The notes under the pieces were generated by a model, which was not told where the DNA came from, searched no databases, and saw only the letters and a list, made by a program, of their open reading frames with translations. From Falsiroseomonas ponticola (GTDB lineage Bacteria; Pseudomonadota; Alphaproteobacteria; Acetobacterales; Acetobacteraceae), in the NCBI RefSeq assembly GCF_016805305.1, contig NZ_JAERQN010000001.1:992001-1056000 (forward strand): DNA of 64,000 nt. Reading direction: 5' to 3'. The translations under genes were made by a program, and so were the position numbers. Shown here piece after piece: positions 1-64,000 of the stretch (within the stretch, counting starts at the first letter, position 1; each line of letters starts with the position of its first letter).

Positions 1-81
1 CGCCACCTGGCGCAGCATTGCGCCGGCGATGACCGGCCGGACTGCCCGATCATCGCGGAGCTGGAGGGCAAGCCGGCATGA
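1..81 (+). CDS. cueR: Cu(I)-responsive MerR-family regulator, C-terminal end only
   Basis: Only the last 26 codons are in the window; the gene starts upstream of it. The visible tail contains C-A-G-D-D-R-P-D-C followed by P-I-I. This is the C-x7-C metal-binding loop of CueR-type MerR regulators, which hold Cu(I), Ag(I) or Au(I) between the two cysteines and switch on copper-efflux genes. The stop overlaps the start of the next gene (a copper chaperone) by 4 bp (ATGA), so the two are very probably co-transcribed. The copper assignment rests on the loop and the neighbour; the DNA-binding domain is not visible here. Confidence 0.75.
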   Translation, partial: RHLAQHCAGDDRPDCPIIAELEGKPA

Positions 82-272
82 CGGTGACGCTGAAGGTCGA
101 GGGCATGAGCTGCGGCCATTGCGTGAAGGCGGTGACGGGCGCGATCCAGGCGCTCGACCCCGCCGCGCGGGTGGCGGTGGCGCTGGAGAGCGGCACCATC
201 ACGGCGGAGACGGTGCTGACCCCCGCCCAGGTGGCCGCCGCGGTGGCCGAGGAAGGCTACAAGCCGGCCTGA
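78..272 (+). CDS. CopZ-like copper chaperone (heavy-metal-associated domain)
   Basis: A 64-residue protein made of one HMA domain. The metal-binding loop G-M-S-C-G-H-C lies at residues 9-15, matching the M-x-C-x-x-C signature that binds Cu(I). The length is normal for stand-alone CopZ-type chaperones, which pass copper to P-type ATPases or to the CueR regulator in the cytosol. The ATG overlaps the stop of the cueR-like gene, so translation is probably coupled. No P-type ATPase is visible here; it may lie upstream of the window. Confidence 0.85.
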   Translation: MTVTLKVEGMSCGHCVKAVTGAIQALDPAARVAVALESGTITAETVLTPAQVAAAVAEEGYKPA

Positions 273-328
273 CCGCGCGGTCAGGCAATCCCGCCCACCG
301 CGCCCGCATTCACTGACCGCGCGTTCAG
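269..328. repeat. Two 16-bp palindromes of the same sequence, 44 bp apart
   Basis: CTGACCGCGCGGTCAG at 269-284 is a perfect 16-bp palindrome overlapping the stop codon of the chaperone gene. A second copy, CTGACCGCGCGTTCAG, at 313-328 differs by one base. The start-to-start distance is 44 bp, about four helical turns. The form resembles TetR-type operators, but no TetR gene is seen nearby. The palindromes have no loop, so they are poor terminators. Confidence 0.5.
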
Positions 329-393
329 CGAATCCGCCGGCAACGCCCGGGCCTCGCGCCGCGTTCGCGCGGGGTGTGCGGAAAGGGCGGTGC

Positions 394-657
394 ATGGCGA
401 TCCTCGGGGCGGCTTGGCCCGATGTCTTCAAATGGGCCGCGACCGGGCTGACCATTGCCGGCGCCGGCACCACCGCGGCCGATCTCGGCCGGCGTGCCAC
501 GGGCTGGGGCTTCGCGCTGCTGTCCGGCGGCTCCGCCTGCTGGCTGGCCTCCGCGCAGCTGGAGCAGGAAAGCCAGCTCGGCCTGACCAACCTGGTGCTG
601 CTGGCGCTGAACCTCTTCGGCGTCTGGCGCTGGCTGGTCCGGAAGGCCCCGCCCTGA
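394..657 (+). CDS. Small hydrophobic membrane protein, unknown function
   Basis: I do not recognise the function. The start chosen is the ATG at 394, which follows GAAAGGG at a suitable distance; an in-frame GTG lies at 376. The 87-residue product has about three hydrophobic stretches (near residues 9-30, 38-55 and 63-82), the last ending in a basic W-R-W-L-V-R-K segment. Three helices in about 90 residues recalls the size and layout of PQ-loop/SemiSWEET half-transporters, but I see no PQ motif, so this is only a shape comparison. It is followed by a strong hairpin at 663-683. Confidence 0.55.
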   Translation: MAILGAAWPDVFKWAATGLTIAGAGTTAADLGRRATGWGFALLSGGSACWLASAQLEQESQLGLTNLVLLALNLFGVWRWLVRKAPP

Positions 658-662
658 GACCT

Positions 663-683
663 GCGGGGGGCAGGGCCCCCCGC
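663..683. terminator. GC hairpin between convergent genes
   Basis: GCGGGGGG (663-670) pairs perfectly with CCCCCCGC (676-683) around a 5-nt loop. It sits between the ends of the small membrane protein gene (plus) and the acidic hypothetical gene (minus). There is no T tract, so it would be a non-canonical or bidirectional terminator. Confidence 0.4.
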
Positions 684-688
684 GCGGC

Positions 689-964
689 CTATCGCCGCCT
701 GATCCGGTCCGGCGCGATATCCACCGGCCCGCCCCGCAGCTGCGCCTGCTCCATCATCTCCCCGGGCTGGGTTTCCCCGGGATGGATCGGGTCATCGACA
801 TGGCCGGCGGCGCGGGGATCGCCCGTGCCCTCGTCGGTATTGTCCCCGGCGGAATCCGCCATCTCCCCGCTCTCCCCGGGCCGCACCCTTTCGCCGCCCG
901 GCAGGGTCGGGCGCAGCGCGTCCTCGGACCCGCGCATCTCGTCGATCCTGTCCTTGTCGTCCAT
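689..964 (-). CDS. Small acidic hypothetical protein
   Basis: A 91-residue protein I do not recognise. It is hydrophilic and rich in Asp, Glu, Gly and Arg, without membrane segments, and is probably largely disordered. The start at 964 is supported by AGGAGG about 7 nt upstream on the minus strand, a strong ribosome binding site. It ends in I-R-R-R. It converges on the small membrane protein gene and diverges from the GH13 gene, about 110 bp away. Confidence 0.5.
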   Translation of the reverse strand: MDDKDRIDEMRGSEDALRPTLPGGERVRPGESGEMADSAGDNTDEGTGDPRAAGHVDDPIHPGETQPGEMMEQAQLRGGPVDIAPDRIRRR

Positions 965-1072
965 GGCCCGTCCTCCTGCTGAGGGGGCGGGAACGCGGGG
1001 CCGGCGCGGGGGGTTGCGGGAACCCCGGGGCGGCCTCGTGCCTTGCAGGGGCGCGATGGCGGGAGCGGCGGG

Positions 1073-2644
1073 ATGACCGATTGGTGGCGGGGCGCGGTGA
1101 TCTACCAGGTCTATCCGCGGTCCTTCCGGGATTCGGATGGGGACGGGGTGGGCGACCTGCGGGGCATCCTGCAGGGCCTCGACCATGTCGCGGGCCTTGG
1201 CGTGGACGCGGTCTGGCTCGCGCCCGTCTATGCCTCGCCCCAGGCCGATTTCGGCTATGACGTGGCGGACCACTGCGCGGTGGATCCGCGATACGGCACG
1301 CTCGAGGACCTCGATGCCGTCATCGCGGGGGCGCATGCGCGCGGCCTCAAGGTCATGCTGGACCTGGTGACGGGCCACACCAGCACCGCCCATGCCTGGT
1401 TCCGGGAAAGCCGGGCGCGGCGGGATGGGCCTCTGGCCGCCCGCTATGTCTGGGCGGATGCCAAGGCCGATGGATCGCCGCCCAACAACTGGCTCTCCGT
1501 CTTCGGCGGCCCCGCCTGGCGGTGGGAGCCGCGGCGGCGGCAATACTACCTGCACCATTTCCTGGCCGAGCAGCCCGCCCTGAACCTGGAGGACCCGGCC
1601 ACGCTCGATGCCGTGGCCGGCATCATGCGCTTCTGGCTGGCCCGCGGCGTCGATGGCTTCCGGCTGGATGCGCTGGATTTCGTGGCCCATGACCCCGCGC
1701 TGCGGGACAACCCCGCCGCCCCCCCGCGCCCCGAACCGCCCGCCAAGCTCTTCGGCCTGCAGCTGCACCAGCACGACATGATGGGCCCGGGCACCGGCGC
1801 CATCCTGCGCCGCTTCCGGCAGGAGGCCGATGCCGCCGGCGCCGCGCTGATGGGCGAATTGTCCTCCCAGCCCGGCGCCCATGCCCGCGTCGCCCGCGCC
1901 ACGGCGCCGGGGCTGCTGCACATGGCCTATACGCTGGCGCCGCTGCGCGCCGGCTTCGACCATGGCGTCGCCCGCGCGCTGGTGGAGGCCGCCGCCCAGC
2001 CGGAGGGCTGGCCCTGCTGGAACTTCAGCAACCATGACGTGGTCCGCGCCGCCACGCGCTGGTCCCCCGGCGGCGTGCCGGACCCCGCCGTGACGCGGCT
2101 GCTGATGGCCCTGCTGCTGACGCTGCGCGGCAGCGCCTGCCTCTACCAGGGGGAGGAGCTGGGCCTGCCCGAGGCCGAGCTGCCGTTCGAGGCGCTGCGC
2201 GACCCCTTCGGGATCAGCTTCTGGCCGGATTTCGCGGGCCGCGACGGGTCCCGCACGCCGATGCCCTGGGATGCCGCGCTGCCCCATGCCGGCTTCACCA
2301 CCGGCACGCCCTGGCTGCCGGTGCCGGAGGCGCATCGCGACCTCGCCGTCTCGATGCAGCAGGAGCCCGGCAGCATGCTGGCCTTCACGCGGGAGCTGCT
2401 GGCCACGCGGCGCGCCAGCCTGGCGCTGATGGCGGGCGCGCTGCACCCGATCGACCTGCCCGCCCCCCTGCTGGGGTTCGAGCGGCGGGAGGCGGCGGAC
2501 CGGGTGCGCTGCCTGTTCAACCTCTCGCCCGGCCCGGTGCCCGTGCCGGCGGGGTTGCGGGGTGGGGCGGCGCTGTCGGGCAGCCCGGTCGGCGCGGCGA
2601 GTGAGGTGCTGCCAGGCTGGGGCGTGGCGCTGGCACGGGTATAG
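1073..2644 (+). CDS. GH13 alpha-glucosidase / oligo-1,6-glucosidase
   Basis: A 523-residue glycoside hydrolase family 13 enzyme. No signal peptide is visible, so it is probably cytosolic and hydrolyses short alpha-glucans or alpha-glucosides. The barrel starts with W-W-R-G-A-V-I-Y-Q-V-Y-P-R-S-F (residues 4-18). The catalytic set is present: nucleophile D199 in GFRLDALD, acid/base E262 in MGELSS, and the transition-state pair H321-D322 in FSNHDVVR. Region I reads DLVTGHTS with Gly where Asn is usual (DLVxNHTS). ATG 1073 follows GGGAG; an upstream in-frame ATG at 1043 would add ten residues with no homology. The gene stands alone. Confidence 0.9.
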   Translation: MTDWWRGAVIYQVYPRSFRDSDGDGVGDLRGILQGLDHVAGLGVDAVWLAPVYASPQADFGYDVADHCAVDPRYGTLEDLDAVIAGAHARGLKVMLDLVTGHTSTAHAWFRESRARRDGPLAARYVWADAKADGSPPNNWLSVFGGPAWRWEPRRRQYYLHHFLAEQPALNLEDPATLDAVAGIMRFWLARGVDGFRLDALDFVAHDPALRDNPAAPPRPEPPAKLFGLQLHQHDMMGPGTGAILRRFRQEADAAGAALMGELSSQPGAHARVARATAPGLLHMAYTLAPLRAGFDHGVARALVEAAAQPEGWPCWNFSNHDVVRAATRWSPGGVPDPAVTRLLMALLLTLRGSACLYQGEELGLPEAELPFEALRDPFGISFWPDFAGRDGSRTPMPWDAALPHAGFTTGTPWLPVPEAHRDLAVSMQQEPGSMLAFTRELLATRRASLALMAGALHPIDLPAPLLGFERREAADRVRCLFNLSPGPVPVPAGLRGGAALSGSPVGAASEVLPGWGVALARV

Positions 2645-2662
2645 GCGGCGCCAGAACCCGGC

Positions 2663-2721
2663 GGTCCAGGGTCCCCCTGGACCCTGGCGAGGGGGTCTGA
2701 GGGGGAGCAGCGCTCCCCCTC
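2663..2721. repeat. Tandem perfect hairpins (GGTCCAGGG-type intergenic element)
   Basis: Two hairpins follow the GH13 gene. GGTCCAGGG at 2663-2671 pairs with CCCTGGACC at 2675-2683 (3-nt loop). GAGGGGGAGC at 2699-2708 pairs with GCTCCCCCTC at 2712-2721 (3-nt loop). Both are perfect and lack a T run. A related GGTCCAGGGG hairpin occurs at 41332-41349, so this looks like a dispersed intergenic repeat that may also serve as a terminator. Confidence 0.55.
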
Positions 2722-2793
2722 CACCTGGACGCGCGCGCCGCGCTGCGCTTAAGCGCCCCGAACCTTTCTGCCATGGCAGCCGGAGCCGCCCCC

Positions 2794-3495
2794 ATGAACC
2801 CCGCCACGCGCGATGCCCTGATGGGCGTCACCACCGCCACCCTCACCACGGTCCTGCTGAAGAAGGGCGTGCGCTTCTGCTACATCGCGGGCAGCCGCCC
2901 GATCGTGCAGGGCCCGGCGAAGCGCATCGTCGGCCCCGCCTTCACGCTCCGCTTCACGCCGACGCGGGAGGACCTGGCGACGGTGGAGAGCTGGTCCTCC
3001 CCCCGTTCCACCCGCGCGGCGATCGAGGAGATGCCCGAGGGCTGCGTCGCCGTCGCGGACGCCATGGGCAACACGGCGGCCGGCATCTTCGGCGACATCC
3101 TCTGCGCCCGCATGGCGAAGAAGGGCGTGGCCGGGCTGGTGACGGACGGCATGGTGCGGGATGGCGCCGGCGTGATCGGCACCGGCCTGCCGGTCTTCTG
3201 CCAGGGCTATGTCGCCCCCGCTTCCGTCGCCGCGCTGAACTTCGTGGGCTGGCAGGAGGTGATCGGCTGCGGCGGCGTCACCGTGGTGCCGGGCGACATC
3301 ATCGTGGCGGACCAGGATGGCGCCGTGGTGATCCCCGCCGCGCTGCTGGACGCCGTGACGGAAGCGGCGGTGGAGCAGGAGAGGCTGGAGGGCTGGATCA
3401 TGAAGGAAGTGGAGAAGGGCCTGCCGCTGCCCGGCCTCTACCCGCCCAACGCCGAGACGAAGGCCCGCTACGAGGCCGATCGCAACCGGGGGTGA
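2794..3495 (+). CDS. RraA-family protein (HMG/CHA aldolase-like)
   Basis: A 233-residue RraA-like protein. Family members with this build are divalent-metal aldolases/decarboxylases (4-hydroxy-4-methyl-2-oxoglutarate aldolase, oxaloacetate decarboxylase) or regulators of RNase E. The signature lies in GIFGDILCARMAKKG and the following GLVTDGMVRD, which carries the Arg-Asp pair used for substrate and metal. The C-terminal stretch GDIIVADQDGAVVIP is also typical. I chose ATG 2794 because GGAG precedes it; the ATG at 2773 lacks a ribosome binding site. The C-terminus is slightly longer than in E. coli RraA, as in environmental aldolases. The substrate cannot be read from context. Confidence 0.8.
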   Translation: MNPATRDALMGVTTATLTTVLLKKGVRFCYIAGSRPIVQGPAKRIVGPAFTLRFTPTREDLATVESWSSPRSTRAAIEEMPEGCVAVADAMGNTAAGIFGDILCARMAKKGVAGLVTDGMVRDGAGVIGTGLPVFCQGYVAPASVAALNFVGWQEVIGCGGVTVVPGDIIVADQDGAVVIPAALLDAVTEAAVEQERLEGWIMKEVEKGLPLPGLYPPNAETKARYEADRNRG

Positions 3496-3506
3496 AGCAC
3501 CACGCC

Positions 3507-3782
3507 ATGGCCAGCGCGGCGCCGCTGGTGGACCGGGCCGGGGTGCACATGCTGCGCAACCTCGGCCCGCGCAGCGCGGCGATGCTGGCCGATGCCGGGA
3601 TCGAGACGGTGGGGGACCTCCGCGCCATCGGCGCGGCGGGGGCCTTCCGCCGGCTGCGCTTCATGGGGGGCAATCCCTCCCGCAACCTGCTCTGGTCCAT
3701 GGCGGCGGGGTTGCAGGGGCGGGACTGGCGGAGCCTGGACGAGGACGAGAAGGCGGCGCTGGAAGCGGCCCTGCTGGACTGA
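3507..3782 (+). CDS. TfoX/Sxy C-terminal-domain protein
   Basis: A 91-residue protein consisting only of the TfoX C-terminal domain: M-L-R-N-L-G-P-R-S-A near residue 15, then A-G-I-E-T-V-G-D-L-R with a helix-hairpin-helix-like pattern, and N-L-L-W-S-M-A near residue 60. Full TfoX/Sxy proteins, known for competence and CRP-dependent regulation, also have an N-terminal domain that is missing here; stand-alone C-terminal forms are common in Alphaproteobacteria and their role is unclear. A GTG at 3492 overlapping the stop of the RraA gene (GTGA) is an alternative start and would couple the two genes. Confidence 0.7.
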   Translation: MASAAPLVDRAGVHMLRNLGPRSAAMLADAGIETVGDLRAIGAAGAFRRLRFMGGNPSRNLLWSMAAGLQGRDWRSLDEDEKAALEAALLD

Positions 3783-3978
3783 CATCGGCCATGGGCTTCC
3801 GGCCTGCGCTGCCTTGCCCCCCGGGCCGGGCGCGGGCCGTTTCCGCTGGCGGAAGCGCCGTGTTCCTGCTATGTTCACACCATCACCGGCCGTCCCGCGC
3901 CTGCCCCCCGCCGTGGCCGCGGCGCCACGGCCAAGCCTTTCCGGCGGCGCGGAGGGGCGGCGGCACCCCGCGAATTCG

Positions 3979-4014
3979 GTGCTAAAAGCACTAAAGCCGC
4001 TTAACCGGCTTTAG
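3979..4014. repeat. AT-rich inverted repeats in a 440-bp intergenic region
   Basis: Within the gene-free stretch 3783-4221 this patch is clearly richer in A/T than its surroundings. GTGCT (3979-3983) pairs with AGCAC (3987-3991), and CTAAAGCCG (3991-3999) pairs perfectly with CGGCTTTAG (4006-4014) around CTTAAC. It lies beyond the minus-strand terminator at 4069-4100, between two convergent genes. No promoter or coding frame is convincing. Confidence 0.45.
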
Positions 4015-4068
4015 ATTTGCCCGGATTTTAGTGGCCTCAACGCCACGGCGCCGCGCGAATCGGGCGCG

Positions 4069-4100
4069 AAAAAAAACCCCGGCGCCTCGCGGCACCGGGG
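4069..4100 (-). terminator. Rho-independent terminator, minus strand
   Basis: On the minus strand a GC-rich stem (4077-4100, about 10 bp with one mismatch and a 4-nt loop) is followed directly by eight T (4069-4076 as A on plus). This is the most canonical terminator in the window. It lies about 120 bp beyond the stop of the FAD oxidoreductase gene at 4222, so it ends that transcript or a separate small RNA. Confidence 0.8.
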
Positions 4101-4145
4101 AAGTGTTGGTCCACACACCATGTGCGGAACCGCCGGGAGAAAACG

Positions 4146-4209
4146 TCGAGGCAATGCCTTGACGTGTTACCCTTTGCTCCTTTGGTCCTCACAGGGGCGT
4201 GACGCCTGT
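4146..4209. other. Two further hairpins in the 3' region of the FAD oxidoreductase gene
   Basis: CGTCGAGGC / GCCTTGACG (4146-4166) forms a 9-bp stem with one G-T pair. CACAGG / CCTGTG (4189-4209), with inner GGCG/CGCC pairing, forms a second stem. Together with the terminator at 4069-4100 they make a roughly 140-nt structured minus-strand segment: either a long 3' UTR or a small RNA. Coordinates cover both stems. Confidence 0.4.
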
Positions 4210-4221
4210 GTGAAGGCTTGG

Positions 4222-5667
4222 TCAGTCATTGTGCAGCGCGAAGGATGCCGGCGCCGATCCTTCCGCGGGCAGCCGCAGGAAGGCGCCCTGGGCGCGGAGC
4301 GCCGCCTGGATATCGCCCACCGGCACCGCCCGCGGCGCCACGCCCCGCCCCGCCGCCAGCGCGGCCGCGACGCCGGCCGCCTGGCCGGTCAGCCAGCATT
4401 GGGGGATCTCCCGCAGGAAGGAATGGCTGGTGGCATCGCAGGCCAGGTGCCGCCCCGGCGCCAGCAGCCCGTCCAGCGCCACCGGCAGGATGGCGCCATA
4501 GGGCACGGAAACCGGCGCGAAGGCCGGCGCCAGGCTGGGGGAGACGCCGATCTCCTCCGCCGAGACCCGGCCATCCCACCAGGCCCGCGTCACCGGCGTG
4601 ACGCCCGCCAGCCGCCGCGCATGCCGCACGCCGAGCTGGGGCGCGGAGAGCATCGGGAAGGCGCCCTCGAAGCCCGGCGCTTCCGCGCGGTAGCGCGCGA
4701 GATGGGCGAACATCAGGCGGTGGGAGATCACCTCCACCGCCGAGAGGTCATCGACCATCACGGCCGAATAGCCCGCGAGCCGCGGCCCCATGAACAGCGC
4801 CACGTCGTCCCGCCAGCTGGCGAAGGCCTTGTCGAAGAAGCCGACCGCCTCCTTCCCCCGCCGCATGAACTCGCTGAACTCGCCGGGGCTTTCGGCCCGC
4901 CAGGCCAGGTAGCGCGGCATGTCCACGCCGCCCCAGGTCCAGGACGTGTTCATGCAATGGTGGATGTCGCGCTCATCCACGTCGTCGGCGAAGGCCGCGC
5001 CGGCGCGGGCATAGAGGTCGCCATCCCCCGTGCCGTCCACGGTGACGCGGGCCAGCACGGCGCGGCGGCCCTGCTTGCTCTCGAAGATCGCGCCGGCCAC
5101 GGCGCCGTCCCGCAGGATGGGCTCCGCCCCCCAGGCGTGGAACAGCAGCTCCACCCCCGCTTCCGCGCACAGCTCCAGGCTCGCGGCCTTCAGGTGTTCG
5201 GGGCAGACGGTCGGGGAATGCGTCACGGTGCCGTGGAAGGCGGCGGTGCGCAGCGCCCACCAGGCGGCGGTCGCGGCATCGCGCGAACCCCAGGCCTCCC
5301 GCGGCGGGCCGGCCACCGCATCGGCGGGCAGGCGGGCCAGCAGCTCCTCCGCGAAGCCGCGGATCAGCAGGCTGCCGTCCCAGCCCGTCATCCGGTCGAT
5401 CCACACGACGAGCCCGCCGGTGGACAGGCCGCCCAGGTGGTTGTGGCGCTCCAGCAGGATGGTGCGGGCGCCGAGCCGCGCGGCCGCCACCGCGGCGGCG
5501 GTGCCGGCGGGCCCGCCCCCCACCACCAGCACGTCGCAATCGGCATGCACGGGGATGTCCCGCGCTTCCTCCCGCACCGTCAGGCCGGTGGCGGGCCTGC
5601 GCAGCCGCGCGGCGGGGGTGAAGACCTCGGATCGGAAGAAGAGGCGGCCGCCATCATTCGTGCCCAT
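4222..5667 (-). CDS. FAD-dependent oxidoreductase
   Basis: A 481-residue flavoprotein with an N-terminal Rossmann motif D-V-L-V-V-G-G-G-P-A-G-T (about residues 45-56) and the adenine-ribose acidic residue at the end of T-I-L-L-E. The G-G-L-S-T-G-G segment and a late G-R-H-L-A-C-D-A-T-S-H-S region fit the FAD-dependent oxidoreductase family related to fumarate reductase flavoproteins and thiazole-biosynthesis-like enzymes. No signal peptide. The substrate is unknown. The start is the ATG at 5667; an upstream in-frame extension to 5904 would run into the divergent gene. It ends 120 bp before a strong terminator. Confidence 0.75.
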   Translation of the reverse strand: MGTNDGGRLFFRSEVFTPAARLRRPATGLTVREEARDIPVHADCDVLVVGGGPAGTAAAVAAARLGARTILLERHNHLGGLSTGGLVVWIDRMTGWDGSLLIRGFAEELLARLPADAVAGPPREAWGSRDAATAAWWALRTAAFHGTVTHSPTVCPEHLKAASLELCAEAGVELLFHAWGAEPILRDGAVAGAIFESKQGRRAVLARVTVDGTGDGDLYARAGAAFADDVDERDIHHCMNTSWTWGGVDMPRYLAWRAESPGEFSEFMRRGKEAVGFFDKAFASWRDDVALFMGPRLAGYSAVMVDDLSAVEVISHRLMFAHLARYRAEAPGFEGAFPMLSAPQLGVRHARRLAGVTPVTRAWWDGRVSAEEIGVSPSLAPAFAPVSVPYGAILPVALDGLLAPGRHLACDATSHSFLREIPQCWLTGQAAGVAAALAAGRGVAPRAVPVGDIQAALRAQGAFLRLPAEGSAPASFALHND

Positions 5668-5788
5668 GGCGGCAGGATAGGGCGGATCGGGCCCGGCTTC
5701 CCAGCCCGCAGAGCCCGCCTTCCCGTGCCGGTGCGCGGCGCGGTATCCTGGCCTTCCCCAACCGAAGGTGGAGGCCGCCCGGCCCGTC

Positions 5789-7672
5789 ATGCGCAACCTG
5801 CTGCACGCCACGGACCGTGACCGCCTGGCCGCCTGGTTCCGCGGCCCGATCGACCGCCTGGTGACGCTGGGCGACCGCCCGCTGCCCGCACTGGCGGAGG
5901 GCATCGCCGGCGGCAGCTACTGCGTGGCCCCCGCCAATGCCCGGGCGGCGGAGCTGCTGGCCATGCCGGACATCCACGATGCCGCGCCCGGCCTGGCGGA
6001 GGCGGCGATCGACTTCGCCATCGCGATGGAGGACCCGCCCCGGCCCTGCCGCCGCCTCGGCACCCATGGGCTGCTGGTGCAGCGGGACGATCCGCGCGAC
6101 TTCGTGGTGCTGACGCCCTTCCACGTCTTCACCGGGGACCTCTCCGCCGGGCTGCTGCACCAGCGCCCGCGCGGCCCCATGGCCGGGCTGGTGGCCGTGA
6201 CGCATAGCGGCAACCTGGTCGAGTTCCAGCAGGGCCGCCACCGGCGCTGCGAGGATGTGGAGGACGCCATCGTCGATTGCGGCCTGCGGCAGGACGGGGA
6301 CCGGGTGGTGCTGTGGCACGAAAGCCGCGTGATGGGCCGGGCGGGCTGGCTGCGGCCCCGCCCGGTGGAGGCCGGGCGCCTGCGCTACGACTACGCGATC
6401 GACGCTGCCTCCCCGCTGCTGCGCGTCACCGTCACCTTCACGGCGGCGGTGGCGCTCCGCCGCGTCTGCGTCACGACCGCCGCCGATGGCCTGTCCGACA
6501 GCGGCTTCGCGGAAGGCGCGCTGCAGGCCGCCGGCGCCTGGCGCGCCGTGCCCCCGCCGGCGGCGGCGGGCAACACCGCCTGGGTGGAGGGCAGCCCCGC
6601 CGCCCATGTGGCGGTGGCGACCGAGGGCTGGTGGGCGGATGGCCCGGCCCTGCATCTGCGCGCCGCCGACCCCGCCGGGGTGGTGAGCGTCCGCGCCACC
6701 GCCCTGAAGCCCGGCCAGCTGCACTGGCTGCTGGTCCGCCACGGCCCGCGGGACCTCGCCGCCGGTGCCTCCCTGGTGGTGCGGGAGGAGCGGTTCCTCG
6801 CCATCGGCCTCACGGGGCCGGAAGCGGCCCGGGCCATGGACGGGCAGGCGGGGCCGCCGGGGCTGGACCTGCACCCGCTGCCGCCGCAGGGCGCCACGCT
6901 GAACGCCATCGGCACGCATCTGCTCTTCGCGGCCGCCGAGGCCTATCGCAGCCCCGTGGCGGCGGATCGCCAGGCGGCGCTGGCCGCGTGGTTCGACGCC
7001 CAGCTGGCCCGGCTGCAGGCCGGCGAGCCGGGGCTGGAGGATCTGGCCCAGGCGGCGCTGGGGGTGGAGGCGCGGCTGCGCCGGGAAGGCCGCCCCGCCC
7101 ATGCCGCGGCGCTCGGCGACCTGGCCGGCCGGCTGCTGGCGCTGCAGGGGGCGGACGGCGCCTTCCGGGAGCGGGATGGCCGCATCGCCAGCCCGGCCGC
7201 CCATGCCCAGGCCCTGCTGGCCCTGGCCCGGGCGCTGCCGCAGCTCGATCCCTCGCGCCTCGCCCCCGCCATCCAGGCCGCCATCGCCGCGGTGCGGCCC
7301 GGCACGGTGGCGCTGCTGGCCGGGCCGCGCCACGTGGCCGCGGAGGGGCTGCTGATCGCCGGGACCGCCCGGCAATCCGAGCTCCGCTACGGGGAAGGGG
7401 TGGCGCTGATGGCGCGGGCGGCCGGCGCGGTGGTGCTGGCGGCCACGGCCAGCCCGGGCGTGCTGGCGGAGGACACGATCGCGGAGGCGCAGGACCTGCA
7501 CCACCAGGCCATCGCGCTGCTGCGGCCGCTGGTGCGCCTCAATGCCGGGGTGCTGGAGGTCATGCCCTCCCCCTTCGGCGGCGATCCGGAGCCCACCACC
7601 CAGGCCGCCGCGATCCTCGGCCTGATGGCGCCGGACGCGGTCATCCTCGGCCTCGCCGCGACAGCGGCGTGA
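5789..7672 (+). CDS. Large hypothetical protein, coupled to a lipoprotein gene
   Basis: A 627-residue protein I cannot assign. It has no signal peptide or obvious membrane segment. The N-terminal 300 residues look mixed alpha/beta. From about residue 370 to the end the protein is dominated by Ala/Leu-rich helices (for example around AAIQAAIAAV), possibly a helical-repeat or alpha/alpha fold. ATG 5789 is used; an in-frame GTG lies at 5768, upstream of the GGAGG. The stop overlaps the GTG of the DUF2272 lipoprotein gene by 4 bp, so the two products are probably made together. It diverges from the FAD oxidoreductase gene. Confidence 0.6.
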   Translation: MRNLLHATDRDRLAAWFRGPIDRLVTLGDRPLPALAEGIAGGSYCVAPANARAAELLAMPDIHDAAPGLAEAAIDFAIAMEDPPRPCRRLGTHGLLVQRDDPRDFVVLTPFHVFTGDLSAGLLHQRPRGPMAGLVAVTHSGNLVEFQQGRHRRCEDVEDAIVDCGLRQDGDRVVLWHESRVMGRAGWLRPRPVEAGRLRYDYAIDAASPLLRVTVTFTAAVALRRVCVTTAADGLSDSGFAEGALQAAGAWRAVPPPAAAGNTAWVEGSPAAHVAVATEGWWADGPALHLRAADPAGVVSVRATALKPGQLHWLLVRHGPRDLAAGASLVVREERFLAIGLTGPEAARAMDGQAGPPGLDLHPLPPQGATLNAIGTHLLFAAAEAYRSPVAADRQAALAAWFDAQLARLQAGEPGLEDLAQAALGVEARLRREGRPAHAAALGDLAGRLLALQGADGAFRERDGRIASPAAHAQALLALARALPQLDPSRLAPAIQAAIAAVRPGTVALLAGPRHVAAEGLLIAGTARQSELRYGEGVALMARAAGAVVLAATASPGVLAEDTIAEAQDLHHQAIALLRPLVRLNAGVLEVMPSPFGGDPEPTTQAAAILGLMAPDAVILGLAATAA

Positions 7673-8490
7673 GGGGGTTCCGCGACGCAGGGCTGGTTGC
7701 CTGGCTGGCGCTGGCGCTGCTGGCGGGCTGCGCCGCGCCCCCGCCGCCCCCGGCGCCGCCGCTCTCCTACCCCCCCGCCGCGGCGGATCGCGTGGTGCGC
7801 ATCGCCGTGGCGGAATGGCGGGACTGGGGAGAGGTGGCGCGGGACGCCTGGACCCCGGCGGAGGAGTCGCCGGCGCGGGAGGCCGATCCCGCCAACTTCC
7901 CGCGCGTCATGGCCTATTGGCAGGCGGTGCCGGAGGATCACGGCGCCATCCCGCTGAACCGCCGGCGCTACGCCGCGGCGCTGGCCCGGCAGCCGGAAGG
8001 GGCGGCGCTGTGGTCCACCCCCTACTGGTCCGCCGCCTTCATCTCCTGGGTCTTCCGCGCCGCGGGGGTGGATGCGGCGGAGTTTCCGCCCAGCGCCACC
8101 CACGCCTTCTACCTCGATGGCCTGCTGGACACCGCCCGCCGCTTCCCGGCCGAGGCGCCCTTCATCCCGCATGCGCCGGAGGATCGCGCCCCCGCGCCCG
8201 GGGACCTGCTGTGCTTCGACCGCGGCCCGCAGCCGCTGCGCCACTGGACGGAACGCCTGGCGGAGGCCGGGCGGGCGCGGGCGATGCATTGCGACATCGT
8301 GGTCGGGACACCCCCGGGGGAGGTGCGGGCGGTCGGGGGCAATGTCCTCGATGCCGTCACGATGACGCGCTATCCCGCCGGGCCCGATGGGCGGCTGCTG
8401 CCGGCGCCGCCCGGGCGGCGGCCGCTGCTGCTGCATGTGGAAAGCCGGCTCGGCCGGCTGCCGCCCTGGTCCCCGCCCGGCGGCGATTGA
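7669..8490 (+). CDS. DUF2272-family lipoprotein
   Basis: A 273-residue putative lipoprotein. A hydrophobic N-terminus ends in the lipobox L-L-A-G-C (Cys about residue 21), followed by a Pro-rich linker. The core holds Y-W-S-A-A-F-I-S-W-V-F, then G-D-L-L-C-F-D-R and H-C-D-I-V-V-G, the layout of DUF2272 proteins. That pattern recalls papain-like CHAP/NlpC amidases, but an amidase role is inference. The GTG start at 7669 overlaps the previous stop (GTGA) and gives a complete signal peptide. It probably sits in the cell envelope. Confidence 0.75.
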   Translation: MRGFRDAGLVAWLALALLAGCAAPPPPPAPPLSYPPAAADRVVRIAVAEWRDWGEVARDAWTPAEESPAREADPANFPRVMAYWQAVPEDHGAIPLNRRRYAAALARQPEGAALWSTPYWSAAFISWVFRAAGVDAAEFPPSATHAFYLDGLLDTARRFPAEAPFIPHAPEDRAPAPGDLLCFDRGPQPLRHWTERLAEAGRARAMHCDIVVGTPPGEVRAVGGNVLDAVTMTRYPAGPDGRLLPAPPGRRPLLLHVESRLGRLPPWSPPGGD

Positions 8491-8557
8491 CCCCCGGCGC
8501 ACCGGCTGTATGCCAGGGGCAAGCCGCCCGCCTCCCGGGCCCCGGAGCATGACCGCC

Positions 8558-9676
8558 ATGACCGACCTCTTCGCCCCCCTCGCGCTGCGCGCCACCACCC
8601 TGCCGAACCGCATCGGCATCTCCCCCATGTGCCAGTACTGCGCCGGGCCGGATGGGCGGCCGACCGACTGGCACCTGGCCCACCTGCTGCAGCGCGCCAT
8701 CGGCGGCGCGGGGATGGTGATGGCGGAAGCCACCGCGGTGACGGCGGATGGCCGCATCACGCCCGGCGACCTCGGCCTGTGGGAGGATGCGCAGATCCCC
8801 GCCCATGCGCGCCTCGCCGCCGCCATCGCCCATGCCGGCGCGGTGCCGGCGATCCAGATCGGCCATGCCGGCCGCAAGGCCAGCCGCGCGCCGGCCTGGG
8901 ACGATGCGCCGGCCGATCCGGGGTGGGAGATCAAGGCCCCCTCCGCTATCCCCATGGGCGCCTTCGCCACGCCGACCATGATGACGGCGGAGGAGATCGA
9001 GGCGATGCCGGGCTTCTTCGCCGCGACCGCGAAGCGCGCCGTGGCCGCCGGCTACCGGCTGGTGGAGCTGCACGCCGCCCATGGCTACCTGCTGCACCAG
9101 TTCCTCTCCCCCCTCAGCAACACCCGCAACGACCGCTGGGGCGGCGATTTCGAGGGCCGGACCCGCCTGCCGCTGGCGATCGCCAAGGCGGTGCGGGAAG
9201 CCGTCGGCGAGGATCTGCCCCTGCTTGTCCGCGTCTCCCACACCGACTGGATCGAGGGCGGCTGGACGACGGAGGAGACGGTGGAACTGGCGAAGCGCCT
9301 GAAGGCGGCGGGGATCGACGGGATGGACGTCTCCTCCGGCGGCATCGACCCGAAGCAGAAGATCGTGCTCGGCCCGGGCTACCAGGTGCCGGGGGCGGAG
9401 GCGGTGAAGCAGGGCGCGGGCATGGTGGTGGCCGCCGTCGGCCTGATCACGGAGCCCGAGCAGGCGCAGGCGATCGTGGCGGAAGGCCGGGCCGACCTGG
9501 TGCTGCTGGCCCGCGCCACGCTGCGCGACCCCTACTGGCCGATGCGCGCCGCGGTGGCGCTGGGCCGCGTCGATGCCGCGCGCACGCCGCCGCAATACGA
9601 CCGCGCCTGGGGCAGCATCGCCCGCATGGGCATGCGGCGCGAGACGGGCAGCCCCATGGCCCCGCTGGGGGCGTGA
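8558..9676 (+). CDS. Old Yellow Enzyme family NADH:flavin oxidoreductase (YqjM/NamA-like)
   Basis: A 372-residue FMN-dependent ene-reductase that would reduce activated C=C bonds, and often nitro compounds, with NAD(P)H. Marks of the YqjM class: I-S-P-M-C-Q-Y (the redox-tuning Cys near residue 24), I-Q-I-G-H-A-G-R-K-A, H-A-A-H-G-Y-L-L-H-Q-F-L-S-P and the S-N-x-R-x-D-x-W-G-G block. The late G-L-I-T and L-L-A-R-A-T-L-R-D-P segments form the phosphate-binding end of the barrel. I prefer ATG 8558 because GGAG lies 10 nt upstream and the protein then starts like YqjM; ATG 8549 is too close to it. It may detoxify electrophiles. Confidence 0.9.
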   Translation: MTDLFAPLALRATTLPNRIGISPMCQYCAGPDGRPTDWHLAHLLQRAIGGAGMVMAEATAVTADGRITPGDLGLWEDAQIPAHARLAAAIAHAGAVPAIQIGHAGRKASRAPAWDDAPADPGWEIKAPSAIPMGAFATPTMMTAEEIEAMPGFFAATAKRAVAAGYRLVELHAAHGYLLHQFLSPLSNTRNDRWGGDFEGRTRLPLAIAKAVREAVGEDLPLLVRVSHTDWIEGGWTTEETVELAKRLKAAGIDGMDVSSGGIDPKQKIVLGPGYQVPGAEAVKQGAGMVVAAVGLITEPEQAQAIVAEGRADLVLLARATLRDPYWPMRAAVALGRVDAARTPPQYDRAWGSIARMGMRRETGSPMAPLGA

Positions 9677-9709
9677 GGGGCGCGCCCCGGCCAACCGGGC
9701 GCGGTGCCG

Positions 9710-10396
9710 TCAGGCATCTTCCGGCGTGAAGACATAACCCTGCCCCCGGATGGTGCGGATCAGCCGGGGATGGGCGGGATCGGCCTCGATCTTGCGGCGC
9801 AGGCGGGTGATGCGGATGTCGATCGAGCGGTCCAGCGGATCGACATCCTTGCCATGCGCCAGCACGAGCAGCCTTTCGCGGGACAGTACCTCCGCCGGGT
9901 GGTCGGCCAGCAGCAGCAGCAGGTCCACCTCCATCGGCGTCAGCGCCACCTCCGCCTGCGCCGCGTCCAGCAGGCGGCGGCTGTCCCGGCACAGGGTGAA
10001 GCCCGCGAAGCACAGCCGGTCCGGCCGCTTCGGCGGGGGGGCCGCCGGGGCGGCGCGGCGGCGGAGCTGCAGGCGCAGCCGCGCCAGCAGGCCCCGCAGC
10101 GGGAAGGGCTTCGGCAGCAGGTCGTCGGCGCCGGGCAGCGCCGGGCCGCCCAGCAGGATCAGCCCCGGCGAGGGCGACAGCGCGCGCAGCGCCTGCACCA
10201 GCGCCGCCGCATCCGCGCCGGGCAGCGGCAGGCCGAGCAGCACCACGTCGAAGGCCGCGCCGGCGAGCCCCGCCCGCAGCGCCGCCGCATCGGCGAAGGC
10301 GCGGGTGGCGAAGCCGTGCAGGCGCAGATAGTCGGTGACGAGCAGGCGCAGGCCGCCATCATGTTCCAGCACCGCGATGCTGCTGGCAGTCGGCAT
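9710..10396 (-). CDS. OmpR-type response regulator with degenerate receiver domain
   Basis: A 228-residue protein: receiver-like domain (about 1-110) and winged-helix DNA-binding domain (about 130-225, with the T-P-M-E segment and the R-G-Q-G-Y-V-F end typical of OmpR/PhoB). The receiver is abnormal. The acidic pocket reads E11-H-D13, the phospho-acceptor Asp is replaced by G55 in VVLLGLPLPG, and the switch Thr/Ser position is G83; only K96 in LLPKPF is kept. The alpha-4 region is also about ten residues shorter than usual. No histidine kinase gene adjoins. It therefore probably acts without Asp phosphorylation. It lies end-to-end with the ene-reductase gene. Confidence 0.85.
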   Translation of the reverse strand: MPTASSIAVLEHDGGLRLLVTDYLRLHGFATRAFADAAALRAGLAGAAFDVVLLGLPLPGADAAALVQALRALSPSPGLILLGGPALPGADDLLPKPFPLRGLLARLRLQLRRRAAPAAPPPKRPDRLCFAGFTLCRDSRRLLDAAQAEVALTPMEVDLLLLLADHPAEVLSRERLLVLAHGKDVDPLDRSIDIRITRLRRKIEADPAHPRLIRTIRGQGYVFTPEDA

Positions 10397-10521
10397 GGCC
10401 GCTGATGCCCTCCGGATTCCGGCAGGTTAGGCGATGCCGGCCGCCGGGGCGATGGCGGCCGGGCCGGAACGGACCGCCGCCGCCATGAGATACCCGTGAA
10501 GCGCCGGCGGCAACGGGGCGC

Positions 10522-11964
10522 TCAGCGCCCCGTCATGATCCGCTCGACCAGCTGCTTTGCCGTGGGCACGAAGCCGTTGGAGTAGAAGGGGTCGGTGCCG
10601 AAGCGGTAGGCGTTGTGGCCGGAGAACATCAGGTTCCGCTCCAGCCGCCCGCCATGCGCGATGTCCTGCAGGGTCTTCTGGATGCAGAAGCTGCGCGGAT
10701 CGGCCTTCTTGCCGGTGCTGTAGTCCGGCCCGTTCTGCGTCCAGTTGGAGAAGCGGCAATGGGACAGGCAGCCCATGCAATCCGTCTGGTCGTTCAGGAT
10801 CTCCCGCGCTGCCGCCGGCGTCTCGAACACCAGCGTGTCGTCGGGGGTGCGCAGCGCCTCGGTGAAGCCGGACGCGATGTAGCCTTCCGCCCGCGGCAGG
10901 TCGTCCGGCTTCAGGTAGACCAGCCGCTTGCGCGGGCCGATGCCGAGCGGCGCGGTATGCGCCTCCGTCGGCTCGGTCGTGAAGGGCACCTGGCGTTCGC
11001 TGCGCGCTTCCAGCTCGTTCAGGAATTCGGTGCGCACGGCGGAGGAGTAGAAGCCGGTCGGGCTGAAGGGCTGCAGCAGGACATCGCCTTCCTTCAGCTG
11101 GAGGAGGCGGGTCTTCCACTCCTCGCTGATCGGGCTTTCCTGCGTCAGCAGCGGGCGGGTGCCGAACTGGAAGGCGACGGGGCCCAGCTCCTCGCTGTCG
11201 ATCCAGTGCTCCCATTCCTCCAGCCACCAGACGCCGCCGGCCATGATGATCGGCACGTCGTGCAGGCCGAATTCGCGCATGGTCTGGCGCAGCTTGAGGA
11301 CGCGGGGATAGGGATCCTCCGGCCGCTTCGGGTCCTCGCTGTTGGACAGGCCGTTATGGCCGCCGGCCAGCCAGGGGTCCTCATAGACCACGCCGCCCAG
11401 CAATTCCCGCTGCTTGTTGTAGGACCGCTTCCACAGCGCGGCGAAGGCGCGGGCGGAGGAGATGATGGGGTAGTAGTGGACGTTGTATTCCCGGGCGAGG
11501 TCCGCCAGGCGATAGGGCATGCCGGCGCCGCAGGTGACGCCATGCACCAGGCCCTTGGCGCCTTCCAGCACGCCGCGCGCCACGCGTTCGGCGCCGCCCA
11601 TCTCCCACAGGATGTTCATGTGGATGCGGCCCTGGCCGCCGGCGCGTTCATGCGCTTCGCGCGCCTGGGCGATGCCGCCGGCGATGCCGTAGGCCACAAG
11701 CTCCTCATGCCGCTCGCGCCGCGTGCGGCCGTGGTAGATCTGGCGGATGACGTTGCCGTCCGCGTCGTAGCTGTCGGCGTTCACGGCGGAAAAGGTGCCG
11801 ACGCCGCCGCCGGAGGCCCAGCCGCCGCAGGTGGCGCCGTTGGACACCGCCACGCCCTTGCCGCCTTCGACCAGCGGCAGGACTTCGACGCCGCCCATGC
11901 GGATCGGGTTGATGGCCTTCAAGGCTTTGGGCTCCGGTGACTGTCTCAGACGGTAGGGGGTCAC
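10522..11964 (-). CDS. Nitronate monooxygenase-like flavoprotein with extra Cys cluster
   Basis: A 480-residue TIM-barrel flavin enzyme of the nitronate monooxygenase / enoyl-reductase-like group: early G-G-V-E-V-L-P-L-V-E-G-G-K-G, a flavin-phosphate-type block V-P-I-I-M-A-G-G-V-W and later F-Q-F-G-T-R-P-L. Unusual for the family is a C-terminal extension with C-M-G-C-L-S-H-C and one more Cys further on, which could bind an Fe-S cluster or zinc. The start is GTG 11964, matching the extent of the conserved N-terminus, but no good ribosome binding site is seen. It lies downstream of pnp on the same strand, 138 bp away. The substrate is unknown. Confidence 0.75.
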   Translation of the reverse strand: MTPYRLRQSPEPKALKAINPIRMGGVEVLPLVEGGKGVAVSNGATCGGWASGGGVGTFSAVNADSYDADGNVIRQIYHGRTRRERHEELVAYGIAGGIAQAREAHERAGGQGRIHMNILWEMGGAERVARGVLEGAKGLVHGVTCGAGMPYRLADLAREYNVHYYPIISSARAFAALWKRSYNKQRELLGGVVYEDPWLAGGHNGLSNSEDPKRPEDPYPRVLKLRQTMREFGLHDVPIIMAGGVWWLEEWEHWIDSEELGPVAFQFGTRPLLTQESPISEEWKTRLLQLKEGDVLLQPFSPTGFYSSAVRTEFLNELEARSERQVPFTTEPTEAHTAPLGIGPRKRLVYLKPDDLPRAEGYIASGFTEALRTPDDTLVFETPAAAREILNDQTDCMGCLSHCRFSNWTQNGPDYSTGKKADPRSFCIQKTLQDIAHGGRLERNLMFSGHNAYRFGTDPFYSNGFVPTAKQLVERIMTGR

Positions 11965-12102
11965 AAACGAACCACGGGGCGTCCCAGAAGACGTCCCGTG
12001 GATCGCTAATATGGCGTGTCCCGGCCCGATGCGGGAGGGGGGGCGCAGGATTACCCGAGTGCCGTGGTCGGGGGCGGGGCCGAAGCACCGCCCCCGGCGG
12101 CA

Positions 12103-14355
12103 TCAATCGCCGCCGTGCTCGCCACCTTCGCGGCGCGGGCGGAAGCCGCGCTCGCCGCCACGGTCGCGGTCGCGGCGGGGGCCGCGATCGCCACGGTCGC
12201 CGCGGTCGCCACCCTCGCCTTCCTCGCGCGGGCGGCGGGCGCCGACCTGCTCGGTGATGTCGGCGCCGGTGGCCTGGTCCACCACGCGCATGGAGAGCTT
12301 CACCTTGCCGCGGTCGTCGAAGCCGATGACCTTGACCTTCACCTGGTCGCCTTCCTTGACGACGTCGGTGGTCTTCTGGACGCGCTCATTCGCAAGTTCG
12401 GAGATGTGGACCAGGCCGTCCTTGGCGCCGAGGAAGTTCACGAAGGCGCCGAATTCGGCGGTCTTCACGACCTTGCCGTTGTAGATCTTGCCGATCTCCG
12501 GCTCCGCCACGATGCCCTGGATCCAGTCGATCGCCTTCTGCGCGGCCTCGACGCTGACGGCGGCGACCTTGATGGTGCCGTCATCCTCGATGTCGATCTT
12601 GCAGCCCGTCTGCTCCGTGATCTCGCGGATCACCTTGCCGCCGCTGCCGATGACGTCGCGGATCTTGTCCTTGTTGATGGTGATCACGGTGATGCGGGGC
12701 GCGGTGGCCGCCACGTCGCCGCGGGCGCCGGACAGGCCCTTCGCCATCTCGCCCAGGATGTGCAGGCGACCATCCTTCGCCTGGCCGAGGGCGATCTTCA
12801 TGATGTCGAAGGTGATGGACGTGATCTTGATGTCCATCTGCAGCGCGGTGATGCCCGCCTCGCTGCCCGCCACCTTGAAGTCCATGTCGCCCAGGTGGTC
12901 TTCGTCACCCAGGATGTCGGACAGCACGGCGAAGCCGCGGTCTTCCTTGATCAGGCCCATGGCGATGCCGGCGCAGGGGCGCTTCAGCGGCGTGCCGGCA
13001 TCCATCAGCGCGAGCGAGGTGCCGCAGACCGTCGCCATGGAGGAGGAGCCGTTGGACTCCGTGATCTCGCTGACCACGCGCAGCGTGTAGGGGAACTTCT
13101 CCTTCTCCGGCAGCAGCGGGTGGATGGCGCGCCAGGCCAGCTTCCCGTGGCCGATCTCGCGACGGCCCGGGGAGCCCATGCGGCCGGTCTCGTTCACGGA
13201 GTACGGAGGAAAATTGTAGTGCAGCATGAAGTTCTCGCGGTACTCGCCCGCGAGGGCGTCGATGATCTGCTCATCCTGGCCGGTGCCCAGCGTCGCCACG
13301 CAGAAGGCCTGCGTCTCGCCGCGGGTGAACAGCGCGGAGCCATGGGCGCGGGGCAGGATGCCCACCTCGGCCACGATCGGGCGGACCGTCTTGGTGTCGC
13401 GGCCGTCGATGCGCAGGCCCGTATCCAGGATGGCGTTGCGGACCACGTCCGCCTCCAGCTCCTTCAGCAGGCCCTTGGCGGCGCCGGCATCGAGGCCCTC
13501 GGCCTCCAGCTGCGCGACCACGGCCTTCTTGGCGGCGGAGACGGCGTTCTGGCGGGCCAGCTTCTCGACGATCTTGTAGGCCTCGGCCATCGGCGCGCGG
13601 CCGAGCTCGGCGATGCGGGCCTTCAGCGTCCTGGCGGCCTCGCTCTCCTCCGGCAGGGCCCAGGCGTCCTTGGCGGCCACCTCGGCCAGCTCGATGATGC
13701 CCTGGATGACCGGCTGGAAGGACTTGTGGCCGAACTCGACGGCGCCGAGCATCACGTCCTCGGACAGTTCCTGCGCCTCGGACTCCACCATCAGCACGCC
13801 TTCGGCGGTGCCGGCGACGACGAGGTCGAGCTGGCTCTGCGCCATCTGCGCCGTGGTCGGGTTCAGGACGTACTGGCCATCGATCCAGGCGACGCGGGCG
13901 GCGCCGACCGGGCCGAAGAAGGGGATGCCGGAGAGCGTCAGCGCGGCGGAGCAGCCGACGAGGGCCACGATGTCCGGGTTGTTCTCCAGGTCATGCGACA
14001 GGACCGTCGCGATCACCTGCACCTCGTTGCGGAAGCCCTCGGGGAAGAGGGGGCGCAGCGGGCGGTCGATGAGGCGGGAGATCAGCGTCTCGGATTCGGA
14101 GGGCCGGCCCTCGCGCTTGAAGAAGCCGCCGGGGATCTTGCCCGCGGCGAAGGCCTTCTCCTGGTAGTTCACGGTCAGCGGGAAGAAGTCCTGGCCGGGC
14201 TTCACGCTGCGGGCGCCAACCACGGTGCAGAGCACGATGGTGTCGCCCAGCCGCGCCATCACGGCGCCATCCGCCTGGCGGGCGATCTTCCCGGTCTCCA
14301 GCGTCAGCAGCTGGCCGCCCCAGGAGATGTCCTTGCGGAAGTATTTGTCGAACAT
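12103..14355 (-). CDS. pnp: Polyribonucleotide nucleotidyltransferase (PNPase)
   Basis: A 750-residue PNPase that degrades RNA 3'-5' phosphorolytically in the cytosol and is a degradosome partner. Two RNase PH-like domains (about 10-230 and 310-550), joined by an alpha-helical domain, are followed by a KH domain ([10 protein letters not shown]) and an S1 domain (near G-K-I-Y-N-G-K-V-V). The tail after S1 is Arg/Gly/Asp-rich (R-G-D repeats, about 35 residues) and likely disordered and RNA-binding. ATG 14355 has GAAGGA upstream. rpsO, its usual upstream neighbour, is absent here. Two strong leader hairpins precede the start. Confidence 0.97.
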
Positions 14356-14369
14356 GCGTCGTCCTTCTC

Positions 14370-14427
14370 GGCCCCGCCGGATGCGGGGCCACGTCATGAC
14401 ACCGCCCGCGGGGCTTCCCGCGGGCGG
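14370..14427 (-). promoter_or_regulatory. Two hairpins in the pnp leader
   Basis: On the minus strand, CCGCCCGCGGG pairs with CCCGCGGGCGG over 11 bp (14402-14412 with 14417-14427), and GGCCCCGC pairs with GCGGGGCC over 8 bp (14370-14377 with 14383-14390), ending just before the pnp ribosome binding site. In E. coli the pnp leader forms an RNase III-cut stem used for autoregulation; the same role is inferred here, not shown. The rest of the gap up to 14714 shows nothing convincing. Confidence 0.5.
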
Positions 14428-14714
14428 CTGAATGCGAGGGAGACGGATGCGCGCGGCGTCGTTCCTGTCCAGTCGGACAGGGATGGTCGGCGACTCGGGC
14501 GGCATGGGAAGGCGGAGGGCCCACCGCGTTGTGTGCGCAGTGGGAAGGCCGCCCATGTGGCCGGAGGCGCCGTCATCCTCCCATCCGGGAACGGCCCATC
14601 CTCGAAGCATCCGCTGCCATCGCAGCGAAGGCCGGGGCCCCGCCAGGGGACCGGCCCGGGCGGGGCTATGGCATGGACGGGGGCGGAAGGCCAGCGGAAA
14701 GGCCCGGGGGCGGC

Positions 14715-15944
14715 TCAGCGCCCCCCCGGACCGCCCCCGCCGGGGCCGCCACCCGGGCCGCCGCCACCGGGGCCACCAGCACCGGGACCGCCACCACCGG
14801 GGCCGGCACCGCCGGGGCCAGCAGCACCGGGGGCGCCGCCGGGGCCACCGCCGCGGCCTGCCCCGCCGGGACCACCCCCGCCGGGACCGGTCCCGGGTGG
14901 CGCGGCGCCCGGGCCGGCGCCGGGCGGGGCGGCCGCGGCGCCCCCGGGGCCGGGGCCGGCCGGGCCGCCATCGCCCGCCGACATGGCCGGCGGTTGCATC
15001 AGCGCGATGGCGCGGAAGCCGCCATCGGCCTCGCGGGTCGCCTCCACCACCAGGCGGCGGGCCTCCACCAGGCCGGGCAGGCCCGGCCCGGCCGGAAGGC
15101 GCGGGCCGGCCGGGCCCAGGCTCAGCCCCCCGGCGCCGCCGGCGACGAAGGCCTCCACCAGCAGGCGGCGGGTCTCCGGCCCGAAGCGCCGCAGCGGATC
15201 GGCCAGGGTCAGGTCGGGCTCCACCCCGTCCAGCACCAGCCGGCCGTCGCGCCAGGCGCCGGTGGCGATGAGGGGCTGGCCGAGCGCGATCCCGCCGGCG
15301 CCCGCCGCCTCCAGCCGCACCGGGCCGATGCGCAGGCCCGCCCCATCCCGCGCCACCACGCCGCGCAGCAGGGCGCGGCCCGGGGGGGCGGGGTCGATGC
15401 GCGTCGCCTCGATGACGCCATCGGGGCGCGGCAGGCCGCTGACGGCCACCCAGCGCCCCGGCGCCCAGTCCTGGCCGCCGCGCAGCGCCGGGGCGAAGGC
15501 GATGGGCAGGCCGGCCACCACCAGCCCGTCCGGCCGCAGCGCGGTGACCGGGCCCACCACTTCCTGCCGCACGGCAACCCCTTCCGCGCGCAGCACCGCG
15601 CCCTGGCCCGCCGCGCGGATCACCACGACCTGCCCGGCGCGGAGCGGCGCCGCCGGCCCGAAGCCGCCATCGCGGGGCACGGCCTGGCCCTGCGTGTCGT
15701 GTTCGACCGCGATGCCGTTGACGCAGATGCTGGCGAAGCCGGTGACGACGCCGATCACGCCCGTGCCGCCGATGCCGCGGTCCCCGCCCGCCAGCGCCGC
15801 CGGCCGGCCGGTGCCGCCGATGCCGCGGTCGCCCGCGGCCAGGGGCGGCCCGTCATCCGGCCCGATGCGGCAGGCCGGGTGCGGCGGGGGCGCGGGCGCG
15901 CAGGCCGCCGCCGCCAGCAGCAGCGCGAGGGCGAGGCGCCTCAT
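14715..15944 (-). CDS. DUF5666-domain lipoprotein with long Gly/Pro-rich tail
   Basis: A 409-residue putative lipoprotein. The N-terminus [10 protein letters not shown] ends in A-A-A-A-C-A, a plausible lipobox. The conserved part holds two G-D-R-G-I-G-G-T-G repeats and a series of OB-like beta segments typical of DUF5666 proteins. The last 90 or so residues are almost only Gly, Pro and Ala (G-P-G-G-type repeats), low-complexity sequence that could easily vary in length by slippage. The start overlaps the stop of the DUF6502 gene by 4 bp, so they form an operon. The function of DUF5666 is unknown; it probably faces the periplasm. Confidence 0.75.
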
Positions 15945-16744
15945 CCCCGCGCCTCCGGCTGCGCTTCGTCCTCGGCATAGAGATAGACGCCAAGGTTGAC
16001 GCGGCGCGTCGGCGTGCCGGGCGGCGGTTCCGGCTGGCCCTCCAGCATCGACAGCACCTCGCGGTTCACCTCCACCAGCAGGCGCTCCACCGCGGCGCGG
16101 CCCAGCGCCTCCATGCGGTCCGCGATCGCGGGCGGCAAGCCGTCATAATGGACCGCGCGTTCCAGGAAGGCGGGCGTCGCGCCCGCCACATTGGCGGTGG
16201 CCGCGGCCAGGTGGTCGTGCAGGTTGCGGGCGAAGTAGTGCAGCTGCGCCTCCGTCCCCGGCCGGGGCACGAAGGCCGCTTCCTGCAGCACGGCGCGATC
16301 CGCCGCATCCAGCCGCACCACGCCCTGGGCCAGCCAGTCATCCAGCACGGCGCGCGGGCGCACATCCCGCGTCACGGCGCTGACCAGCGCCTCGAAGGAA
16401 GGCTGGCCGTCCGGCGCCGTGCGGGGCAGCGGCAGGGGCTGGCCGGCCGCGTCGGTGAAGGCCGGCAGGCCCAGCCAGCGCGCGACGATCTGGCTGCCCA
16501 GCGTCACCACCGGCGGCAGGTCCGGCGCATCCGGCGGCTGTTCGCGCAGGCGCCGGATCTCCTTCCGGTGCACGCCCGTCATCAGGCTGAGCCGGCTGTC
16601 GGTGCGCGCGGCGGCGGCGGCGATCTCCTCCGCCGCCACCTGCACATAGAGGGCGCGGACAAGGTCGGCGAAGACCGGCCAGGTGAGGCCGGCGCGGATC
16701 ATCAGCCGCAGCAGCGGGCGCAGCAGCCGGGCGAGGGGCCGCAT
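15941..16744 (-). CDS. DUF6502-family protein with helix-turn-helix-like region
   Basis: A 267-residue DUF6502 protein. Near residues 45-65 the segment around S-R-L-S-L-M-T-G-V-H-R-K-E-I-R-R-L has the spacing of a helix-turn-helix, so DNA binding is plausible (inference). The rest is helical, with the H-Y-F-A-R-N-L-H-D-H-L segment about two thirds along. ATG 16744 is chosen; the frame stays open to 16891 but that would run through the repeat-rich control region. It is the first gene of a two-gene operon with the DUF5666 lipoprotein. The repeated TGACGTGGGA motifs upstream may be its own operators. Confidence 0.7.
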   Translation of the reverse strand: MRPLARLLRPLLRLMIRAGLTWPVFADLVRALYVQVAAEEIAAAAARTDSRLSLMTGVHRKEIRRLREQPPDAPDLPPVVTLGSQIVARWLGLPAFTDAAGQPLPLPRTAPDGQPSFEALVSAVTRDVRPRAVLDDWLAQGVVRLDAADRAVLQEAAFVPRPGTEAQLHYFARNLHDHLAAATANVAGATPAFLERAVHYDGLPPAIADRMEALGRAAVERLLVEVNREVLSMLEGQPEPPPGTPTRRVNLGVYLYAEDEAQPEARG

Positions 16745-16822
16745 CAGGGCGGAAGCCGGGGGAGGGGCGGGCAGGTCGGGCAAGGGAGGACCGCTTCGGT
16801 GTGCCGCACAGCGTAACACGTC

Positions 16823-16874
16823 GTGACGTGGGAAATCAGCCCACATGATTGACGTGGGAGTTTTTCCCACGCCA
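16823..16874. promoter_or_regulatory. Repeated TGACGTGGGA motifs in a divergent promoter region
   Basis: TGACGTGGGA occurs at 16823-16832 and 16849-16858 (26 bp apart). A third, inverted copy with one mismatch, TCCCACGCCA, lies at 16865-16874. The last two form a perfect 7-bp inverted repeat, CGTGGGA/TCCCACG, around GTTTT. The block lies between the starts of the DUF6502 gene (minus) and the glycosyltransferase gene (plus) and is less GC-rich than its surroundings. It fits an operator array for a regulator of one or both genes. Confidence 0.6.
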
Positions 16875-16905
16875 TGATGCACGCAGACCACAGCCCGGAC
16901 CCGTG

Positions 16906-18726
16906 ATGCCCGCCCCCAAGCCCTCCCCCCGCCCCGTCGCCCGCATCGCCGCCGCGGTGCTGGGCGGATTGCGCCGCCACCCGGCCCTGCGCGCCGGGTT
17001 GCGCAGCCTGGCCCAGCCCGCGATGCCGCTGCTGCGCCCCTATCTGCACGCCCTGCCGACGGCGGAAGCGCTGGGCTACCAGCGATGGATCGAGGTGCAT
17101 GACACGCTGTCGGAGGCCGAGGCGCAGGCGATGCGCCAGGACGCGCTGGCGCGGCGCAACCCGCCCCTGCTGTCCATCGCCATGCCCGCGCATGAGACGC
17201 CGCCCGCGCTGCTGCGCCAGGCGATCGCGTCCCTGAAGGCGCAGACCTACCCGCATTGGGAACTCTGCGTGGTGGACGATGCCTCCCCCTCCGGCCATGT
17301 GGAGGCGCTGCTGGCGGAGATGGCGGCGGTGGATCCGCGCATCCGCTGGCGCCGGCGCACCCGCAACGGCCACATCGCCCGCGCCACCAATGACGCGATC
17401 GGCATGGCGCGCGGCGACTTCGTGCTGCTGATGGACCATGACGACCTGCTGCCGGCCCGCGCGCTGCACGAGGTGGCGGCGCTGATCCGGCAGCACCCCG
17501 ACCTCGACATCGCCTATTCGGACGAGGACAAGGTGGATTCGGAGGGACGGCGCTTCGCCCCCTACTTCAAGCCGGATTTCGACCCGGAACTGCTGCGCGC
17601 GCAGAACCTGGTCAGCCACCTCGGCGTCTATTCCACGCGGCTGCTGCGGCGGATCGGCGGCCTGCGGCCGGGCTTCAACGGCAGCCAGGACCATGACCTG
17701 GCGCTGCGCGCGGCCGCGGCGACGGTGCCGGCGCGCATCCACCACATCCCGCGCATCCTCTACCATTGGCGCCAGCCCGCGCAGGGCAGCTATTCGAAGC
17801 GGGAAGCCGCGCGCTGCATCCGCGCCTCCCGCGCCGCGGTGATGGACAGCCTGGCCTCGGCGGGGGAGGGGGGCGTGGTGCTGCAGCCGGCGCCGCTGGC
17901 GCCATCCTGGCACCGGCTGGTGCATCCGGTGCGGCCGCCGCGGCCCCTGGTCAGCGTGCTGGTGGCGATGCCGCAGGGCGGGCGGCTGCCGGAATGCGCC
18001 GATGGCCTGCTGCGCCGCACCGACTGGGCGGCACTGGAACTGGTCATCGCCGCGCCGGCCACGGCGGAGGTGCCCCGGCCGACCGATGCGCGGATCCGCT
18101 TCCTCGACGTGCCGCCGGGCACCAGCCGCGCCGCCGCGCTGAACCTGGCGGCGGCGGAGGCGCGCGGCGCGCTGCTGCTGCTGCTGGACCCCACGGTGGA
18201 TGTGCTGTCGCCCTATTGGCTGGGGGAGCTGGCCGGCCAGGCGCTGCGCCAGCCCGTCGGCGCGGTGGGCGCCAAGCTGATGGGCCGCGACGGGCGGCTG
18301 CGCCATGCGGGCTATGCGCTGGACCCCGCCGCGGTGGTGCGGCCGGTGCTGCCCGGGGCCATGGCCGGCGATGTCGGCCCCGGCGGCATGCTGGCGCTGG
18401 CGCGGCAGGTCTCCGCCGTTTCCGGCGCCGCCATGATGCTGCGCCGCGCGGTGTTCGAGGCCGCGGGCGGCCTGGACGAGGAGGCGCTGCCCCATGCGCT
18501 GCACGACGTCGATCTCTGCCTGCGGCTGGGCTGGCGGGGGATGCGCGTGCTGCACACGCCCTTCGCCATGCTGCTGCATCGCGGCGCGCCGGACCTGCTG
18601 CCGGGCGACTTCCCCCCGGGCGCCGCGGCGATGGAGGCGGCGCGGGCGGTGATGCGGCAGCGATGGGCGGAGGCGCTGGCCGCCTGCACGGCGGAAGCGG
18701 CGGGCCATGGCGGGGCGGTCGCATGA
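16906..18726 (+). CDS. Tandem family 2 glycosyltransferase
   Basis: A 606-residue protein with two GT-A domains. The first (about residues 85-320) is complete: the nucleotide-sugar fold starts L-L-S-I-A-M-P-A-H, the metal-binding motif is in M-D-H-D-D-L-L-P, and the later acidic block is N-G-S-Q-D-H-D-L-A-L-R. The second (about 345-580) is weaker: the DxD position reads L-L-L-L-D-P-T-V-D, and it may be a degenerate domain. The plan resembles O-antigen/surface-polysaccharide glycosyltransferases that add successive sugars. Its stop overlaps the ATG of the next glycosyltransferase gene by 4 bp. No membrane helix is evident. Acceptor unknown. Confidence 0.85.
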   Translation: MPAPKPSPRPVARIAAAVLGGLRRHPALRAGLRSLAQPAMPLLRPYLHALPTAEALGYQRWIEVHDTLSEAEAQAMRQDALARRNPPLLSIAMPAHETPPALLRQAIASLKAQTYPHWELCVVDDASPSGHVEALLAEMAAVDPRIRWRRRTRNGHIARATNDAIGMARGDFVLLMDHDDLLPARALHEVAALIRQHPDLDIAYSDEDKVDSEGRRFAPYFKPDFDPELLRAQNLVSHLGVYSTRLLRRIGGLRPGFNGSQDHDLALRAAAATVPARIHHIPRILYHWRQPAQGSYSKREAARCIRASRAAVMDSLASAGEGGVVLQPAPLAPSWHRLVHPVRPPRPLVSVLVAMPQGGRLPECADGLLRRTDWAALELVIAAPATAEVPRPTDARIRFLDVPPGTSRAAALNLAAAEARGALLLLLDPTVDVLSPYWLGELAGQALRQPVGAVGAKLMGRDGRLRHAGYALDPAAVVRPVLPGAMAGDVGPGGMLALARQVSAVSGAAMMLRRAVFEAAGGLDEEALPHALHDVDLCLRLGWRGMRVLHTPFAMLLHRGAPDLLPGDFPPGAAAMEAARAVMRQRWAEALAACTAEAAGHGGAVA

Positions 18727-19616
18727 CCGCCGCCGGCATCGTGCTGTTCCACCCCGCGCCCGCCCTGCTGGAGGAGGCGCTGGCAGCGCTCGATGCCTCC
18801 GTGGCGCGGGTCTTCCTGTTCCTGAACGCGCCGCTATCGGCCGCGGCGCGGGCGGTGGTGGAACGCCCCGGCCGCCGGCCCCCGGTGCTGCTGGGGGATG
18901 GGACGAACCAGGGCCTCGGCGTCGCCTACAACCGCATGGCGGCGATGGCGCGGGCCGAGGGGTTCGAGGCGCTGCTGCTGCTGGACCAGGATTCCTCCCC
19001 CCTGCCGGCCATGGCGGCGGCGCTCTGCGCCACGCGGGCGCGGCTGATCGCCGCCGGCGAATGCCCGGCGGTGGTCGGGCCGCTGCCGGTGGCGGCGCGG
19101 GGCTGCGGCTGCAAGGCGCCGCGCTGCTTCAGCCAGGATGGCGCGGCGCCGGCGGCGGGGGCGGTGCCGCTGGAATTCGTCATCTCCTCCGGCTCCCTGA
19201 TCGACCTGGCGGCCTTCGAGGCGGTAGGCGGCTTCCGCGAGGATTTCTTCATCGACGCCGTCGATATCGAATGGTGCCTGCGCGCCTGGGCGCGCCACTT
19301 CTCCTGCTGGATGGTGGCGTCCCTGCCCATGCCGCACCGGCTGGGCAGCGGGGTGCTGCGGGTGCCGCTGCTGGGGCTGCTTCTGGCGCGGCAGCCGCCC
19401 TTCCGGCTCTACACCCATGCGCGCAACCAGATGGCGATGCTGCGCCTGCCCTTCGTGCCGCTGGCCTGGAAGTGCCGGGCGGTGGCGGTGATCGCGGCGC
19501 AGACGGTCATCCACCTCCTCGCCAGCCGGGAGCGGGGGACGCTGCGCGCCTTCGCCCTCGGCGTGGCGGATGGGCTGCGCGCCCGGCTGGGACCGGTGAC
19601 GCGGGGCTTCGGGTAG
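18723..19616 (+). CDS. Family 2 glycosyltransferase, rhamnosyltransferase-like
   Basis: A 297-residue GT2 enzyme. The short start G-I-V-L-F-H-P, the N-Q-G-L-G-V-A-Y-N-R segment, the metal-binding L-L-L-L-D-Q-D-S-S-P and the later F-F-I-D-A-V-D-I-E-W-C-L-R block match RfbF-like dTDP-rhamnosyl/galactofuranosyl transferases. The C-terminal part is basic and moderately hydrophobic, suggesting membrane association. It is translationally coupled (ATGA) to the tandem glycosyltransferase upstream, so both probably build one surface glycan. The donor sugar is an inference from family likeness. Confidence 0.8.
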   Translation: MTAAGIVLFHPAPALLEEALAALDASVARVFLFLNAPLSAAARAVVERPGRRPPVLLGDGTNQGLGVAYNRMAAMARAEGFEALLLLDQDSSPLPAMAAALCATRARLIAAGECPAVVGPLPVAARGCGCKAPRCFSQDGAAPAAGAVPLEFVISSGSLIDLAAFEAVGGFREDFFIDAVDIEWCLRAWARHFSCWMVASLPMPHRLGSGVLRVPLLGLLLARQPPFRLYTHARNQMAMLRLPFVPLAWKCRAVAVIAAQTVIHLLASRERGTLRAFALGVADGLRARLGPVTRGFG

Positions 19617-19619
19617 CCG

Positions 19620-20873
19620 CTACTCCGCGGCCTGGGGCAGGCCCTTGCCCACCGCCCGGGGCGCTTCCGGCGCGCTGGCCCAGAGTTCCGGCGCCAGCTC
19701 CTCCCGCCGGTCTGGGAAGGCGAGCGCGCAGAGGAAGGTGACGCCCCCGAAGGCGGAGAGCACCAGCAGCACGCTGCCGAGCCCGCCCGCCGTGCCATGC
19801 AGCCAGGCGATGACCGGGCTGGCCGCGGCGGCGCCGAGGAAGCCCACGAAGAAGCGGATGGAATAGAGCCGGGTGCGCAGCGCGGGGCCGACATAGCGGG
19901 CCGTCATCGTCTCGTTCACCGTGACCTGGCCGAAGATCGCCGCCGCCAGCAGGCCCGCCACCGGCAGCACCGCCCAGCCATCGAGGAAGGAGAGCAGCGC
20001 GAGGCCCGGCAGCGGCACGCAGGCCAGCGGCAGGAAGACGCGCTTCAGCGTGTTGCGGTCGATCAGCCGCCCGACCGTGAGCTGCGTGATGCCGCCGCAG
20101 ATGATGGCGAGGAAGGCGAGCAGGCCGACCACCGGCAGCAGCTCCGGCGAATTGGCCAGCCGCTCCTCCATCAGCTTCGGCAGCAGGATGGTGAAGGCGT
20201 TGAAGATGAAGCCGCTGACGGCGGCCAGGCTCATCAGCACCACCACGGCGCGGCGGACGATGGCGGGGGGGATCTCCGGGAAGGGCTTGCCGGCGGCCTT
20301 GGTCTTGGCGCTGTCCTCCGGCCCTTCGCGCAGATAGAGCAGCCCGACGGCGAGGCAGAGCGCGCCCGGGATGATGAAGGCCCAGCGCCAGCCGAGCGCG
20401 GCGGCGACGAAAGCGGTGACGGCCGGGGCCAGCGCCACGCCCGCATTGCCGAAGACGCCGTTGATGCCCATGGCGCGGCCCACCTTGTCGCCCGCCGCAT
20501 CCACCAGCATGGCGGTGCCGATCGGGTGGTAGATGGCGCTGAAGGCGCCCATCAGGCCGAGCGCGACGGCGAGGGTGACCGGCCCCGTGGCGAAGCCCGC
20601 CGCGACCATGGAGGCCCCGGTGCCGAGGAAGAAGGCCGCCATCAGCGCCGGCCGGCCGACGCGGTCCGCCAGGTTGCCCATGGGCAGCGACCCCATGCCA
20701 TAGACCACGAACATGCCGGTGCCGAGCGCGACGATCGGGCCGTAGGCGGTGCCGAAGATGTCGGGTTCCTGCAGCACGATGCCGAGCACGGCGGTGGCCA
20801 GGATCAGCAGCCCGTAATGGGTGAAGACATGCGCCGCGTTGATGAACCAGATCGTGCGCCGGGCCGCGTCCAT
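19620..20873 (-). CDS. MFS transporter
   Basis: A 417-residue major facilitator with about 12 hydrophobic segments. The loop 2-3 signature appears as G-N-L-A-D-R-V-G-R-P. N-terminal F-I-N-A-A-H-V-F-T-H-Y-G and the general layout resemble drug or organic-acid exporters (Fsr-like members), but the substrate is unclear. ATG 20873 is preferred; an in-frame ATG at 20906 would add eleven polar residues. It diverges from an AraC gene whose sensor domain is NimR-like. In E. coli NimR controls the adjacent divergent MFS gene nimT, so an inducible efflux pair is likely here. Confidence 0.85.
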   Translation of the reverse strand: MDAARRTIWFINAAHVFTHYGLLILATAVLGIVLQEPDIFGTAYGPIVALGTGMFVVYGMGSLPMGNLADRVGRPALMAAFFLGTGASMVAAGFATGPVTLAVALGLMGAFSAIYHPIGTAMLVDAAGDKVGRAMGINGVFGNAGVALAPAVTAFVAAALGWRWAFIIPGALCLAVGLLYLREGPEDSAKTKAAGKPFPEIPPAIVRRAVVVLMSLAAVSGFIFNAFTILLPKLMEERLANSPELLPVVGLLAFLAIICGGITQLTVGRLIDRNTLKRVFLPLACVPLPGLALLSFLDGWAVLPVAGLLAAAIFGQVTVNETMTARYVGPALRTRLYSIRFFVGFLGAAAASPVIAWLHGTAGGLGSVLLVLSAFGGVTFLCALAFPDRREELAPELWASAPEAPRAVGKGLPQAAE

Positions 20874-20941
20874 GATGCCGTTCCGCTGTTTGCTGCCGGG
20901 GACCATGCTAGGCTGACGCGTAGGAGACGTCCCGACAGCCC

Positions 20942-21736
20942 ATGTCGCCAAGCCGCCATTCCGAACCCCAGCCCGCCCCGCGCCGCGACCTGCCGCAGGA
21001 TGAGGTGGACCGCCCCCTGGCCGCCTTCGCCCGCGACTATGCGGAAGGGGAGGGCGTGCCCCGCCACGCCCATGACCGCGCGCAACTGCTTTGGGCCACG
21101 CGCGGCACCATGCGCATCGCGACCGATGCCGCTGGCTTCGTCGTGCCGCCCGGCCATGCGCTGTGGATGCCGGCGCGGGAGCCGCATCGGGTGGCGACCG
21201 AAGGGGGCGTCGCCATGCGGGCGCTGTTCCTGCGCGCCGATGCCGCGGCGGCGGGGCCGGGGGAGGCGACGGTGCTCGCCGTGTCTCCCCTGCTGCGGGA
21301 GTTGATCCTGGCCGCCTGCGCGGAGCCGCTGGAATGGGACCCGGCCGGGCGGGGCGGGCACCTGGCGGCGCTGATCCTGGACGAGATCGCCCGCGCCCCC
21401 GCGCTGCCCTTCCGGGTGCCGGAGCTGCGCGACCCGCGGCTGAAGCGCCTGGCGGAGGCGCTGCGCCGGGACCCCGCCAGCCCGCGCCGGCTGGAGGAAT
21501 GGGCGGAGGAAGCCGGCGCCAGCCCCCGCACGCTGGAGCGGCTGTTCGTGGCGGAGACGGGGATGGGCTTCGCCCGCTGGCGGCAGACCCTGCGGCTGGC
21601 GGAGGCGGCATCGCGGCTCGCCAGCGGGGAGACGCCGGCACGGGCGGCGGCGGCGGTCGGCTATGCCAGCGCGCCGGCCTTCGGCGCCGCCTTCCGCCAG
21701 GCCTTCGGGATCACCCCCGGCGCGGCGCGGCGCTGA
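20942..21736 (+). CDS. AraC-family regulator, NimR-like
   Basis: A 264-residue regulator. The N-terminal cupin (about 35-110) has the H-A-H-D-R-A-Q-L-L-W-A-T-R-G and V-V-P-P-G-H-A-L-W-M-P segments typical of NimR/YeaM-like AraC proteins. The C-terminal double helix-turn-helix spans about residues 165-260 and ends F-R-Q-A-F-G-I-T-P-G. Family members sense small molecules and switch on an adjacent exporter. The 68-bp gap to the divergent MFS gene must hold both promoters; I can see no clear operator. AGGAG lies about 15 nt before the ATG, a rather long spacing. Confidence 0.85.
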   Translation: MSPSRHSEPQPAPRRDLPQDEVDRPLAAFARDYAEGEGVPRHAHDRAQLLWATRGTMRIATDAAGFVVPPGHALWMPAREPHRVATEGGVAMRALFLRADAAAAGPGEATVLAVSPLLRELILAACAEPLEWDPAGRGGHLAALILDEIARAPALPFRVPELRDPRLKRLAEALRRDPASPRRLEEWAEEAGASPRTLERLFVAETGMGFARWRQTLRLAEAASRLASGETPARAAAAVGYASAPAFGAAFRQAFGITPGAARR

Positions 21737-21983
21737 GGCCATCCCCGGGCGGTGCCTCCCGGTCCGGGGGGCTGCCATAGCTGGGGCGCGGGGGCCGGGC
21801 CGGCCAGGCCGAGGCCTCCAGCTGGTCCGCCGTCGCGGCGATGCGCGCGGCGACGAGGGGATGCCCCCCATCCAGCGCGGTGATGGCCAGGCGCCGCAGC
21901 GCGGCCAGGATCGATTCCAGGGACGCCACCCCGGCGGGCAGGCCGCCATCGGCGGGAGCGCGGTCAGGAAGCCGTGGGGTCAT
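21711..21983 (-). CDS. Small hypothetical protein, overlapping the araC 3' end
   Basis: A 90-residue protein I do not recognise. The first 60 residues form a regular Ala/Leu helix pattern (around S-I-L-A-A-L-R-R-L-A-I-T-A-L-D-G), followed by a Pro/Arg-rich tail. Its 3' end overlaps the end of the convergent araC gene by 26 bp, which makes the last residues doubtful. ATG 21983 is the likely start; the frame is open further upstream to 22106. Codon use in the helical part looks genuine, but this remains a modest call. Confidence 0.4.
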   Translation of the reverse strand: MTPRLPDRAPADGGLPAGVASLESILAALRRLAITALDGGHPLVAARIAATADQLEASAWPARPPRPSYGSPPDREAPPGDGLSAAPRRG

Positions 21984-22137
21984 CCGCGTACCATTGCGCA
22001 GCGGCATCCATGCGGACAGGAAAGAATCGGGGCGGGCCCGCCGCGCGCGATCACAAGAAAGCGATCCCCTTGCGGGAACTTCCGTCCCGCCGCGTTGATG
22101 CCTCAATCAGGCAGCCAACCGGGGCGGGAGGAGACGC

Positions 22138-22320
22138 ATGCGCAGCGCATCGGCTGAACATCTGCCGGAGGTCACGAGCCTCGCCGGGACCGCGATGGCG
22201 ACGGGATCGCCGGTGAAGGCCGTCATCGTGATCCTGCTGGTCTGGGCCGTCGCCACCACGGTCTTCGTCGGCGGCCTTGGCGCCTGGGTCGCCATGTGGC
22301 GGCGGTGGCGCATCCGGTAG
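22138..22320 (+). CDS. Small single-pass membrane protein
   Basis: A 60-residue protein with one clear transmembrane segment (about residues 27-53, V-I-V-I-L-L-V-W-A-V to W-V-A-M-W) flanked by a basic C-terminus R-R-W-R-I-R, giving a predicted N-out/C-in topology. GGAGGAG sits 5-6 nt before the ATG, one of the best ribosome binding sites in the window, which supports it as a real gene despite its size. It ends about 40 bp before the SOS-box promoter of the radical SAM gene. Function unknown. Confidence 0.6.
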   Translation: MRSASAEHLPEVTSLAGTAMATGSPVKAVIVILLVWAVATTVFVGGLGAWVAMWRRWRIR

Positions 22321-22338
22321 CCGGCGCGGCGCGGCACC

Positions 22339-22370
22339 TTGCGCATCGGCGCCTTGAACATAACATGAAC
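22339..22370 (+). promoter_or_regulatory. LexA (SOS) box overlapping a promoter
   Basis: GAAC-ATAACAT-GAAC at 22356-22370 is an exact GAACN7GAAC, the reverse complement of the GTTCN7GTTC LexA box known in Alphaproteobacteria. A plausible promoter, TTGCGC (22339-22344), 16 bp, TAACAT (22361-22366), is overlapped by it, the right arrangement for repression. The box ends 23 bp before the ATG of the radical SAM DNA-repair-type gene. Confidence 0.8.
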
Positions 22371-22393
22371 GGAAACCTGCTGGATTCCGTCCC

Positions 22394-23644
22394 ATGGAGC
22401 TGCGCGAGAAGCTCGAGATCCTGGCCGATGCGGCGAAGTACGATGCCTCCTGCGCCTCCTCCGGCACCGCCAAGCGCAACAGCCTGAAGGGGGGCATCGG
22501 CAGCACGGAGGGGTCGGGCATCTGCCACGCCTATGCGCCGGACGGGCGCTGCATCTCGCTGCTCAAGATCCTGCTGACCAATGCCTGCGTCTTCGACTGC
22601 GCCTATTGCGTGAATCGCGCTTCCTCGAATGTCCGCCGCGCCCGCTTCACGGTGCGGGAGGTGGTGGACCTGACGCTGGCCTTCTACCGGCGGAACACGA
22701 TCGAGGGGCTGTTCCTCTCCTCCGGCATCATCCGCTCCCCGGACTACACGATGGAACAGCTGGTGCTGGTGGCCCGCACCTTGCGGGAGGAGCATGGGTT
22801 CCGGGGGTACATCCACCTGAAGACCATCCCGGATGCGGCGCCCGAATTGCTGGAGGAGGCCGGCCGCCATGCGGACCGGCTGTCCATCAACGTGGAACTG
22901 CCCAAGGCCGAGAGCCTGACCACGCTGGCGCCCGAGAAGGATTTTTCGAGAATCCGCCTTGCCATGGCGGGGCTGCGCGGCCGGATCGAGGCGCGGGAGG
23001 AGGCGGTGAGGACGGCGCGGCGCGCGCGGCCGCCGCGATTCGCGCCGGCGGGGCAATCGACGCAGATGATCGTGGGCGCCGATGGGGCGGATGACGGCAC
23101 CATCCTCGGCACCGCGACGGACCTCTATGCGGGCTACCGGATGCGGCGGGTCTACTATTCCGCCTATTCGCCCATCCCCGATGCATCCCGCCTGCTGCCG
23201 CCCATCGCGCCGCCGCTGGTGCGGGAACACCGGCTCTACCAGGCCGACTGGCTGCTGCGCTTCTACGGCTTCTCGCGGGAGGAAATCCTGGCCGGCGGCC
23301 AGGGCGGCATGCTGGACCTGGAGCTGGACCCCAAGACCGCCTGGGCACTGAAGCACCGGGAGCACTTCCCGGTGGATGTGAACACCGCGCCGCGGGAGGC
23401 GCTGCTGCGCGTGCCGGGGCTGGGGGCGAAGACGGTGGACCGCATCATCGCCGCGCGGCGCCACACGCTGGTGCGGGCGGAGGATCTGGCGCGTCTCCGC
23501 GTCAGCCTGCCCAAGGTGCTGCCCTTCGTGCTGCTGCCCGGCCACCGGGCGCGGGGGCTGGAGATGCCGGGGCTGCGCGGGCTGCTGGTGCCGGAGACGG
23601 CCTTCGCCCGCGCGGCCAAGCCCGCGCAATTGTCGCTGTTCTAG
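22394..23644 (+). CDS. Putative DNA modification/repair radical SAM protein
   Basis: A 416-residue radical SAM protein of the family often annotated as putative DNA modification/repair. The [4Fe-4S] ligands are C65, C69 and C72 in N-A-C-V-F-D-C-A-Y-C. The C-terminal third has a helix-hairpin-helix segment, V-P-G-L-G-A-K-T-V-D-R-I-I, that would contact DNA. The last five residues, Q-L-S-L-F, are an exact beta-clamp-binding motif, implying contact with the replication sliding clamp (inference). An exact LexA box in the promoter points to DNA-damage induction. The uracil-DNA-glycosylase-like partner often next to this family is absent. The exact reaction is unknown. Confidence 0.85.
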   Translation: MELREKLEILADAAKYDASCASSGTAKRNSLKGGIGSTEGSGICHAYAPDGRCISLLKILLTNACVFDCAYCVNRASSNVRRARFTVREVVDLTLAFYRRNTIEGLFLSSGIIRSPDYTMEQLVLVARTLREEHGFRGYIHLKTIPDAAPELLEEAGRHADRLSINVELPKAESLTTLAPEKDFSRIRLAMAGLRGRIEAREEAVRTARRARPPRFAPAGQSTQMIVGADGADDGTILGTATDLYAGYRMRRVYYSAYSPIPDASRLLPPIAPPLVREHRLYQADWLLRFYGFSREEILAGGQGGMLDLELDPKTAWALKHREHFPVDVNTAPREALLRVPGLGAKTVDRIIAARRHTLVRAEDLARLRVSLPKVLPFVLLPGHRARGLEMPGLRGLLVPETAFARAAKPAQLSLF

Positions 23645-23736
23645 GCGGCGAAGCCTCCACTCGCTTGATGGGGGCGAGGCCGGGATTGCTGCCCCGGCCC
23701 GCGCATCCGCCTGCCCGTTCACGGCAGCGCCCCCCG

Positions 23737-23779
23737 CCCCATGGCCGGCCGGGGTGGGTTGGGGTGGCCGGCCATGGGG
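23737..23779. terminator. 14-bp perfect stem between convergent genes
   Basis: CCCCATGGCCGGCC (23737-23750) pairs perfectly with GGCCGGCCATGGGG (23766-23779) around a 15-nt G/T-rich loop. It separates the ends of the radical SAM gene (plus) and the DUF4394 gene (minus) and would work equally on both strands. There is no T tract. Confidence 0.5.
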
Positions 23780-23786
23780 GACCCGG

Positions 23787-24605
23787 TCACCGCATCGCGG
23801 CGATGTCGATCACCTCGGCCGCCGGCAGGCCGGCGACCGTGCCCGTCGCGGTCAGGCGGCCATTCGCCAGGTCGATGGTGTGCAGCGTGCCGCCGGCCAG
23901 GACGAAGCCGGTATTGCCGCCCTGCGCATCCGTCAGGATGTCGAAGGCCGTGCTGGCGGGCAGCGCCATGCCGACCATGCCGCGGGATTGCTGCACGCCG
24001 TCATTGGGCGGCGCCTGCAGGTTGAAGCTGCCCAGCAGGGTGTCGAGCGTGTAGAGCGCCGTGGTCGGCGCGCCGGGCTGGCCGGCCGCCGGCGCATTGG
24101 CGGGCGGCGCCACGCTGTTGCTGTAGGCGCCGGCGGTGATGCGCGGCGTGGTGCCGGCATTCGCGCCCTCCGCATACTTCAGCGTGCCGTCGCGCACGAC
24201 TTCCCCGGTATCGACGTTCACGCGGAAATTCGTGCCGTTCATGCCCATCAGCCGCAGCCGGTTGGCGACCGGGTTGAAATCCACCACGGCGCGGCCGCCG
24301 CCATCGAAGGGCATGGTGAGGCGGGAGACCTGCGTGGCGCGGCCCGTCGCGGGATCGATGACGACGATCTGGCTGCGATCCGTCACGCCATAGAGGCGCC
24401 CATCCTGCGGCCGCTGGTCGATGCCGATGACGCGGCCCTCCGCGCCGCTGATGCGGACGGGGGCGGCGGCGCGGCGCGTCTCGCCATCGATGCGGACCAG
24501 GCTGTTCTCGGCGGTCAGGCCGATCAGCGTGGTGGCGCCGGCGGGGGCGGCGGCCGCGGCGATGAGGCCGGCGGCGAGGATGCTGTAGCGCAGGGTGGGG
24601 GACAT
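23787..24605 (-). CDS. DUF4394-domain secreted protein
   Basis: A 272-residue protein with a signal peptide (M-S-P-T-L-R-Y-S-I-L-A-A, cleavage probably after A-G-A near residue 24). The mature part repeats blades such as L-I-G-L-T-A-E-N-S-L-V-R-I-D and I-D-P-A-T-G-R-A-T-Q, a beta-propeller-like pattern characteristic of DUF4394. It is probably periplasmic; the function is unknown. GGAG lies 8 nt before the ATG. It follows the sigma/anti-sigma pair by 97 bp on the same strand and may be part of that regulon or operon. Confidence 0.75.
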   Translation of the reverse strand: MSPTLRYSILAAGLIAAAAAPAGATTLIGLTAENSLVRIDGETRRAAAPVRISGAEGRVIGIDQRPQDGRLYGVTDRSQIVVIDPATGRATQVSRLTMPFDGGGRAVVDFNPVANRLRLMGMNGTNFRVNVDTGEVVRDGTLKYAEGANAGTTPRITAGAYSNSVAPPANAPAAGQPGAPTTALYTLDTLLGSFNLQAPPNDGVQQSRGMVGMALPASTAFDILTDAQGGNTGFVLAGGTLHTIDLANGRLTATGTVAGLPAAEVIDIAAMR

Positions 24606-24702
24606 CGCGTTTCTCCGTTCGCAGCGGGGGCCGGATGGGCCCCTCTGCCGGCGTTACGGAGCGGCGCCGCGGCTGGACGCAGCGATTACGGAAGAAATCC
24701 GT

Positions 24703-25389
24703 TCACGAACCCGTGGCCGGCGCCAGGCGGCCGATGAACTGGATCGGGCCGGTCGGGCGGCCGATCGGCGACCCGCCCGGCGGCTCCAGCGTGATCTCGA
24801 TCAGCATGCCCGGGCTCGGCCGGATGGTGGCGGGGCGGACGGTGAGGCGCCCATCGGCCGGGATGATGCCGAGCGAGGTCGGCGCCGTCGCGCCCTGGGG
24901 CAGCGCCCACAATTCCAGTACCCGGTCCGGCGGCGCCGGGCGGGTGTTGAGGGAGGCGAGGCGGATGCCCGCGCGATCGGCCTCCACCAGCCAGGCCGGC
25001 TGTTCGCGATCCGTCAGCAGCACGGTCATCAGCCGCGGCTCCGGCGCCGGGCGCAGGATCATCACGGCGGCCAGGCCGGCCGCGACCGCGGTGGCGCCGA
25101 TGGCGCCGGCCCGCCAGGGGTCCAGCAGGCGCCGCCACCAGGGCGTGGCGGCCGGGCGCGCGGGGTCCAGCGCGGCCTCGATCCGCGCCCAGAGGCCGGG
25201 CGGCGGGGCCTCCGGCGGGGCGAGGGCGGTCAGCGGCGCGAGCTTCGCCTCCCAGGCGGCCACGGCCTCGGCCAGGGCGGGGTCGGTGGCCAGGGCGGCG
25301 GCGACGATGGCGGCTTCCCGCGCCTCCAGCGTGCCGAGCACGTATTCGGCGGCCAGCGCGTCCCGCTCCTCGGGTGCCATCGGGTTCAT
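24703..25389 (-). CDS. RskA-like anti-sigma factor
   Basis: A 228-residue membrane protein. The N-terminal cytoplasmic part begins with E-R-D-A-L-A-A-E-Y-V-L-G-T-L (residues 8-21), the region with which RskA-type proteins hold the ECF sigma factor. One transmembrane segment follows (about 94-112, G-A-T-A-V-A-A-G-L-A-A-V-M-I-L), then a periplasmic RskA domain with L-E-L-W-A-L-P and I-E-I-T-L-E-P-P-G-G. Its ATG overlaps the sigma-factor stop by 4 bp. It should keep the partner sigma factor inactive until a periplasmic signal arrives. Confidence 0.85.
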   Translation of the reverse strand: MNPMAPEERDALAAEYVLGTLEAREAAIVAAALATDPALAEAVAAWEAKLAPLTALAPPEAPPPGLWARIEAALDPARPAATPWWRRLLDPWRAGAIGATAVAAGLAAVMILRPAPEPRLMTVLLTDREQPAWLVEADRAGIRLASLNTRPAPPDRVLELWALPQGATAPTSLGIIPADGRLTVRPATIRPSPGMLIEITLEPPGGSPIGRPTGPIQFIGRLAPATGS

Positions 25390-25925
25390 GCCAGGCACTC
25401 CCGCAGCCGCAGCAGGCCGCGCCGGATCCAGGCCTTCACGGTGCCGAGCGGCAATTCGAGCTGCGCGGCGATCTGGGCATGGGACAGGCCATGCACGAAG
25501 GCGAGGACGATGCCGCGGCGGTTCCGCTCCTCCAGCGAGGAGAGGCATTCCCGCAGGCGCAGGCCCTCCGCCTCCGCGGCGATGCGGTCCAGCGCATCGG
25601 CCTCCACCGGCACGTCGCCGAGGCCGGGATCGTCGGTCGGGATCTCCCGCCCCCGGGCGCGGGCCAGGTCGAGCGCGGCGTGGCGCACGATGGCGGCGAG
25701 CCAGGCTTCCGCCGGCCCGCGGGCGGGGTCGAACTGGCCGGCGCGGCGGGCGATCTTCAGGAAGGCGTCCTGCAGCGCATCCGCCGCCGCGTCCCGGTCC
25801 CGCAGGATGGCATTGGCCACGCCGAACAGCCGCACCGATTGCCGTTCATAGATCGCGCGCAGGGCATGCCGGTCCCCCCGCGCGACGGCGGACAGCAGCG
25901 GGGAAAGGTCGGTCACGGCGTCCAT
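25386..25925 (-). CDS. ECF sigma-70 factor, SigK-like
   Basis: A 179-residue extracytoplasmic-function sigma factor: region 2 with A-D-A-L-Q-D-A-F-L-K-I (about 48-58) and region 4 with L-S-H-A-Q-I-A-A-Q-L-E-L-P-L-G-T-V-K (about 145-165). It recruits RNA polymerase to a specific promoter set. The RskA-like gene next to it is coupled through an ATGA overlap, which defines the pair as sigma/anti-sigma. I cannot read a convincing ECF promoter upstream, so autoregulation is unproven. Confidence 0.9.
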   Translation of the reverse strand: MDAVTDLSPLLSAVARGDRHALRAIYERQSVRLFGVANAILRDRDAAADALQDAFLKIARRAGQFDPARGPAEAWLAAIVRHAALDLARARGREIPTDDPGLGDVPVEADALDRIAAEAEGLRLRECLSSLEERNRRGIVLAFVHGLSHAQIAAQLELPLGTVKAWIRRGLLRLRECLA

Positions 25926-26280
25926 GCGGCGCGGAGAATGCCCATGCGGCGCGCAAGGACGCAACGGTGGCAGGCGGTGCCCGCGGATCGGGCAGGCGCG
26001 GGCGCCGCGCCACCCGGCTGCGCGGATGAAGCGCGGTCCATCCCCTGGCATGCGGTTTGCCTGACAGGGCCCATGGCATCCTGGCCGCCCCTTTCCGCCC
26101 GCCCCGCCGCAGGCCGCCCCCGGCGCCCTGGCCGGCCGGCGCGCGCCCATGGGCTGGCCCGGGCGCGCGGGCGGTGGCGACCAACGGCCTGATCCCGTGG
26201 CCGTCGCGTCCCGCAGCGGGACGCGCGGTGGGTGCGGCGCACCCTGATCGTCCCCATCCCGGATTAATGGCGGAGTTGCC
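25926..26280. other. 355-bp divergent intergenic region
   Basis: This gap lies between the sigma-factor start (minus) and the first gene of the long catabolic run (plus). It must carry promoters for both, but I find no clear -35/-10 pair, operator palindrome or terminator. No transcriptional regulator gene adjoins the catabolic run, so its control cannot be read from the sequence. Confidence 0.3.
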
Positions 26281-27723
26281 ATGACCTGCCCAGAAGGCCT
26301 GCCCGCGCTGGAGCGCCTGGTGGCGCGCGAGCTGTCGCTGACGGCCTATCCCTCCATCCCCTGGGTCACGCCGGCCAAGGCGCCGGACGGCGCGGCGGCG
26401 CTGGATTGCGCCATCATCGGCGGCGGCCAGTACGGCCTGGCGCTGGCCGGCCTGCTGCGGCGCGAAGGCGTGACGCGCATCGCCGTCTTCGACGCGGCGC
26501 GGGAGGGGATGGAAGGCCCCTGGATGAGCTTCGCGCGCATGACGATGCTGCGCACGCCGAAGGACCTGGCGGGCCCCGAATGCGGCCTGCCCTCCCTGAC
26601 CTTCCGCGCCTGGTGGGAGGCGCAGCACGGCGAGGCTTCCTGGGAGGCGATGTTCCGCATCCCGCGCACGGCCTGGGCGCAATACCTCGCCTGGTTCCGG
26701 CGGGTGCTCGACCTGCCGGTGCGCAATGGCTGGTGCCTGCGGGAGATGCAGCCCGCCGCCGATGGTGCGATGCTCGGCCTGCTGTTCGAGACGCCGGACG
26801 GCCCGCGCCTGCAGCACGCCCGCAGCGTGGTGATGGCGACGGGCACGGGCGGCGCGGGGGGCCATGCCATCCCGGACGCCATCGCCCGCGCCCTGCCGCC
26901 CGGGCGCGTGGTGCATGCGAACGATATTCTCGACCTTGGCGCCTTTGCCGGCGAACGCGTGGGCGTGCTGGGCGCGGGGGCGACCGCCTTCGATGTCGCG
27001 ATCGCGGCGCTGCAGGCGGGCGCGGCGCGGGCGGAGGTCTGCGTCCGGCGGCCCGAGCTGCCGCGGGACAATCCGCGGCGCTGGATGGAAAGCGCCGGGC
27101 ACCTCGCCCACTACGTCGATCTGCCGGATGCCGCGAAATGGGCCTATGCGACGCGGCTGCGCGAGATCGGCCAGCCGCCGCCGCAGCCCACCTTCGATGC
27201 CGCGATGGCGCAGCCCGGCTTCCGGCTGCGCACCGGCATGCCCTGGGACCATGTGCGTTGGACGGGCAGCGAGGTCATCGTCGAAGGCGGCGGCAAGCGG
27301 CTGGTCTATGACCGGCTGGTCGTCGCGACGGGCTTCCTCAACGACATGGCGCTGAAGGGCGAGTATGCCGCGCTGCTGCCGCATGCCGCGCTGTGGAAGG
27401 ACCGCTTCACCCCGCCGCCCGAGCAGGCGGATGCGCGGCTGGCGCGGCAGCCCTACCTCGACCGCTTCGGCGGCTTCACGGAACGCATGCCGGGCGCGGC
27501 GCCCTGGCTCGGCCGCGTCTTCACTATCACCAACAACGCCTCCCTCAGCCTCGGCCCCATCGCCGCTTCGATCAGCGCGATGAAATACGTGGCGCCGCGG
27601 CTGGTGGAGGGCGTGAAGCGCCGGCTGTTCCTGGACCAGCAGGAAAGCGACTGGGCCTGGTTCCTGGGCGGCGAGCACGCCGAACTGTCCCCCTTCACCC
27701 TGCCCGAGACGGAGGCCGCATGA
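26281..27723 (+). CDS. FAD/NAD(P)-binding monooxygenase-like protein A
   Basis: A 480-residue flavoprotein. The FAD site is L-D-C-A-I-I-G-G-G-Q-Y-G-L-A-L (about 41-55); the NAD(P) site is R-V-G-V-L-G-A-G-A-T-A-F-D (about 225-238); V-V-A-T-G-F in the C-terminal third is the usual ATG motif. This matches flavin-containing or N-hydroxylating monooxygenase-like oxidoreductases. The segment M-L-R-T-P-K-D-L-A-G-P-E recurs almost unchanged in the protein at 33732, its paralogue in the same gene run. First gene of the run; its stop overlaps the AllA-like gene by 4 bp. The substrate is unknown. Confidence 0.8.
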   Translation: MTCPEGLPALERLVARELSLTAYPSIPWVTPAKAPDGAAALDCAIIGGGQYGLALAGLLRREGVTRIAVFDAAREGMEGPWMSFARMTMLRTPKDLAGPECGLPSLTFRAWWEAQHGEASWEAMFRIPRTAWAQYLAWFRRVLDLPVRNGWCLREMQPAADGAMLGLLFETPDGPRLQHARSVVMATGTGGAGGHAIPDAIARALPPGRVVHANDILDLGAFAGERVGVLGAGATAFDVAIAALQAGAARAEVCVRRPELPRDNPRRWMESAGHLAHYVDLPDAAKWAYATRLREIGQPPPQPTFDAAMAQPGFRLRTGMPWDHVRWTGSEVIVEGGGKRLVYDRLVVATGFLNDMALKGEYAALLPHAALWKDRFTPPPEQADARLARQPYLDRFGGFTERMPGAAPWLGRVFTITNNASLSLGPIAASISAMKYVAPRLVEGVKRRLFLDQQESDWAWFLGGEHAELSPFTLPETEAA

Positions 27724-28223
27724 GCGACCCGCGCATCATCCCCGTGGAGCCGGAGACGGCGACGGTGGAGGCCATCGCCCCCTTCGGCACGCTGGTCGAG
27801 GCGGGGGAGGACGGCACGCCCTTCGGCCCCGCCGATGCGCGGCTGGAACTCGGCCAGGGCACGCCGCGGCTCTACATCATGCGGCTGCACAAGCGGCCCA
27901 TGCTGGTCCGCGGCATCACGCGCCACACCCGCGTGACGCAATGCCTGGCGGCGACGATGGGCGGCGAATGGTTCATCGGCCTGGCGCCGGCGGGCGATCC
28001 GGACCTGCCGGGGGCGAAGCCCGACCCGGCGGCGATCCGCATCTTCCGCATCCCCGGCGACAAGGCGCTCGCGCTCCATCGCGGCACCTGGCACGCGGGG
28101 CCGTTCTTCGAGGCGGAGACGCAGGATTTCCTCAACCTCGAACTCTCCGACACGAATGAGGTGGACCACCACACCGTCCGCCTCGACGCCGAATTCGGCA
28201 TCGCCTTCGCGATCACGCCCTGA
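27720..28223 (+). CDS. AllA-like ureidoglycolate lyase family protein
   Basis: A 167-residue cupin-fold protein of the ureidoglycolate lyase (AllA) family, which splits ureidoglycolate to glyoxylate and urea at the end of purine/allantoin breakdown. The key segment I-T-R-H-T-R-V-T-Q-C-L-A-A-T-M-G-G (about 62-78) corresponds to the family's H-x-x-x-Q metal/substrate region, and H-R-G-T-W-H-A-G lies about 120. It is coupled to monooxygenase A (ATGA). Here it may act on a ureide made from another heterocycle; that role is inferred. Confidence 0.8.
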   Translation: MSDPRIIPVEPETATVEAIAPFGTLVEAGEDGTPFGPADARLELGQGTPRLYIMRLHKRPMLVRGITRHTRVTQCLAATMGGEWFIGLAPAGDPDLPGAKPDPAAIRIFRIPGDKALALHRGTWHAGPFFEAETQDFLNLELSDTNEVDHHTVRLDAEFGIAFAITP

Positions 28224-28236
28224 GGGAGCCCGGCGC

Positions 28237-29265
28237 ATGACCCGCCTGACCCGTCGTGCCTTGCTGGGGGCCGGTGCCGGCCTGCTGGCCGCGCCCGCGA
28301 TCGCGCAGCCGCGCGCGATCCGGCTGATGCTGGACTGGACGCCGCAGGGCTACCACGCCGCCTGGTTCCTGGCCGCCGAGCGCGGCCATTTCGCGCGCGA
28401 GGGGCTGAACGTCGCCATCCAGCGCGGCTTCGGGTCGGGAGACGTCGTCACAAAGGTGGCGGCGGGCGTGGCCGATATCGGCTTCGGCGATCCGGGCGCG
28501 GTGGTGAAGCACAATGCGGAGAATCCCGGCCGCGCCATCGTCAACGCCTTCCAGTATTTCGACCGCACCCTGGCCGGCGTGATCACGCTGGCGGGGCGGG
28601 GGATCGAGAAGCCGTCCGACCTGCGGGGCAAGCGCATCGCGGCGCCGGCGGGCGACAGTGGCCGCGTGCTGTTCCCGGCCTTCGCGCGGGCCAATGGCTT
28701 CCCCGCGGATTCCGTCACCTGGATCACCGTCGCGCCGCCGATCCGGGAGCCGATGCTGATGCGCGGCGAGGCCGATGCCATCACCGCCTTCGTCTCCGGC
28801 GCCATCTTCAACCTGCGGGCGCTGGGCGCGCGGGAGGCCGATATCCGCCGGTTCGGCTTCAACGCGCATGGCGTGGACATCTACGGCAATGCGCTGCTGC
28901 TGCCGGCGGAGCTGGCGCAGCGGGAGCCCGCGATGGTGCGGGGCTTCGTGCGCGGCACCATCGCCGGGCTGCGCGACGCGCTGAACGACCCCGCCGCGGC
29001 CATCGCCGCCGTGCAGGCGCGGGAGCCGCTGGCCGATGTGCCGCTGGAGACGGAGCGCATGCGCTTCATCATGCGGGAAGCGGTGCTGACGCCGACGGTC
29101 GCGCAGCACGGCGTCGGCCATGTCGATGCCGGGCGGGCGACGGCGATGGTCGCCGCCATGGCGGAAAGCTTCGGCGTGCCCAACCCGCCCGCGGCGGCCA
29201 GTTTCATGCTGACCGACTTCCTGCCGCCGGCGGCGGAGCGGATGCTGCCGGCCATGCGCGCGTGA
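28237..29265 (+). CDS. NMT1/THI5-like ABC solute-binding protein
   Basis: A 342-residue periplasmic binding protein with a signal peptide (M-T-R-L-T-R-R-A-L-L, ending A-I-A-Q near residue 24, Tat-like twin Arg). The start of the mature part, I-R-L-M-L-D-W-T-P-Q-G-Y-H-A, and the P-S-D-L-R-G-K-R-I-A domain hinge are typical of the NMT1 family, which binds pyrimidine-like (thiamine precursor), sulfonate or other aromatic N-compounds. GGAG precedes the ATG. No cognate SsuC-type permease is in the run, so it may feed the single HisM-type permease or one elsewhere. Confidence 0.85.
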   Translation: MTRLTRRALLGAGAGLLAAPAIAQPRAIRLMLDWTPQGYHAAWFLAAERGHFAREGLNVAIQRGFGSGDVVTKVAAGVADIGFGDPGAVVKHNAENPGRAIVNAFQYFDRTLAGVITLAGRGIEKPSDLRGKRIAAPAGDSGRVLFPAFARANGFPADSVTWITVAPPIREPMLMRGEADAITAFVSGAIFNLRALGAREADIRRFGFNAHGVDIYGNALLLPAELAQREPAMVRGFVRGTIAGLRDALNDPAAAIAAVQAREPLADVPLETERMRFIMREAVLTPTVAQHGVGHVDAGRATAMVAAMAESFGVPNPPAAASFMLTDFLPPAAERMLPAMRA

Positions 29266-30134
29266 TGCGCGACCACGGGCGCTATCCCTATTCCGCCATC
29301 GCGCGGCGCCCGGCCTGGGATTGGCCGGGCGGCAAGCGGCTCGCGGTCTTCATCGCCGTCAATCTGGAGGCGTTTCCCTTCGCGGAGGGGATGGGCATTC
29401 CGCTGGTCAATCCACTGCCCGAGCCCGATGTGCAGAACTACGGCTTCCGCGACTGGGGCAACCGCGTCGGCGTCTGGAACCTGCTCGACGCGCTGGATGA
29501 ATACGCGCTGCCCGCGGCGGCGCTGCTGAACACCGCGATCTACGACCTCTGCCCGCCCGTCGCCGAGGCCTTCCGCACGCGGGGCGACGAGGTGGTGGGC
29601 CATGGCCGCACCAATGCCGAGCGGCAATCCGACATGGATGAGGCGACGGAGCGCGCGATGATCGCGGAATGCCGCGCGCGCATCGCGCAGGAGGAAGGTG
29701 CGGTGCCCCGCGGCTGGATGGGCCCCTGGGTGGCGGAGACGCATGTCACGCCGGACCTGCTGGCGGAGGCGGGCTTCGACTACGTCATGGACTGGACGCA
29801 TGACGATCAGCCGACGCGGCTGGCGACGCGGGGCGGTGGATCACTGGTCACGGTCCCCTATTCGAAGCCGACCAACGACATTCCCGTGCTGCATGCGGCG
29901 AAGTGGCCACCCTCCGTCTGGGCGGATGCGCTGATCGACCAGTTCGAGGAACAGCGGCGGCTCTCGCAGAAATGGCCGCTGACCTTCAACCTGTCGCTGC
30001 ATCCCTTCCTGGTGGGGCATGCCTTCCGGCTGAAGCACCTCCGCCGCGTCTTCGCGCATATCGCGGCGGCTCGGGACGATGTCTGGCTCTGCCGGCCCGG
30101 CGACATCGCGCGTCATGCGGCGATGGTGCTGTAG
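29265..30134 (+). CDS. PuuE-like polysaccharide deacetylase family protein
   Basis: A 289-residue NodB-fold protein of the group that includes PuuE, the cofactor-free allantoinase of some bacteria. Family marks: Y-P-Y-S-A-I, N-T-A-I-Y-D-L, V-V-G-H-G-R-T-N-A-E-R-Q, and W-V-A-E-T-H-V-T-P-D-L-L-A-E-A-G-F-D-Y. The genes for this and the AllA-like enzyme lie within 1.1 kb, which favours ring opening of a hydantoin/allantoin-type intermediate. The ATG at 29265 shares its A with the preceding TGA; a GTG at 29262 is an alternative. Glycan deacetylation is less likely in this context. Confidence 0.8.
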   Translation: MRDHGRYPYSAIARRPAWDWPGGKRLAVFIAVNLEAFPFAEGMGIPLVNPLPEPDVQNYGFRDWGNRVGVWNLLDALDEYALPAAALLNTAIYDLCPPVAEAFRTRGDEVVGHGRTNAERQSDMDEATERAMIAECRARIAQEEGAVPRGWMGPWVAETHVTPDLLAEAGFDYVMDWTHDDQPTRLATRGGGSLVTVPYSKPTNDIPVLHAAKWPPSVWADALIDQFEEQRRLSQKWPLTFNLSLHPFLVGHAFRLKHLRRVFAHIAAARDDVWLCRPGDIARHAAMVL

Positions 30135-30137
30135 GGC

Positions 30138-30791
30138 ATGGATTTCGAATGGAGCCTCTTCGTCGAGAGCCTGCCCGCCTTGGCGCGCGGCGCGGCGACG
30201 ACGGCGGAGCTGGCCTTCGTCTCGATCTGCGGGGGCCTGGTGCTGGGGCTGATGGGCGGGCTCGCGCGCGTCTCCGGCATCATGCCGCTGAACGCCTTCG
30301 CGCTGGCCTGCGTGACCCTGCTGCGGGGCGTGCCGCTGCTGGTGACGATGCTGTTCTTCTACTACGGGCTGCCGTCGCTGGGATTGCTGCTGGAGGCGAA
30401 GACCGTCGCGATCCTGGCGCTGTCGCTGACCAATGGCGCCTATGTGACGGAGATCGTCCGCGCCGGCATCCAGTCCATCGATCGAGGGCAGATGCGCGCG
30501 GCGCGCTCGCTCGGCATGGGATGGGCGCTGGCGATGCGGCGGATCGTGCTGCCCCAGGCGCTGCGCCGCGTGCTGCCGCCGATCGGGAATGAGGCGATCA
30601 CGCTGCTGAAGAACACGGCGCTGGTCAGCGTCATCGCCATCCCGGACCTGCTGCGCGCGGGCACCGACATCATGACCTGGCAGGCCAATACCTTCAGCCC
30701 CTTCGCCGGCGTTGCGCTGATGTACCTGATGATGACCCTGCCGCTGGTCTGGCTGGTGGCGCGGCTGGAATCCCGATGGAGGGTCGCGTGA
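30138..30791 (+). CDS. Polar amino acid-type ABC permease (HisM/GlnP family)
   Basis: A 217-residue inner-membrane permease with about five hydrophobic segments. The coupling loop A-R-S-L-G-M-G-W-A-L-A-M-R-R-I-V-L-P-Q-A (about 123-142) is the EAA motif that docks the ATPase. It is the only ABC permease in the run, so the transporter is probably a homodimer. It pairs with the ATPase at 32032 and the solute-binding protein at 32817. Confidence 0.9.
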   Translation: MDFEWSLFVESLPALARGAATTAELAFVSICGGLVLGLMGGLARVSGIMPLNAFALACVTLLRGVPLLVTMLFFYYGLPSLGLLLEAKTVAILALSLTNGAYVTEIVRAGIQSIDRGQMRAARSLGMGWALAMRRIVLPQALRRVLPPIGNEAITLLKNTALVSVIAIPDLLRAGTDIMTWQANTFSPFAGVALMYLMMTLPLVWLVARLESRWRVA

Positions 30792-32035
30792 GCGCTCTGC
30801 TGTTCAAGGGCGCTACGCTGCTGCGCGGCGGCGATGACTGGGCGCCGGTGGCGGATGTGGACCTGCTGCTGCGCGACGGCGTGGTGGCCGAGGGGCCGGC
30901 GGAGGGCGCGGAGGTGGTGGAGGCCACGCATCTCCTGCTGCTGCCCGCCTTCGTCAACGCCCATACCCATTCGCCGGAGGCGCTGGCGCGGGGCCGCGCG
31001 CCGATGGCGCGGCTGGATGACTGGCTCGCCGTGGAATACGCGGATGGCCAGGATGCGCTGCCGGCTGCGCGCATCCGCCAGGCCATCCTGATCAGCTGCG
31101 CGGAGGCGATCCGCGGCGGCGCCGTGCAGGTCACCGACCATTTCCGCCAGATCCCGCCAAGCGTGGAGAGCGTGGCGGCCGCGGCCAGCGCCTGGGCGGA
31201 AGGCGGCATCCGCGCGCGCGTGGCCATGATGCTGCGCGACCTGCCCTCGCCGTCGGCCAGCTTCACGCCGCCGAGCACGGCGGAAGCATTGGCAGTGGCG
31301 GAGGCGCTGCTGCGCGACCCGCCGCCAGGGGCGTCGGTGGGGCTTGGCCCCTCCGCCCCGCAGCGGTGCAGCGATGATCTGCTGCGCGGCGTGGCGGCGC
31401 TGGCGGAGCGGCATGGCGCCTTCGTGCATCTCCATCTCTGCGAGACCGCGAAGGATGCGGTGGATTGCCGCGCGCGGGCGGGGGGCGATGATCCGGTGGC
31501 CTGGCTCGAAGGCCTCGGTCTGGCGGGCGCCCATGTGGAATACGCGCATTGCGTCCATCTCGTTGATGCGGAGCTGGATCGCATGGCGGCGCGGGGCACG
31601 ACCATGGTGCACAACCCGCTGGCGAACCTTCGCCTCGGCAGCGGCATCGCGCCGGTGGCGCGCGGGCTGGCGCGCGGCGTGCGGCTGCGCGTCGGCTCCG
31701 ACGGCCCCGGCAGCAACGACACGCAGGACATGCTGGAGGCCGCGAAATTCGCCATGCTGCTGCCGCGTGCAGGCCGCCCCGATGCGGAATGGCCGACGCC
31801 CGCGCAGACGCTCTCGATGGCGACGGGCGGGCACAGGCTGGTGCCGGGCGCGCGCGCCGACGTCATCGCCTTCGACCTCCGCGCCGCCGCCTTCGCCGGC
31901 GCGAAGCCCGACGAGATCGTGACGCGTCTGCTGCTGGCGGCGCGGCCACGCGACCTGCGGCATGTGCTGCGCGATGGGGACTTCCTGATGCGCGATGGCG
32001 CGTTGGTACCGTCGGCTTTGGCGGCGCTGCCATGA
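30788..32035 (+). CDS. Metal-dependent amidohydrolase A (TRZ/ATZ/cytosine deaminase-like)
   Basis: A 415-residue amidohydrolase-superfamily enzyme. Ligands are visible in F-V-N-A-H-T-H-S (HxH, about 55-62), [14 protein letters not shown] and the catalytic Asp in [10 protein letters not shown]. Such enzymes deaminate or dechlorinate triazines, pyrimidines, purines and pterins. GTG 30788 is chosen since GGAGGG precedes it and it overlaps the permease stop (GTGA); ATG 30776 is the alternative. With the second amidohydrolase at 37815 it suggests two hydrolytic deaminations in one pathway. Confidence 0.85.
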
Positions 32036-32802
32036 GCGTCATTGCCGTCCGCAACCTGCACAAATCCTATGGCGCGACGCTAGTGCTGCGCGGCGTGGAC
32101 CTGACGGTGGCGAAGGGCGAGACGGTCTGCGTCATCGGCCCCTCCGGCAGCGGGAAATCGACTCTGCTGCAATGCCTGAACGGGCTCGAGCCCTTCGAGA
32201 GCGGGGAGGTCGTCGTCGCAGGCCAGCATATCGGCTGGGGCAGCGGCGGGGCGCGCATTCCGGAGCGCCAGATGACGCTGGCGCGCCGGCGCATCGGCAT
32301 CGTCTTCCAGCAGTTCAACCTGTTTCCGCACATGACGGCGCTGGCCAATGTCATGGAGGCGCCGGTCCAGGTGCTGAAGCGGCCGCGCGCCGCGGTGGAG
32401 GCGGAGGCACGCGCGCTGCTGGCGCGGGTCGGGCTGGCACACAAGGCGGATGCCTATCCGGCCGACCTCTCCGGCGGGCAGCAGCAGCGCGTCGCCATCG
32501 CCCGCGCGTTGGCGATGCAGCCGGAGGTGATGCTGTTCGACGAGGTGACCTCCGCCCTCGATCCCGAACTGGTCGGGGAGGTGCTGGCGGTGATGCGCGG
32601 CCTGGCGGCGGAGGGCATGACCATGCTCGTCGTGACGCATGAGATGGGCTTCGCGCGGGAAGCGGCGGACCGCGTCATCTTCATGGATGGCGGGCTGGTC
32701 GTGGAACAGGGGCCACCTGCCGAAGTGCTGGGCCGTCCGCGGGAAGCGCGGACGCGGGAATTCCTGGGCCGCGTGCTGCGGCCCGAATCGATCGATGCAT
32801 GA
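32032..32802 (+). CDS. Polar amino acid-type ABC transporter ATPase (GlnQ/HisP-like)
   Basis: A 256-residue ABC ATPase. Walker A is [10 protein letters not shown] (about 37-46), the Q-loop F-Q-Q-F-N-L-F-P, the signature L-S-G-G-Q-Q-Q-R, Walker [13 protein letters not shown] and the switch His in V-V-T-H-E-M-G-F. The [13 protein letters not shown] block is specific to the polar amino acid uptake family, so it energises the permease at 30138. It is coupled to amidohydrolase A by an ATGA overlap. Confidence 0.93.
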
Positions 32803-32816
32803 GGGGGACTGGGACG

Positions 32817-33590
32817 ATGGACCGCATCCGGATCACGCGCCGCGCGCTGCTGGCGACGACGCTCGCGACACCGGCCCTGGCGCAGGAGGGTGACACGCTA
32901 GCCAAGGCGCGCGCCGCCGGCGTGCTGGTGGTCGGCAATGGCGGCGCCTTCCCGCCCTTCGAGTTCATGGAAAATGGGCGCCTCACGGGCTACGACGTCG
33001 ATCTGGGCGAGGAGCTGGGCCGGCGCATGGGGCTTCGCATCCAGTGGCAGGTGATCGCCTTCGCGGGGCTGATCGCGGGCCTCACCTCCGGCCGCGTGGA
33101 CTGCCTGATCACGGCCATGGCCTGGACGGCGGAGCGCGCGGAACGCATCGCCTTCTCCACCCCCTACTACAAGACCGGCATCGCCGCGGGCTATCGCCCG
33201 GGCCTCGCGATCGACCGGCCGGAAGACCTGGCGGGGCGCATCGTCGGCGTGCAGGTCGGCACCTCCGGCGAGCAGTTCGTGCGGCAGAACCACGCCAACA
33301 GCGTGAAGGAGATCCGCGTCTACAACGAATTTCCGCTGGCGCTGCAGGACCTCGTGGTCGGGCGGGTGGAGGCGGTGGTGAACACGCAGCCCGTGCTGCG
33401 CTGGAACATCGCACGCAATGCCCGCGTGCGGCTCGGCGTCTCGCCCGTCTGGGATGCGCGCGACGTCGGCATCAACACGCGGCACGCCGATACGGCGCTG
33501 ATGGCGGAGATCAACCGGCACCTGGCCGCGATGCAGGCGGATGGCTTCCTGCCGGGGCTGGACCAGAAGTGGTTCGGCCAGGCCTCGTGA
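32817..33590 (+). CDS. Family 3 ABC solute-binding protein
   Basis: A 257-residue periplasmic binding protein of the polar amino acid family, with a signal peptide (R-R-A-L-L-A-T-T-L-A-T-P-A-L-A). The mature N-terminus holds N-G-G-A-F-P-P-F-E-F and G-Y-D-V-D-L-G-E-E-L, and the ligand lobe L-I-T-A-M-A-W-T-A-E-R, all standard. It completes the importer with the ATPase 14 bp upstream and the permease. The pocket residues do not tell the ligand; the enzymes around suggest a nitrogenous heterocycle rather than a common amino acid. Confidence 0.9.
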   Translation: MDRIRITRRALLATTLATPALAQEGDTLAKARAAGVLVVGNGGAFPPFEFMENGRLTGYDVDLGEELGRRMGLRIQWQVIAFAGLIAGLTSGRVDCLITAMAWTAERAERIAFSTPYYKTGIAAGYRPGLAIDRPEDLAGRIVGVQVGTSGEQFVRQNHANSVKEIRVYNEFPLALQDLVVGRVEAVVNTQPVLRWNIARNARVRLGVSPVWDARDVGINTRHADTALMAEINRHLAAMQADGFLPGLDQKWFGQAS

Positions 33591-33674
33591 CATCTTCGCG
33601 CCCGCGGGCCGCCATGCTACAGCTTCGTCGCCCTGGTGAGCCGGAGAATCGGGCCTGGGCGACATCGTGTGGCG

Positions 33675-33692
33675 GCATCCCGCAGGGGATGC
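33675..33692 (+). other. Hairpin in the largest gap of the catabolic gene run
   Basis: GCATCCC (33675-33681) pairs with GGGATGC (33686-33692) inside the 141-bp gap between the importer genes and the second half of the run. This is the only sizeable break in an otherwise overlapping series, so the hairpin may attenuate or stabilise the transcript, or the gap may hold a second promoter. No clear promoter is seen. Confidence 0.35.
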
Positions 33693-33731
33693 GCGGCCGT
33701 GCCACCGTCGCCAGGAACTGATCCGCCACCC

Positions 33732-35195
33732 ATGGATGCGCTGCCCCTTCACCCCCTGATGCCGCTGCCGGATGCCGAGGCGCGACTCGCGGCGCTGGCG
33801 GATCGCGTGGCGTGGGAGCTGCAGACGCTGGCCTATCCCGCGCGGGACTGGGTGCAGCCGCGCGGCGATGGCGTGCGGGACGTGGTCGTGGTTGGTGGTG
33901 GGCAATGCGGGCTCGCGCTGTCCTTCGCGCTGCGGCGCGCGCGCGTCACGAACACCGAGGTGCTGGAGGCCGGAATGCCCGCCGGCATCTGGCTGCGCTT
34001 CGCCCGCATGCACACGCTGCGCACGCCGAAGCATGTGACCGGGCCGGAACTCGGCATGCCCTCGCTCTCCGTCCGCGCCTGGTTCGAGGCGCGGTATGGC
34101 GAGGCCGCCTGGGCGGCACTCACGAAAATCCCGCGCGGCGTCTGGCAGGCCTATCTCGACTGGCTGCAGGGCATGCTGGCGCTGCCGGTGGAGGCAGGCT
34201 GGCACGTCGATGCGGTGACGCCGGAGGCGGATGATTTGCTTGCCGTCACGGCGGAGCGCGACGATGGCGTGCGGATGCGCTGGCTGGCGCGGCATGTGGT
34301 GCTGGCGACGGGGGTAGATGGCGCGGGGGCCTGGCAGGCGCCGCCGATGGTCGCGCATTCGCTGCCGGCGGGTCGCTATGCCCATACGGCGGAGGCGATC
34401 GACTTCGCGCGGCTGGCGGGGAAGCGCGTGGCCGTGCTGGGCGCGGGGGCCTCGGCCTTCGACAATGCGGCGATGGCGCTGGAACATGGCGCTTCGCGAG
34501 TCGATCTGCTGGCGCGGCGGCCGCAACTGCCGGCGGTCAATCCCTATCGCTGGATGGAGTTTTCCGGGTTTCTGAACCACTTCGCGGACCTGCCGGATGC
34601 GCTGAAGTGGCGCTTCATGCGGACGATCTTCGCGATGAACCAGCCGCCGCCGCAGGAAACCTTTTCCCGGTGCGCGCTGCATGCGGGTTTTCACCTGCAC
34701 CTCGGCGCGCCGATTCGCGCGCTGCGAATGGAAGGCGAGGCGATCGTGGTGGAGACGCCGCGCGGCACCGTCACGGCGGATTTCCTCATCGTCGGCACGG
34801 GGCTGGTGGTGGAACCGGCGCTGCGGCCGGAACTCGCCGCCGCCGCGCCGCATCTCGCGCGGTGGCGGGACCGCTACGCGCCGCCGGCGGGCGAGGAGGA
34901 TGCCGCGCTCGGTGCGTTCCCCTACCTCACCGGCGATTTCGCCTTCACCGAGCGCGTCGCGGGCAGCGCGCCCTGGTTGGCGCGGCTTCGCAGTTCGTCC
35001 TTCGCCGCCATGGCGAGCACGGCCTCCTCCGGCGGCATCTCGACGCTGCGGCCGACCGTCGATCGCATCGCCCGCGGCATCACGCGCGACCTGTTCCTGG
35101 ACCAGGCGGAGGCGGACCGTGCCGCGCTGGTTGCCTATGACGAGCGTGAGTTGGTTGACCTGACCCTGGCATCGGAAGGGACACGCCCATGGTGA
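33732..35195 (+). CDS. FAD/NAD(P)-binding monooxygenase-like protein B
   Basis: A 487-residue paralogue of the protein at 26281. The FAD site is V-V-V-V-G-G-G-Q-C-G-L-A-L, the NAD(P) site R-V-A-V-L-G-A-G-A-S-A-F-D, and T-L-R-T-P-K-H-V-T-G-P-E parallels the same block in protein A. Paralogues in one gene run suggest two successive oxygenations or two related substrates. It ends with a 7-bp overlap into the HpaB-like gene, whose hydroxylation it may precede. The start at ATG 33732 gives an N-terminus aligning with protein A; a longer in-frame ORF begins at 33636. Confidence 0.8.
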   Translation: MDALPLHPLMPLPDAEARLAALADRVAWELQTLAYPARDWVQPRGDGVRDVVVVGGGQCGLALSFALRRARVTNTEVLEAGMPAGIWLRFARMHTLRTPKHVTGPELGMPSLSVRAWFEARYGEAAWAALTKIPRGVWQAYLDWLQGMLALPVEAGWHVDAVTPEADDLLAVTAERDDGVRMRWLARHVVLATGVDGAGAWQAPPMVAHSLPAGRYAHTAEAIDFARLAGKRVAVLGAGASAFDNAAMALEHGASRVDLLARRPQLPAVNPYRWMEFSGFLNHFADLPDALKWRFMRTIFAMNQPPPQETFSRCALHAGFHLHLGAPIRALRMEGEAIVVETPRGTVTADFLIVGTGLVVEPALRPELAAAAPHLARWRDRYAPPAGEEDAALGAFPYLTGDFAFTERVAGSAPWLARLRSSSFAAMASTASSGGISTLRPTVDRIARGITRDLFLDQAEADRAALVAYDERELVDLTLASEGTRPW

Positions 35196-36649
35196 AGGAC
35201 GGCGCCGCCCATCTGCGCAGCCTGCGTGACGCGCGCACCATCTTCATCGATGGCAGGCGCGTGGCGGATGTGACGACGGACCCGGCCTTCGCCGGCGCCG
35301 TCGCCTCCGCCGCCTCGCTCTATGACCTGCAGGCCGAGGATCCGGAGGGCATGACCTTCGACCTCGGCGATGGCACGCGCACGGGGCTCGCCTGGATGAT
35401 GCCGCGCAACCACGCGGAACTCGTGCAGCGCCGTGTCGCGATGGAGCGCATCGCGGCGCGCAGCTGCGGCATGATGGGCCGCAGCCCCGACCACGTCGCC
35501 TCCACCTTCGTGGGCTTCATGGCCGGCCGCCACGCCTATGAGGCGCGCGGTGGCGCGGCACTCGCTGCCTCTTTCGAGGAAGCACGGCGCGCCGACCACT
35601 GGATCGGCTACGTCATCATCAACCCGCAGGCCGACAAGTCGAAGCAGGCAAAGGACCAGCCGGGCGGCGATTTGGTGGCGCGGATCGTGGACGAGGATGC
35701 GGGCGGCATCACCATCCGCGGCGCCAAGATGCTGGCGACCGCCGGCGTGATGGCGAATGAGCTGATGGTGTCCGGCATCGTGGCGCTGATGCCTGGCGAC
35801 GAGCCCTATGCCTTCACCGCCGTCATGCCCATGGCGACCAGGGGCATCAAGCTGCTGTCGCGCCGCAGCTACGAGGCGGCGGCGAGTTCCGTCTTCGACT
35901 ACCCGCTCTCCGCCCGATTCGATGAGAATGATGCCGTCGTCTTCTTCGAGGATGTGAAGATCCCCTGGGACCGCGTCTTCGTCCATCGCGACCTCCGCAT
36001 GATGCAGGCGCAGTGGCATGAGACGCGGGCGCATGTGATGCAGAACTACCAGTGCATTGTGCGGCTTTCCGTCAAGCTGCGCTTCCTGCTGGGCCTGGCG
36101 CATCGCATCGCGGAGACGAACGGCATCCTCGGCTTCCCGCAGACGCGGGAGACGCTCGGCCTTCTCGCCGCCAAGGCCAGCAGCATCGAGGCGATGGTCA
36201 TTGCCATGGAAGCGCAGGGCGAGGATTTCCATGGTGTCTTCGTGCCGGATCGGCGGCTGCTGGTCTCGGCACAGGTGCTGGCGCAGACGATCTATCCGGA
36301 GTTCATCGAGGCGATCCGCGGCCTGTCGGGCGGCGGGCTCGTCATGGTGCCGTCCTCGGCGGCGGATTTCGACGGGGGGGAGGTGGAGCGCATCATCCAG
36401 GCCAGCCAGCGATCGCCCGTGGCAGGCAGCGAGGAACGGGTGAAGCTGATGAAGCTGGCCTGGGACGCGATCGGGTCCGAATTCGGGTCGCGACACCTGC
36501 AATACGAGATGTTCTACTCCGGTCCGCAATTCGCGATCCGCGGTAATTCCTACCGCTTCCACGATTGGACAGGACCGAAGGCCATGGTGCAGGGCTTCAT
36601 GGACAGCTACGGGCTCGATCGCCCGGATGCGAAGGCGGCGGCGGAATGA
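35189..36649 (+). CDS. HpaB-family (4-hydroxyphenylacetate 3-hydroxylase-like) flavin monooxygenase
   Basis: A 486-residue oxygenase component of the two-component FADH2-dependent aromatic hydroxylase family. Family segments: W-M-M-P-R-N-H-A-E-L, V-I-I-N-P-Q-A-D, I-R-G-A-K-M-L-A-T, V-F-F-E-D-V-K-I-P-W-D-R-V-F and the late H-L-Q-Y-E-M-F-Y-S-G. HpaB relatives hydroxylate phenols, pyrroles, pyridines or chlorophenols using reduced flavin from a separate reductase. No reductase gene is in this run; the RutF-like gene at 49188 is a candidate. It overlaps the amidase gene by 4 bp. Confidence 0.9.
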   Translation: MVKDGAAHLRSLRDARTIFIDGRRVADVTTDPAFAGAVASAASLYDLQAEDPEGMTFDLGDGTRTGLAWMMPRNHAELVQRRVAMERIAARSCGMMGRSPDHVASTFVGFMAGRHAYEARGGAALAASFEEARRADHWIGYVIINPQADKSKQAKDQPGGDLVARIVDEDAGGITIRGAKMLATAGVMANELMVSGIVALMPGDEPYAFTAVMPMATRGIKLLSRRSYEAAASSVFDYPLSARFDENDAVVFFEDVKIPWDRVFVHRDLRMMQAQWHETRAHVMQNYQCIVRLSVKLRFLLGLAHRIAETNGILGFPQTRETLGLLAAKASSIEAMVIAMEAQGEDFHGVFVPDRRLLVSAQVLAQTIYPEFIEAIRGLSGGGLVMVPSSAADFDGGEVERIIQASQRSPVAGSEERVKLMKLAWDAIGSEFGSRHLQYEMFYSGPQFAIRGNSYRFHDWTGPKAMVQGFMDSYGLDRPDAKAAAE

Positions 36650-37818
36650 CGCCGGACCAGATCAGGGCCTCCGCCTTCGTCGCGCATGGCGATGTGCGGG
36701 TGGAAGGCGCGGCCGAAGGCCTGCTCGCGGGCCTCACCTTCGCGGTGAAGGATCTGTTCGACGTGGCAGGCACCGTCAGCGGCTGGGGCAACCCGGACCG
36801 GGTGGAGCAGACGCCGCCTTCCGTCACCACGGCCAGCGCGCTGCTGCCGGCCCTCGCCGCCGGTGCCACGATGATCGGCAAGACGCATACGGATGAGATC
36901 GCCTGCGGCCTGTTCGGGGAGAACCCGCATTACGGCGCGCCGATCAACCCGGTGGTGCCGGACCGCGTGCCGGGCGGTTCCTCCTCCGGCTCCGTCGTCG
37001 CGGTGGCTGGTGGCTTCTGCGATTTCGCCTTCGGCACGGATACCGGCGGTTCCGTCCGCGTGCCGTCCAGCTTCTGCGGCGTCTTCGGCATCCGGACCTC
37101 CCACGGCCGCGTCTCCACCGCGGGGCTGATGCCGATGGCGCCGAGCATCGACACGGTGGGCTGGTTCGCGCGCGATGCGGGGCTGCTGCGCAAGGTGGGC
37201 TCGCTGTTCTTCAGTGACGCGCCTTCCGTAACGCCGCGGCTTCTCTTCGCGGAGGACGCCTTCGCCATTCCCGTGCCGCTGCTGCAGGATGTGATGCGCG
37301 ATGCGGCGGCGAAGCTCGGGCCGATGGAGAGCGTGCGGGCCTATGGCGCGTGGGGCCATTCCTACTGGCTGGAGACCTTCAAGCCGCTGCAGCTCGGCGA
37401 ACTCTGGGCCACGCATGGCAGCTGGGCGACGGCGCCGGGGCGGCGGCTGAGCCCGGCGGTGCGGGACCGCATCGCGCTGGCCTCCACCGTGCCGCAGGCG
37501 GATATCGCGGCGGCCTGGGTGCGGCGGGAGACGCTCTCGGAGCATATCCGCGCGCTGCTCGGCCATGACGGCATCCTGGTGATCCCGACGGCGCATGACC
37601 TGCCGCCGCTGCGCGATGCGCCGGTCTCCGCGCAATTCGCCTTCCGCGACAACACGCTGGCGCTGACCTGCATCGCGAGCCTCTGCCGCCTGCCGCAGGT
37701 GAATATCCCGGCCGGCACGCTGGATGGCATTCCCTTCGGCCTGTCGCTGGTCGCCGCGCCCTACCAGGACGCGATGCTGCTGGCGGCGGCGGAAGCGCTG
37801 GCGCCCGCGCTGGCGTGA
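36646..37818 (+). CDS. Amidase-signature family amidase
   Basis: A 390-residue amidase with the Ser-cisSer-Lys triad visible: K35 in F-A-V-K-D-L-F-D, the cis-Ser within G-G-S-S-S-G-S (112-116) and nucleophile S136 in G-T-D-T-G-G-S-V-R. It hydrolyses a carboxamide to acid and ammonia. The enzyme is shorter than GatA-like members, as in small catabolic amidases. It sits between the HpaB-like hydroxylase and amidohydrolase B, with 4-bp overlaps on both sides. Confidence 0.9.
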   Translation: MTPDQIRASAFVAHGDVRVEGAAEGLLAGLTFAVKDLFDVAGTVSGWGNPDRVEQTPPSVTTASALLPALAAGATMIGKTHTDEIACGLFGENPHYGAPINPVVPDRVPGGSSSGSVVAVAGGFCDFAFGTDTGGSVRVPSSFCGVFGIRTSHGRVSTAGLMPMAPSIDTVGWFARDAGLLRKVGSLFFSDAPSVTPRLLFAEDAFAIPVPLLQDVMRDAAAKLGPMESVRAYGAWGHSYWLETFKPLQLGELWATHGSWATAPGRRLSPAVRDRIALASTVPQADIAAAWVRRETLSEHIRALLGHDGILVIPTAHDLPPLRDAPVSAQFAFRDNTLALTCIASLCRLPQVNIPAGTLDGIPFGLSLVAAPYQDAMLLAAAEALAPALA

Positions 37819-39302
37819 CGGTGCTGCTGGTCACGGGCGGGCTGGTCTGGGACGGCGCCAGCGCGGCGCCGCGAGACCTGCTGCTGCGGGATGGCCGCAT
37901 CGCGGCGGTGCTGGCGCCGGGCGAGGGGCCGAAGGACGTCCCCCGCTTCGATGCCAGCGATCGGTTGGTGCTGCCGGGCCTGGTGAACGCGCATACCCAC
38001 GGGCACGCCACACTGATGAAAGGGGTGGCGGATCGGTGGATGCTGGAATCCTCGCTGACCAACGGCGCCTGGATGGGCGGGCGGCGGGATGCGGAGACCA
38101 TCCGGATTTCCACCCTGCTGGGCGCGGTGGAGATGCTCGAGGCCGGCTGCACCGCCTGCTACGACCTGTTCTTCGAATTCCCCGGCCCCAGCGCCGAGGG
38201 GCTGGCCACGGTCGCCGCGGCCTATGCGGAAGCGGGCATGCGGGCCGTGGTGGCGCCGATGGTGGCAGACCGCGCGCTGTTCGAGGTGCTGCCCGGCTTC
38301 CTCGACACGCTACCCGATGATCTGAGGGCGCAGGCCAGTGCCTTCCGCCTGGCGCCGGCCGCGCAGACCCTGGCCGCGCTGCGCGACGCCTTCGCCAGCG
38401 TCACGCCACCTTCTGGAATCAGCTTCGCGCTGGCGCCGACCATCCCGCATCACTGCACGGATGACTTCGTGACGGGGTGCCGGGACCTGGCGGCCTCGCG
38501 CGGCCTCCGGCTGCACATGCATATCGCGGAATCGAAGCTGCAGGCGCTGGTGGCGCGGAAGCTCTGGGGTATGGGTCCGGTGCACCACATCGCGCGCCTC
38601 GGGCTGCTGGGCCCGCATTTCACGGCGGCGCATGCAGTGTGGCTGGAAGCGGCGGAGCTGGACCTGCTCGCGGCGCATGGTGCCACCGTGGCGCATATGC
38701 CGGCGAGCAACATGCGGCTCGGCGCGGGTGTCGCTTCCGTCGCCGCGATGCGCGCGCGCGGCATCACGGTCGGGCTCGGCACGGATGGCTGCAATTCCGC
38801 CGACAGCCTGGACATGGCGGAGGCGATGCGACTGGCCTCGCACCTCTCCCGCATCCGCGACGTGCCGCGCGAGGAATGGCTGGCGGCGGCCGATGTGCTG
38901 CGCATGGCGACGGAGGGCGGCGCCGCGGTGCTGGGGATCGAGGGCGGGCGGATCGCGGAAGGCGCGCCGGCGGACCTCGCGCTGCTCGACCTCGGCCACC
39001 GCGCCTTCGTGCCGCTGCATGACGCGGCGAACCAGGCGGTGACCTGCAATACCGCTGGCAGTGTCAGGGAAGTTTTCGTCGGTGGCCGGCAGGTGGTGGC
39101 GGAGGGGCGCTGCCTCGCCCCCGTCGCCGCGACGCTGCGTGACCGCGCGCGCGATGCGCTGGCGGAGTTGATGGAGCGGCTTGCACCGTCGCGCGCCCTG
39201 GCCGCGCGGCTGGAGCCGCATGTCGTCGCCTATGCCGAGCGGGAGGGCCGCGCCGCGCTGCCCTTCGCGCGCAAGATCCCCGTGGAGAGCAGCCTCGCAT
39301 GA
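37815..39302 (+). CDS. Metal-dependent amidohydrolase B (TRZ/ATZ/guanine deaminase-like)
   Basis: A 495-residue amidohydrolase. Metal and catalytic residues appear in V-N-A-H-T-H-G-H (about 56-63), M-H-I-A-E, A-A-H-A-V-W-L and L-G-T-D-G-C-N-S-A-D. The build resembles 8-oxoguanine/guanine/S-adenosylhomocysteine deaminases and triazine hydrolases. It is about 80 residues longer than amidohydrolase A, mainly at the C-terminus, so the two are not recent duplicates. GTG 37815 overlaps the amidase stop (GTGA). Confidence 0.85.
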   Translation: MTVLLVTGGLVWDGASAAPRDLLLRDGRIAAVLAPGEGPKDVPRFDASDRLVLPGLVNAHTHGHATLMKGVADRWMLESSLTNGAWMGGRRDAETIRISTLLGAVEMLEAGCTACYDLFFEFPGPSAEGLATVAAAYAEAGMRAVVAPMVADRALFEVLPGFLDTLPDDLRAQASAFRLAPAAQTLAALRDAFASVTPPSGISFALAPTIPHHCTDDFVTGCRDLAASRGLRLHMHIAESKLQALVARKLWGMGPVHHIARLGLLGPHFTAAHAVWLEAAELDLLAAHGATVAHMPASNMRLGAGVASVAAMRARGITVGLGTDGCNSADSLDMAEAMRLASHLSRIRDVPREEWLAAADVLRMATEGGAAVLGIEGGRIAEGAPADLALLDLGHRAFVPLHDAANQAVTCNTAGSVREVFVGGRQVVAEGRCLAPVAATLRDRARDALAELMERLAPSRALAARLEPHVVAYAEREGRAALPFARKIPVESSLA

Positions 39303-40282
39303 CTTCGCCGCTTCGCCTGACCATCGGCGTGTCCGATTGCGACCGCGCCCGCGCGCTGGCGGAAGGCCGCGTGCCGATCGCCGGCGTCGCGGCGGAGACG
39401 ACCGTCATGGCGCTGCAGCCGCTGTTCAACCTGCAGATGACGACCCATAAATTCGATTGCTGCGAATTCCCCATCGCCACCTGGCTGCGGCATTTCGATC
39501 GGCCGCGGCAGGACTATGTCGGCATTCCCGTCTTCCCCTCCCGCCATTTCCGCTTCTCCTGCGTCTATGTGAACAAGGCGAAGGGGCTGACGAAGCCGGC
39601 TGATCTCGCGGGGAAGCGGGTTGGCGCGATGGTGTGGGACATGGCGGCGGCGGTCTGGCTGCGCGGCATCTTCGCGGAGTATTACGACCTTCCCGTCGCC
39701 GCGCCGATCTACGTGAATGCCGGGCTGAACGCGGCCCGCGCCGGGGAGGATCATCCGCAGGACTATCCGCCCGGCGTCACCATCGAGCATGTCACGGACA
39801 AGTCGCTGTCGGAGATGCTGGAGAGCGGCGAGATCGACGCGATCTATACCGCCCGCGCGCCTGGCAGCTTCTTCAGCGCGCCGGACAAGGTCGGGCGGCT
39901 CTTCGCCGATCCGATGGCCGCCGAGATCGACTACTTCCAGCGGTCCCGCATCTTCCCGCCCATGCATCTGGTGGCGGTGAAGACGGCGATTGCGGAGGCG
40001 AATCCCTGGCTGCCGCGGGCGCTCCATGACGCCTTCGCGGAATCGCAGCGCCAGTCCCGGCTCCGGCTGCATGACAGCGCGACGCTCGCCTTCGGCCTGC
40101 CCTTCCTGGTCCAGCACCTCGAGGAGACGGAGCGCGTGCTGGGCGCGGATTTCTGGTCCAGCGGCTTCGCCGCCAACCGGCACGTCTTCGCGACCCTCAT
40201 CCGCTACATGCGCGACGAGGGGCTGCTGAAGCGCGACCTGGCGCCGGAAGAGCTGTTCCCCGCTTCGCTGCTGGAGACCTGA
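39299..40282 (+). CDS. Pht5-like (4,5-dihydroxyphthalate decarboxylase / binding-protein fold) protein
   Basis: A 327-residue protein without signal peptide. It has the periplasmic-binding-protein fold pattern found in 4,5-dihydroxyphthalate decarboxylase Pht5 and relatives: D-C-D-R-A-R-A-L near the start, F-D-C-C-E-F near residue 53, I-P-V-F-P-S-R-H-F-R and L-A-G-K-R-V-G-A-M-V-W-D. The absence of a signal peptide favours a cytosolic enzyme over a transport protein, so decarboxylation of an aromatic acid made by the HpaB step is plausible (inference). Coupled to amidohydrolase B by ATGA. Confidence 0.75.
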   Translation: MTSPLRLTIGVSDCDRARALAEGRVPIAGVAAETTVMALQPLFNLQMTTHKFDCCEFPIATWLRHFDRPRQDYVGIPVFPSRHFRFSCVYVNKAKGLTKPADLAGKRVGAMVWDMAAAVWLRGIFAEYYDLPVAAPIYVNAGLNAARAGEDHPQDYPPGVTIEHVTDKSLSEMLESGEIDAIYTARAPGSFFSAPDKVGRLFADPMAAEIDYFQRSRIFPPMHLVAVKTAIAEANPWLPRALHDAFAESQRQSRLRLHDSATLAFGLPFLVQHLEETERVLGADFWSSGFAANRHVFATLIRYMRDEGLLKRDLAPEELFPASLLET

Positions 40283-40285
40283 GCG

Positions 40286-41296
40286 ATGGTCACCACCGAT
40301 GACCGCGACACGCGCGTGCGCGAATCCGCGCAGAAGTTCCGCGCGCCCTTCACGCTGGATCCCTCGCTGGCGCTCTACTGCCCGCAGGACAATGTGGACA
40401 GCCTTGCGCATCCCCGCATCAAGGCCTGGTTCGACTTCGTCGGCCGGGACTACACCCCCGTGCTGCCGGAGGTGCCGCATCGCGTGCTGCTGCTGCTGCC
40501 GTGCACACGCACAAAGCCCTATATCCTCTCCACCGAGCACAAGCGCATCAATGCCGCGCTGATCGCGGCCGGCTTCGTGCCGATGGCGCCGGCCGATCCC
40601 ACGCTGCTGGGACTGCGGGCGGAAGGGGAGCCCGAGGCGCTGTTCAGCCTGGCGCCGCTGTTGCATCCCGATGGCATCGTCATCCATCGCGCCGTGATCA
40701 GCGAGCCGCTGGGCCTGGTGCCCTATGAGCACATGCTGGCCTATCCCGGCGGGACCTCGCCGGCCGTGCTCTATGACGATCCCGGCCTGTTCGAGGAGCG
40801 GGGCAACGCGGTCTCCCCCTGGCGGGCGGACCACACGGCCACGCGCGTCAGTGCCACGCGGTGGAAGTGGGGACCGGCCGAGAAGCGCGCCTATGTCGTC
40901 ATGCACAACGAGATGGCGCGGGTGGTGGCGGAGGCGCTGGGGCGCTTCGGCGGTGTCTATACGCGGCGCATCAGCTGGGTGGCGCCGGGGCTCACGCATC
41001 GCAGCTTCGTCGTGGCGAAGGGGGAGCGCGCCGCCCATGGCATCGTCGCGCAGCGCCAGGTGGGGGCGGAGCGGCTTCCGCTGGTGGGCGCCAATGACCT
41101 GCTGCCGGAGGGGTTGCGCCTGACCGCGCTGCCGACGCGGGAGCAGTGCCAGGATGCGCTGGTGCGCCTGGCGGCGCGGCTCGGCAGGACGACCACGGAG
41201 GCTGCTGGCCATTTCGGCCGCGGCGGCGGCGACGCCACGCCGTTGGCCCTTCCCGAGTTGCTGGAAGACCTCTTGGCCGCAATCCGCGCCCATTGA
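40286..41296 (+). CDS. DUF5591/ArcS-motif protein (P-C-x3-K-P-Y-x2-S-x2-H)
   Basis: A 336-residue protein, last of the run. Residues 72-85 read P72-C73-T-R-T-K77-P78-Y79-I-L-S82-T-E-H85, an exact match to the P-C-x3-K-P-Y-x2-S-x2-H motif I recall as characteristic of archaeosine synthase ArcS (within the DUF5591 region), which joins lysine to the nitrile of preQ0 in tRNA. The rest of ArcS (TGT-like and PUA domains) is absent and no tRNA-binding domain is seen. Position in a catabolic run makes tRNA modification unlikely; a reaction on a small nitrile, amidine or deazapurine-like molecule is conceivable but unproven. GGAG lies 9 nt before the ATG. Confidence 0.65.
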   Translation: MVTTDDRDTRVRESAQKFRAPFTLDPSLALYCPQDNVDSLAHPRIKAWFDFVGRDYTPVLPEVPHRVLLLLPCTRTKPYILSTEHKRINAALIAAGFVPMAPADPTLLGLRAEGEPEALFSLAPLLHPDGIVIHRAVISEPLGLVPYEHMLAYPGGTSPAVLYDDPGLFEERGNAVSPWRADHTATRVSATRWKWGPAEKRAYVVMHNEMARVVAEALGRFGGVYTRRISWVAPGLTHRSFVVAKGERAAHGIVAQRQVGAERLPLVGANDLLPEGLRLTALPTREQCQDALVRLAARLGRTTTEAAGHFGRGGGDATPLALPELLEDLLAAIRAH

Positions 41297-41303
41297 CGGA
41301 GGT

Positions 41304-41349
41304 GCAGGAGGCCGCTGCCTCCTGCCGGGGTCCAGGGGCAGAGCCCCAG
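41304..41349. terminator. Two hairpins between the catabolic run and dnaA
   Basis: GCAGGAGGC (41304-41312) pairs perfectly with GCCTCCTGC (41317-41325). CCAGGGGC (41332-41339) pairs with GCCCCAGG (41342/3-41349) apart from one A-A mismatch. They separate the ends of the convergent ArcS-motif gene and dnaA. The second is related to the GGTCCAGGG hairpin at 2663. Confidence 0.55.
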
Positions 41350-41358
41350 GGTTGGCCT

Positions 41359-42867
41359 TTACGTCTCCAGCATCCGCCGCAGCAGTTCCACGTCTTCCGC
41401 GAAGGCGCTGTCCGCCTGCATCAGCTCCGCCACCCGGCTGACCGCGTGCATCACGGTCGTGTGATCACGGCCGCCGAAGCGCCGCCCGATCTCCGGCAGG
41501 GACCGGCTGGTCAGCTGCTTGGCCAGGTACATCGCCACCTGGCGGGGCCGGGCCACGTTGCGGGCGCGGCGGGGCGAGGACATGTCGGTCAGGCGGATGT
41601 TGTAGTGTTCCGCCACGCGCTTCTGGATCTCCTCGATCGTCACGCGGCGGTCATGGGCGCGGAGGATGTCGTGCAGCACCTCCTGCGCGCCTTCCAGCGT
41701 GACGGGCCGGCCGAAGAGGTTGGCGTGGGCGATCAGCCGGTTCAGCGCGCCCTCCAGCTCCCGCACGTTGGAGGTGATCTTGTGGGCGAGGAATTCCATC
41801 ACCTTGGGCGGCACCGGCACGCCCTGGCTCTGCGCCTTGGCCTGCAGGATGGAGATGCGGAGTTCGTAGGTGGTGGCGTGCAGGTCGGCGACCATGCCGC
41901 AGCCGAGGCGCGTGCGCAGCCGGTCCTCGATGCCCGAGAGGTCGGAGGGCGACTTGTCCGCGCTCACGATGATCTGCTTGCCGGCATCGACAAGTGCGTT
42001 GAAGGTATGGAAGAACTCTTCCTGCGTATTGTCCTTGCCGATCAGGAACTGCAGGTCGTCGATCAGCAGCACGTCCACGCTGCGCAGGCTTTCCTTGAAT
42101 TCCATCGTGGACTGGGACCGCAGCGCCGCGATGAAGCGGTACATGAATTTCTCGGCCGACATATAGGCGACGGAGAGCGGCGGGCGGCCCTCGGCGGCGC
42201 CGCTTTCCCGGATGGCCCAGGCGGCGGCGTGCATCAGGTGGGTCTTGCCCAGTCCGACGCCGCCATAGAGGAACAGCGGGTTGAAGCCCGGGCTGGCCGG
42301 CTTTTCCGCCACGCGGCGGGCGCAGGCATAGGCGAATTCGTTGGGCTTGCCGACGACGAAGGTATCGAAGGTGAAGCGCGGGTCGAGCGGCGCGGTCCAG
42401 TCGCTGCGCGGGTCCGCGGGACGGGCTTCCGCGGCGGGGGCGCTGCGCCCGAGCGGCTCCGCCAGGCCGGCCGGCGCCTCGGCCGCTTCCGGCGCGCGCA
42501 GGGGCGCGGGGCGGGGCGCCTGGCGGGGCGGGTCGGCCGCCACCGGGGCGGCGGCGGGCGCGGGCTCCGTCGCCCGGGGTTCGGGCGTCACGCGGAAATC
42601 GATGCGCCGGATGGCGGGGATCTCGGCCTGCCAGAGGGCGCGCAGGCGGTCGCCGTAATGGCCGCGGACCCAGTCCCGCAGGAAACGGGTCGGGAGAAGA
42701 ACGATCGCCTCCTCCCCCTGGATGGCGGAGAGGGTCATCTGGCGGAGCCAGGTGCGGTACTCGACCTCGCCCACTTCCTCGCGCAGCCGGCCGCGGATGC
42801 GCGCCCATACCTCCGCCAGCTGGGCCGGGGGGGAGGACGGAGACGACGGACCGACCGCATTCTCCAT
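41359..42867 (-). CDS. dnaA: Chromosomal replication initiator DnaA
   Basis: A 502-residue DnaA, the AAA+ protein that opens the replication origin. Domain I is at about 15-90, followed by a Pro/Ala-rich linker. The AAA+ core has Walker A Y-G-G-V-G-L-G-K-T-H and Walker B V-L-L-I-D-D, with R-E-L-E-G-A-L-N-R near its end. Domain IV carries the DnaA-box signature G-G-R-D-H-T-T-V-M-H-A-V. ATG 42867 is annotated; an in-frame GTG at 42876 has GAGG 7 nt upstream and is an equally good start. It lies downstream of rpsT on the same strand, as usual in this phylum. Confidence 0.98.
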   Translation of the reverse strand: MENAVGPSSPSSPPAQLAEVWARIRGRLREEVGEVEYRTWLRQMTLSAIQGEEAIVLLPTRFLRDWVRGHYGDRLRALWQAEIPAIRRIDFRVTPEPRATEPAPAAAPVAADPPRQAPRPAPLRAPEAAEAPAGLAEPLGRSAPAAEARPADPRSDWTAPLDPRFTFDTFVVGKPNEFAYACARRVAEKPASPGFNPLFLYGGVGLGKTHLMHAAAWAIRESGAAEGRPPLSVAYMSAEKFMYRFIAALRSQSTMEFKESLRSVDVLLIDDLQFLIGKDNTQEEFFHTFNALVDAGKQIIVSADKSPSDLSGIEDRLRTRLGCGMVADLHATTYELRISILQAKAQSQGVPVPPKVMEFLAHKITSNVRELEGALNRLIAHANLFGRPVTLEGAQEVLHDILRAHDRRVTIEEIQKRVAEHYNIRLTDMSSPRRARNVARPRQVAMYLAKQLTSRSLPEIGRRFGGRDHTTVMHAVSRVAELMQADSAFAEDVELLRRMLET

Positions 42868-43212
42868 AAGACGCACCTGCCAACCTCATGGCCCAGACGG
42901 GCACTGTCGATGTGAACTGCGTGCTGCGGAGGACCCGCCATGGGGGGCAGTGGTGCGCGTTCCGGGGGGGATGCACCCTGCTTCCCGGAAGCTACAGCGC
43001 CACGCTTGGCCCACGCAAATGATTACTGCACCCTGACCAAGTCATGCCTTCGAGGGTGAAAGTATTCAGTTTGCAGCACAAGAAAAAGAACATGCGTTAT
43101 CGCCCGGCAGCCGGCGCGGGGAGCAGCGCGCCACCAGGTTCGATCACACAGGTTCGGAAAACAGGCGCCGTGCGAGCCGGCCGTTGTTGCCAACGGCCGG
43201 GTCCGACGGGGC
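42868..43212. other. 345-bp region upstream of dnaA
   Basis: This stretch holds the dnaA control region and the rpsT terminator. Positions about 43010-43105 are strikingly A/T-rich for this genome. CAGGTTCG occurs twice, at 43135-43142 and 43149-43156 (14 bp apart). No copy of the DnaA box TTATCCACA is visible, so I do not call an origin. Confidence 0.5.
43177..43200 (-). terminator. Hairpin downstream of rpsT
   Basis: CCGGCCGTTG pairs perfectly over 10 bp with CAACGGCCGG around a 4-nt loop (GCAA on the minus strand, a stable GNRA-type tetraloop). It starts about 12 bp after the rpsT stop. No T run follows directly, so it may be a terminator or a 3'-end-stabilising stem. Confidence 0.6.
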
Positions 43213-43491
43213 TCAGGCCTGGGCGGAAGCGCCGATGGCCTTGATGCGCGCGGAAAGGCGCGAAAGCTTGCGGGCCACGGTGTTGGCGTGCAGCACGCCC
43301 TTGCCCGCCGCGCGCTGCAGTTCCGGCTGCGCCGCCTGGAAGGCCGTCGCCGCCGCCGCCTTGTCGCCGCCGGCGATCGCCTGCTCGACCTTGCGGAGGA
43401 AGGTCCGGACCCGGGACTTGCGGGCGCGGTTGCGCTCCGTGCGCTTCTCGGTCTGACGGATGCGCTTGCGCGCGGAGGCCGTGTTCGCCAT
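43213..43491 (-). CDS. rpsT: 30S ribosomal protein bS20
   Basis: A 92-residue, Lys/Arg/Ala-rich protein of three long helices that binds 16S rRNA in the small subunit. [13 protein letters not shown] and the [11 protein letters not shown] segment are diagnostic of bS20, and the length is normal. It is placed between the enoyl-CoA hydratase gene and dnaA, the conserved alphaproteobacterial order. It is followed by a 10-bp hairpin. Confidence 0.97.
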
Positions 43492-43653
43492 GGGTTGCTG
43501 TATCTGACCAGTCGGGATGTTTCGGGAGCCTTCGGGCGGACCCGTCAGCGAAGGCGCGGTTTCTATCCCCCGCGGCTCGTCCGAGTCAATGGACGGACGT
43601 CACGCGGGGGCAACAGGGCGGTCACGATCAGGCCGCAACCGCCCGGGTTTCCG

Positions 43654-44430
43654 TTAGCGATTGCTGAAGGACGGCTTCCGCTTCTCGGCGAAGGCCGCCA
43701 TGCCTTCCTTCTGGTCCTCCGTCGAGAAGAGGCTGAGGAACAGGCGGCGTTCGAAGCGCACGCCTTCGCGCAGCGTCGTCTCATAGGCGACGTTCACCGC
43801 CTCCTTCGCCATGGCGACGGAGGGGGCGGAGAGGCTCGCGATCTTCTCGCCGATCTTCACGGCTTCCGCGACCAGGTCCGCCACGGGCACGATGCGGCAG
43901 ACCAGGTTGGCGCGCTCGGCCTCCTGCGCATCCATCATGCGGCCGGTCAGCACCATCTCCATCGCCTTGGACTTGCCGATGGAGCGCACCAGGCGCTGCG
44001 TGCCGCCGGCGCCGGGGATGATGCCGAGGTTGATTTCCGGCTGGCCGAACTTCGCATTGTCCGCCGCCAGGATCAGGTCGCACATCATGGCGAGCTCGCA
44101 GCCGCCACCCAGCGCGAAGCCCGCCACCGCCGCGATGACCGGCTTCTGGATGGTGAGGACCGTCTCCCACCGCTTGCCGATGAAGTCGTCGAAATAGACG
44201 CCGGGATAGGTCCGGTCCTTCATCTCCTTGATGTCGGCGCCGGCGGCGAAGGCCTTCTGGCTGCCGGTGATCACGATGGCGCCCACCGCGGGATCGGCAT
44301 CGAAGGCGCGCAGCGCCTCGCCCAGCTCCGTCATCAGCTGGTCGCACAGCGCGTTCAGCGCCTGCGGCCGGTTCAGCGTGATTACGCCGACGCGGCCTTG
44401 GGTCTCGACCAGGATCATTTCATGGGCCAT
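43654..44430 (-). CDS. Enoyl-CoA hydratase
   Basis: A 258-residue crotonase-fold enzyme hydrating trans-2-enoyl-CoA in fatty or amino acid breakdown. The oxyanion-hole segments are [12 protein letters not shown] (about 59-70) and [14 protein letters not shown] (about 104-117). The two catalytic glutamates are in C-E-L-A and in [16 protein letters not shown]. The length is exactly that of classic short-chain hydratases. It lies between mutM and rpsT, all on the minus strand, as in many Alphaproteobacteria. Confidence 0.93.
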
Positions 44431-44481
44431 GCGGCGACGCTCCCTTGGATGATGAAGGCGTAGCGCAGGATGCCGGGGGCC

Positions 44482-45381
44482 TCAACGCTGCGTCTTGCCG
44501 CAATAGAAGGTGCTGCGGCCGGACTGCACGATGCGCGCCACGCCCGCGCAGCCGCTCTCCGGCCCGGGGCATAGCGGGCAGGGCTGGCCTTCGCGGTCAT
44601 AGACGGAGAAGCGGTCCTGGAACCGCCCCAGCTCCCCATCCGCCCGGACATAGTCGCGCAGGGAGGAGCCGCCGGCGCCGATCGCCTCCTCCAGCACCGC
44701 CTTGATGGCGGGCACCAGCCGGGCGGCCCTGGCGCCCGCCACGGTATGGGCCAGGCGGCGCGGCGAGATGCCGGCGCGGAACAGCGCCTCCGCCACATAG
44801 ATGTTGCCGAGCCCCGCCACCACGCCCTGGTCCAGCAGCGCGGCCTTGATCGGCGTCTTCTTCCCCGCCAGGGCGGCGGAGAGCGCGGCGGGGGTGAAAT
44901 CCGCCTCCAGCGGCTCCGGCCCCATGCCGTCCAGCAGCTTGTGGCGGTCCTCCTCCGCCGTCGGCATCAGGTCCACGCAGCCGAAGCGGCGGGGATCGAC
45001 GAAGCCGACCCGCGTGCCGTCATCCGTCTCCATGAACAGGTGCTCATGCGCCTCCGGCGGGCCGTTATGGCCGCGGGCATCGGAAAAGCGGCCCGTGGGG
45101 CCCATCCAGGGCACGGGCGGGCCTTCGACCGGCCGCGCCACCATGCGGCCCGACATGCCGAGATGGATCAGCAGGCTCTCCGCCGTATCCAGCCTGGCCA
45201 GCATGTACTTGCCCCGGCGCCGGAAGCCCGTGACGCGCGCGCCCGTCAGCCGCTCCCCCAGCCGGGGCGGGAAGGGCCAGCGCAGGTCGGGGCGGGTGGT
45301 CTCGGCACGGATGATCCGGCGGCCTTGCAACACGGCCGCCAGCCCCCTCATCACCGTCTCCACCTCCGGCAATTCCGGCAT
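44482..45381 (-). CDS. mutM: Formamidopyrimidine-DNA glycosylase (MutM/Fpg)
   Basis: A 299-residue base-excision repair enzyme that removes 8-oxoguanine and ring-opened purines. The N-terminal P-E-L-P-E-V-E-T carries the catalytic Pro2/Glu3, and the H2TH region has [12 protein letters not shown]. The zinc finger is a variant: [11 protein letters not shown], then [10 protein letters not shown]. The final Cys of the usual C-x2-C pair is Thr, while an extra Cys sits in the first half, so four cysteines remain but with changed spacing. ATG 45381 is fixed by Pro2. Confidence 0.96.
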
Positions 45382-45509
45382 TTTTTCTCCAGGCTGCCGC
45401 GGGATGGTGGCGCGGCGGGGCGCTTGAATGGGGCGGGCGGCGCGGGATGGCAGGGCGTGCCCGGGGGCGATTGATTGCCGGGGGGCGGTGCGAGTGGCAA
45501 GGTGGGACG

Positions 45510-46247
45510 ATGACCGACACCGTTGATTTCGGGTTCCGCGAGGTTCCCAAGGCCGAAAAGGCCAGCCTGGTCCGCCAGGTGTTCGAGAGCGTGGCGCCCC
45601 GCTACGACCTCATGAACGACCTCATGTCGCTCGGCATCCACCGGATCTGGAAGCGCATCTTCGTCAACGCCATCGGCGCCTCGAAGCGGGAGACGCTGCT
45701 GGACCTGGCCGGCGGCACGGGCGACATCGCCTTCGGCGCGCTGGCCGGCGGCGCCAAGCGCGTTATCCTGACCGATGTGAACCCCGCCATGCTGGAGGTC
45801 GCGCAGAAGCGGGCGCTGGACCGCGGCATCGTCGACGGCCTGGACTACGCGGTGGTGGATGCCGAACGCATCCCCCTGCCGGACCGCAGCGTGGAGAAGA
45901 TCTCCATCGCCTTCGGGCTGCGCAACTGCACCGACAAGGACGCGGTGCTGCGGGAAGCGCGGCGCGTGCTGCGGCCGGGCGGGCGCTTCCACTGCCTGGA
46001 GTTCTCCCGCGTCGAGATCGCGCCGCTCGCGAGCATCTACGACACCTGGTCCTTCAAGGTGCTGCCGGAGATCGGCGCGCGCGTGGCCAAGGACCGCGAC
46101 AGCTACGAATACCTGGCGGAAAGCATCCGCCGCTTCCCGGACCAGGAGACACTCTGCGAGATGATGCGCGGCGCGGGGCTGGAACGCGTCGCCTACCGCA
46201 ACCTCTCCGGCGGGATCGTCGCGATCCATACGGGATGGCGGCTGTAG
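45510..46247 (+). CDS. ubiE: Ubiquinone/menaquinone C-methyltransferase UbiE
   Basis: A 245-residue SAM-dependent methyltransferase for 2-methoxy-6-polyprenyl-1,4-benzoquinol. The SAM motif is [12 protein letters not shown] (about 67-78). Other UbiE marks are [13 protein letters not shown] near the N-terminus, G-L-R-N-C-T-D and F-H-C-L-E-F-S. ATG 45510 follows AAGGTGGG. It diverges from mutM. Its 3' end overlaps the thioesterase gene by 13 bp. ubiB, the frequent next gene, is not here. Confidence 0.96.
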
Positions 46248-46681
46248 AAGCCGAGGCGCGCGTCCGCGCCGCCTTCGCGCGGCAGGGCTTCATGCGCAAC
46301 CTGGATGCGCGGATGGTCGAACTGTCCGCGGGGCGCTGCGCCATCGAATGCGCCTTCCGCGACGACCTGACCCAGCATCACGGCCTGTTCCATGCCGGCG
46401 TGCTGACGACGCTGGCCGACAATGCCTGCGGCTTCGCCGCCCTGTCCCTGATGCCGGAAGGGGCGGAGGTGCTGAGCGTGGAGTTCAAGGCCAGCTTCCT
46501 GCGCCCGGCCGCCGGCATCGCCGTGGTGGCGCGGGGCGAGGTGGTGAAGCCCGGGCGCACGCTCAGCTTCTGCCGCGCCGATGTGCTCGCGCGCGATGCG
46601 GCGGGGCGGGAGGTGCTGGTGGCCACGATGATGGCGACGATGATGGCGACGGTGATGGCGGCTCAGCCCGCCTTGCGCTGA
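46235..46681 (+). CDS. PaaI-family hotdog thioesterase
   Basis: A 148-residue hotdog-fold acyl-CoA thioesterase. H-H-G-L-F-H-A-G-V-L-T-T-L-A-D-N-A (about 48-64) is the family motif: H-G-x-x-H-x-G with the catalytic Asp in the following helix. It overlaps ubiE by 13 bp and is probably co-translated. The C-terminus contains three in-frame copies of a 12-bp repeat encoding T-M-M-A, T-M-M-A, T-V-M-A, a recent-looking slippage expansion. Its last 19 bp overlap the convergent DUF4260 gene. Confidence 0.85.
   Translation: MAAVEAEARVRAAFARQGFMRNLDARMVELSAGRCAIECAFRDDLTQHHGLFHAGVLTTLADNACGFAALSLMPEGAEVLSVEFKASFLRPAAGIAVVARGEVVKPGRTLSFCRADVLARDAAGREVLVATMMATMMATVMAAQPALR
46625..46660 (+). repeat. 12-bp tandem repeat, three units
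   Basis: ACGATGATGGCG occurs at 46625-46636 and 46637-46648, then once more with one change at 46649-46660. The unit is a multiple of three and keeps the thioesterase frame (T-M-M-A units). Copy number could vary between strains by slippage without breaking the gene. Confidence 0.8.
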
Positions 46682-47037
46682 CCGACCTGGCCGAGATGCG
46701 TGTCCTGGAAGGCGCTGGCGTATTTCAGCCCGTAGCCCGCGGCACGGTCGAAGCCGATATGCGCCAGCCAGACCAGCGCATAGGGCAGCAGCCAGGGCGC
46801 CGCCCACCAGCCGAGCAACCCGATGGCCAGCGGCAGGGGCGTGGCATGCGCGGTGTTGTAGGCCAGGGCGCCGATCCGCGGGCCGGCGAGGTAGCCGAGC
46901 ATGGCGATGTCCGGCAGCAGGAACAACGCGGCGAAGAGCCACCAGGACGCCCCCGTCGCGCCATAGGCCATGGCCGCCGCGGCCAGCAGCGCCAGCCCCT
47001 CCGCCCGCAGCAGCCACCGCACGCCGCCCTGCACCAT
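46663..47037 (-). CDS. DUF4260-family membrane protein
   Basis: A 124-residue protein with about four hydrophobic segments, including W-W-L-F-A-A-L-F-L-L-P-D-I-A-M-L-G-Y and the tail I-G-F-D-R-A-A-G-Y-G-L-K-Y. Both the F-L-L-P-D block and the closing G-F-D-R-x-x-G-Y-G-L-K-Y are typical of DUF4260, an uncharacterised inner-membrane family. ATG 47037 is the likely start. It is antisense between ubiE/paaI and coaBC, interrupting what is normally a same-strand series. Confidence 0.8.
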   Translation of the reverse strand: MVQGGVRWLLRAEGLALLAAAAMAYGATGASWWLFAALFLLPDIAMLGYLAGPRIGALAYNTAHATPLPLAIGLLGWWAAPWLLPYALVWLAHIGFDRAAGYGLKYASAFQDTHLGQVGQRKAG

Positions 47038-47082
47038 GCCCGACCCCTGTTCGCTCTGGCCCCGGATGGCTACCCTGCCGCC

Positions 47083-48267
47083 ATGGGACATGGCCGCAGA
47101 ATCCTCCTGATCATCTCCGGCAGCGTCGCCGCCTACAAGGCGCTGGAGCTGACGCGCCTGCTGCGCAAGGCGGGGCATGAGGTCTCCCCCATCCTCACCG
47201 CCGGCGGCGCGCGCTTCGTGACGAAGGAGGCGCTGGCCGGCATCTCCGGCGCGCGGGTGCATGACGATCTCTGGGCGGCGGAGGCCGAGATCGGCCATAT
47301 CCGCCTGGCGCGCTGGCCGGACCTTGTCGTCATCGCGCCGGCCTCGGCCAACATGATCGCGCGCATGGCGCAGGGGCTGGCGGATGACCTCGCCTCCACC
47401 GTGCTGCTGGCGACGCGCGCGCCGGTGCTGGTGGCGCCGGCGATGAACCCGGCCATGTGGGCGCATCCGGCGACGGTGGCCAACATGGCGACACTCCGCG
47501 CCCGCGGCGTCGCCGTGGCGGGGCCGGAGGAAGGGGCGATGGCGGAGCCGGAAAGCGGCCCCGGGCGCCTCGTGGAGCCCGTGACGCTGGCCGCGACCAT
47601 CGAGGCGATGCTGCGCGATGGTCCGCTCAAGGGTCGCCACATCATCGTCACCAGCGGGCCGACGCAGGAAGCGATCGATCCCGTGCGCTACATCGCCAAC
47701 CGCAGCAGCGGCAGGCAGGGCCATGCCATCGCGGCCGCGCTGGCCGCGCTCGGCGCGCGCGTCACGCTGGTCAGCGGCCCGGTCAGCCAGCCCGATCCCG
47801 CCGGCGTCACGGTCAGGCGCATCGAAAGCGCCCGCCACATGCTGGCGGCGGTGCAGGCCGCGCTGCCCGCGGATGCCGCGATCTTCGCCGCCGCCGTCGC
47901 GGATTTCCGCCCCGATTCCGCGCCCACCCAGAAGATCAAGAAGGAACCCGGCGCGCCGCCGCCGGAGATCCGCCTGGCGCTGAACCCCGACATCCTGGCG
48001 ACCGTCGCGCAGCACGCGACGCAGCGCCCGCGCCTCGTCATCGGCTTCGCGGCGGAGACGGAGAAGGTGGTGGAACACGCCACCGCCAAGCGGCTGCGCA
48101 AGGGCTGCGACTGGATCGTGGCGAATGACGTCTCCGGCGACGTGATGGGCGGCGCGGAGAATGCCGTGCACCTGGTGACGGCGGCTGGCGTGGAGGACTG
48201 GCCGCGCCTGCCGAAGGAGGAGGTGGCGAAGCGCCTGGCCGCGCGGGTGGCGGAGGCCCTCGCCTAG
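47083..48267 (+). CDS. coaBC: Bifunctional phosphopantothenoylcysteine decarboxylase/synthetase
   Basis: A 394-residue CoaBC that makes 4'-phosphopantetheine for coenzyme A. The N-terminal flavoprotein CoaC part has I-S-G-S-V-A-A-Y-K near residue 12, the catalytic His region I-G-H-I-R-L-A-R, the P-A-M-N-P-A-M-W motif and the substrate-loop P-E-x-G block. The CoaB part starts near residue 185 with I-I-V-T-S-G-P-T-Q-E and includes I-A-N-R-S-S-G-R-Q-G-H-A-I and D-A-A-I-F-A-A-A-V-A-D-F. It is end-to-end with the alpha/beta hydrolase gene. dut, often adjacent, lies 10.8 kb downstream. Confidence 0.96.
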   Translation: MGHGRRILLIISGSVAAYKALELTRLLRKAGHEVSPILTAGGARFVTKEALAGISGARVHDDLWAAEAEIGHIRLARWPDLVVIAPASANMIARMAQGLADDLASTVLLATRAPVLVAPAMNPAMWAHPATVANMATLRARGVAVAGPEEGAMAEPESGPGRLVEPVTLAATIEAMLRDGPLKGRHIIVTSGPTQEAIDPVRYIANRSSGRQGHAIAAALAALGARVTLVSGPVSQPDPAGVTVRRIESARHMLAAVQAALPADAAIFAAAVADFRPDSAPTQKIKKEPGAPPPEIRLALNPDILATVAQHATQRPRLVIGFAAETEKVVEHATAKRLRKGCDWIVANDVSGDVMGGAENAVHLVTAAGVEDWPRLPKEEVAKRLAARVAEALA

Positions 48268-49055
48268 CCTTCCCGCAGGAAGGCGATGATGGCCTCGATC
48301 GCCGCGCGGGAATCCGCGGCATCCGGATCCTGCGTGGCGAAGAGGTGCCCGCGGCCGGGGAACAGCCGCAGCTCCGCGCGGCCGCCCGCGGCGCACCAGG
48401 CCTGCGCGAAGCGTGGCGCCATGTCCGGCGTGACATTGGCATCGGCCCCGCCCTGGATGACCAGCAGCGGCGGCGGCGCCGTGGCCTCCCCCCGGTCCAG
48501 GATGTGCTGGGGGGATGCATCCTCCATCGCCGCCGCGTCCGGCCACCAGGCCTCATGCGCCTCGATCAGGTTCCGCGCGCCCGTGGCCTGCGCCATGCGG
48601 TAGCGCGCCAGCGGGTCCGTGACGGGCCAGCAGAGCGCCAACCGCGCCAGCGCGCCATCGCCCGCCGGCCCCGGCAGCGCCGCGTAGTCCGCATGGCGCG
48701 GCCGCAGCGCCAGCAGCGCCGCCTGGTGCCCGCCGGAGGAGGTGCCAAGCCCCGCGATGCCGCCGGCGCGCAGGCCCCGTCGCGGCCCCTCCGCCTTCAG
48801 CCAGCGGGCCGCCAGGTGGATGTCCTGGATCGAACCGGGATAGCGCGCCACGGGTGGCTTGCGCATCTCCGGCGCCATGACGAGCACGCCCGCGGCGGCC
48901 AGGCGCTGGTGCAGGACCTCGTTCATCAGCCGGTCGCCGAAGGTCCAGGCGCCGCCATGCACGGACAGCACGCCGGGGAAGGGGCCGGGGCCTTCCGGGA
49001 TGTGCAGCTGCGCCAGCAGGCCGTCGGGATGGTCGGCGATGTCCTCGATCGGCAC
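48264..49055 (-). CDS. Alpha/beta hydrolase
   Basis: A 263-residue alpha/beta-hydrolase-fold enzyme. The oxyanion segment is S-V-H-G-G-A-W (about 32-38), the nucleophile elbow G-T-S-S-G-G-H (about 104-110), and an Asp/His pair near Q-G-G-A-D-A-N-V and G-R-G-H-L-F-A-T completes the triad. The HGG form points to an esterase or acyl-peptidase of the hormone-sensitive-lipase-like group. GTG 49055 is supported by GGGAGGAG upstream. Its stop overlaps that of coaBC on the other strand. Confidence 0.8.
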   Translation of the reverse strand: MPIEDIADHPDGLLAQLHIPEGPGPFPGVLSVHGGAWTFGDRLMNEVLHQRLAAAGVLVMAPEMRKPPVARYPGSIQDIHLAARWLKAEGPRRGLRAGGIAGLGTSSGGHQAALLALRPRHADYAALPGPAGDGALARLALCWPVTDPLARYRMAQATGARNLIEAHEAWWPDAAAMEDASPQHILDRGEATAPPPLLVIQGGADANVTPDMAPRFAQAWCAAGGRAELRLFPGRGHLFATQDPDAADSRAAIEAIIAFLREG

Positions 49056-49187
49056 GGGGCCGCTCCTCCCAGGTGAAGCTAACGATGGACCGGGGCTCGT
49101 CAGAGCGTATCCTGGCCCCCATCTGCGACGCGCAACAAGGACTCCGCCCGATGCCTCCCGCCCTTTACTGTCCAGGATCCGTCCCGC

Positions 49188-49700
49188 ATGCCGTCTGACG
49201 CGCCGGCCATCGAAACCCTGTCCCCCGTCGATCAGAAGCAGTTCCGCGGCGGCATGGCCCTGCTGGCCGCGGCGGTGAACCTCGTGACCACCGCGGGCCC
49301 GGCCGGGGACGGCGGGTTCACCGCCTCCGCCGTCACCAGCGTGACGGATGATCCGGCGACGCTGCTGGTCTGCGTGCGGCGCAACGGCTCCGCCACCCCG
49401 CTGGTGCGGACGAATGGCGTGGTCTGCGTCAACACGCTGGCGGCGGGACAGGAAGCGCTGTCGAGTGCCTTCGGCAGCAGCAGCGGCACCCTGGCGGACC
49501 GCTTCGCGCTGGGCGAATGGACCCGGCTGGTGACGGGCGCGCCGGTGCTGCGCGGCGCCATCGCCAATTTCGACTGCCGCATCGCGCAGGTGACGGAAGT
49601 GGGCACGCACAGCGTGCTGTTCTGCCAGGTGCTGGCGGTGGAGACGCTGCCGGAGGCCGCGCCGCTGCTCTACTTCAACCGCGCCTACCGGACGATCTGA
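49188..49700 (+). CDS. RutF-like NAD(P)H:flavin reductase
   Basis: A 170-residue flavin reductase of the split-barrel family that supplies FMNH2/FADH2 to two-component monooxygenases. F-R-G-G-M-A-L-L-A-A-A-V-N-L-V-T-T (about 19-35), T-A-S-A-V-T-S-V-T-D-D-P and V-C-V-N-T-L are close to RutF/HpaC. It is convergent with, and next to, an LLM monooxygenase gene. It could also serve the HpaB-like hydroxylase at 35189, whose own run lacks a reductase. Confidence 0.85.
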   Translation: MPSDAPAIETLSPVDQKQFRGGMALLAAAVNLVTTAGPAGDGGFTASAVTSVTDDPATLLVCVRRNGSATPLVRTNGVVCVNTLAAGQEALSSAFGSSSGTLADRFALGEWTRLVTGAPVLRGAIANFDCRIAQVTEVGTHSVLFCQVLAVETLPEAAPLLYFNRAYRTI

Positions 49701-49706
49701 TCCGCT

Positions 49707-51005
49707 TCAGAACTCCATCAGGTTGTCGCGGAAGCTGCGGTGGGCGTAGCCCTTCTTCACCAGGCCGCGACGCTGGAGTTCAGGGACGAGCCCATCGGTG
49801 ATTTCCGCGACATAGCGTCGCGTGAAATCGCCGTTGAAGAGCAGGAAGCCGTCGCCGCCGACTTCCTGCATGATCTCCGCCATCATCCCCGCCACATGGT
49901 CCACCGTGCCGGTGTAGTCGATGCCCGACTTGGTCGCGAGGCCGAGCGCGATGGCGCGCGGCGTGCGGCCCGTGTATTTCGCCACCGATGACTGGTGGCC
50001 ATTGGTCGTCAGTTCCGGCAGCGGCTCGTCCGGATCGAATTTCGAGAAGTCGATGCCGCTCATCCGCGACATCATGGCGAGGTTCATCTCCAGGTTCTCG
50101 GCGGCGTCCTGCACCTCCCGGTCCCGCCGCATGCGCGCGGCCTCCATCGAGACATCGACGATGGGATAGGCGAGGAACAGCACCTTGATGCGGTCGGGGT
50201 CGCGCCCGTCGGCAATGGCCTGGCGGCGCACCGTCTCCCGGTAGGATTTCATCGCCTCCACGCTGCCGGCATTGGTGATGATGGTGTCCGCCCAGCGCGC
50301 GGCGAAGCGCTGGCCGCGCGGCGATCCGCCGGCCTGGCACAGCACCGGCCGCCCCTGCGGGGAACGCGGCGCGTTCAGCGGGCCGCGGCAGGAGAAGAAC
50401 TTTCCCCTGTAGTCGATGGGATGCACCTTCCGGCCATCCGCGAAGACCGCACCTTCCCGGTCCAGCACCACCGCATCCGGTTCCCAGGACTCCCAGAGCT
50501 GCGTGACGATCTCCGCCACCTCATCGGCGCGGTCGTAGCGATCGTCATGCGCGTGGTGCCGCTCCATCCCGTAATTCTGCGCCCCGCCATCATTGCTGCC
50601 CGTCACCATGTTCCAGCCGACGCGGCCTTCGGTGACGTGGTCCAGCGAATTGACCAGGCGGGCCAGCAGGAAGGGCGGGTATTCGCTGGTGGACAGCGTC
50701 GGCACGATGCCGAGATGCTTCGTCGCCATGGCGAGGTAGGGGACCAGCACGGCGGGATCCAGCTTCGGCGTGGCGGCGGCGTATTTCAGGTAGGTGTCGT
50801 GCGAGCCCTGGTAGGTGTAGGGCACGTTGCAGCTGTCCTCGATGATCAGATAGTCGAAGCAGGCGCGCTCCATGGACCGCGCGAGATCGACGAAGAGGTC
50901 CGGCATCATCCAGCGCGAGGCATCGCCGCCCCAGTCATGCCGCCAGGCCTTCGGGCCATAGCCGCGGGAGAGGAACCAGGCGAGGTGGAAGGGGCGGGGG
51001 CTCAT
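49707..51005 (-). CDS. LLM-class flavin monooxygenase (NtaA/SnaA/DszA family)
   Basis: A 432-residue luciferase-like FMNH2-dependent monooxygenase. H-L-A-W-F-L-S-R-G-Y-G-P-K-A-W-R near the start, N-M-V-T-G-S-N-D-G-G-A-Q-N-Y-G and Y-R-G-K-F-F-S-C-R-G-P are typical of the nitrilotriacetate/dibenzothiophene-sulfone monooxygenase branch, which oxidises C-N or C-S bonds of xenobiotics. It needs reduced flavin, probably from the convergent RutF-like gene 6 bp away. ATG 51005 is chosen over an in-frame upstream ATG at 51053, which lies in the hairpin array. Confidence 0.88.
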   Translation of the reverse strand: MSPRPFHLAWFLSRGYGPKAWRHDWGGDASRWMMPDLFVDLARSMERACFDYLIIEDSCNVPYTYQGSHDTYLKYAAATPKLDPAVLVPYLAMATKHLGIVPTLSTSEYPPFLLARLVNSLDHVTEGRVGWNMVTGSNDGGAQNYGMERHHAHDDRYDRADEVAEIVTQLWESWEPDAVVLDREGAVFADGRKVHPIDYRGKFFSCRGPLNAPRSPQGRPVLCQAGGSPRGQRFAARWADTIITNAGSVEAMKSYRETVRRQAIADGRDPDRIKVLFLAYPIVDVSMEAARMRRDREVQDAAENLEMNLAMMSRMSGIDFSKFDPDEPLPELTTNGHQSSVAKYTGRTPRAIALGLATKSGIDYTGTVDHVAGMMAEIMQEVGGDGFLLFNGDFTRRYVAEITDGLVPELQRRGLVKKGYAHRSFRDNLMEF

Positions 51006-51044
51006 GCGCGGTGTTCCCTGTGCTGGGGCGCGTGTCAGAGGTGC

Positions 51045-51142
51045 GGCCAGCAAAGCTGGCCGAGGCCGCGAAGGCGGCCCGCCGGTGGTCCGTCACGCCG
51101 CAGGCGTGCCTTCGGCACGGCGAGCCAGGCGGCCGGAGGCCG
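51045..51142 (+). repeat. Hairpin-array element, copy 1
   Basis: Five perfect small hairpins in a row: GGCCAGC/GCTGGCC (51045-51061), GGCCGC/GCGGCC (51064-51079), CACGCC/GGCGTG (51094-51108), CGTGCC/GGCACG (51105-51119) and CGGCC/GGCCG (51130-51142). The third and fourth share bases and exclude each other. The array matches, in the other orientation, the one at 62703-62815, with stems conserved where sequence differs. It lies between the LLM gene start and the Bug gene end. Confidence 0.75.
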
Positions 51143-51161
51143 TGCCCGGCGCCTGAGGGCA

Positions 51162-52124
51162 TCAATCAATTCGCATGCCGGTCTGCTGCACCACGCGGCG
51201 CCATTTCGGCACTTCCTCCCGCACCATCGCCGCCAGCTCCTCCGGCGGGCCGATCGCGGCCTCGAAGGCCTGGTCCTTCAGGAAGCGGTCGAAATCCGGC
51301 GTGCGGATGACGGCGGCGATGGCGGCGTTGAGCAGCTGCGTGAGGTCGGCGGGCACGCCGGCGGGCAGGAACAGCGCCTGCCAGCTATCCACGACCACCT
51401 CCGGCAGCGTCTCCGCCATCGCCGGCACCTCCGGCCGGAAGGGGCTGCGATGGCTGCTGGTCACGGCCAGCGCGCGCAGCGTGCCCTCGTTCAGGAAGGG
51501 CAGGGTGGCGGGCAGGGTGACGATGGTGCCATCGATGGTGCCGGCCACCGCGTCCTGCACCGCGGGGCCGCCGCCGCGATAGGTCACGGGCGTCACGCGC
51601 AGGCCCGCCAATTGCAGCAGCGCCGCCGTCATCCGCCCTGGGGAGGTCGCGCTGGAATGGCCGATCGTCACCTCGTTCCCCGCGCGCACGGTGCGGACGA
51701 AATCCGCGAAGTCGCGCAGCGGGCTGTTGCGGCCGACAGCCAGCACCTGGGACAGCCGCGCCACCAGCGCGAGCGGGCCGAAATCGCGCAGCGGGTCGAA
51801 GGGCAGGTTCGGCATCACGCTGGGGTTCACGGTGAAGGGCTCGCTCGCGATCAGCCATGTGTGGCCATCGGGGCGGGACTTCGCGACGAAATCCATGGCG
51901 ATGGCGCCGCCCGCGCCGCTGCGGTTCTCCACCGCCACCTGCCAGCCCCGCATCTCCCCCAGCTTGCGGGAGATGGCGCGGGCGAGGATGTCGAGGCTGC
52001 CGCCCGGCGCGGTGGGGACGACGAGGCGGATGGGGCGGTCCGGGAAGGCGCTGCCCTGCGCACGCAGGATGCCGGGTGCCAGGCTGAGGCCGATGACCAA
52101 TCCGCGCCGCGCGATCCCTGCCAT
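51162..52124 (-). CDS. Bug/TctC-family solute-binding protein
   Basis: A 320-residue periplasmic binding protein with a signal peptide (A-R-R-G-L-V-I-G-L-S-L-A-P-G-I-L-R-A). Family marks: P-D-R-P-I-R-L-V-V-P-T-A-P-G-G (about 28-42), V-E-N-R-S-G-A-G-G, and V-A-R-L-S-Q-V. Bug proteins bind carboxylic acids or other small organics and are very numerous in Roseomonas-like and Bordetella-like genomes, often without their TctA/TctB membrane partners, as here. ATG 52124. Confidence 0.9.
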   Translation of the reverse strand: MAGIARRGLVIGLSLAPGILRAQGSAFPDRPIRLVVPTAPGGSLDILARAISRKLGEMRGWQVAVENRSGAGGAIAMDFVAKSRPDGHTWLIASEPFTVNPSVMPNLPFDPLRDFGPLALVARLSQVLAVGRNSPLRDFADFVRTVRAGNEVTIGHSSATSPGRMTAALLQLAGLRVTPVTYRGGGPAVQDAVAGTIDGTIVTLPATLPFLNEGTLRALAVTSSHRSPFRPEVPAMAETLPEVVVDSWQALFLPAGVPADLTQLLNAAIAAVIRTPDFDRFLKDQAFEAAIGPPEELAAMVREEVPKWRRVVQQTGMRID

Positions 52125-52265
52125 GGCCGTGCCCCCGAGGAACGGCAAGAGCCTAGGCAGCAACAGCGAAAACCCGCAACGGGCCTGCGAAACGATCGGC
52201 TTGCCGCGCGAATGGGCAGGCTGGCGGGGCTTGCCGTTTGCGCATCGGCGGTGACACTGCGCGGC

Positions 52266-53813
52266 ATGACCCAGACGCTCGATACGCTGATCGCCAGCCT
52301 GCCGCGCCGCTACCCTGGCCCCGGTGGTGCCATCGCCGTGCTGCGGCGGGGGGAGATATTGGTGCGCCATGCCTGGGGCTACGCCAATGCCGAGCGGCGC
52401 ATCCCCTTCACGCCGCGCAGCCTGTTCCGCATGTGCTCCATCACCAAGCAGTTCACCTGCGCGGCGATGCTGGCGGCGTTGCCGGATCCGGAGGCGCTGG
52501 CACCGGCCATCCGCGCCCGGCTGCCCCGCCTCGAGGGCGCCATGCCATCCGTCCGGCACCTCGCCCACAACCAGTCGGGGCTGCGCGACTACTGGGCGGT
52601 GGCGATGCTGCACGGGTCGCCGGCGGAGGCGCCCTTCGGGGATGAGGAGACGGCGCGCGTCATCGGGGCCACGCAGTCGCTGCAATTCGCCCCGGGCAGC
52701 CGCTATTCCTACGTCAACCAGAATTTCCGGCTGCTGTCCGACGCCTTGCAGGACGTCACCGGCCGCGGCTTCGCCGAGCTGCTGCGCGACCATGTCCTCG
52801 GCCGTGCCGGCATGGGCAGCGCCTTCCTCGCCGCCGATACGCGCGCCATGCCGGATGGGACGGAGGGCTATGAGGGTTCCGTCGCCACCGGCTTCGTGCC
52901 GGCGCGGAACAACATCCTCTGGACCGGCGATGCGGGGCTGGGCGCGAGCCTCGATGACATGATCGCGTGGGAGCGCTGGATCGACGCGACGCGGGACGAT
53001 GCGGAGGGCCTCTACAACCGCCTGTCGGCGCCCGTGACCTTCGCGGATGGCGCCCCCGCGCCCTATGGCTTCGGGCTCGGCCGGGGGCGGGAGTTCGGCC
53101 GCGCGACGACGGGCCATGGCGGCGCGCTGCGCGGCTGGCGCAGCCATCGCGTGCATGTCGCGGCCGAAAGGCTGTCCGTCGTCGTGATGCTGAACCACCT
53201 GTCGGATGCCGGCGCCGCGGCGCTGGATGCCGTGGCCGCGGTGCTGGGGGAGGCGCGGCCCGCGCCGGTGCCGCGCCCCGCCCCCGCCTGGCTCGGCGCC
53301 TACCAGGACCCGGAGACGGGGCTTTCCGCCCGCATCGACGAAGCGGCACCCGGCCTGCTGCGGCTGCGCTTCGGCCATTCGGCGGAGCGGCTCGACATCC
53401 GGGAGGATGGCAGCGCGGATAATGGCCGCACGCGCCTGGCGATGACGCCGCAGGGCCTGCGCATGGAACGCCCGCAGGAGAACCAGGTGGCGCTGCTCGT
53501 CGCGCGTCCCGGCGAGCCCGCCACCGACATCGCCGGCGAATATCGCTGCGCGGAGCTGGATGCGACGCTGACGGTGGTGGATGCCGGCGGCGCGATGCAG
53601 GGCGGTTTCGGCGGCTTCCTCGGCCAGGGGCGGATGGAGCCGCTGGAGCCGATCGGCCCCGACCTCTGGGCGCTGCCCTGCCCGCGCGCGCTGGACCACA
53701 CGCCACCCGGCGACTGGACGCTGGCCTTCCGGCGCGATGGCGCGGGGCGCGTGGCGGGCGTCACGGTGGGGTGCTGGCTGGCGCGGGGGCTCGCTTACGA
53801 ACGCGTGAGCTGA
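52266..53813 (+). CDS. Serine hydrolase, D-aminopeptidase-like
   Basis: A 515-residue penicillin-binding-protein-fold hydrolase. Catalytic S58-x-x-K61 lies in C-S-I-T-K, the second motif is S-Y-V-N-Q-N, and the third is T-G-H-G-G. After the hydrolase domain (to about 330) two beta-rich segments follow, matching the three-domain plan and length (about 520) of Ochrobactrum D-aminopeptidase, which releases N-terminal D-amino acids. No signal peptide is seen, which fits a cytosolic peptidase. A huge in-frame extension upstream to 49995 is antisense noise. Confidence 0.8.
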   Translation: MTQTLDTLIASLPRRYPGPGGAIAVLRRGEILVRHAWGYANAERRIPFTPRSLFRMCSITKQFTCAAMLAALPDPEALAPAIRARLPRLEGAMPSVRHLAHNQSGLRDYWAVAMLHGSPAEAPFGDEETARVIGATQSLQFAPGSRYSYVNQNFRLLSDALQDVTGRGFAELLRDHVLGRAGMGSAFLAADTRAMPDGTEGYEGSVATGFVPARNNILWTGDAGLGASLDDMIAWERWIDATRDDAEGLYNRLSAPVTFADGAPAPYGFGLGRGREFGRATTGHGGALRGWRSHRVHVAAERLSVVVMLNHLSDAGAAALDAVAAVLGEARPAPVPRPAPAWLGAYQDPETGLSARIDEAAPGLLRLRFGHSAERLDIREDGSADNGRTRLAMTPQGLRMERPQENQVALLVARPGEPATDIAGEYRCAELDATLTVVDAGGAMQGGFGGFLGQGRMEPLEPIGPDLWALPCPRALDHTPPGDWTLAFRRDGAGRVAGVTVGCWLARGLAYERVS

Positions 53814-53874
53814 GGGGGAACCGGCACGCCGGGATGCGTTACCGGGGGCGTCTGTTGGCTTCCGGGACGTCTGC

Positions 53875-55215
53875 ATGTCGGTTTCCTCCCCCACCACGGC
53901 GCCGAGCTTCGGTGCCGTCATCTCCACCCTCGCCGCGCTGCTGCTGGGCTATGCCAGCATGCAGATGGGCAACACGCTGCAGGGCACGCTGCTCGGCGTG
54001 CGCGGCAACCTCGAAGGCTTCGATGCCGCCATCATCGGCTTCGTCGGTGCCGCCTTCTGGGGTGGTGTCGTGGCGGGGTCGCTGCGCGCGGGCGCGCTGA
54101 TCCGCCGCGTCGGCCACACCCGCACCTTCGCGGCCCTCGCGGCCATCGCCTCCACCGCCGCGCTGCTGCACCTGCTGGTCATGCACCCGATCGCCTGGAT
54201 CGCGACTCGCGCCCTGACGGGCTTCTGCTTCGCGGGCCTCTTCATGACGGTGGAGAGCTGGCTGAACGCCGCCGCCACGGCGGAGAATCGCGGCCGCGTG
54301 CTCGGCCTCTACGGCATGGCGGGCCTGGTCGCGGGCATCGGTGGACAGATGCTGCTGACAACCGTGGATACGGCGGGCTTCGCGGCCTTCTGCATCGTGG
54401 CGGTGCTGATCTCGCTCGCCCTCGTTCCCGTCGCCGTCTCCGGCGCCAGCGCGCCGGCCCATGCGGTGGGGGAGGCGCGGATCGACCTCCTCGGCCTCTA
54501 TCGCGGGTCGCCTTTCGGCGTGGTGGCCGCGGCGCTCTGCGGCTTCACCACCGCCAGCTTCTTCGCGCTGGCGCCGCTGCAACTCGCCAATGGCGGGATG
54601 GAGGGCGGCGGCATCGCCTTCGTCATGGCCAGCGCGACGCTGGGCGGCTTCCTGATGTCCTGGCCCATGGGGCGGCTGTCGGACCGGATCGACCGGCGGA
54701 TCGTCGCCGTCGCCATGGCCGGCGTCGCCGCCATCGTCCTGCCGCTGCTGGTGAACCTGGTGCCGGCGGATGCGGGGCTGGTCGTGATCTGCGCCTGCGC
54801 CGCGATCTTCGGCGCCAGCGTCATGCCGACCTACGGCATCGTCGCCGCGCATGTGAACGATACGGTGAAGCCCGGCGACTATGTCTCCGCCGCCGGCGGG
54901 CTGCTGGTGCTGCAGGGGCTGGGGGCGACGCTCGGGCCCATCGTGTCGGGCGCCGCCATGTCGGCGGCTGGCGCCATGGGGCTGGCGGTGGCCATGGCGG
55001 CGGCGCAGGCGCTGGTGCTGGGCTGGGGGCTGTGGCGCATGCGCCAGCGCCCGGCGCCGCCGCCGGAGGAGAAGGGCAGCTTCGCCATTGCCCCGGCCGT
55101 ACCGGTCGGCACCGCGCTGCATCCGGAGGTGGATGCGGAAGCCGAGGCTGCGGAGGCGGTTGCCGATCCGGCAGGCGAAAAGGCGGAAGAAGAGGCGGTG
55201 GTGACCGCTTCCTAG
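53875..55215 (+). CDS. MFS transporter (YcaD-like)
   Basis: A 446-residue major facilitator with 12 predicted membrane segments. A-A-L-L-L-G-Y-A-S-M-Q-M-G-N-T-L-Q-G near the N-terminus and T-V-E-S-W-L-N-A-A-A (about 124-133) are characteristic of the YcaD-like subfamily. W-P-M-G-R-L-S-D-R-I-D-R-R is the central MFS loop motif. The C-terminal 50 residues are acidic, Ala/Glu-rich and cytosolic. The substrate is unknown. It is followed by a terminator-like hairpin. Confidence 0.85.
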   Translation: MSVSSPTTAPSFGAVISTLAALLLGYASMQMGNTLQGTLLGVRGNLEGFDAAIIGFVGAAFWGGVVAGSLRAGALIRRVGHTRTFAALAAIASTAALLHLLVMHPIAWIATRALTGFCFAGLFMTVESWLNAAATAENRGRVLGLYGMAGLVAGIGGQMLLTTVDTAGFAAFCIVAVLISLALVPVAVSGASAPAHAVGEARIDLLGLYRGSPFGVVAAALCGFTTASFFALAPLQLANGGMEGGGIAFVMASATLGGFLMSWPMGRLSDRIDRRIVAVAMAGVAAIVLPLLVNLVPADAGLVVICACAAIFGASVMPTYGIVAAHVNDTVKPGDYVSAAGGLLVLQGLGATLGPIVSGAAMSAAGAMGLAVAMAAAQALVLGWGLWRMRQRPAPPPEEKGSFAIAPAVPVGTALHPEVDAEAEAAEAVADPAGEKAEEEAVVTAS

Positions 55216-55253
55216 GCGAATCGCGACACGCTGCCCCCACTTTGGGCGGCGCG

Positions 55254-55281
55254 GGCGGGGCAAGTCGCTTGTCCCGCCTTT
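55254..55281 (+). terminator. Terminator-like hairpin after the MFS gene
   Basis: GGCGGGGCAAG (55254-55264) pairs over 11 bp, including one G-T, with CTTGTCCCGCC (55268-55278) around a 3-nt loop and is followed by TTT. It starts 38 bp after the MFS stop and probably ends that transcript before the ABC operon. Confidence 0.6.
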
Positions 55282-55287
55282 CCGCAC

Positions 55288-55337
55288 GGGACCATCCTTC
55301 CCGCCCGCGCCACACGCGGCGTGGGAAGGATGATCCC
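55288..55337 (+). promoter_or_regulatory. Hairpin covering the ribosome binding site of an ABC operon
   Basis: ATCCTTCCC (55294-55302) pairs perfectly with GGGAAGGAT (55323-55331), which contains the GGAAGGA ribosome binding site of the gene starting at 55340. The helix extends inwards through a G-T pair, one bulge and five more base pairs, and outwards as GGGA (55288-55291) with TCCC (55334-55337). The start would be hidden unless the stem is opened, pointing to translational control. Confidence 0.6.
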
Positions 55338-55339
55338 GC

Positions 55340-56376
55340 ATGATGTCGCCTGGCCGCCGCTCCCTCCTCCTCGGCCTGACCGCCACGGCCCTGGCCGCGC
55401 CGGCCTTCGCGCAGCGCCGGCCGATGCAGGCGGCGACGCAGCTGGGATGGCTGCGCAATGGCGAATTCGCGCCGCTGATGATCGCGGAGGCCAAGGGCTA
55501 TTTCGACGCGCAGGGCATCGCGCACCGCATCGTCGATGGCGGGCCGGGGCGGAACCCGATCCCGATCGTCGCCGCGGGCCAGGCGCAATTCGGCCTCGCC
55601 ACCTCCGGCCTGCATATCCTGGCCGCGCGCACGGCGCGGGACCCGATCGACATCCAGGCGATCGGCGCGCTCTACCAGAAATCGCCCGCCGCCTACCTGA
55701 CCATCGCCAACCCCGGCGATCCCGACCCCACGCCGAAATCGCTGGAGGGAAAGAATCTCGGCGTGCAGGCGGGCTCCGAATATTTCGCCCGTGCCATGGC
55801 CCGGCTGAACGGGGTGGATGAGACGAAGATCCGCCTCGTGACCGTGCAGGCGAATGCGGAGCCGCTGATGGTCGGCCGTGTCGATTTCTTTGCGGGCTGG
55901 ATCACCAACCAGGCCTATCAGATCGAGCAGGAGGCCGCGAAGCCGGACGCGCCGCCGGCGCTGCGCGGCAAGACCTGGAAGGCGCTGCGCTTCAGCGAAT
56001 GGGGCCTCAACGCCTATGCCGACACCATCTTCGCGACATCGCGCACGCTGCAGGAGAATCCCGATCTCGTGCGCGGCTACCTCCGCGCCGTGGCGCAGGG
56101 CATCCAGTTCATCCTGACCAACCCGGAGGAGGCGATCCAGCTCGTCGCCCGCTTCCAGGGGCAGATCGAGACGGCGGACAAACTCGCCTGGCGCTGGCGG
56201 GTGCAGAACCCGCTTTTCACCAGCGACGACACGCCGGCGGGCGGGCCGCTGACGATGAATGCCGCGACCTGGACGGCGATGTCCACGCTGCTGCGGGAGG
56301 CGAATGAGATCCCCCGCGCCGTGGCGACGGAGGAGGCGATGACCACGCGCTTCCTCCCCGGTCCGGTTTCCGCCTG

Positions 56377-56377
<1 letters not shown>
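55340..56377 (+). CDS. NMT1/SsuA-like ABC solute-binding protein
   Basis: A 345-residue periplasmic binding protein with a signal peptide (R-R-S-L-L-L-G-L-T-A-T-A-L-A-A-P-A-F-A). Mature marks: L-G-W-L-R-N-G-E-F-A-P-L-M-I-A-E-A-K-G-Y-F (read in parts, about 32-52), G-Q-A-Q-F-G-L-A-T-S and the N-L-G-V-Q-A-G-S-E domain crossing. The family imports sulfonates, nitrate, pyrimidines and related compounds. It is first in an operon with ATPase, permease and a 2-oxoglutarate oxygenase. Its ribosome binding site is inside a strong hairpin. Confidence 0.88.
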
Positions 56378-57125
<748 letters not shown>

Positions 57126-57129
<4 letters not shown>

Positions 57130-57983
57130 TGGATGGGGGGCACGCCGTCGCGCTGGCGCCGCCGGTCGCGGCACCGAAGCCGCGCGCACGGATCAGCCTG
57201 AAGCCGCTCTGGGCCGTGCTGCGGGTGGTGGCGCCGATCGCCTCCATCCTCGCGCTCTGGTACCTCGCCATCGCCGTCTCGGGCCTGCCTTCCTTCGTCA
57301 TCCCCCGGCCGGAGCGCGTGCTGGCGACGCTGGTGGAGGACCGGGCCTTCATCACCGTGCACCTGGTCTCGACCCTGCAGGTGGCGGCACTCGGGCTGAT
57401 CTTCGCCAATGTCGCGGGCATCGGCATGGCGCTGCTCTTCGACGCCATCCCGGCCACGCGCCACATGCTGATGCCGGCGGCGATCACGCTGCGCAACATG
57501 CCCTATGTCGCGCTGGTGACGGTGCTGTCCCTGGCGCTGGGCGATACGCTGGTTTCCAAGGTCACGGTGGTGGCGCTGGCGGGCTTCTTCCCCGTGCTGG
57601 TCAACACCATGCAGGGGCTGCGCGCGGCGGATCCCGTGATGCTGGACCGCATGCGCGTGCTGAATGCGGGATGGACCACGACCTTCCTGCATGTCCGCCT
57701 GCCCTATGCCGTGCCGCATGTGGTGGCGGCGCAGGAAATCGCGGCGACCAGCGCCATCATCGTCGCCATCTCCGCGGAATGGATGATCTCCTCCGAGGGG
57801 CTCGGCTTCATCATCAACCGCGCCATGCAGACCTATCGCGGCGACCAGGTCTATGCCGTCGCGCTGCTCGCGACCCTGTTGTCCTTCGCCCTCTACGCCA
57901 TCGTCCACCAGATCGGCCGGCGCCTCGATTGGCGCGAGGCCGCGACCCGACGCAAGGCATCCCCCAAGGAGAACGCCGCATGA
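57126..57983 (+). CDS. ABC transporter permease (SsuC/TauC-like)
   Basis: A 285-residue inner-membrane permease with about six hydrophobic segments after a polar N-terminus. L-W-Y-L-A-I-A-V-S-G-L-P and P-R-P-E-R-V-L-A-T-L near residues 42-65 and the EAA-type loop L-N-A-G-W-T-T-T-F-L-H-V-R-L-P-Y-A are those of SsuC-like permeases. It completes the importer and overlaps both neighbours by 4 bp (ATGA). Confidence 0.92.
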
Positions 57984-59002
57984 GTGCCGCCATCAAGGTC
58001 GAGGCCCCGGCCTCCATCCCCGTCATCGACGTCTCGGGCCTCTATTCGCCGGACATCGCGGAGCGTCGCCGCGTGGCCGATGAGATCGGCCGCGCCTGCG
58101 ATGAGATCGGCTTCTTCTACGCCGTCGGCCACCATGTGAAGCTGGAGACGATCGAGGCCGCCTGGAAGAAGGCGCTGGAATTCTTCGCCCAGCCCATGGA
58201 GGCGAAGCTCGCGGTGGAATGCGACCGCAACAATCGCGGCTATCGCAAGATGGGCGACACCATCCATGCCAGCGGCCTGAAATTCGCGCGCGACAGCTTC
58301 GACCTCGGCTTCCCCTGCAAGCCGGACGATCCGGAGGTGCTGGCCGGCACGCCGCTCTACGCCCCCAACAACTGGCCCGCTCTGCCGGGCTTCGAGGAAG
58401 CGCTCTCCGCCTACTACCAGGGCAGCCTGGAAGTGGGCACGACCATCCTGAAGGGCTTCGCGCTGTATCTGGGGCAGGAGGAGGATTTCTTCTCCCGCCA
58501 CTTCACCCGGCCGGTCGCCGACATGGTGATCAACCACTACTACCCCTACGCCACCGCGATCGGCCTCGGCGCGACGGAAACGGCCTCCGGCGCCCATACC
58601 GACCACGGCATCATCACCATCCTCTGGCAGGATTATTCCGGCGGGCTGCAGGTGATGGGCAAGGATGGCGTGTATCTCGACGTGCCGCCGATCCCGGGCG
58701 GCTATGTCATCAATGTGGGCGAGCTGATGAAGCGTTGGACCAATGGGCGCTTCAAGGCGACGGTGCATCGCGTGATCCACACCAAGAACGCGCCGCGCAT
58801 CTCCATGCCGCTGTTCTGCAATCCCGACTTCAATACCACCGTCGATCCCGCGCAGCTCGGCGTGGCGGAGCCCGCCTATTCGCCCGTGACGTCCGGCGAA
58901 TTCCTGATCTCCCGCTTCCAGAAGACCCGCAAGCTCTGGGGCGCCGCGAACAAGGACGCGACCGTGAAGGCGGAGGCGATCGAGGCACCGGTGGAGGCGT
59001 GA
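57980..59002 (+). CDS. 2-oxoglutarate/Fe(II) oxygenase (isopenicillin N synthase family)
   Basis: A 340-residue non-haem iron oxygenase. The DIOX N-terminal part starts I-P-V-I-D-V-S-G; the iron triad is H206 and D208 in G-A-H-T-D-H-G, and H263 in A-T-V-H-R-V; R273-x-S275 binds the co-substrate carboxylate. AAGGAG precedes the ATG, which overlaps the permease stop. Tight coupling to the importer suggests that the imported compound is its substrate, for example a sulfonate, aromatic or amine that is hydroxylated or cleaved (inference). Confidence 0.9.
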   Translation: MSAAIKVEAPASIPVIDVSGLYSPDIAERRRVADEIGRACDEIGFFYAVGHHVKLETIEAAWKKALEFFAQPMEAKLAVECDRNNRGYRKMGDTIHASGLKFARDSFDLGFPCKPDDPEVLAGTPLYAPNNWPALPGFEEALSAYYQGSLEVGTTILKGFALYLGQEEDFFSRHFTRPVADMVINHYYPYATAIGLGATETASGAHTDHGIITILWQDYSGGLQVMGKDGVYLDVPPIPGGYVINVGELMKRWTNGRFKATVHRVIHTKNAPRISMPLFCNPDFNTTVDPAQLGVAEPAYSPVTSGEFLISRFQKTRKLWGAANKDATVKAEAIEAPVEA

Positions 59003-59066
59003 GGCGCCCTCTGGCATAACGCGCCACGGCCGCGCCATGCGGCCCTATGCGCGGGATGCCTGACGG

Positions 59067-59528
59067 ATGGATGTCGAACTGAAGGTGCTGGATGCGCGGC
59101 TCGCGGAGTGGGGCCTGCCGCGCTACCAGAGCGAGATGGCGGCCGCGGTGGATTTGATGGCCTGCCTCGACGCGCCGCTGACCATCATGCCGGGGTCGGC
59201 GCCGGTGCTCGTCTCCTCCGGCATCGCGGTGCACATGGCGGATTCGGGCATGGCGGCGCTGGTGCTGCCGCGGTCGGGCATGGGGCACAAGCGCGGCCTG
59301 GTGCTCGGCAACCTCGTCGGCCTGATCGACCCCGACTATATGGGCCCCATCATGGTCAGCTGCTGGAACCGCAACGGGCCGGGCAGCGAGCCGATCGTGC
59401 TGGAGCCCGGCGAGCGTTTCGCGCAGATGGTCTTCGTGCCGGTGCTGCGGCCGAGTTTCCGCGTGGTGGAGGATTTCTCCAGCGTCTCCGCGCGCGGTGC
59501 GGGCGGCTTCGGATCAACGGGCGGGTAG
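59067..59528 (+). CDS. dut: dUTP diphosphatase
   Basis: A 153-residue trimeric dUTPase converting dUTP to dUMP. All five motifs are visible: A-A-V-D-L (26-30), P-R-S-G-M-G-H-K-R-G, G-L-I-D-P-D-Y-M-G, G-E-R-F-A-Q-M-V-F and R-G-A-G-G-F-G-S-T-G at the end. The length is normal. It usually sits beside coaBC; here it follows the 2-oxoglutarate oxygenase by 64 bp. Confidence 0.97.
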   Translation: MDVELKVLDARLAEWGLPRYQSEMAAAVDLMACLDAPLTIMPGSAPVLVSSGIAVHMADSGMAALVLPRSGMGHKRGLVLGNLVGLIDPDYMGPIMVSCWNRNGPGSEPIVLEPGERFAQMVFVPVLRPSFRVVEDFSSVSARGAGGFGSTGG

Positions 59529-59530
59529 AT

Positions 59531-59567
59531 GCGAAACACCCCCGGGGGTTGCCCCCAGGGGGTTCGC
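59531..59567. terminator. Very stable hairpin between dut and doxX
   Basis: Three nested stems: GCGAA/TTCGC (59531-59535, 59563-59567), CCCCC/GGGGG (59539-59543, 59558-59562) and GGGGG/CCCCC (59544-59548, 59552-59556) with a TTG loop. It separates the convergent dut and DoxX genes and should act on both strands. No T tract. Confidence 0.6.
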
Positions 59568-59580
59568 CTGCCGGCCTCGT

Positions 59581-60018
59581 TCAGGCCCGGGCTTCGACCG
59601 TGCCGCGGCCGATCAGCCGGGCCGGGTCGAGGGCGAAGGCCCCGGCACCGAGGCCCGCCTGCACCACCAGCAGCACCGTCCACATGGCCGGGAATTCCCA
59701 GCCGCCGCCCGGCGCGTTGAACAGCCAGCCCTGGCCGGCATGCTGGATGGTGGCGCCGATCATGATCGGCAGCGCCGCGATGCTGACCAGGCGGGTCCAG
59801 ACGCCGGCGATCAGCGCGATGCCCGCGGCCGTTTCCGCGATGGCGACGACGGCGCCCAGGATCGGCGGATACCCGATGGAGCCGAAATAGCCCATCGTGC
59901 CGGCCAGGCCGAAGGTCATGATCTTCAGCAGCAGGCCATGGGCCAGGAAGGCCACGCCCAGCGTCACGCGCAGCAGCGCGGCGGCATAGGGGGTGGTGGT
60001 GCGGGTGTCGGTGAACAT
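59581..60018 (-). CDS. DoxX-family membrane protein
   Basis: A 145-residue protein with four hydrophobic segments: A-L-L-R-V-T-L-G-V-A-F-L-A-H-G-L (about 17-32), the G-A-V-V-A-I-A-E-T-A-A-G-I-A-L-I block, P-I-M-I-G-A-T-I-Q-H-A-G and the C-terminal L-L-V-V-Q-A-G-L-G-A. This is the DoxX/YphA layout, linked to redox or thiosulfate-related membrane functions in some species. ATG 60018 has GGAG upstream; longer in-frame starts lie in the operator region. It diverges from a LysR regulator that probably controls it. Confidence 0.85.
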   Translation of the reverse strand: MFTDTRTTTPYAAALLRVTLGVAFLAHGLLLKIMTFGLAGTMGYFGSIGYPPILGAVVAIAETAAGIALIAGVWTRLVSIAALPIMIGATIQHAGQGWLFNAPGGGWEFPAMWTVLLVVQAGLGAGAFALDPARLIGRGTVEARA

Positions 60019-60111
60019 CGTCTTGGTCTCCGGGCGGGGCGCGTCAGGCGCCCCTCTTGGCGCCCTGTATGGTCCCGCAACGGCCCGCCCTTCCAACAGC
60101 GGGACGGAACA

Positions 60112-60138
60112 CCCATCATCACCAGGACGAATGATGGG
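60112..60138. promoter_or_regulatory. Perfect T-N11-A LysR-type operator
   Basis: CCCATCAT (60112-60119) and ATGATGGG (60131-60138) form a perfect 8-bp inverted repeat with an 11-bp centre, giving the T-N11-A form of LysR-type regulator boxes. It lies 9 bp before the TTG start of the lysR gene and 94 bp from the divergent doxX start, fitting autoregulation plus control of doxX. Confidence 0.75.
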
Positions 60139-60146
60139 GTGGCGAC

Positions 60147-61079
60147 TTGGCCGATCTGCAGAACCTCGACCTGAACCTGCTGCGCGTCTTCGACGCGGTG
60201 GCGCGGGAGAGGCATGTGACGCGCGCGGCGGAGAAGCTGAACCTCTCCCAGCCCGCCGTCTCCAACGCGCTGTCGCGGCTGCGCGCGGCGCTGAAGGATG
60301 AGTTGTTCCTGCGCCGTCCCGGCGGCGTGGAGCCCACGGCCCTGGCCCTGTCGCTGGAAGGCCCCGTGGCGCAGGTGCTGGACACGCTGCGCACCACGCT
60401 GGCGGACCATGCGCCCTTCGACCCCGCGACGACGGATCGCGTCTTCACCCTGGCGATGAGCGAGTATGCGGAGAGCGTGCTGGTGCCGCCGCTGCTGGAA
60501 CTGATGGCGAAGGACGCGCCGCGCGCGCTGGTCGCGGTACGGCACGCCGACCGCACCAATGCGATGGAGATCCTGGAGGCCGGCACGGCGGAGATGGCGA
60601 TCGCCGTGCTGCCGGAACCGCCCGCCCTCTACACCCGCGTGCGCCTGCTGCCGGAGGGCTTTCTCACACTGGTGCGGCCCGGCCATCCGCTGGCGGAAGG
60701 GCCGATGACGCTGGAGCGCTTCACCGCCTTCCCGCACCTGCTGCATTCCGCCAACGGCTCGCGCGACGGCGCGCTGGACGGGCCGTTGACGGAGGCCGGG
60801 CACCCCCGCCGGCTCGGCGCCGTCGTCGCGCATCTCGGCGCGGTGCCGGACATCCTGATGCGGACGGACATGGTGATGTCGCTGTCGGGCCGCCTCGCGC
60901 AGCGTCTGGCGGAGACGCATGGCCTCGTGCTGCGCCCCTGCCCGGTGGAGCTGAACCACACGCGCCTCAGCCTCGTCTTCCACCGCCGCTTCGAGGCCGA
61001 TCCCGGCCATGCCTGGCTCCGCCGCCTGCTGCTGAGCGTGGCGCGGGAGGTGGGGCCGGTGCCGGGCGTGGGGGCGTGA
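60147..61079 (+). CDS. LysR-family transcriptional regulator
   Basis: A 310-residue LysR regulator. The winged helix-turn-helix runs L-D-L-N-L-L-R-V-F-D-A-V-A-R (about 7-20) through S-Q-P-A-V-S-N-A-L-S-R-L-R; the effector domain starts near residue 90. The D-L-N-L-L start and F-D-P-A-T-T-D-R-V-F-T-L-A-M-S linker place it near the NodD/PcpR/LinR-like group, often aromatic-responsive. The start is TTG 60147, which gives the conserved N-terminus; there is no better ATG. It overlaps the GMC oxidoreductase gene (GTGA) and diverges from doxX. Confidence 0.88.
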   Translation: MADLQNLDLNLLRVFDAVARERHVTRAAEKLNLSQPAVSNALSRLRAALKDELFLRRPGGVEPTALALSLEGPVAQVLDTLRTTLADHAPFDPATTDRVFTLAMSEYAESVLVPPLLELMAKDAPRALVAVRHADRTNAMEILEAGTAEMAIAVLPEPPALYTRVRLLPEGFLTLVRPGHPLAEGPMTLERFTAFPHLLHSANGSRDGALDGPLTEAGHPRRLGAVVAHLGAVPDILMRTDMVMSLSGRLAQRLAETHGLVLRPCPVELNHTRLSLVFHRRFEADPGHAWLRRLLLSVAREVGPVPGVGA

Positions 61080-62668
61080 CGCCCCCCCTTTTCGACTTCG
61101 TGGTGGTGGGCGCCGGCAGCGCGGGCTGCCTGCTGGCGGACCGGCTTTCGGCGGGGGGCGCTTCGGTCGCGGTGATCGAGGCCGGCGGCCAGGACCGGCA
61201 TCCCTGGCTGCACATCCCGGCCGGCTATGCCCGCATCCTGACGCATCCAACCCTCACCTGGGGATTCGCCACCGCGCCGGACGCCGCCACGGGCAACCGG
61301 GCGCTCGACTACCCGCGCGGGCGGGTGCTCGGCGGGTCCTCCGCCATCAACGGGCTCGGCCATGTCTGGGGCGATCCCTCGGATTACGACCTCTGGGCGC
61401 AGAAGGGCTGCACGGGCTGGTCCTGGGCGGACCTCGCGCCCCATTTCGCCGCCTATGAACGGGCGGAGGAGCAGGCGCCGCATCGCGGCCGGGATGGCGC
61501 GCTTGCTGTCGAGCACCTCGCGGAAGTGCCGCCGCTGGTGGCGAAGCTGCGGGAGGCCGCCGCCGCCATCGGCCTGCCCACGCCGCGCGACATGAACGGC
61601 CCGGTGCGGGAGGGATTTTCCACCTTCCAGCAGACGCGGCGCGGGCGGCGGCGGCATTCCGCCGCCAGCGCCTTCCTGCGGCCGGCGCTGGCGCGCGGTG
61701 TCGCGCTGTTCGACAACGCGCTCGCCTTGCGGATCGTGGTGCAGGATGGCCGCGCCACGGGCGTCGCCATCCGGCGCGGCGGCGTGGAAAGCATCGTCGC
61801 GGCGCGGCGGGAGGTGATCCTGAGCGCGGGCGCGATCGGCTCGCCCCACCTGCTGATGCTGTCGGGCCTCGGCCCCGCGGAGCATCTGCGGGACCACGGG
61901 ATCGACGTGCTGCGGGACATCCCCGGCATCGGCCGGAACCTGCAGGACCACTACATCGCCCGCATGACCTGGCGGCTGACCGACCATCGCTGGTCCGCCA
62001 ACCGCCGCATCGCCTGGCCGCGACTGGCGCTGGAACTCGCCCGCTGGGCGCTGCGCGGCGATGGCGTGCTGACCTGGTCCCCCGGCATGGTCGGCGTCTT
62101 CGCCAGGACGCTGCCGGGGCTGGAGGCGCCGGACATCCAGCTGAATGGCGGCCCCGTCTCCTGGGCCGAGGGAAGGATCGGCGTGCCGGACCCGGAGCCC
62201 GGGCTGACGCTCGGCGCCTGGCAATGCCGGCCGCTGTCGCGGGGCAGCGTGACGCTCGCCTCGGCCGATCCCGCCCGCGCCCCCGTCATCGCGCCGCGCT
62301 TCCTGACGGCGGAGGAGGATCGCGCCGCGGTGGTGCGGGGCATCCGCCTGGCGCGGCGCTGGATGGCGGCGGAACCGCTGCGCGGGATCGTCGCCGGTGA
62401 ACTCCGCCCCGGCGCCGCCCTGCAATCCGATGAGGAACTGGCCGCCTTCGCCGCGGAGACCGGCGGCACCGTCTATCACCCCTCCTGCACGGTTCGCATG
62501 GGGGGCGAGGGCACGGGCGCGCCGCTCGACCCCGCGCTCCGGCTGCGCGGCGTCGACGGGCTGCGGGTGGTGGATGCCTCCGTCTTCCCGGACATCCCGG
62601 TCTGCAACATCAACGCGACGGTGCTGGCGGTGGCGCAGAAGGCCTCGGGGATGATCCTGGCAGGTTGA
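61076..62668 (+). CDS. GMC-family oxidoreductase (choline dehydrogenase-like)
   Basis: A 530-residue FAD alcohol dehydrogenase/oxidase. The dinucleotide site is V-V-V-G-A-G-S-A-G-C (about 8-17). GMC signature 1 is Y-P-R-G-R-V-L-G-G-S-S-A-I-N and signature 2 is G-A-I-G-S-P-H-L-L-M-L-S-G-L-G. The catalytic His is in Y-H-P-S-C-T-V-R-M-G and the partner Asn in N-I-N-A-T-V-L-A. The GTG start overlaps the lysR stop by 4 bp, so regulator and enzyme share a transcript. No signal peptide, hence cytosolic. The alcohol substrate is unknown. Confidence 0.9.
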   Translation: MTPPLFDFVVVGAGSAGCLLADRLSAGGASVAVIEAGGQDRHPWLHIPAGYARILTHPTLTWGFATAPDAATGNRALDYPRGRVLGGSSAINGLGHVWGDPSDYDLWAQKGCTGWSWADLAPHFAAYERAEEQAPHRGRDGALAVEHLAEVPPLVAKLREAAAAIGLPTPRDMNGPVREGFSTFQQTRRGRRRHSAASAFLRPALARGVALFDNALALRIVVQDGRATGVAIRRGGVESIVAARREVILSAGAIGSPHLLMLSGLGPAEHLRDHGIDVLRDIPGIGRNLQDHYIARMTWRLTDHRWSANRRIAWPRLALELARWALRGDGVLTWSPGMVGVFARTLPGLEAPDIQLNGGPVSWAEGRIGVPDPEPGLTLGAWQCRPLSRGSVTLASADPARAPVIAPRFLTAEEDRAAVVRGIRLARRWMAAEPLRGIVAGELRPGAALQSDEELAAFAAETGGTVYHPSCTVRMGGEGTGAPLDPALRLRGVDGLRVVDASVFPDIPVCNINATVLAVAQKASGMILAG

Positions 62669-62702
62669 GGGCGATGGCCGGGTGGCGGTCCAATACCGAT
62701 GT

Positions 62703-62815
62703 GCGGAAATGCTGGCGCATTTCCGCCCTCAGACGCCGGCGCGGCCATCCGGCCGCTTGGCTTCGCCGCATAAGCGGCGGGCCGCATTCGCGGCCTCGGC
62801 CGACGGTGTCGGCCG
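62703..62815 (-). repeat. Hairpin-array element, copy 2 (inverted relative to copy 1)
   Basis: Five perfect hairpins: GCGGAAATGC/GCATTTCCGC (62703-62726), GCGGCC/GGCCGC (62741-62756), CGCCGC/GCGGCG (62764-62779), GGCCGC/GCGGCC (62780-62795) and CGGCCGAC/GTCGGCCG (62797-62815). Read on the minus strand it aligns with copy 1 at 51045-51142, including an unpaired G-A-G-G-C-C-G-C-G-A-A segment and a CTGAGGGC end. It fills most of the gap between the GMC gene and the Bug gene. Confidence 0.75.
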
Positions 62816-62875
62816 CAGGTCACGACATATGCTCGGCGGTGTAATGCCCGCCATCCGCGCCATCGCCGCCGGGCC

Positions 62876-63859
62876 TCAGCCTTCCTCGAAGCGCAGGCCG
62901 CGGGCGCGGATCAGCGTGCCCCACTTCTCCGTCTCGCTGCGCTTGTGGGCCTCCGCCCCCGCCATGTCGGTGCCATGCAGCAGGAAGCCCACTTCCGCCG
63001 CGCGGGTGCGGACATCGGGCTGCGCCAGGCCGTGCAGCGCGGCGGCGGACAGGCGGCGCGCCACGGGATCCGGCGTGGCGGCGGGAACCCACCACATCAC
63101 CCAGCTATTGGCCTCGAAGCCCGGCGCCACCGTCTCCGCCATGGTCGGCACATCGGGCAGGGCCGGCACGCGGGACGGCGTGCACACCGCCAGCGCCTGC
63201 AGCCCGCCCTGGCGGATCTGGCCGAGCGCGGCCGGCATGTCGGCGAACATGAAGTCCACCACGCCGGCGCGCAGGTCCGTCAGCGCCGGCGCCGTGCCGC
63301 GATAGCCCACCAGCGTGAAGTCGCCCCCGCTGGCGCCGCGATAGAGCTCCGCCGCCAGCTGGTGCGGCGTGCCGGACCCGCCGGTGGCGCCGGAGAGGCG
63401 GCCGGGATTGGCCTTCAGGTGGCGGTCGAACTCGCCCACATCCGCCCAGCGCCCGCTGCGCACCACCAGCACGAAGGGCGTCGTCGCCAGCCAGGTCAGC
63501 GCCTTGAACTCGCCCAGCTCATAGCCGGGCTCCCGCATCATGAAGGGCGCGATGACGGAGGAGATGGGCGCCAGCAGCACCGTGGTGCCATCCGCCGCGG
63601 CGCGGGCCACGCTGCGGGTGCCGACGGCGGCGCCGGCGCCCGGGCGGTTCTCCACCACCATGGGCTGGCCGAGGAAGCCCTGCATGTGCGGCGCCATGGC
63701 GCGGGCCAGGATGTCCGGGCTGCCGCCGGGGGCGAAGGGGTTGATCAGCCGCACCGGGCCGGGCGGCGTCCAGTCCTGCGCCAGGGCAGGGGTGGCAAGG
63801 CCGGCCAGGCTGCCGGCGGCGGCAAGGCGCAGCGCCGCGCGCCGCGAAAGATCGGTCAT
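62876..63859 (-). CDS. Bug/TctC-family solute-binding protein
   Basis: A 327-residue periplasmic binding protein. The signal peptide is Tat-like (S-R-R-A-A-L-R-L-A-A-A-G near residues 5-16, ending T-P-A-L-A-Q). Mature marks are V-R-L-I-N-P-F-A-P-G-G-S-P-D, V-V-E-N-R-P-G-A-G-A and the later P-D-V-P-T-M-A-E-T. The ligand is probably an organic acid; no TctAB genes adjoin. The minus-strand sequence before the ATG is pyrimidine-rich (ACCTCCTCC) and offers no ribosome binding site. Confidence 0.9.
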   Translation of the reverse strand: MTDLSRRAALRLAAAGSLAGLATPALAQDWTPPGPVRLINPFAPGGSPDILARAMAPHMQGFLGQPMVVENRPGAGAAVGTRSVARAAADGTTVLLAPISSVIAPFMMREPGYELGEFKALTWLATTPFVLVVRSGRWADVGEFDRHLKANPGRLSGATGGSGTPHQLAAELYRGASGGDFTLVGYRGTAPALTDLRAGVVDFMFADMPAALGQIRQGGLQALAVCTPSRVPALPDVPTMAETVAPGFEANSWVMWWVPAATPDPVARRLSAAALHGLAQPDVRTRAAEVGFLLHGTDMAGAEAHKRSETEKWGTLIRARGLRFEEG

Positions 63860-64000
63860 GGAGGAGGTCCCTGTTCGAGGAGTCGGGCGGCCTTCTGCGG
63901 GCTGCCATCGCGGTCGCAGATGGACGTTCCGTCACTGAAAGGCAAGGAATCACTGCGCCGCTGGGGCGCCCGGGGGCGGCCATGCTACAGCCGCGATGGA
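63860..64000. other. Window-end region without a recognised gene
   Basis: These 141 bp hold the upstream region of the Bug gene. I find no convincing reading frame, hairpin or operator. Its last part shares the 12-mer CCATGCTACAGC with the gap at 33591-33731, which may be chance or a promoter-like element. Confidence 0.3.

Follow-up and report, generated by a model that had tools for sequence, protein, structure and literature searches.

A stand-alone ArcS-type (DUF5591) core protein in a catabolic-looking gene run of Falsiroseomonas ponticola

Introduction

The core of archaeosine synthase (ArcS) is known to take part in the modification of tRNA in archaea and of DNA in viruses. ArcS is, to our knowledge, the characterised enzyme of the DUF5591 family, and we take PC-x3-KPY-x2-S-x2-H to be the motif that marks it. 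Archaeal ArcS is a multi-domain tRNA enzyme complexed with RaSEA, and the enzyme of T. kodakarensis adds lysine to the preQ0 nucleotide; the nucleoside is used slowly, a 5'-phosphate is needed for efficiency and the free preQ0 base is not used (PMC11298593). In QueF and QueF-L, a cysteine captures the nitrile of preQ0 as a thioimide, which gives a band at 376 nm (PMC5485725). For Vibrio phage nt-1, Hutinet et al. 2019 describe an encoded ArcS together with dPreQ0, dG+ and dADG in the phage DNA, and suggest that the ArcS of some phages may convert the nitrile to an amide by hydrolysis (PMC6884629).

Here, we describe a 336-residue DUF5591 protein of Falsiroseomonas ponticola. A stand-alone core is in itself no novelty, as phage nt-1 and the Sulfolobus STSV viruses each have one. 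The nt-1 protein, ORF388 (R9TEI9), is the best structural match to the 336-residue protein and, because it is the sole DUF5591 match in the nt-1 record, is presumably the ArcS mentioned by Hutinet et al. 2019 (PMC6884629); it differs in its length of 226 residues and its degenerate motif (LCTTTRPYENSRKW) and, unlike the Falsiroseomonas gene, it sits between 6-pyruvoyl-tetrahydropterin-synthase-like and GTP cyclohydrolase genes. The proteins of STSV1, STSV2 and STSV4 (STSV1 ORF19) are likewise single-domain, with the exact motif and a second stretch, SEPxxxVPxE, but they are only 185-190 residues long, lack the two insertions and the C-terminal extension of the bacterial protein and are flanked by viral ORFs, mostly hypothetical. 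Archaeal ArcS and AF0587 (PDB 2q07) share the core motif with the 336-residue protein, whereas the multi-domain architecture of archaeal ArcS contrasts with a single-domain bacterial protein encoded in a catabolic-looking operon. Lastly, homologues or members of purine catabolism clusters (PuuE/UraD/allantoicase) and of 8-oxoguanine deaminase adjoin the DUF5591 gene in several lineages; we know of no DUF5591 protein in the described purine-catabolism pathways.

Results

Gene run and motif

The window is the whole stretch of 64,000 nucleotides that was analysed (positions 992,001 to 1,056,000 of contig NZ_JAERQN010000001.1). The source assembly has 99.3% completeness and 6.83% contamination, and the gene set recurs across the genus. 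Twelve plus-strand genes form a run between 28156 and 41296, with the DUF5591 gene in last place (Table 1). The junctions of the run are overlaps or 3-base gaps, apart from the one before the FAD-dependent oxidoreductase (FADox), where the gap extends from 33590 to 33732, or to 33636 with a longer start. Downstream of the run lies dnaA, on the opposite strand at 41359, and a terminator and promoter scan of 41200-41500 returned nothing. The run had been described as one of importer, hydroxylase, amidase and deaminase genes, and importer parts, an HpaB-type monooxygenase, an amidase and amidohydrolases were indeed identified; the Pht5-like gene ends at 40282, which agrees with the predicted start of the DUF5591 gene three bases further on.

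Table 1. Coordinates of the gene run and of the motif within the window.
Feature	Position	Strand	Remarks
NMT1/THI5-type solute-binding protein	28156..29265	+	Pfam NMT1 9.4e-34
Polysaccharide-deacetylase-fold hydrolase, distantly PuuE-allantoinase-like	29262..30134	+	NCBIfam PuuE 88 bits, cut-off 424.6 missed
ABC permease	30138..30791	+	Pfam BPD_transp_1
Amidohydrolase AmHyd1	30776..32035	+	Pfam Amidohydro_1 1.5e-37
ABC transporter ATPase	32032..32802	+	Pfam ABC_tran 1.2e-34; ATG at 32032
Family-3 periplasmic solute-binding protein	32799..33590	+	Pfam SBP_bac_3 1.1e-33
FAD-dependent oxidoreductase (FADox)	33732..35195	+	Pfam Pyr_redox_3 / Lys_Orn_oxgnase
HpaB-type two-component flavin monooxygenase, oxygenase component	35189..36649	+	Pfam HpaB_N, HpaB
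Amidase-signature amidase	36646..37818	+	Pfam Amidase 1.7e-55; NCBIfam PRK08310 432, cut-off 391
Amidohydrolase AmHyd2, TRZ/ATZ / 8-oxoguanine-deaminase-like superfamily	37815..39302	+	Pfam Amidohydro_1
Pht5-like decarboxylase-family protein, 327 aa	39299..40282	+	PDB 9jp7 E 4.8e-55
Stand-alone DUF5591 / ArcS-core protein	40286..41296	+	336 aa, ATG start; motif = residues 72-85
Motif codons P72-C-T-R-T-K-P-Y-I-L-S-T-E-H85	40499..40540	+	From translation

The NMT1/THI5-type protein matched the formylaminopyrimidine-binding protein 3ix1 in the PDB (E 1.9e-11) and its best NCBIfam model was the SsuA family, at 52 bits against a cut-off of 163.5, and for the family-3 binding protein the closest NCBIfam models describe amino-acid binders, below cut-off (cystine, 155 vs 312). 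The PDB matches of the HpaB-type protein are HpaB and chlorophenol monooxygenases, and it misses the NCBIfam HpaB equivalogs (280.7 vs 480.2). Both amidohydrolases miss the NCBIfam 8-oxoguanine-deaminase cut-off of 532 bits, AmHyd2 scoring 235 and the other 172. The Pht5-like protein has a sole PDB match up to an E-value of 0.1, namely 9jp7, a 4,5-dihydroxyphthalate decarboxylase, and a reading of this product as a substrate-binding protein was rejected, given that decarboxylase match and a Pfam NMT1 score below cut-off.

Residues 72-85 of the 336-residue protein read PCTRTKPYILSTEH and, as had been predicted, match the motif at every fixed position. Within the window the motif is unique among six-frame ORFs of at least 30 residues (80,689 residues), and a rough estimate, with amino-acid frequencies taken from the automatically called window genes, puts its chance rate at ~1e-11 per position and ~2e-5 per proteome; a chance match was rejected on this expectation. 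None of the seven fixed positions varies in the family alignments of 15 and 19 rows, and beyond the motif C288 and H42, H134, H207 and H238 are invariant in the family alignment as well. The dN/dS values of 0.08-0.13 against three close genus relatives and 0.24-0.31 against three further ones indicate that the gene is under purifying selection. The motif is also carried by the archaeal TGT+DUF5591 proteins that we fetched (three haloarchaeal) and by the STSV proteins, and the string 'PCX3KPY' was not found in a limited literature search.

Two other features of the window were noted. An antisense ORF of 687 residues (39230-41293, minus strand) overlies the Pht5-like and DUF5591 genes, and a naive GC3-based caller preferred it to them; it is unsupported as a gene, the plus frame being stop-free in 11/11 genus matches, and is probably a high-GC artefact. 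A plus-strand gene (22394-23644), which is not part of the DUF5591 run and lies some 17 kb away from the DUF5591 gene, encodes a radical-SAM and helix-hairpin-helix protein that scores 561.7 bits with TIGR03916 (rSAM_link_UDG; cut-off 343.5).

Homology and fold

The search against ArcS and DUF5591 that had been proposed was carried out with profiles and with structures. Pfam PF17884 (DUF5591) matched the 336-residue protein with 30.9 bits against a gathering cut-off of 26, the match being confined to residues 62-92. Comparison by hhalign of a profile of 15 family members with seven archaeal and viral DUF5591 cores (three STSV, three haloarchaeal and phage nt-1) gave a probability of 96% and an E-value of 4.5e-9 over 125 columns (residues 36-234), the archaeal references being plasmid and virus records and three of the seven being near-identical STSV proteins. 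The last ~100 residues lie outside both the Pfam and the hhalign matches, which counts against our preferred reading (see below). In a joint alignment of four bacterial family members with six other sequences, archaeal and viral, C73, P78, Y79, S82, P146, P159, Y163 and E247 are identical in all ten, and P72, K77, H85, S139 and V145 are kept in all except phage nt-1. The bacterial family and the STSV proteins also have a second stretch in common, SEP...VPxE...YD, so the DUF5591 match goes beyond the motif alone.

Two AlphaFold models (pLDDT 85.8 and 87.5) were compared with the PDB by Foldseek and, for both, the first match was 2q07 (AF0587), the sequence of which carries the ArcS motif, with probabilities of 0.99 and 0.97; the next-best probability was at most 0.18 among the best 50 of 128 and the best 50 of 78 matches. 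The other values for 2q07 are modest (E 0.02-0.03, TMq 0.29-0.32) and count against the preferred reading. We take AF0587 to have a uracil-DNA-glycosylase-like fold, and no UDG enzyme was present among the same best 50 of 128 and best 50 of 78 matches. In the viral library the phage nt-1 protein R9TEI9 was the sole match below 1e-3 (probability 1.00, TMq 0.42, TMt 0.60), its low TMq likewise counting against the preferred reading. Taken together, the curated profile, the profile-profile comparison and the fold search identify the 336-residue protein as a genuine ArcS-type (DUF5591) core.

Among the haloarchaeal plasmids, three TGT-annotated proteins with DUF5591 were noted (L042 1582-3546 and 4260-6177; L045 1465-3468), two of them neighbours in Haladaptatus, and the TGT domain was Pfam-checked in one of the three. 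Their genes adjoin AAA-domain or DEAD/DEAH-helicase genes, and these loci are possibly DNA-modification or defence islands rather than sources of tRNA enzymes; a search of the Haladaptatus DUF5591 protein against viral contigs gave no relative.

Gene neighbourhoods

We compared 20 distinct loci, with flanks of varying length: 11 from Falsiroseomonas, five from the Bradyrhizobium group, one from Rhizobium and three from another order. FADox, HpaB-type, amidase and Pht5-like genes adjoin the DUF5591 gene in 17 of the 20, window included, and a relative of AmHyd2 with at least 50% identity is present in 11. The three loci of the other order (L020, L021 and L041, the last a 6-kb contig) are those without the FADox/HpaB/amidase/Pht5-like set. 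It had been asked whether homologues always sit with HpaB, amidase and amidohydrolase genes; HpaB and amidase do recur in 17/20 loci and an AmHyd2 relative of at least 50% identity in 11/20, so the association is common but, in view of L020, L021 and L041, not universal.

Purine-type neighbours were scored in 17 loci, leaving out L012-L014, for which the reference set was one without Bradyrhizobium and Rhizobium proteins. A Bradyrhizobium-type PuuE-like protein with at least 55% identity is found in nine of these, and an 8-oxoguanine-deaminase homologue in six (Bradyrhizobium group and Rhizobium). Two of the latter homologues, from L015 and L019, were scored and reached 620 and 618 bits against the cut-off of 532. 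Among functionally named PDB entries, PuuE allantoinase is the best match (E 1.8e-81) to the Bradyrhizobium PuuE-like protein, and the one such protein that was scored misses the cut-off of 424.6 with 325 bits, which counts against the preferred reading. The Rhizobium locus (L019) also has Pfam matches to a flavin reductase and, on the opposite strand, an L-asparaginase; HpaB requires a partner of the flavin reductase type. Inside the same Rhizobium gene set, a plus-strand gene (10741-11469) encodes a member of the arylmalonate decarboxylase / Asp-Glu racemase group, with a EutA score of 103 bits that misses the cut-off of 318.

In L020 the neighbours comprise allantoicase, ureidoglycolate lyase, hydroxyisourate hydrolase, PuuE, OHCU decarboxylase, xanthine permease and AtzD, each above cut-off. 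The AtzD-type cyanuric acid amidohydrolase (4133-5365, minus strand; 547.6 bits, cut-off 360) lies within this purine-catabolism cluster. XDH-type genes are near the DUF5591 gene in L020, and in L041 the gene faces an adjoining XDH-type molybdenum hydroxylase set; the large subunits, which were scanned (the smaller ones being judged by eye), miss the xanthine dehydrogenase cut-offs in both loci, with CO-dehydrogenase-type models best, and 'XDH-type' is therefore a superfamily statement only. L021 has a CDA-type deaminase upstream of the DUF5591 gene.

Distribution

The bacterial DUF5591 family is rare and patchy. Orthologues occur in 11 of 59 relatives, all 11 within the 15 Falsiroseomonas genomes, and in three of 24 genomes in the order of G332, which is another order. 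The PF17884 profile is matched in three of 385 genomes of the class, source genome included. Five of 242 genomes carry an orthologue in the genus of the Bradyrhizobium sp. ARR65 genome (the Bradyrhizobium group) and, in a phylum sample of 398, the source genome alone does so, both by PF17884 and by the family alignment; the search of the 242 and the family-alignment search of the 398 scored at most 8 or 5 initial candidates from each genome, and misses are therefore possible in these counts. One plasmid record, of Rhizobium sp. ACO-34A, has an orthologue. In the family tree two deep groups separate Falsiroseomonas from the rest, at ~55% identity.

A genome-wide search for FADox in Falsiroseomonas and the Bradyrhizobium group gave a match of at least 62% identity in exactly the 11/11 DUF5591-positive genomes of the former and in 0/4 negatives (best 47%), and of at least 76% in exactly the 5/5 carriers of the latter and in 0/237 non-carriers (best 51%). 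Since the genes are linked, this tracking reflects inheritance as a unit and not an independent association. One Falsiroseomonas genome has a FADox match with one in-frame TGA (G007:C123:85218-86651), which may be due to decay, sequencing error or match run-over. FADox paralogues were considered as a clue to the substrate and set aside, as the contexts of the four paralogue loci that were fetched are unrelated. Two of the paralogues, from Bradyrhizobium-group genomes, adjoin a gene for ~2,155 residues (L072 2339-10490; L073 2785-10932, minus strand), NRPS-like by appearance only.

Discussion

Our preferred reading is that the protein is an ArcS-core enzyme with Cys73 as nucleophile that carries out one step in the catabolism of an imported purine-like N-heterocycle, and we give it a probability of about 0.5. 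The original prediction, reuse of the ArcS core in small-molecule metabolism, stands as regards the DUF5591 core and its place in a catabolic-looking operon that is kept in Falsiroseomonas, the Bradyrhizobium group and a Rhizobium plasmid, and an ArcS-type fold has probably been reused for catabolism in an alphaproteobacterium. The purine-type neighbours in the other lineages mean that the context points to catabolism of a purine-type heterocycle, and it is from them that we infer the substrate class, a purine-like N-heterocycle. The nitrile chemistry of QueF-type enzymes and ArcS itself suggest, by analogy, that Cys73 is probably the nucleophile. The cytosolic enzyme would act within the oxidative and hydrolytic breakdown of the imported heterocycle, Cys73 attacking an electrophilic carbon of the base or of a side group to give a covalent, thioimidate-like adduct that water or an amine would resolve, with K77, S82 and H85 assisting; the product would then be processed by the amidase, the HpaB-type monooxygenase, the FAD oxidoreductase, the Pht5-like decarboxylase and the amidohydrolases. 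Counting against this reading, both window amidohydrolases fall short of the 8-oxoguanine-deaminase cut-off, the window deacetylase resembles PuuE only distantly (88 vs 424.6), the family-3 binding protein is closer to amino-acid binders than to purine importers, the XDH-type proteins of L020 and L041 miss the xanthine dehydrogenase cut-offs, ArcS of T. kodakarensis does not use the free preQ0 base (PMC11298593), and the PDB relatives of HpaB and Pht5 are mostly named for phenolic substrates; because of these phenolics, the pathway could be one for a non-purine aromatic amide.

Other explanations have to be weighed against the catabolic one. The exact motif and the DUF5591 domain would also be expected of a bona fide ArcS that makes tRNA archaeosine in a bacterium, but the protein misses the NCBIfam ArcS equivalogs (29.4 vs 440 and 25 vs 600 bits); a Pfam scan with E-values up to 1 shows DUF5591 alone and neither a TGT nor a PUA domain, as the original prediction had it; a search of the genome with TIGR01210, which we take to be the RaSEA model, gave no match; the TGT of the genome, at 75.7 bits, is far below the archaeal TGT cut-off of 350; and the gene context argues in the same direction. 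The protein is thus not ArcS proper, and a tRNA-archaeosine role is extremely improbable. It is also improbable, if less so, that the gene came to its neighbours by chance linkage or joint transfer and that the role of its product is unrelated to theirs: a rare and patchy family would fit this, as would the order of G332, where HpaB, amidase, FADox or Pht5-like genes are present in 0/3 loci, whereas the linkage is kept at ~55% protein identity between the Falsiroseomonas and the Bradyrhizobium-group/Rhizobium loci, and purine-type neighbours recur in the other order. A more serious alternative, though still an unlikely one, is that the DUF5591 fold serves a different reaction, such as ring hydrolysis, a lyase step or cleavage of an N-glycosidic bond, with ordinary intermediates of purine metabolism or a synthetic N-heterocycle as substrate, and that the conserved Cys and His residues may bind a metal or shape the pocket. 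The purine and cyanuric-acid-type genes of L020, the 8-oxoguanine deaminase of L015 and L019 and the invariant C288, H42, H134, H207 and H238 are all compatible with this, but the motif is exactly that of the archaeal cores fetched, which favours related chemistry.

The preferred reading also has a narrower form, which we regard as rather unlikely, in which the operon degrades a 7-deazaguanine (preQ0 or a relative). The DUF5591 enzyme would turn the nitrile into an amide or amidine, the amidase would yield the acid, HpaB would hydroxylate the pyrrole ring, the Pht5-like enzyme would decarboxylate, and ring opening would fall to the deaminase and the PuuE-like hydrolases. A 7-deazaguanine substrate is in this sense coherent, but unproven. 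The action of ArcS on preQ0 nucleotides (PMC11298593) is consistent with it, as are the amide dADG, dG+ and dPreQ0 in the DNA of phage nt-1, owner of the best structural match (PMC6884629), and an amidase and a Pht5-like decarboxylase that adjoin the gene in 17/20 loci. Against it, ArcS does not use the free base (PMC11298593), and neither a nucleosidase nor a kinase was noticed in the gene run; the family-3 binding protein resembles amino-acid binders; in the identified genes we noticed no transporter for 7-deazaguanines, transporter profiles not being part of the search; and Rfam, at the gathering threshold over 10 sources, gave no preQ1 riboswitch and a single match, a tRNA in L021. A limited literature search of open-licence papers, by titles and the starts of abstracts, found no catabolic pathway for queuine or 7-deazapurines, and for queuine lyase or salvage a limited search found salvage work and a review. 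That a dedicated bacterial 7-deazaguanine pathway exists, in which the stand-alone ArcS core is a nitrile-to-amide/amidine enzyme on a small-molecule 7-deazapurine, we consider unlikely.

The bacterial catabolic setting of the DUF5591 core appears to be new; the term 'DUF5591' was not found in a literature search that had most subscription journals outside its reach. The presence of the ArcS core in conserved bacterial gene sets for heterocycle catabolism is a concrete and testable lead to a new enzymatic activity. We know of no dedicated catabolic route for queuosine-family bases, and a 7-deazaguanine pathway, if true, would be the first; it would also give the ArcS core a metabolic role beyond the modification of nucleic acids, and such a substrate would raise the issue of environmental recycling of these modified bases.
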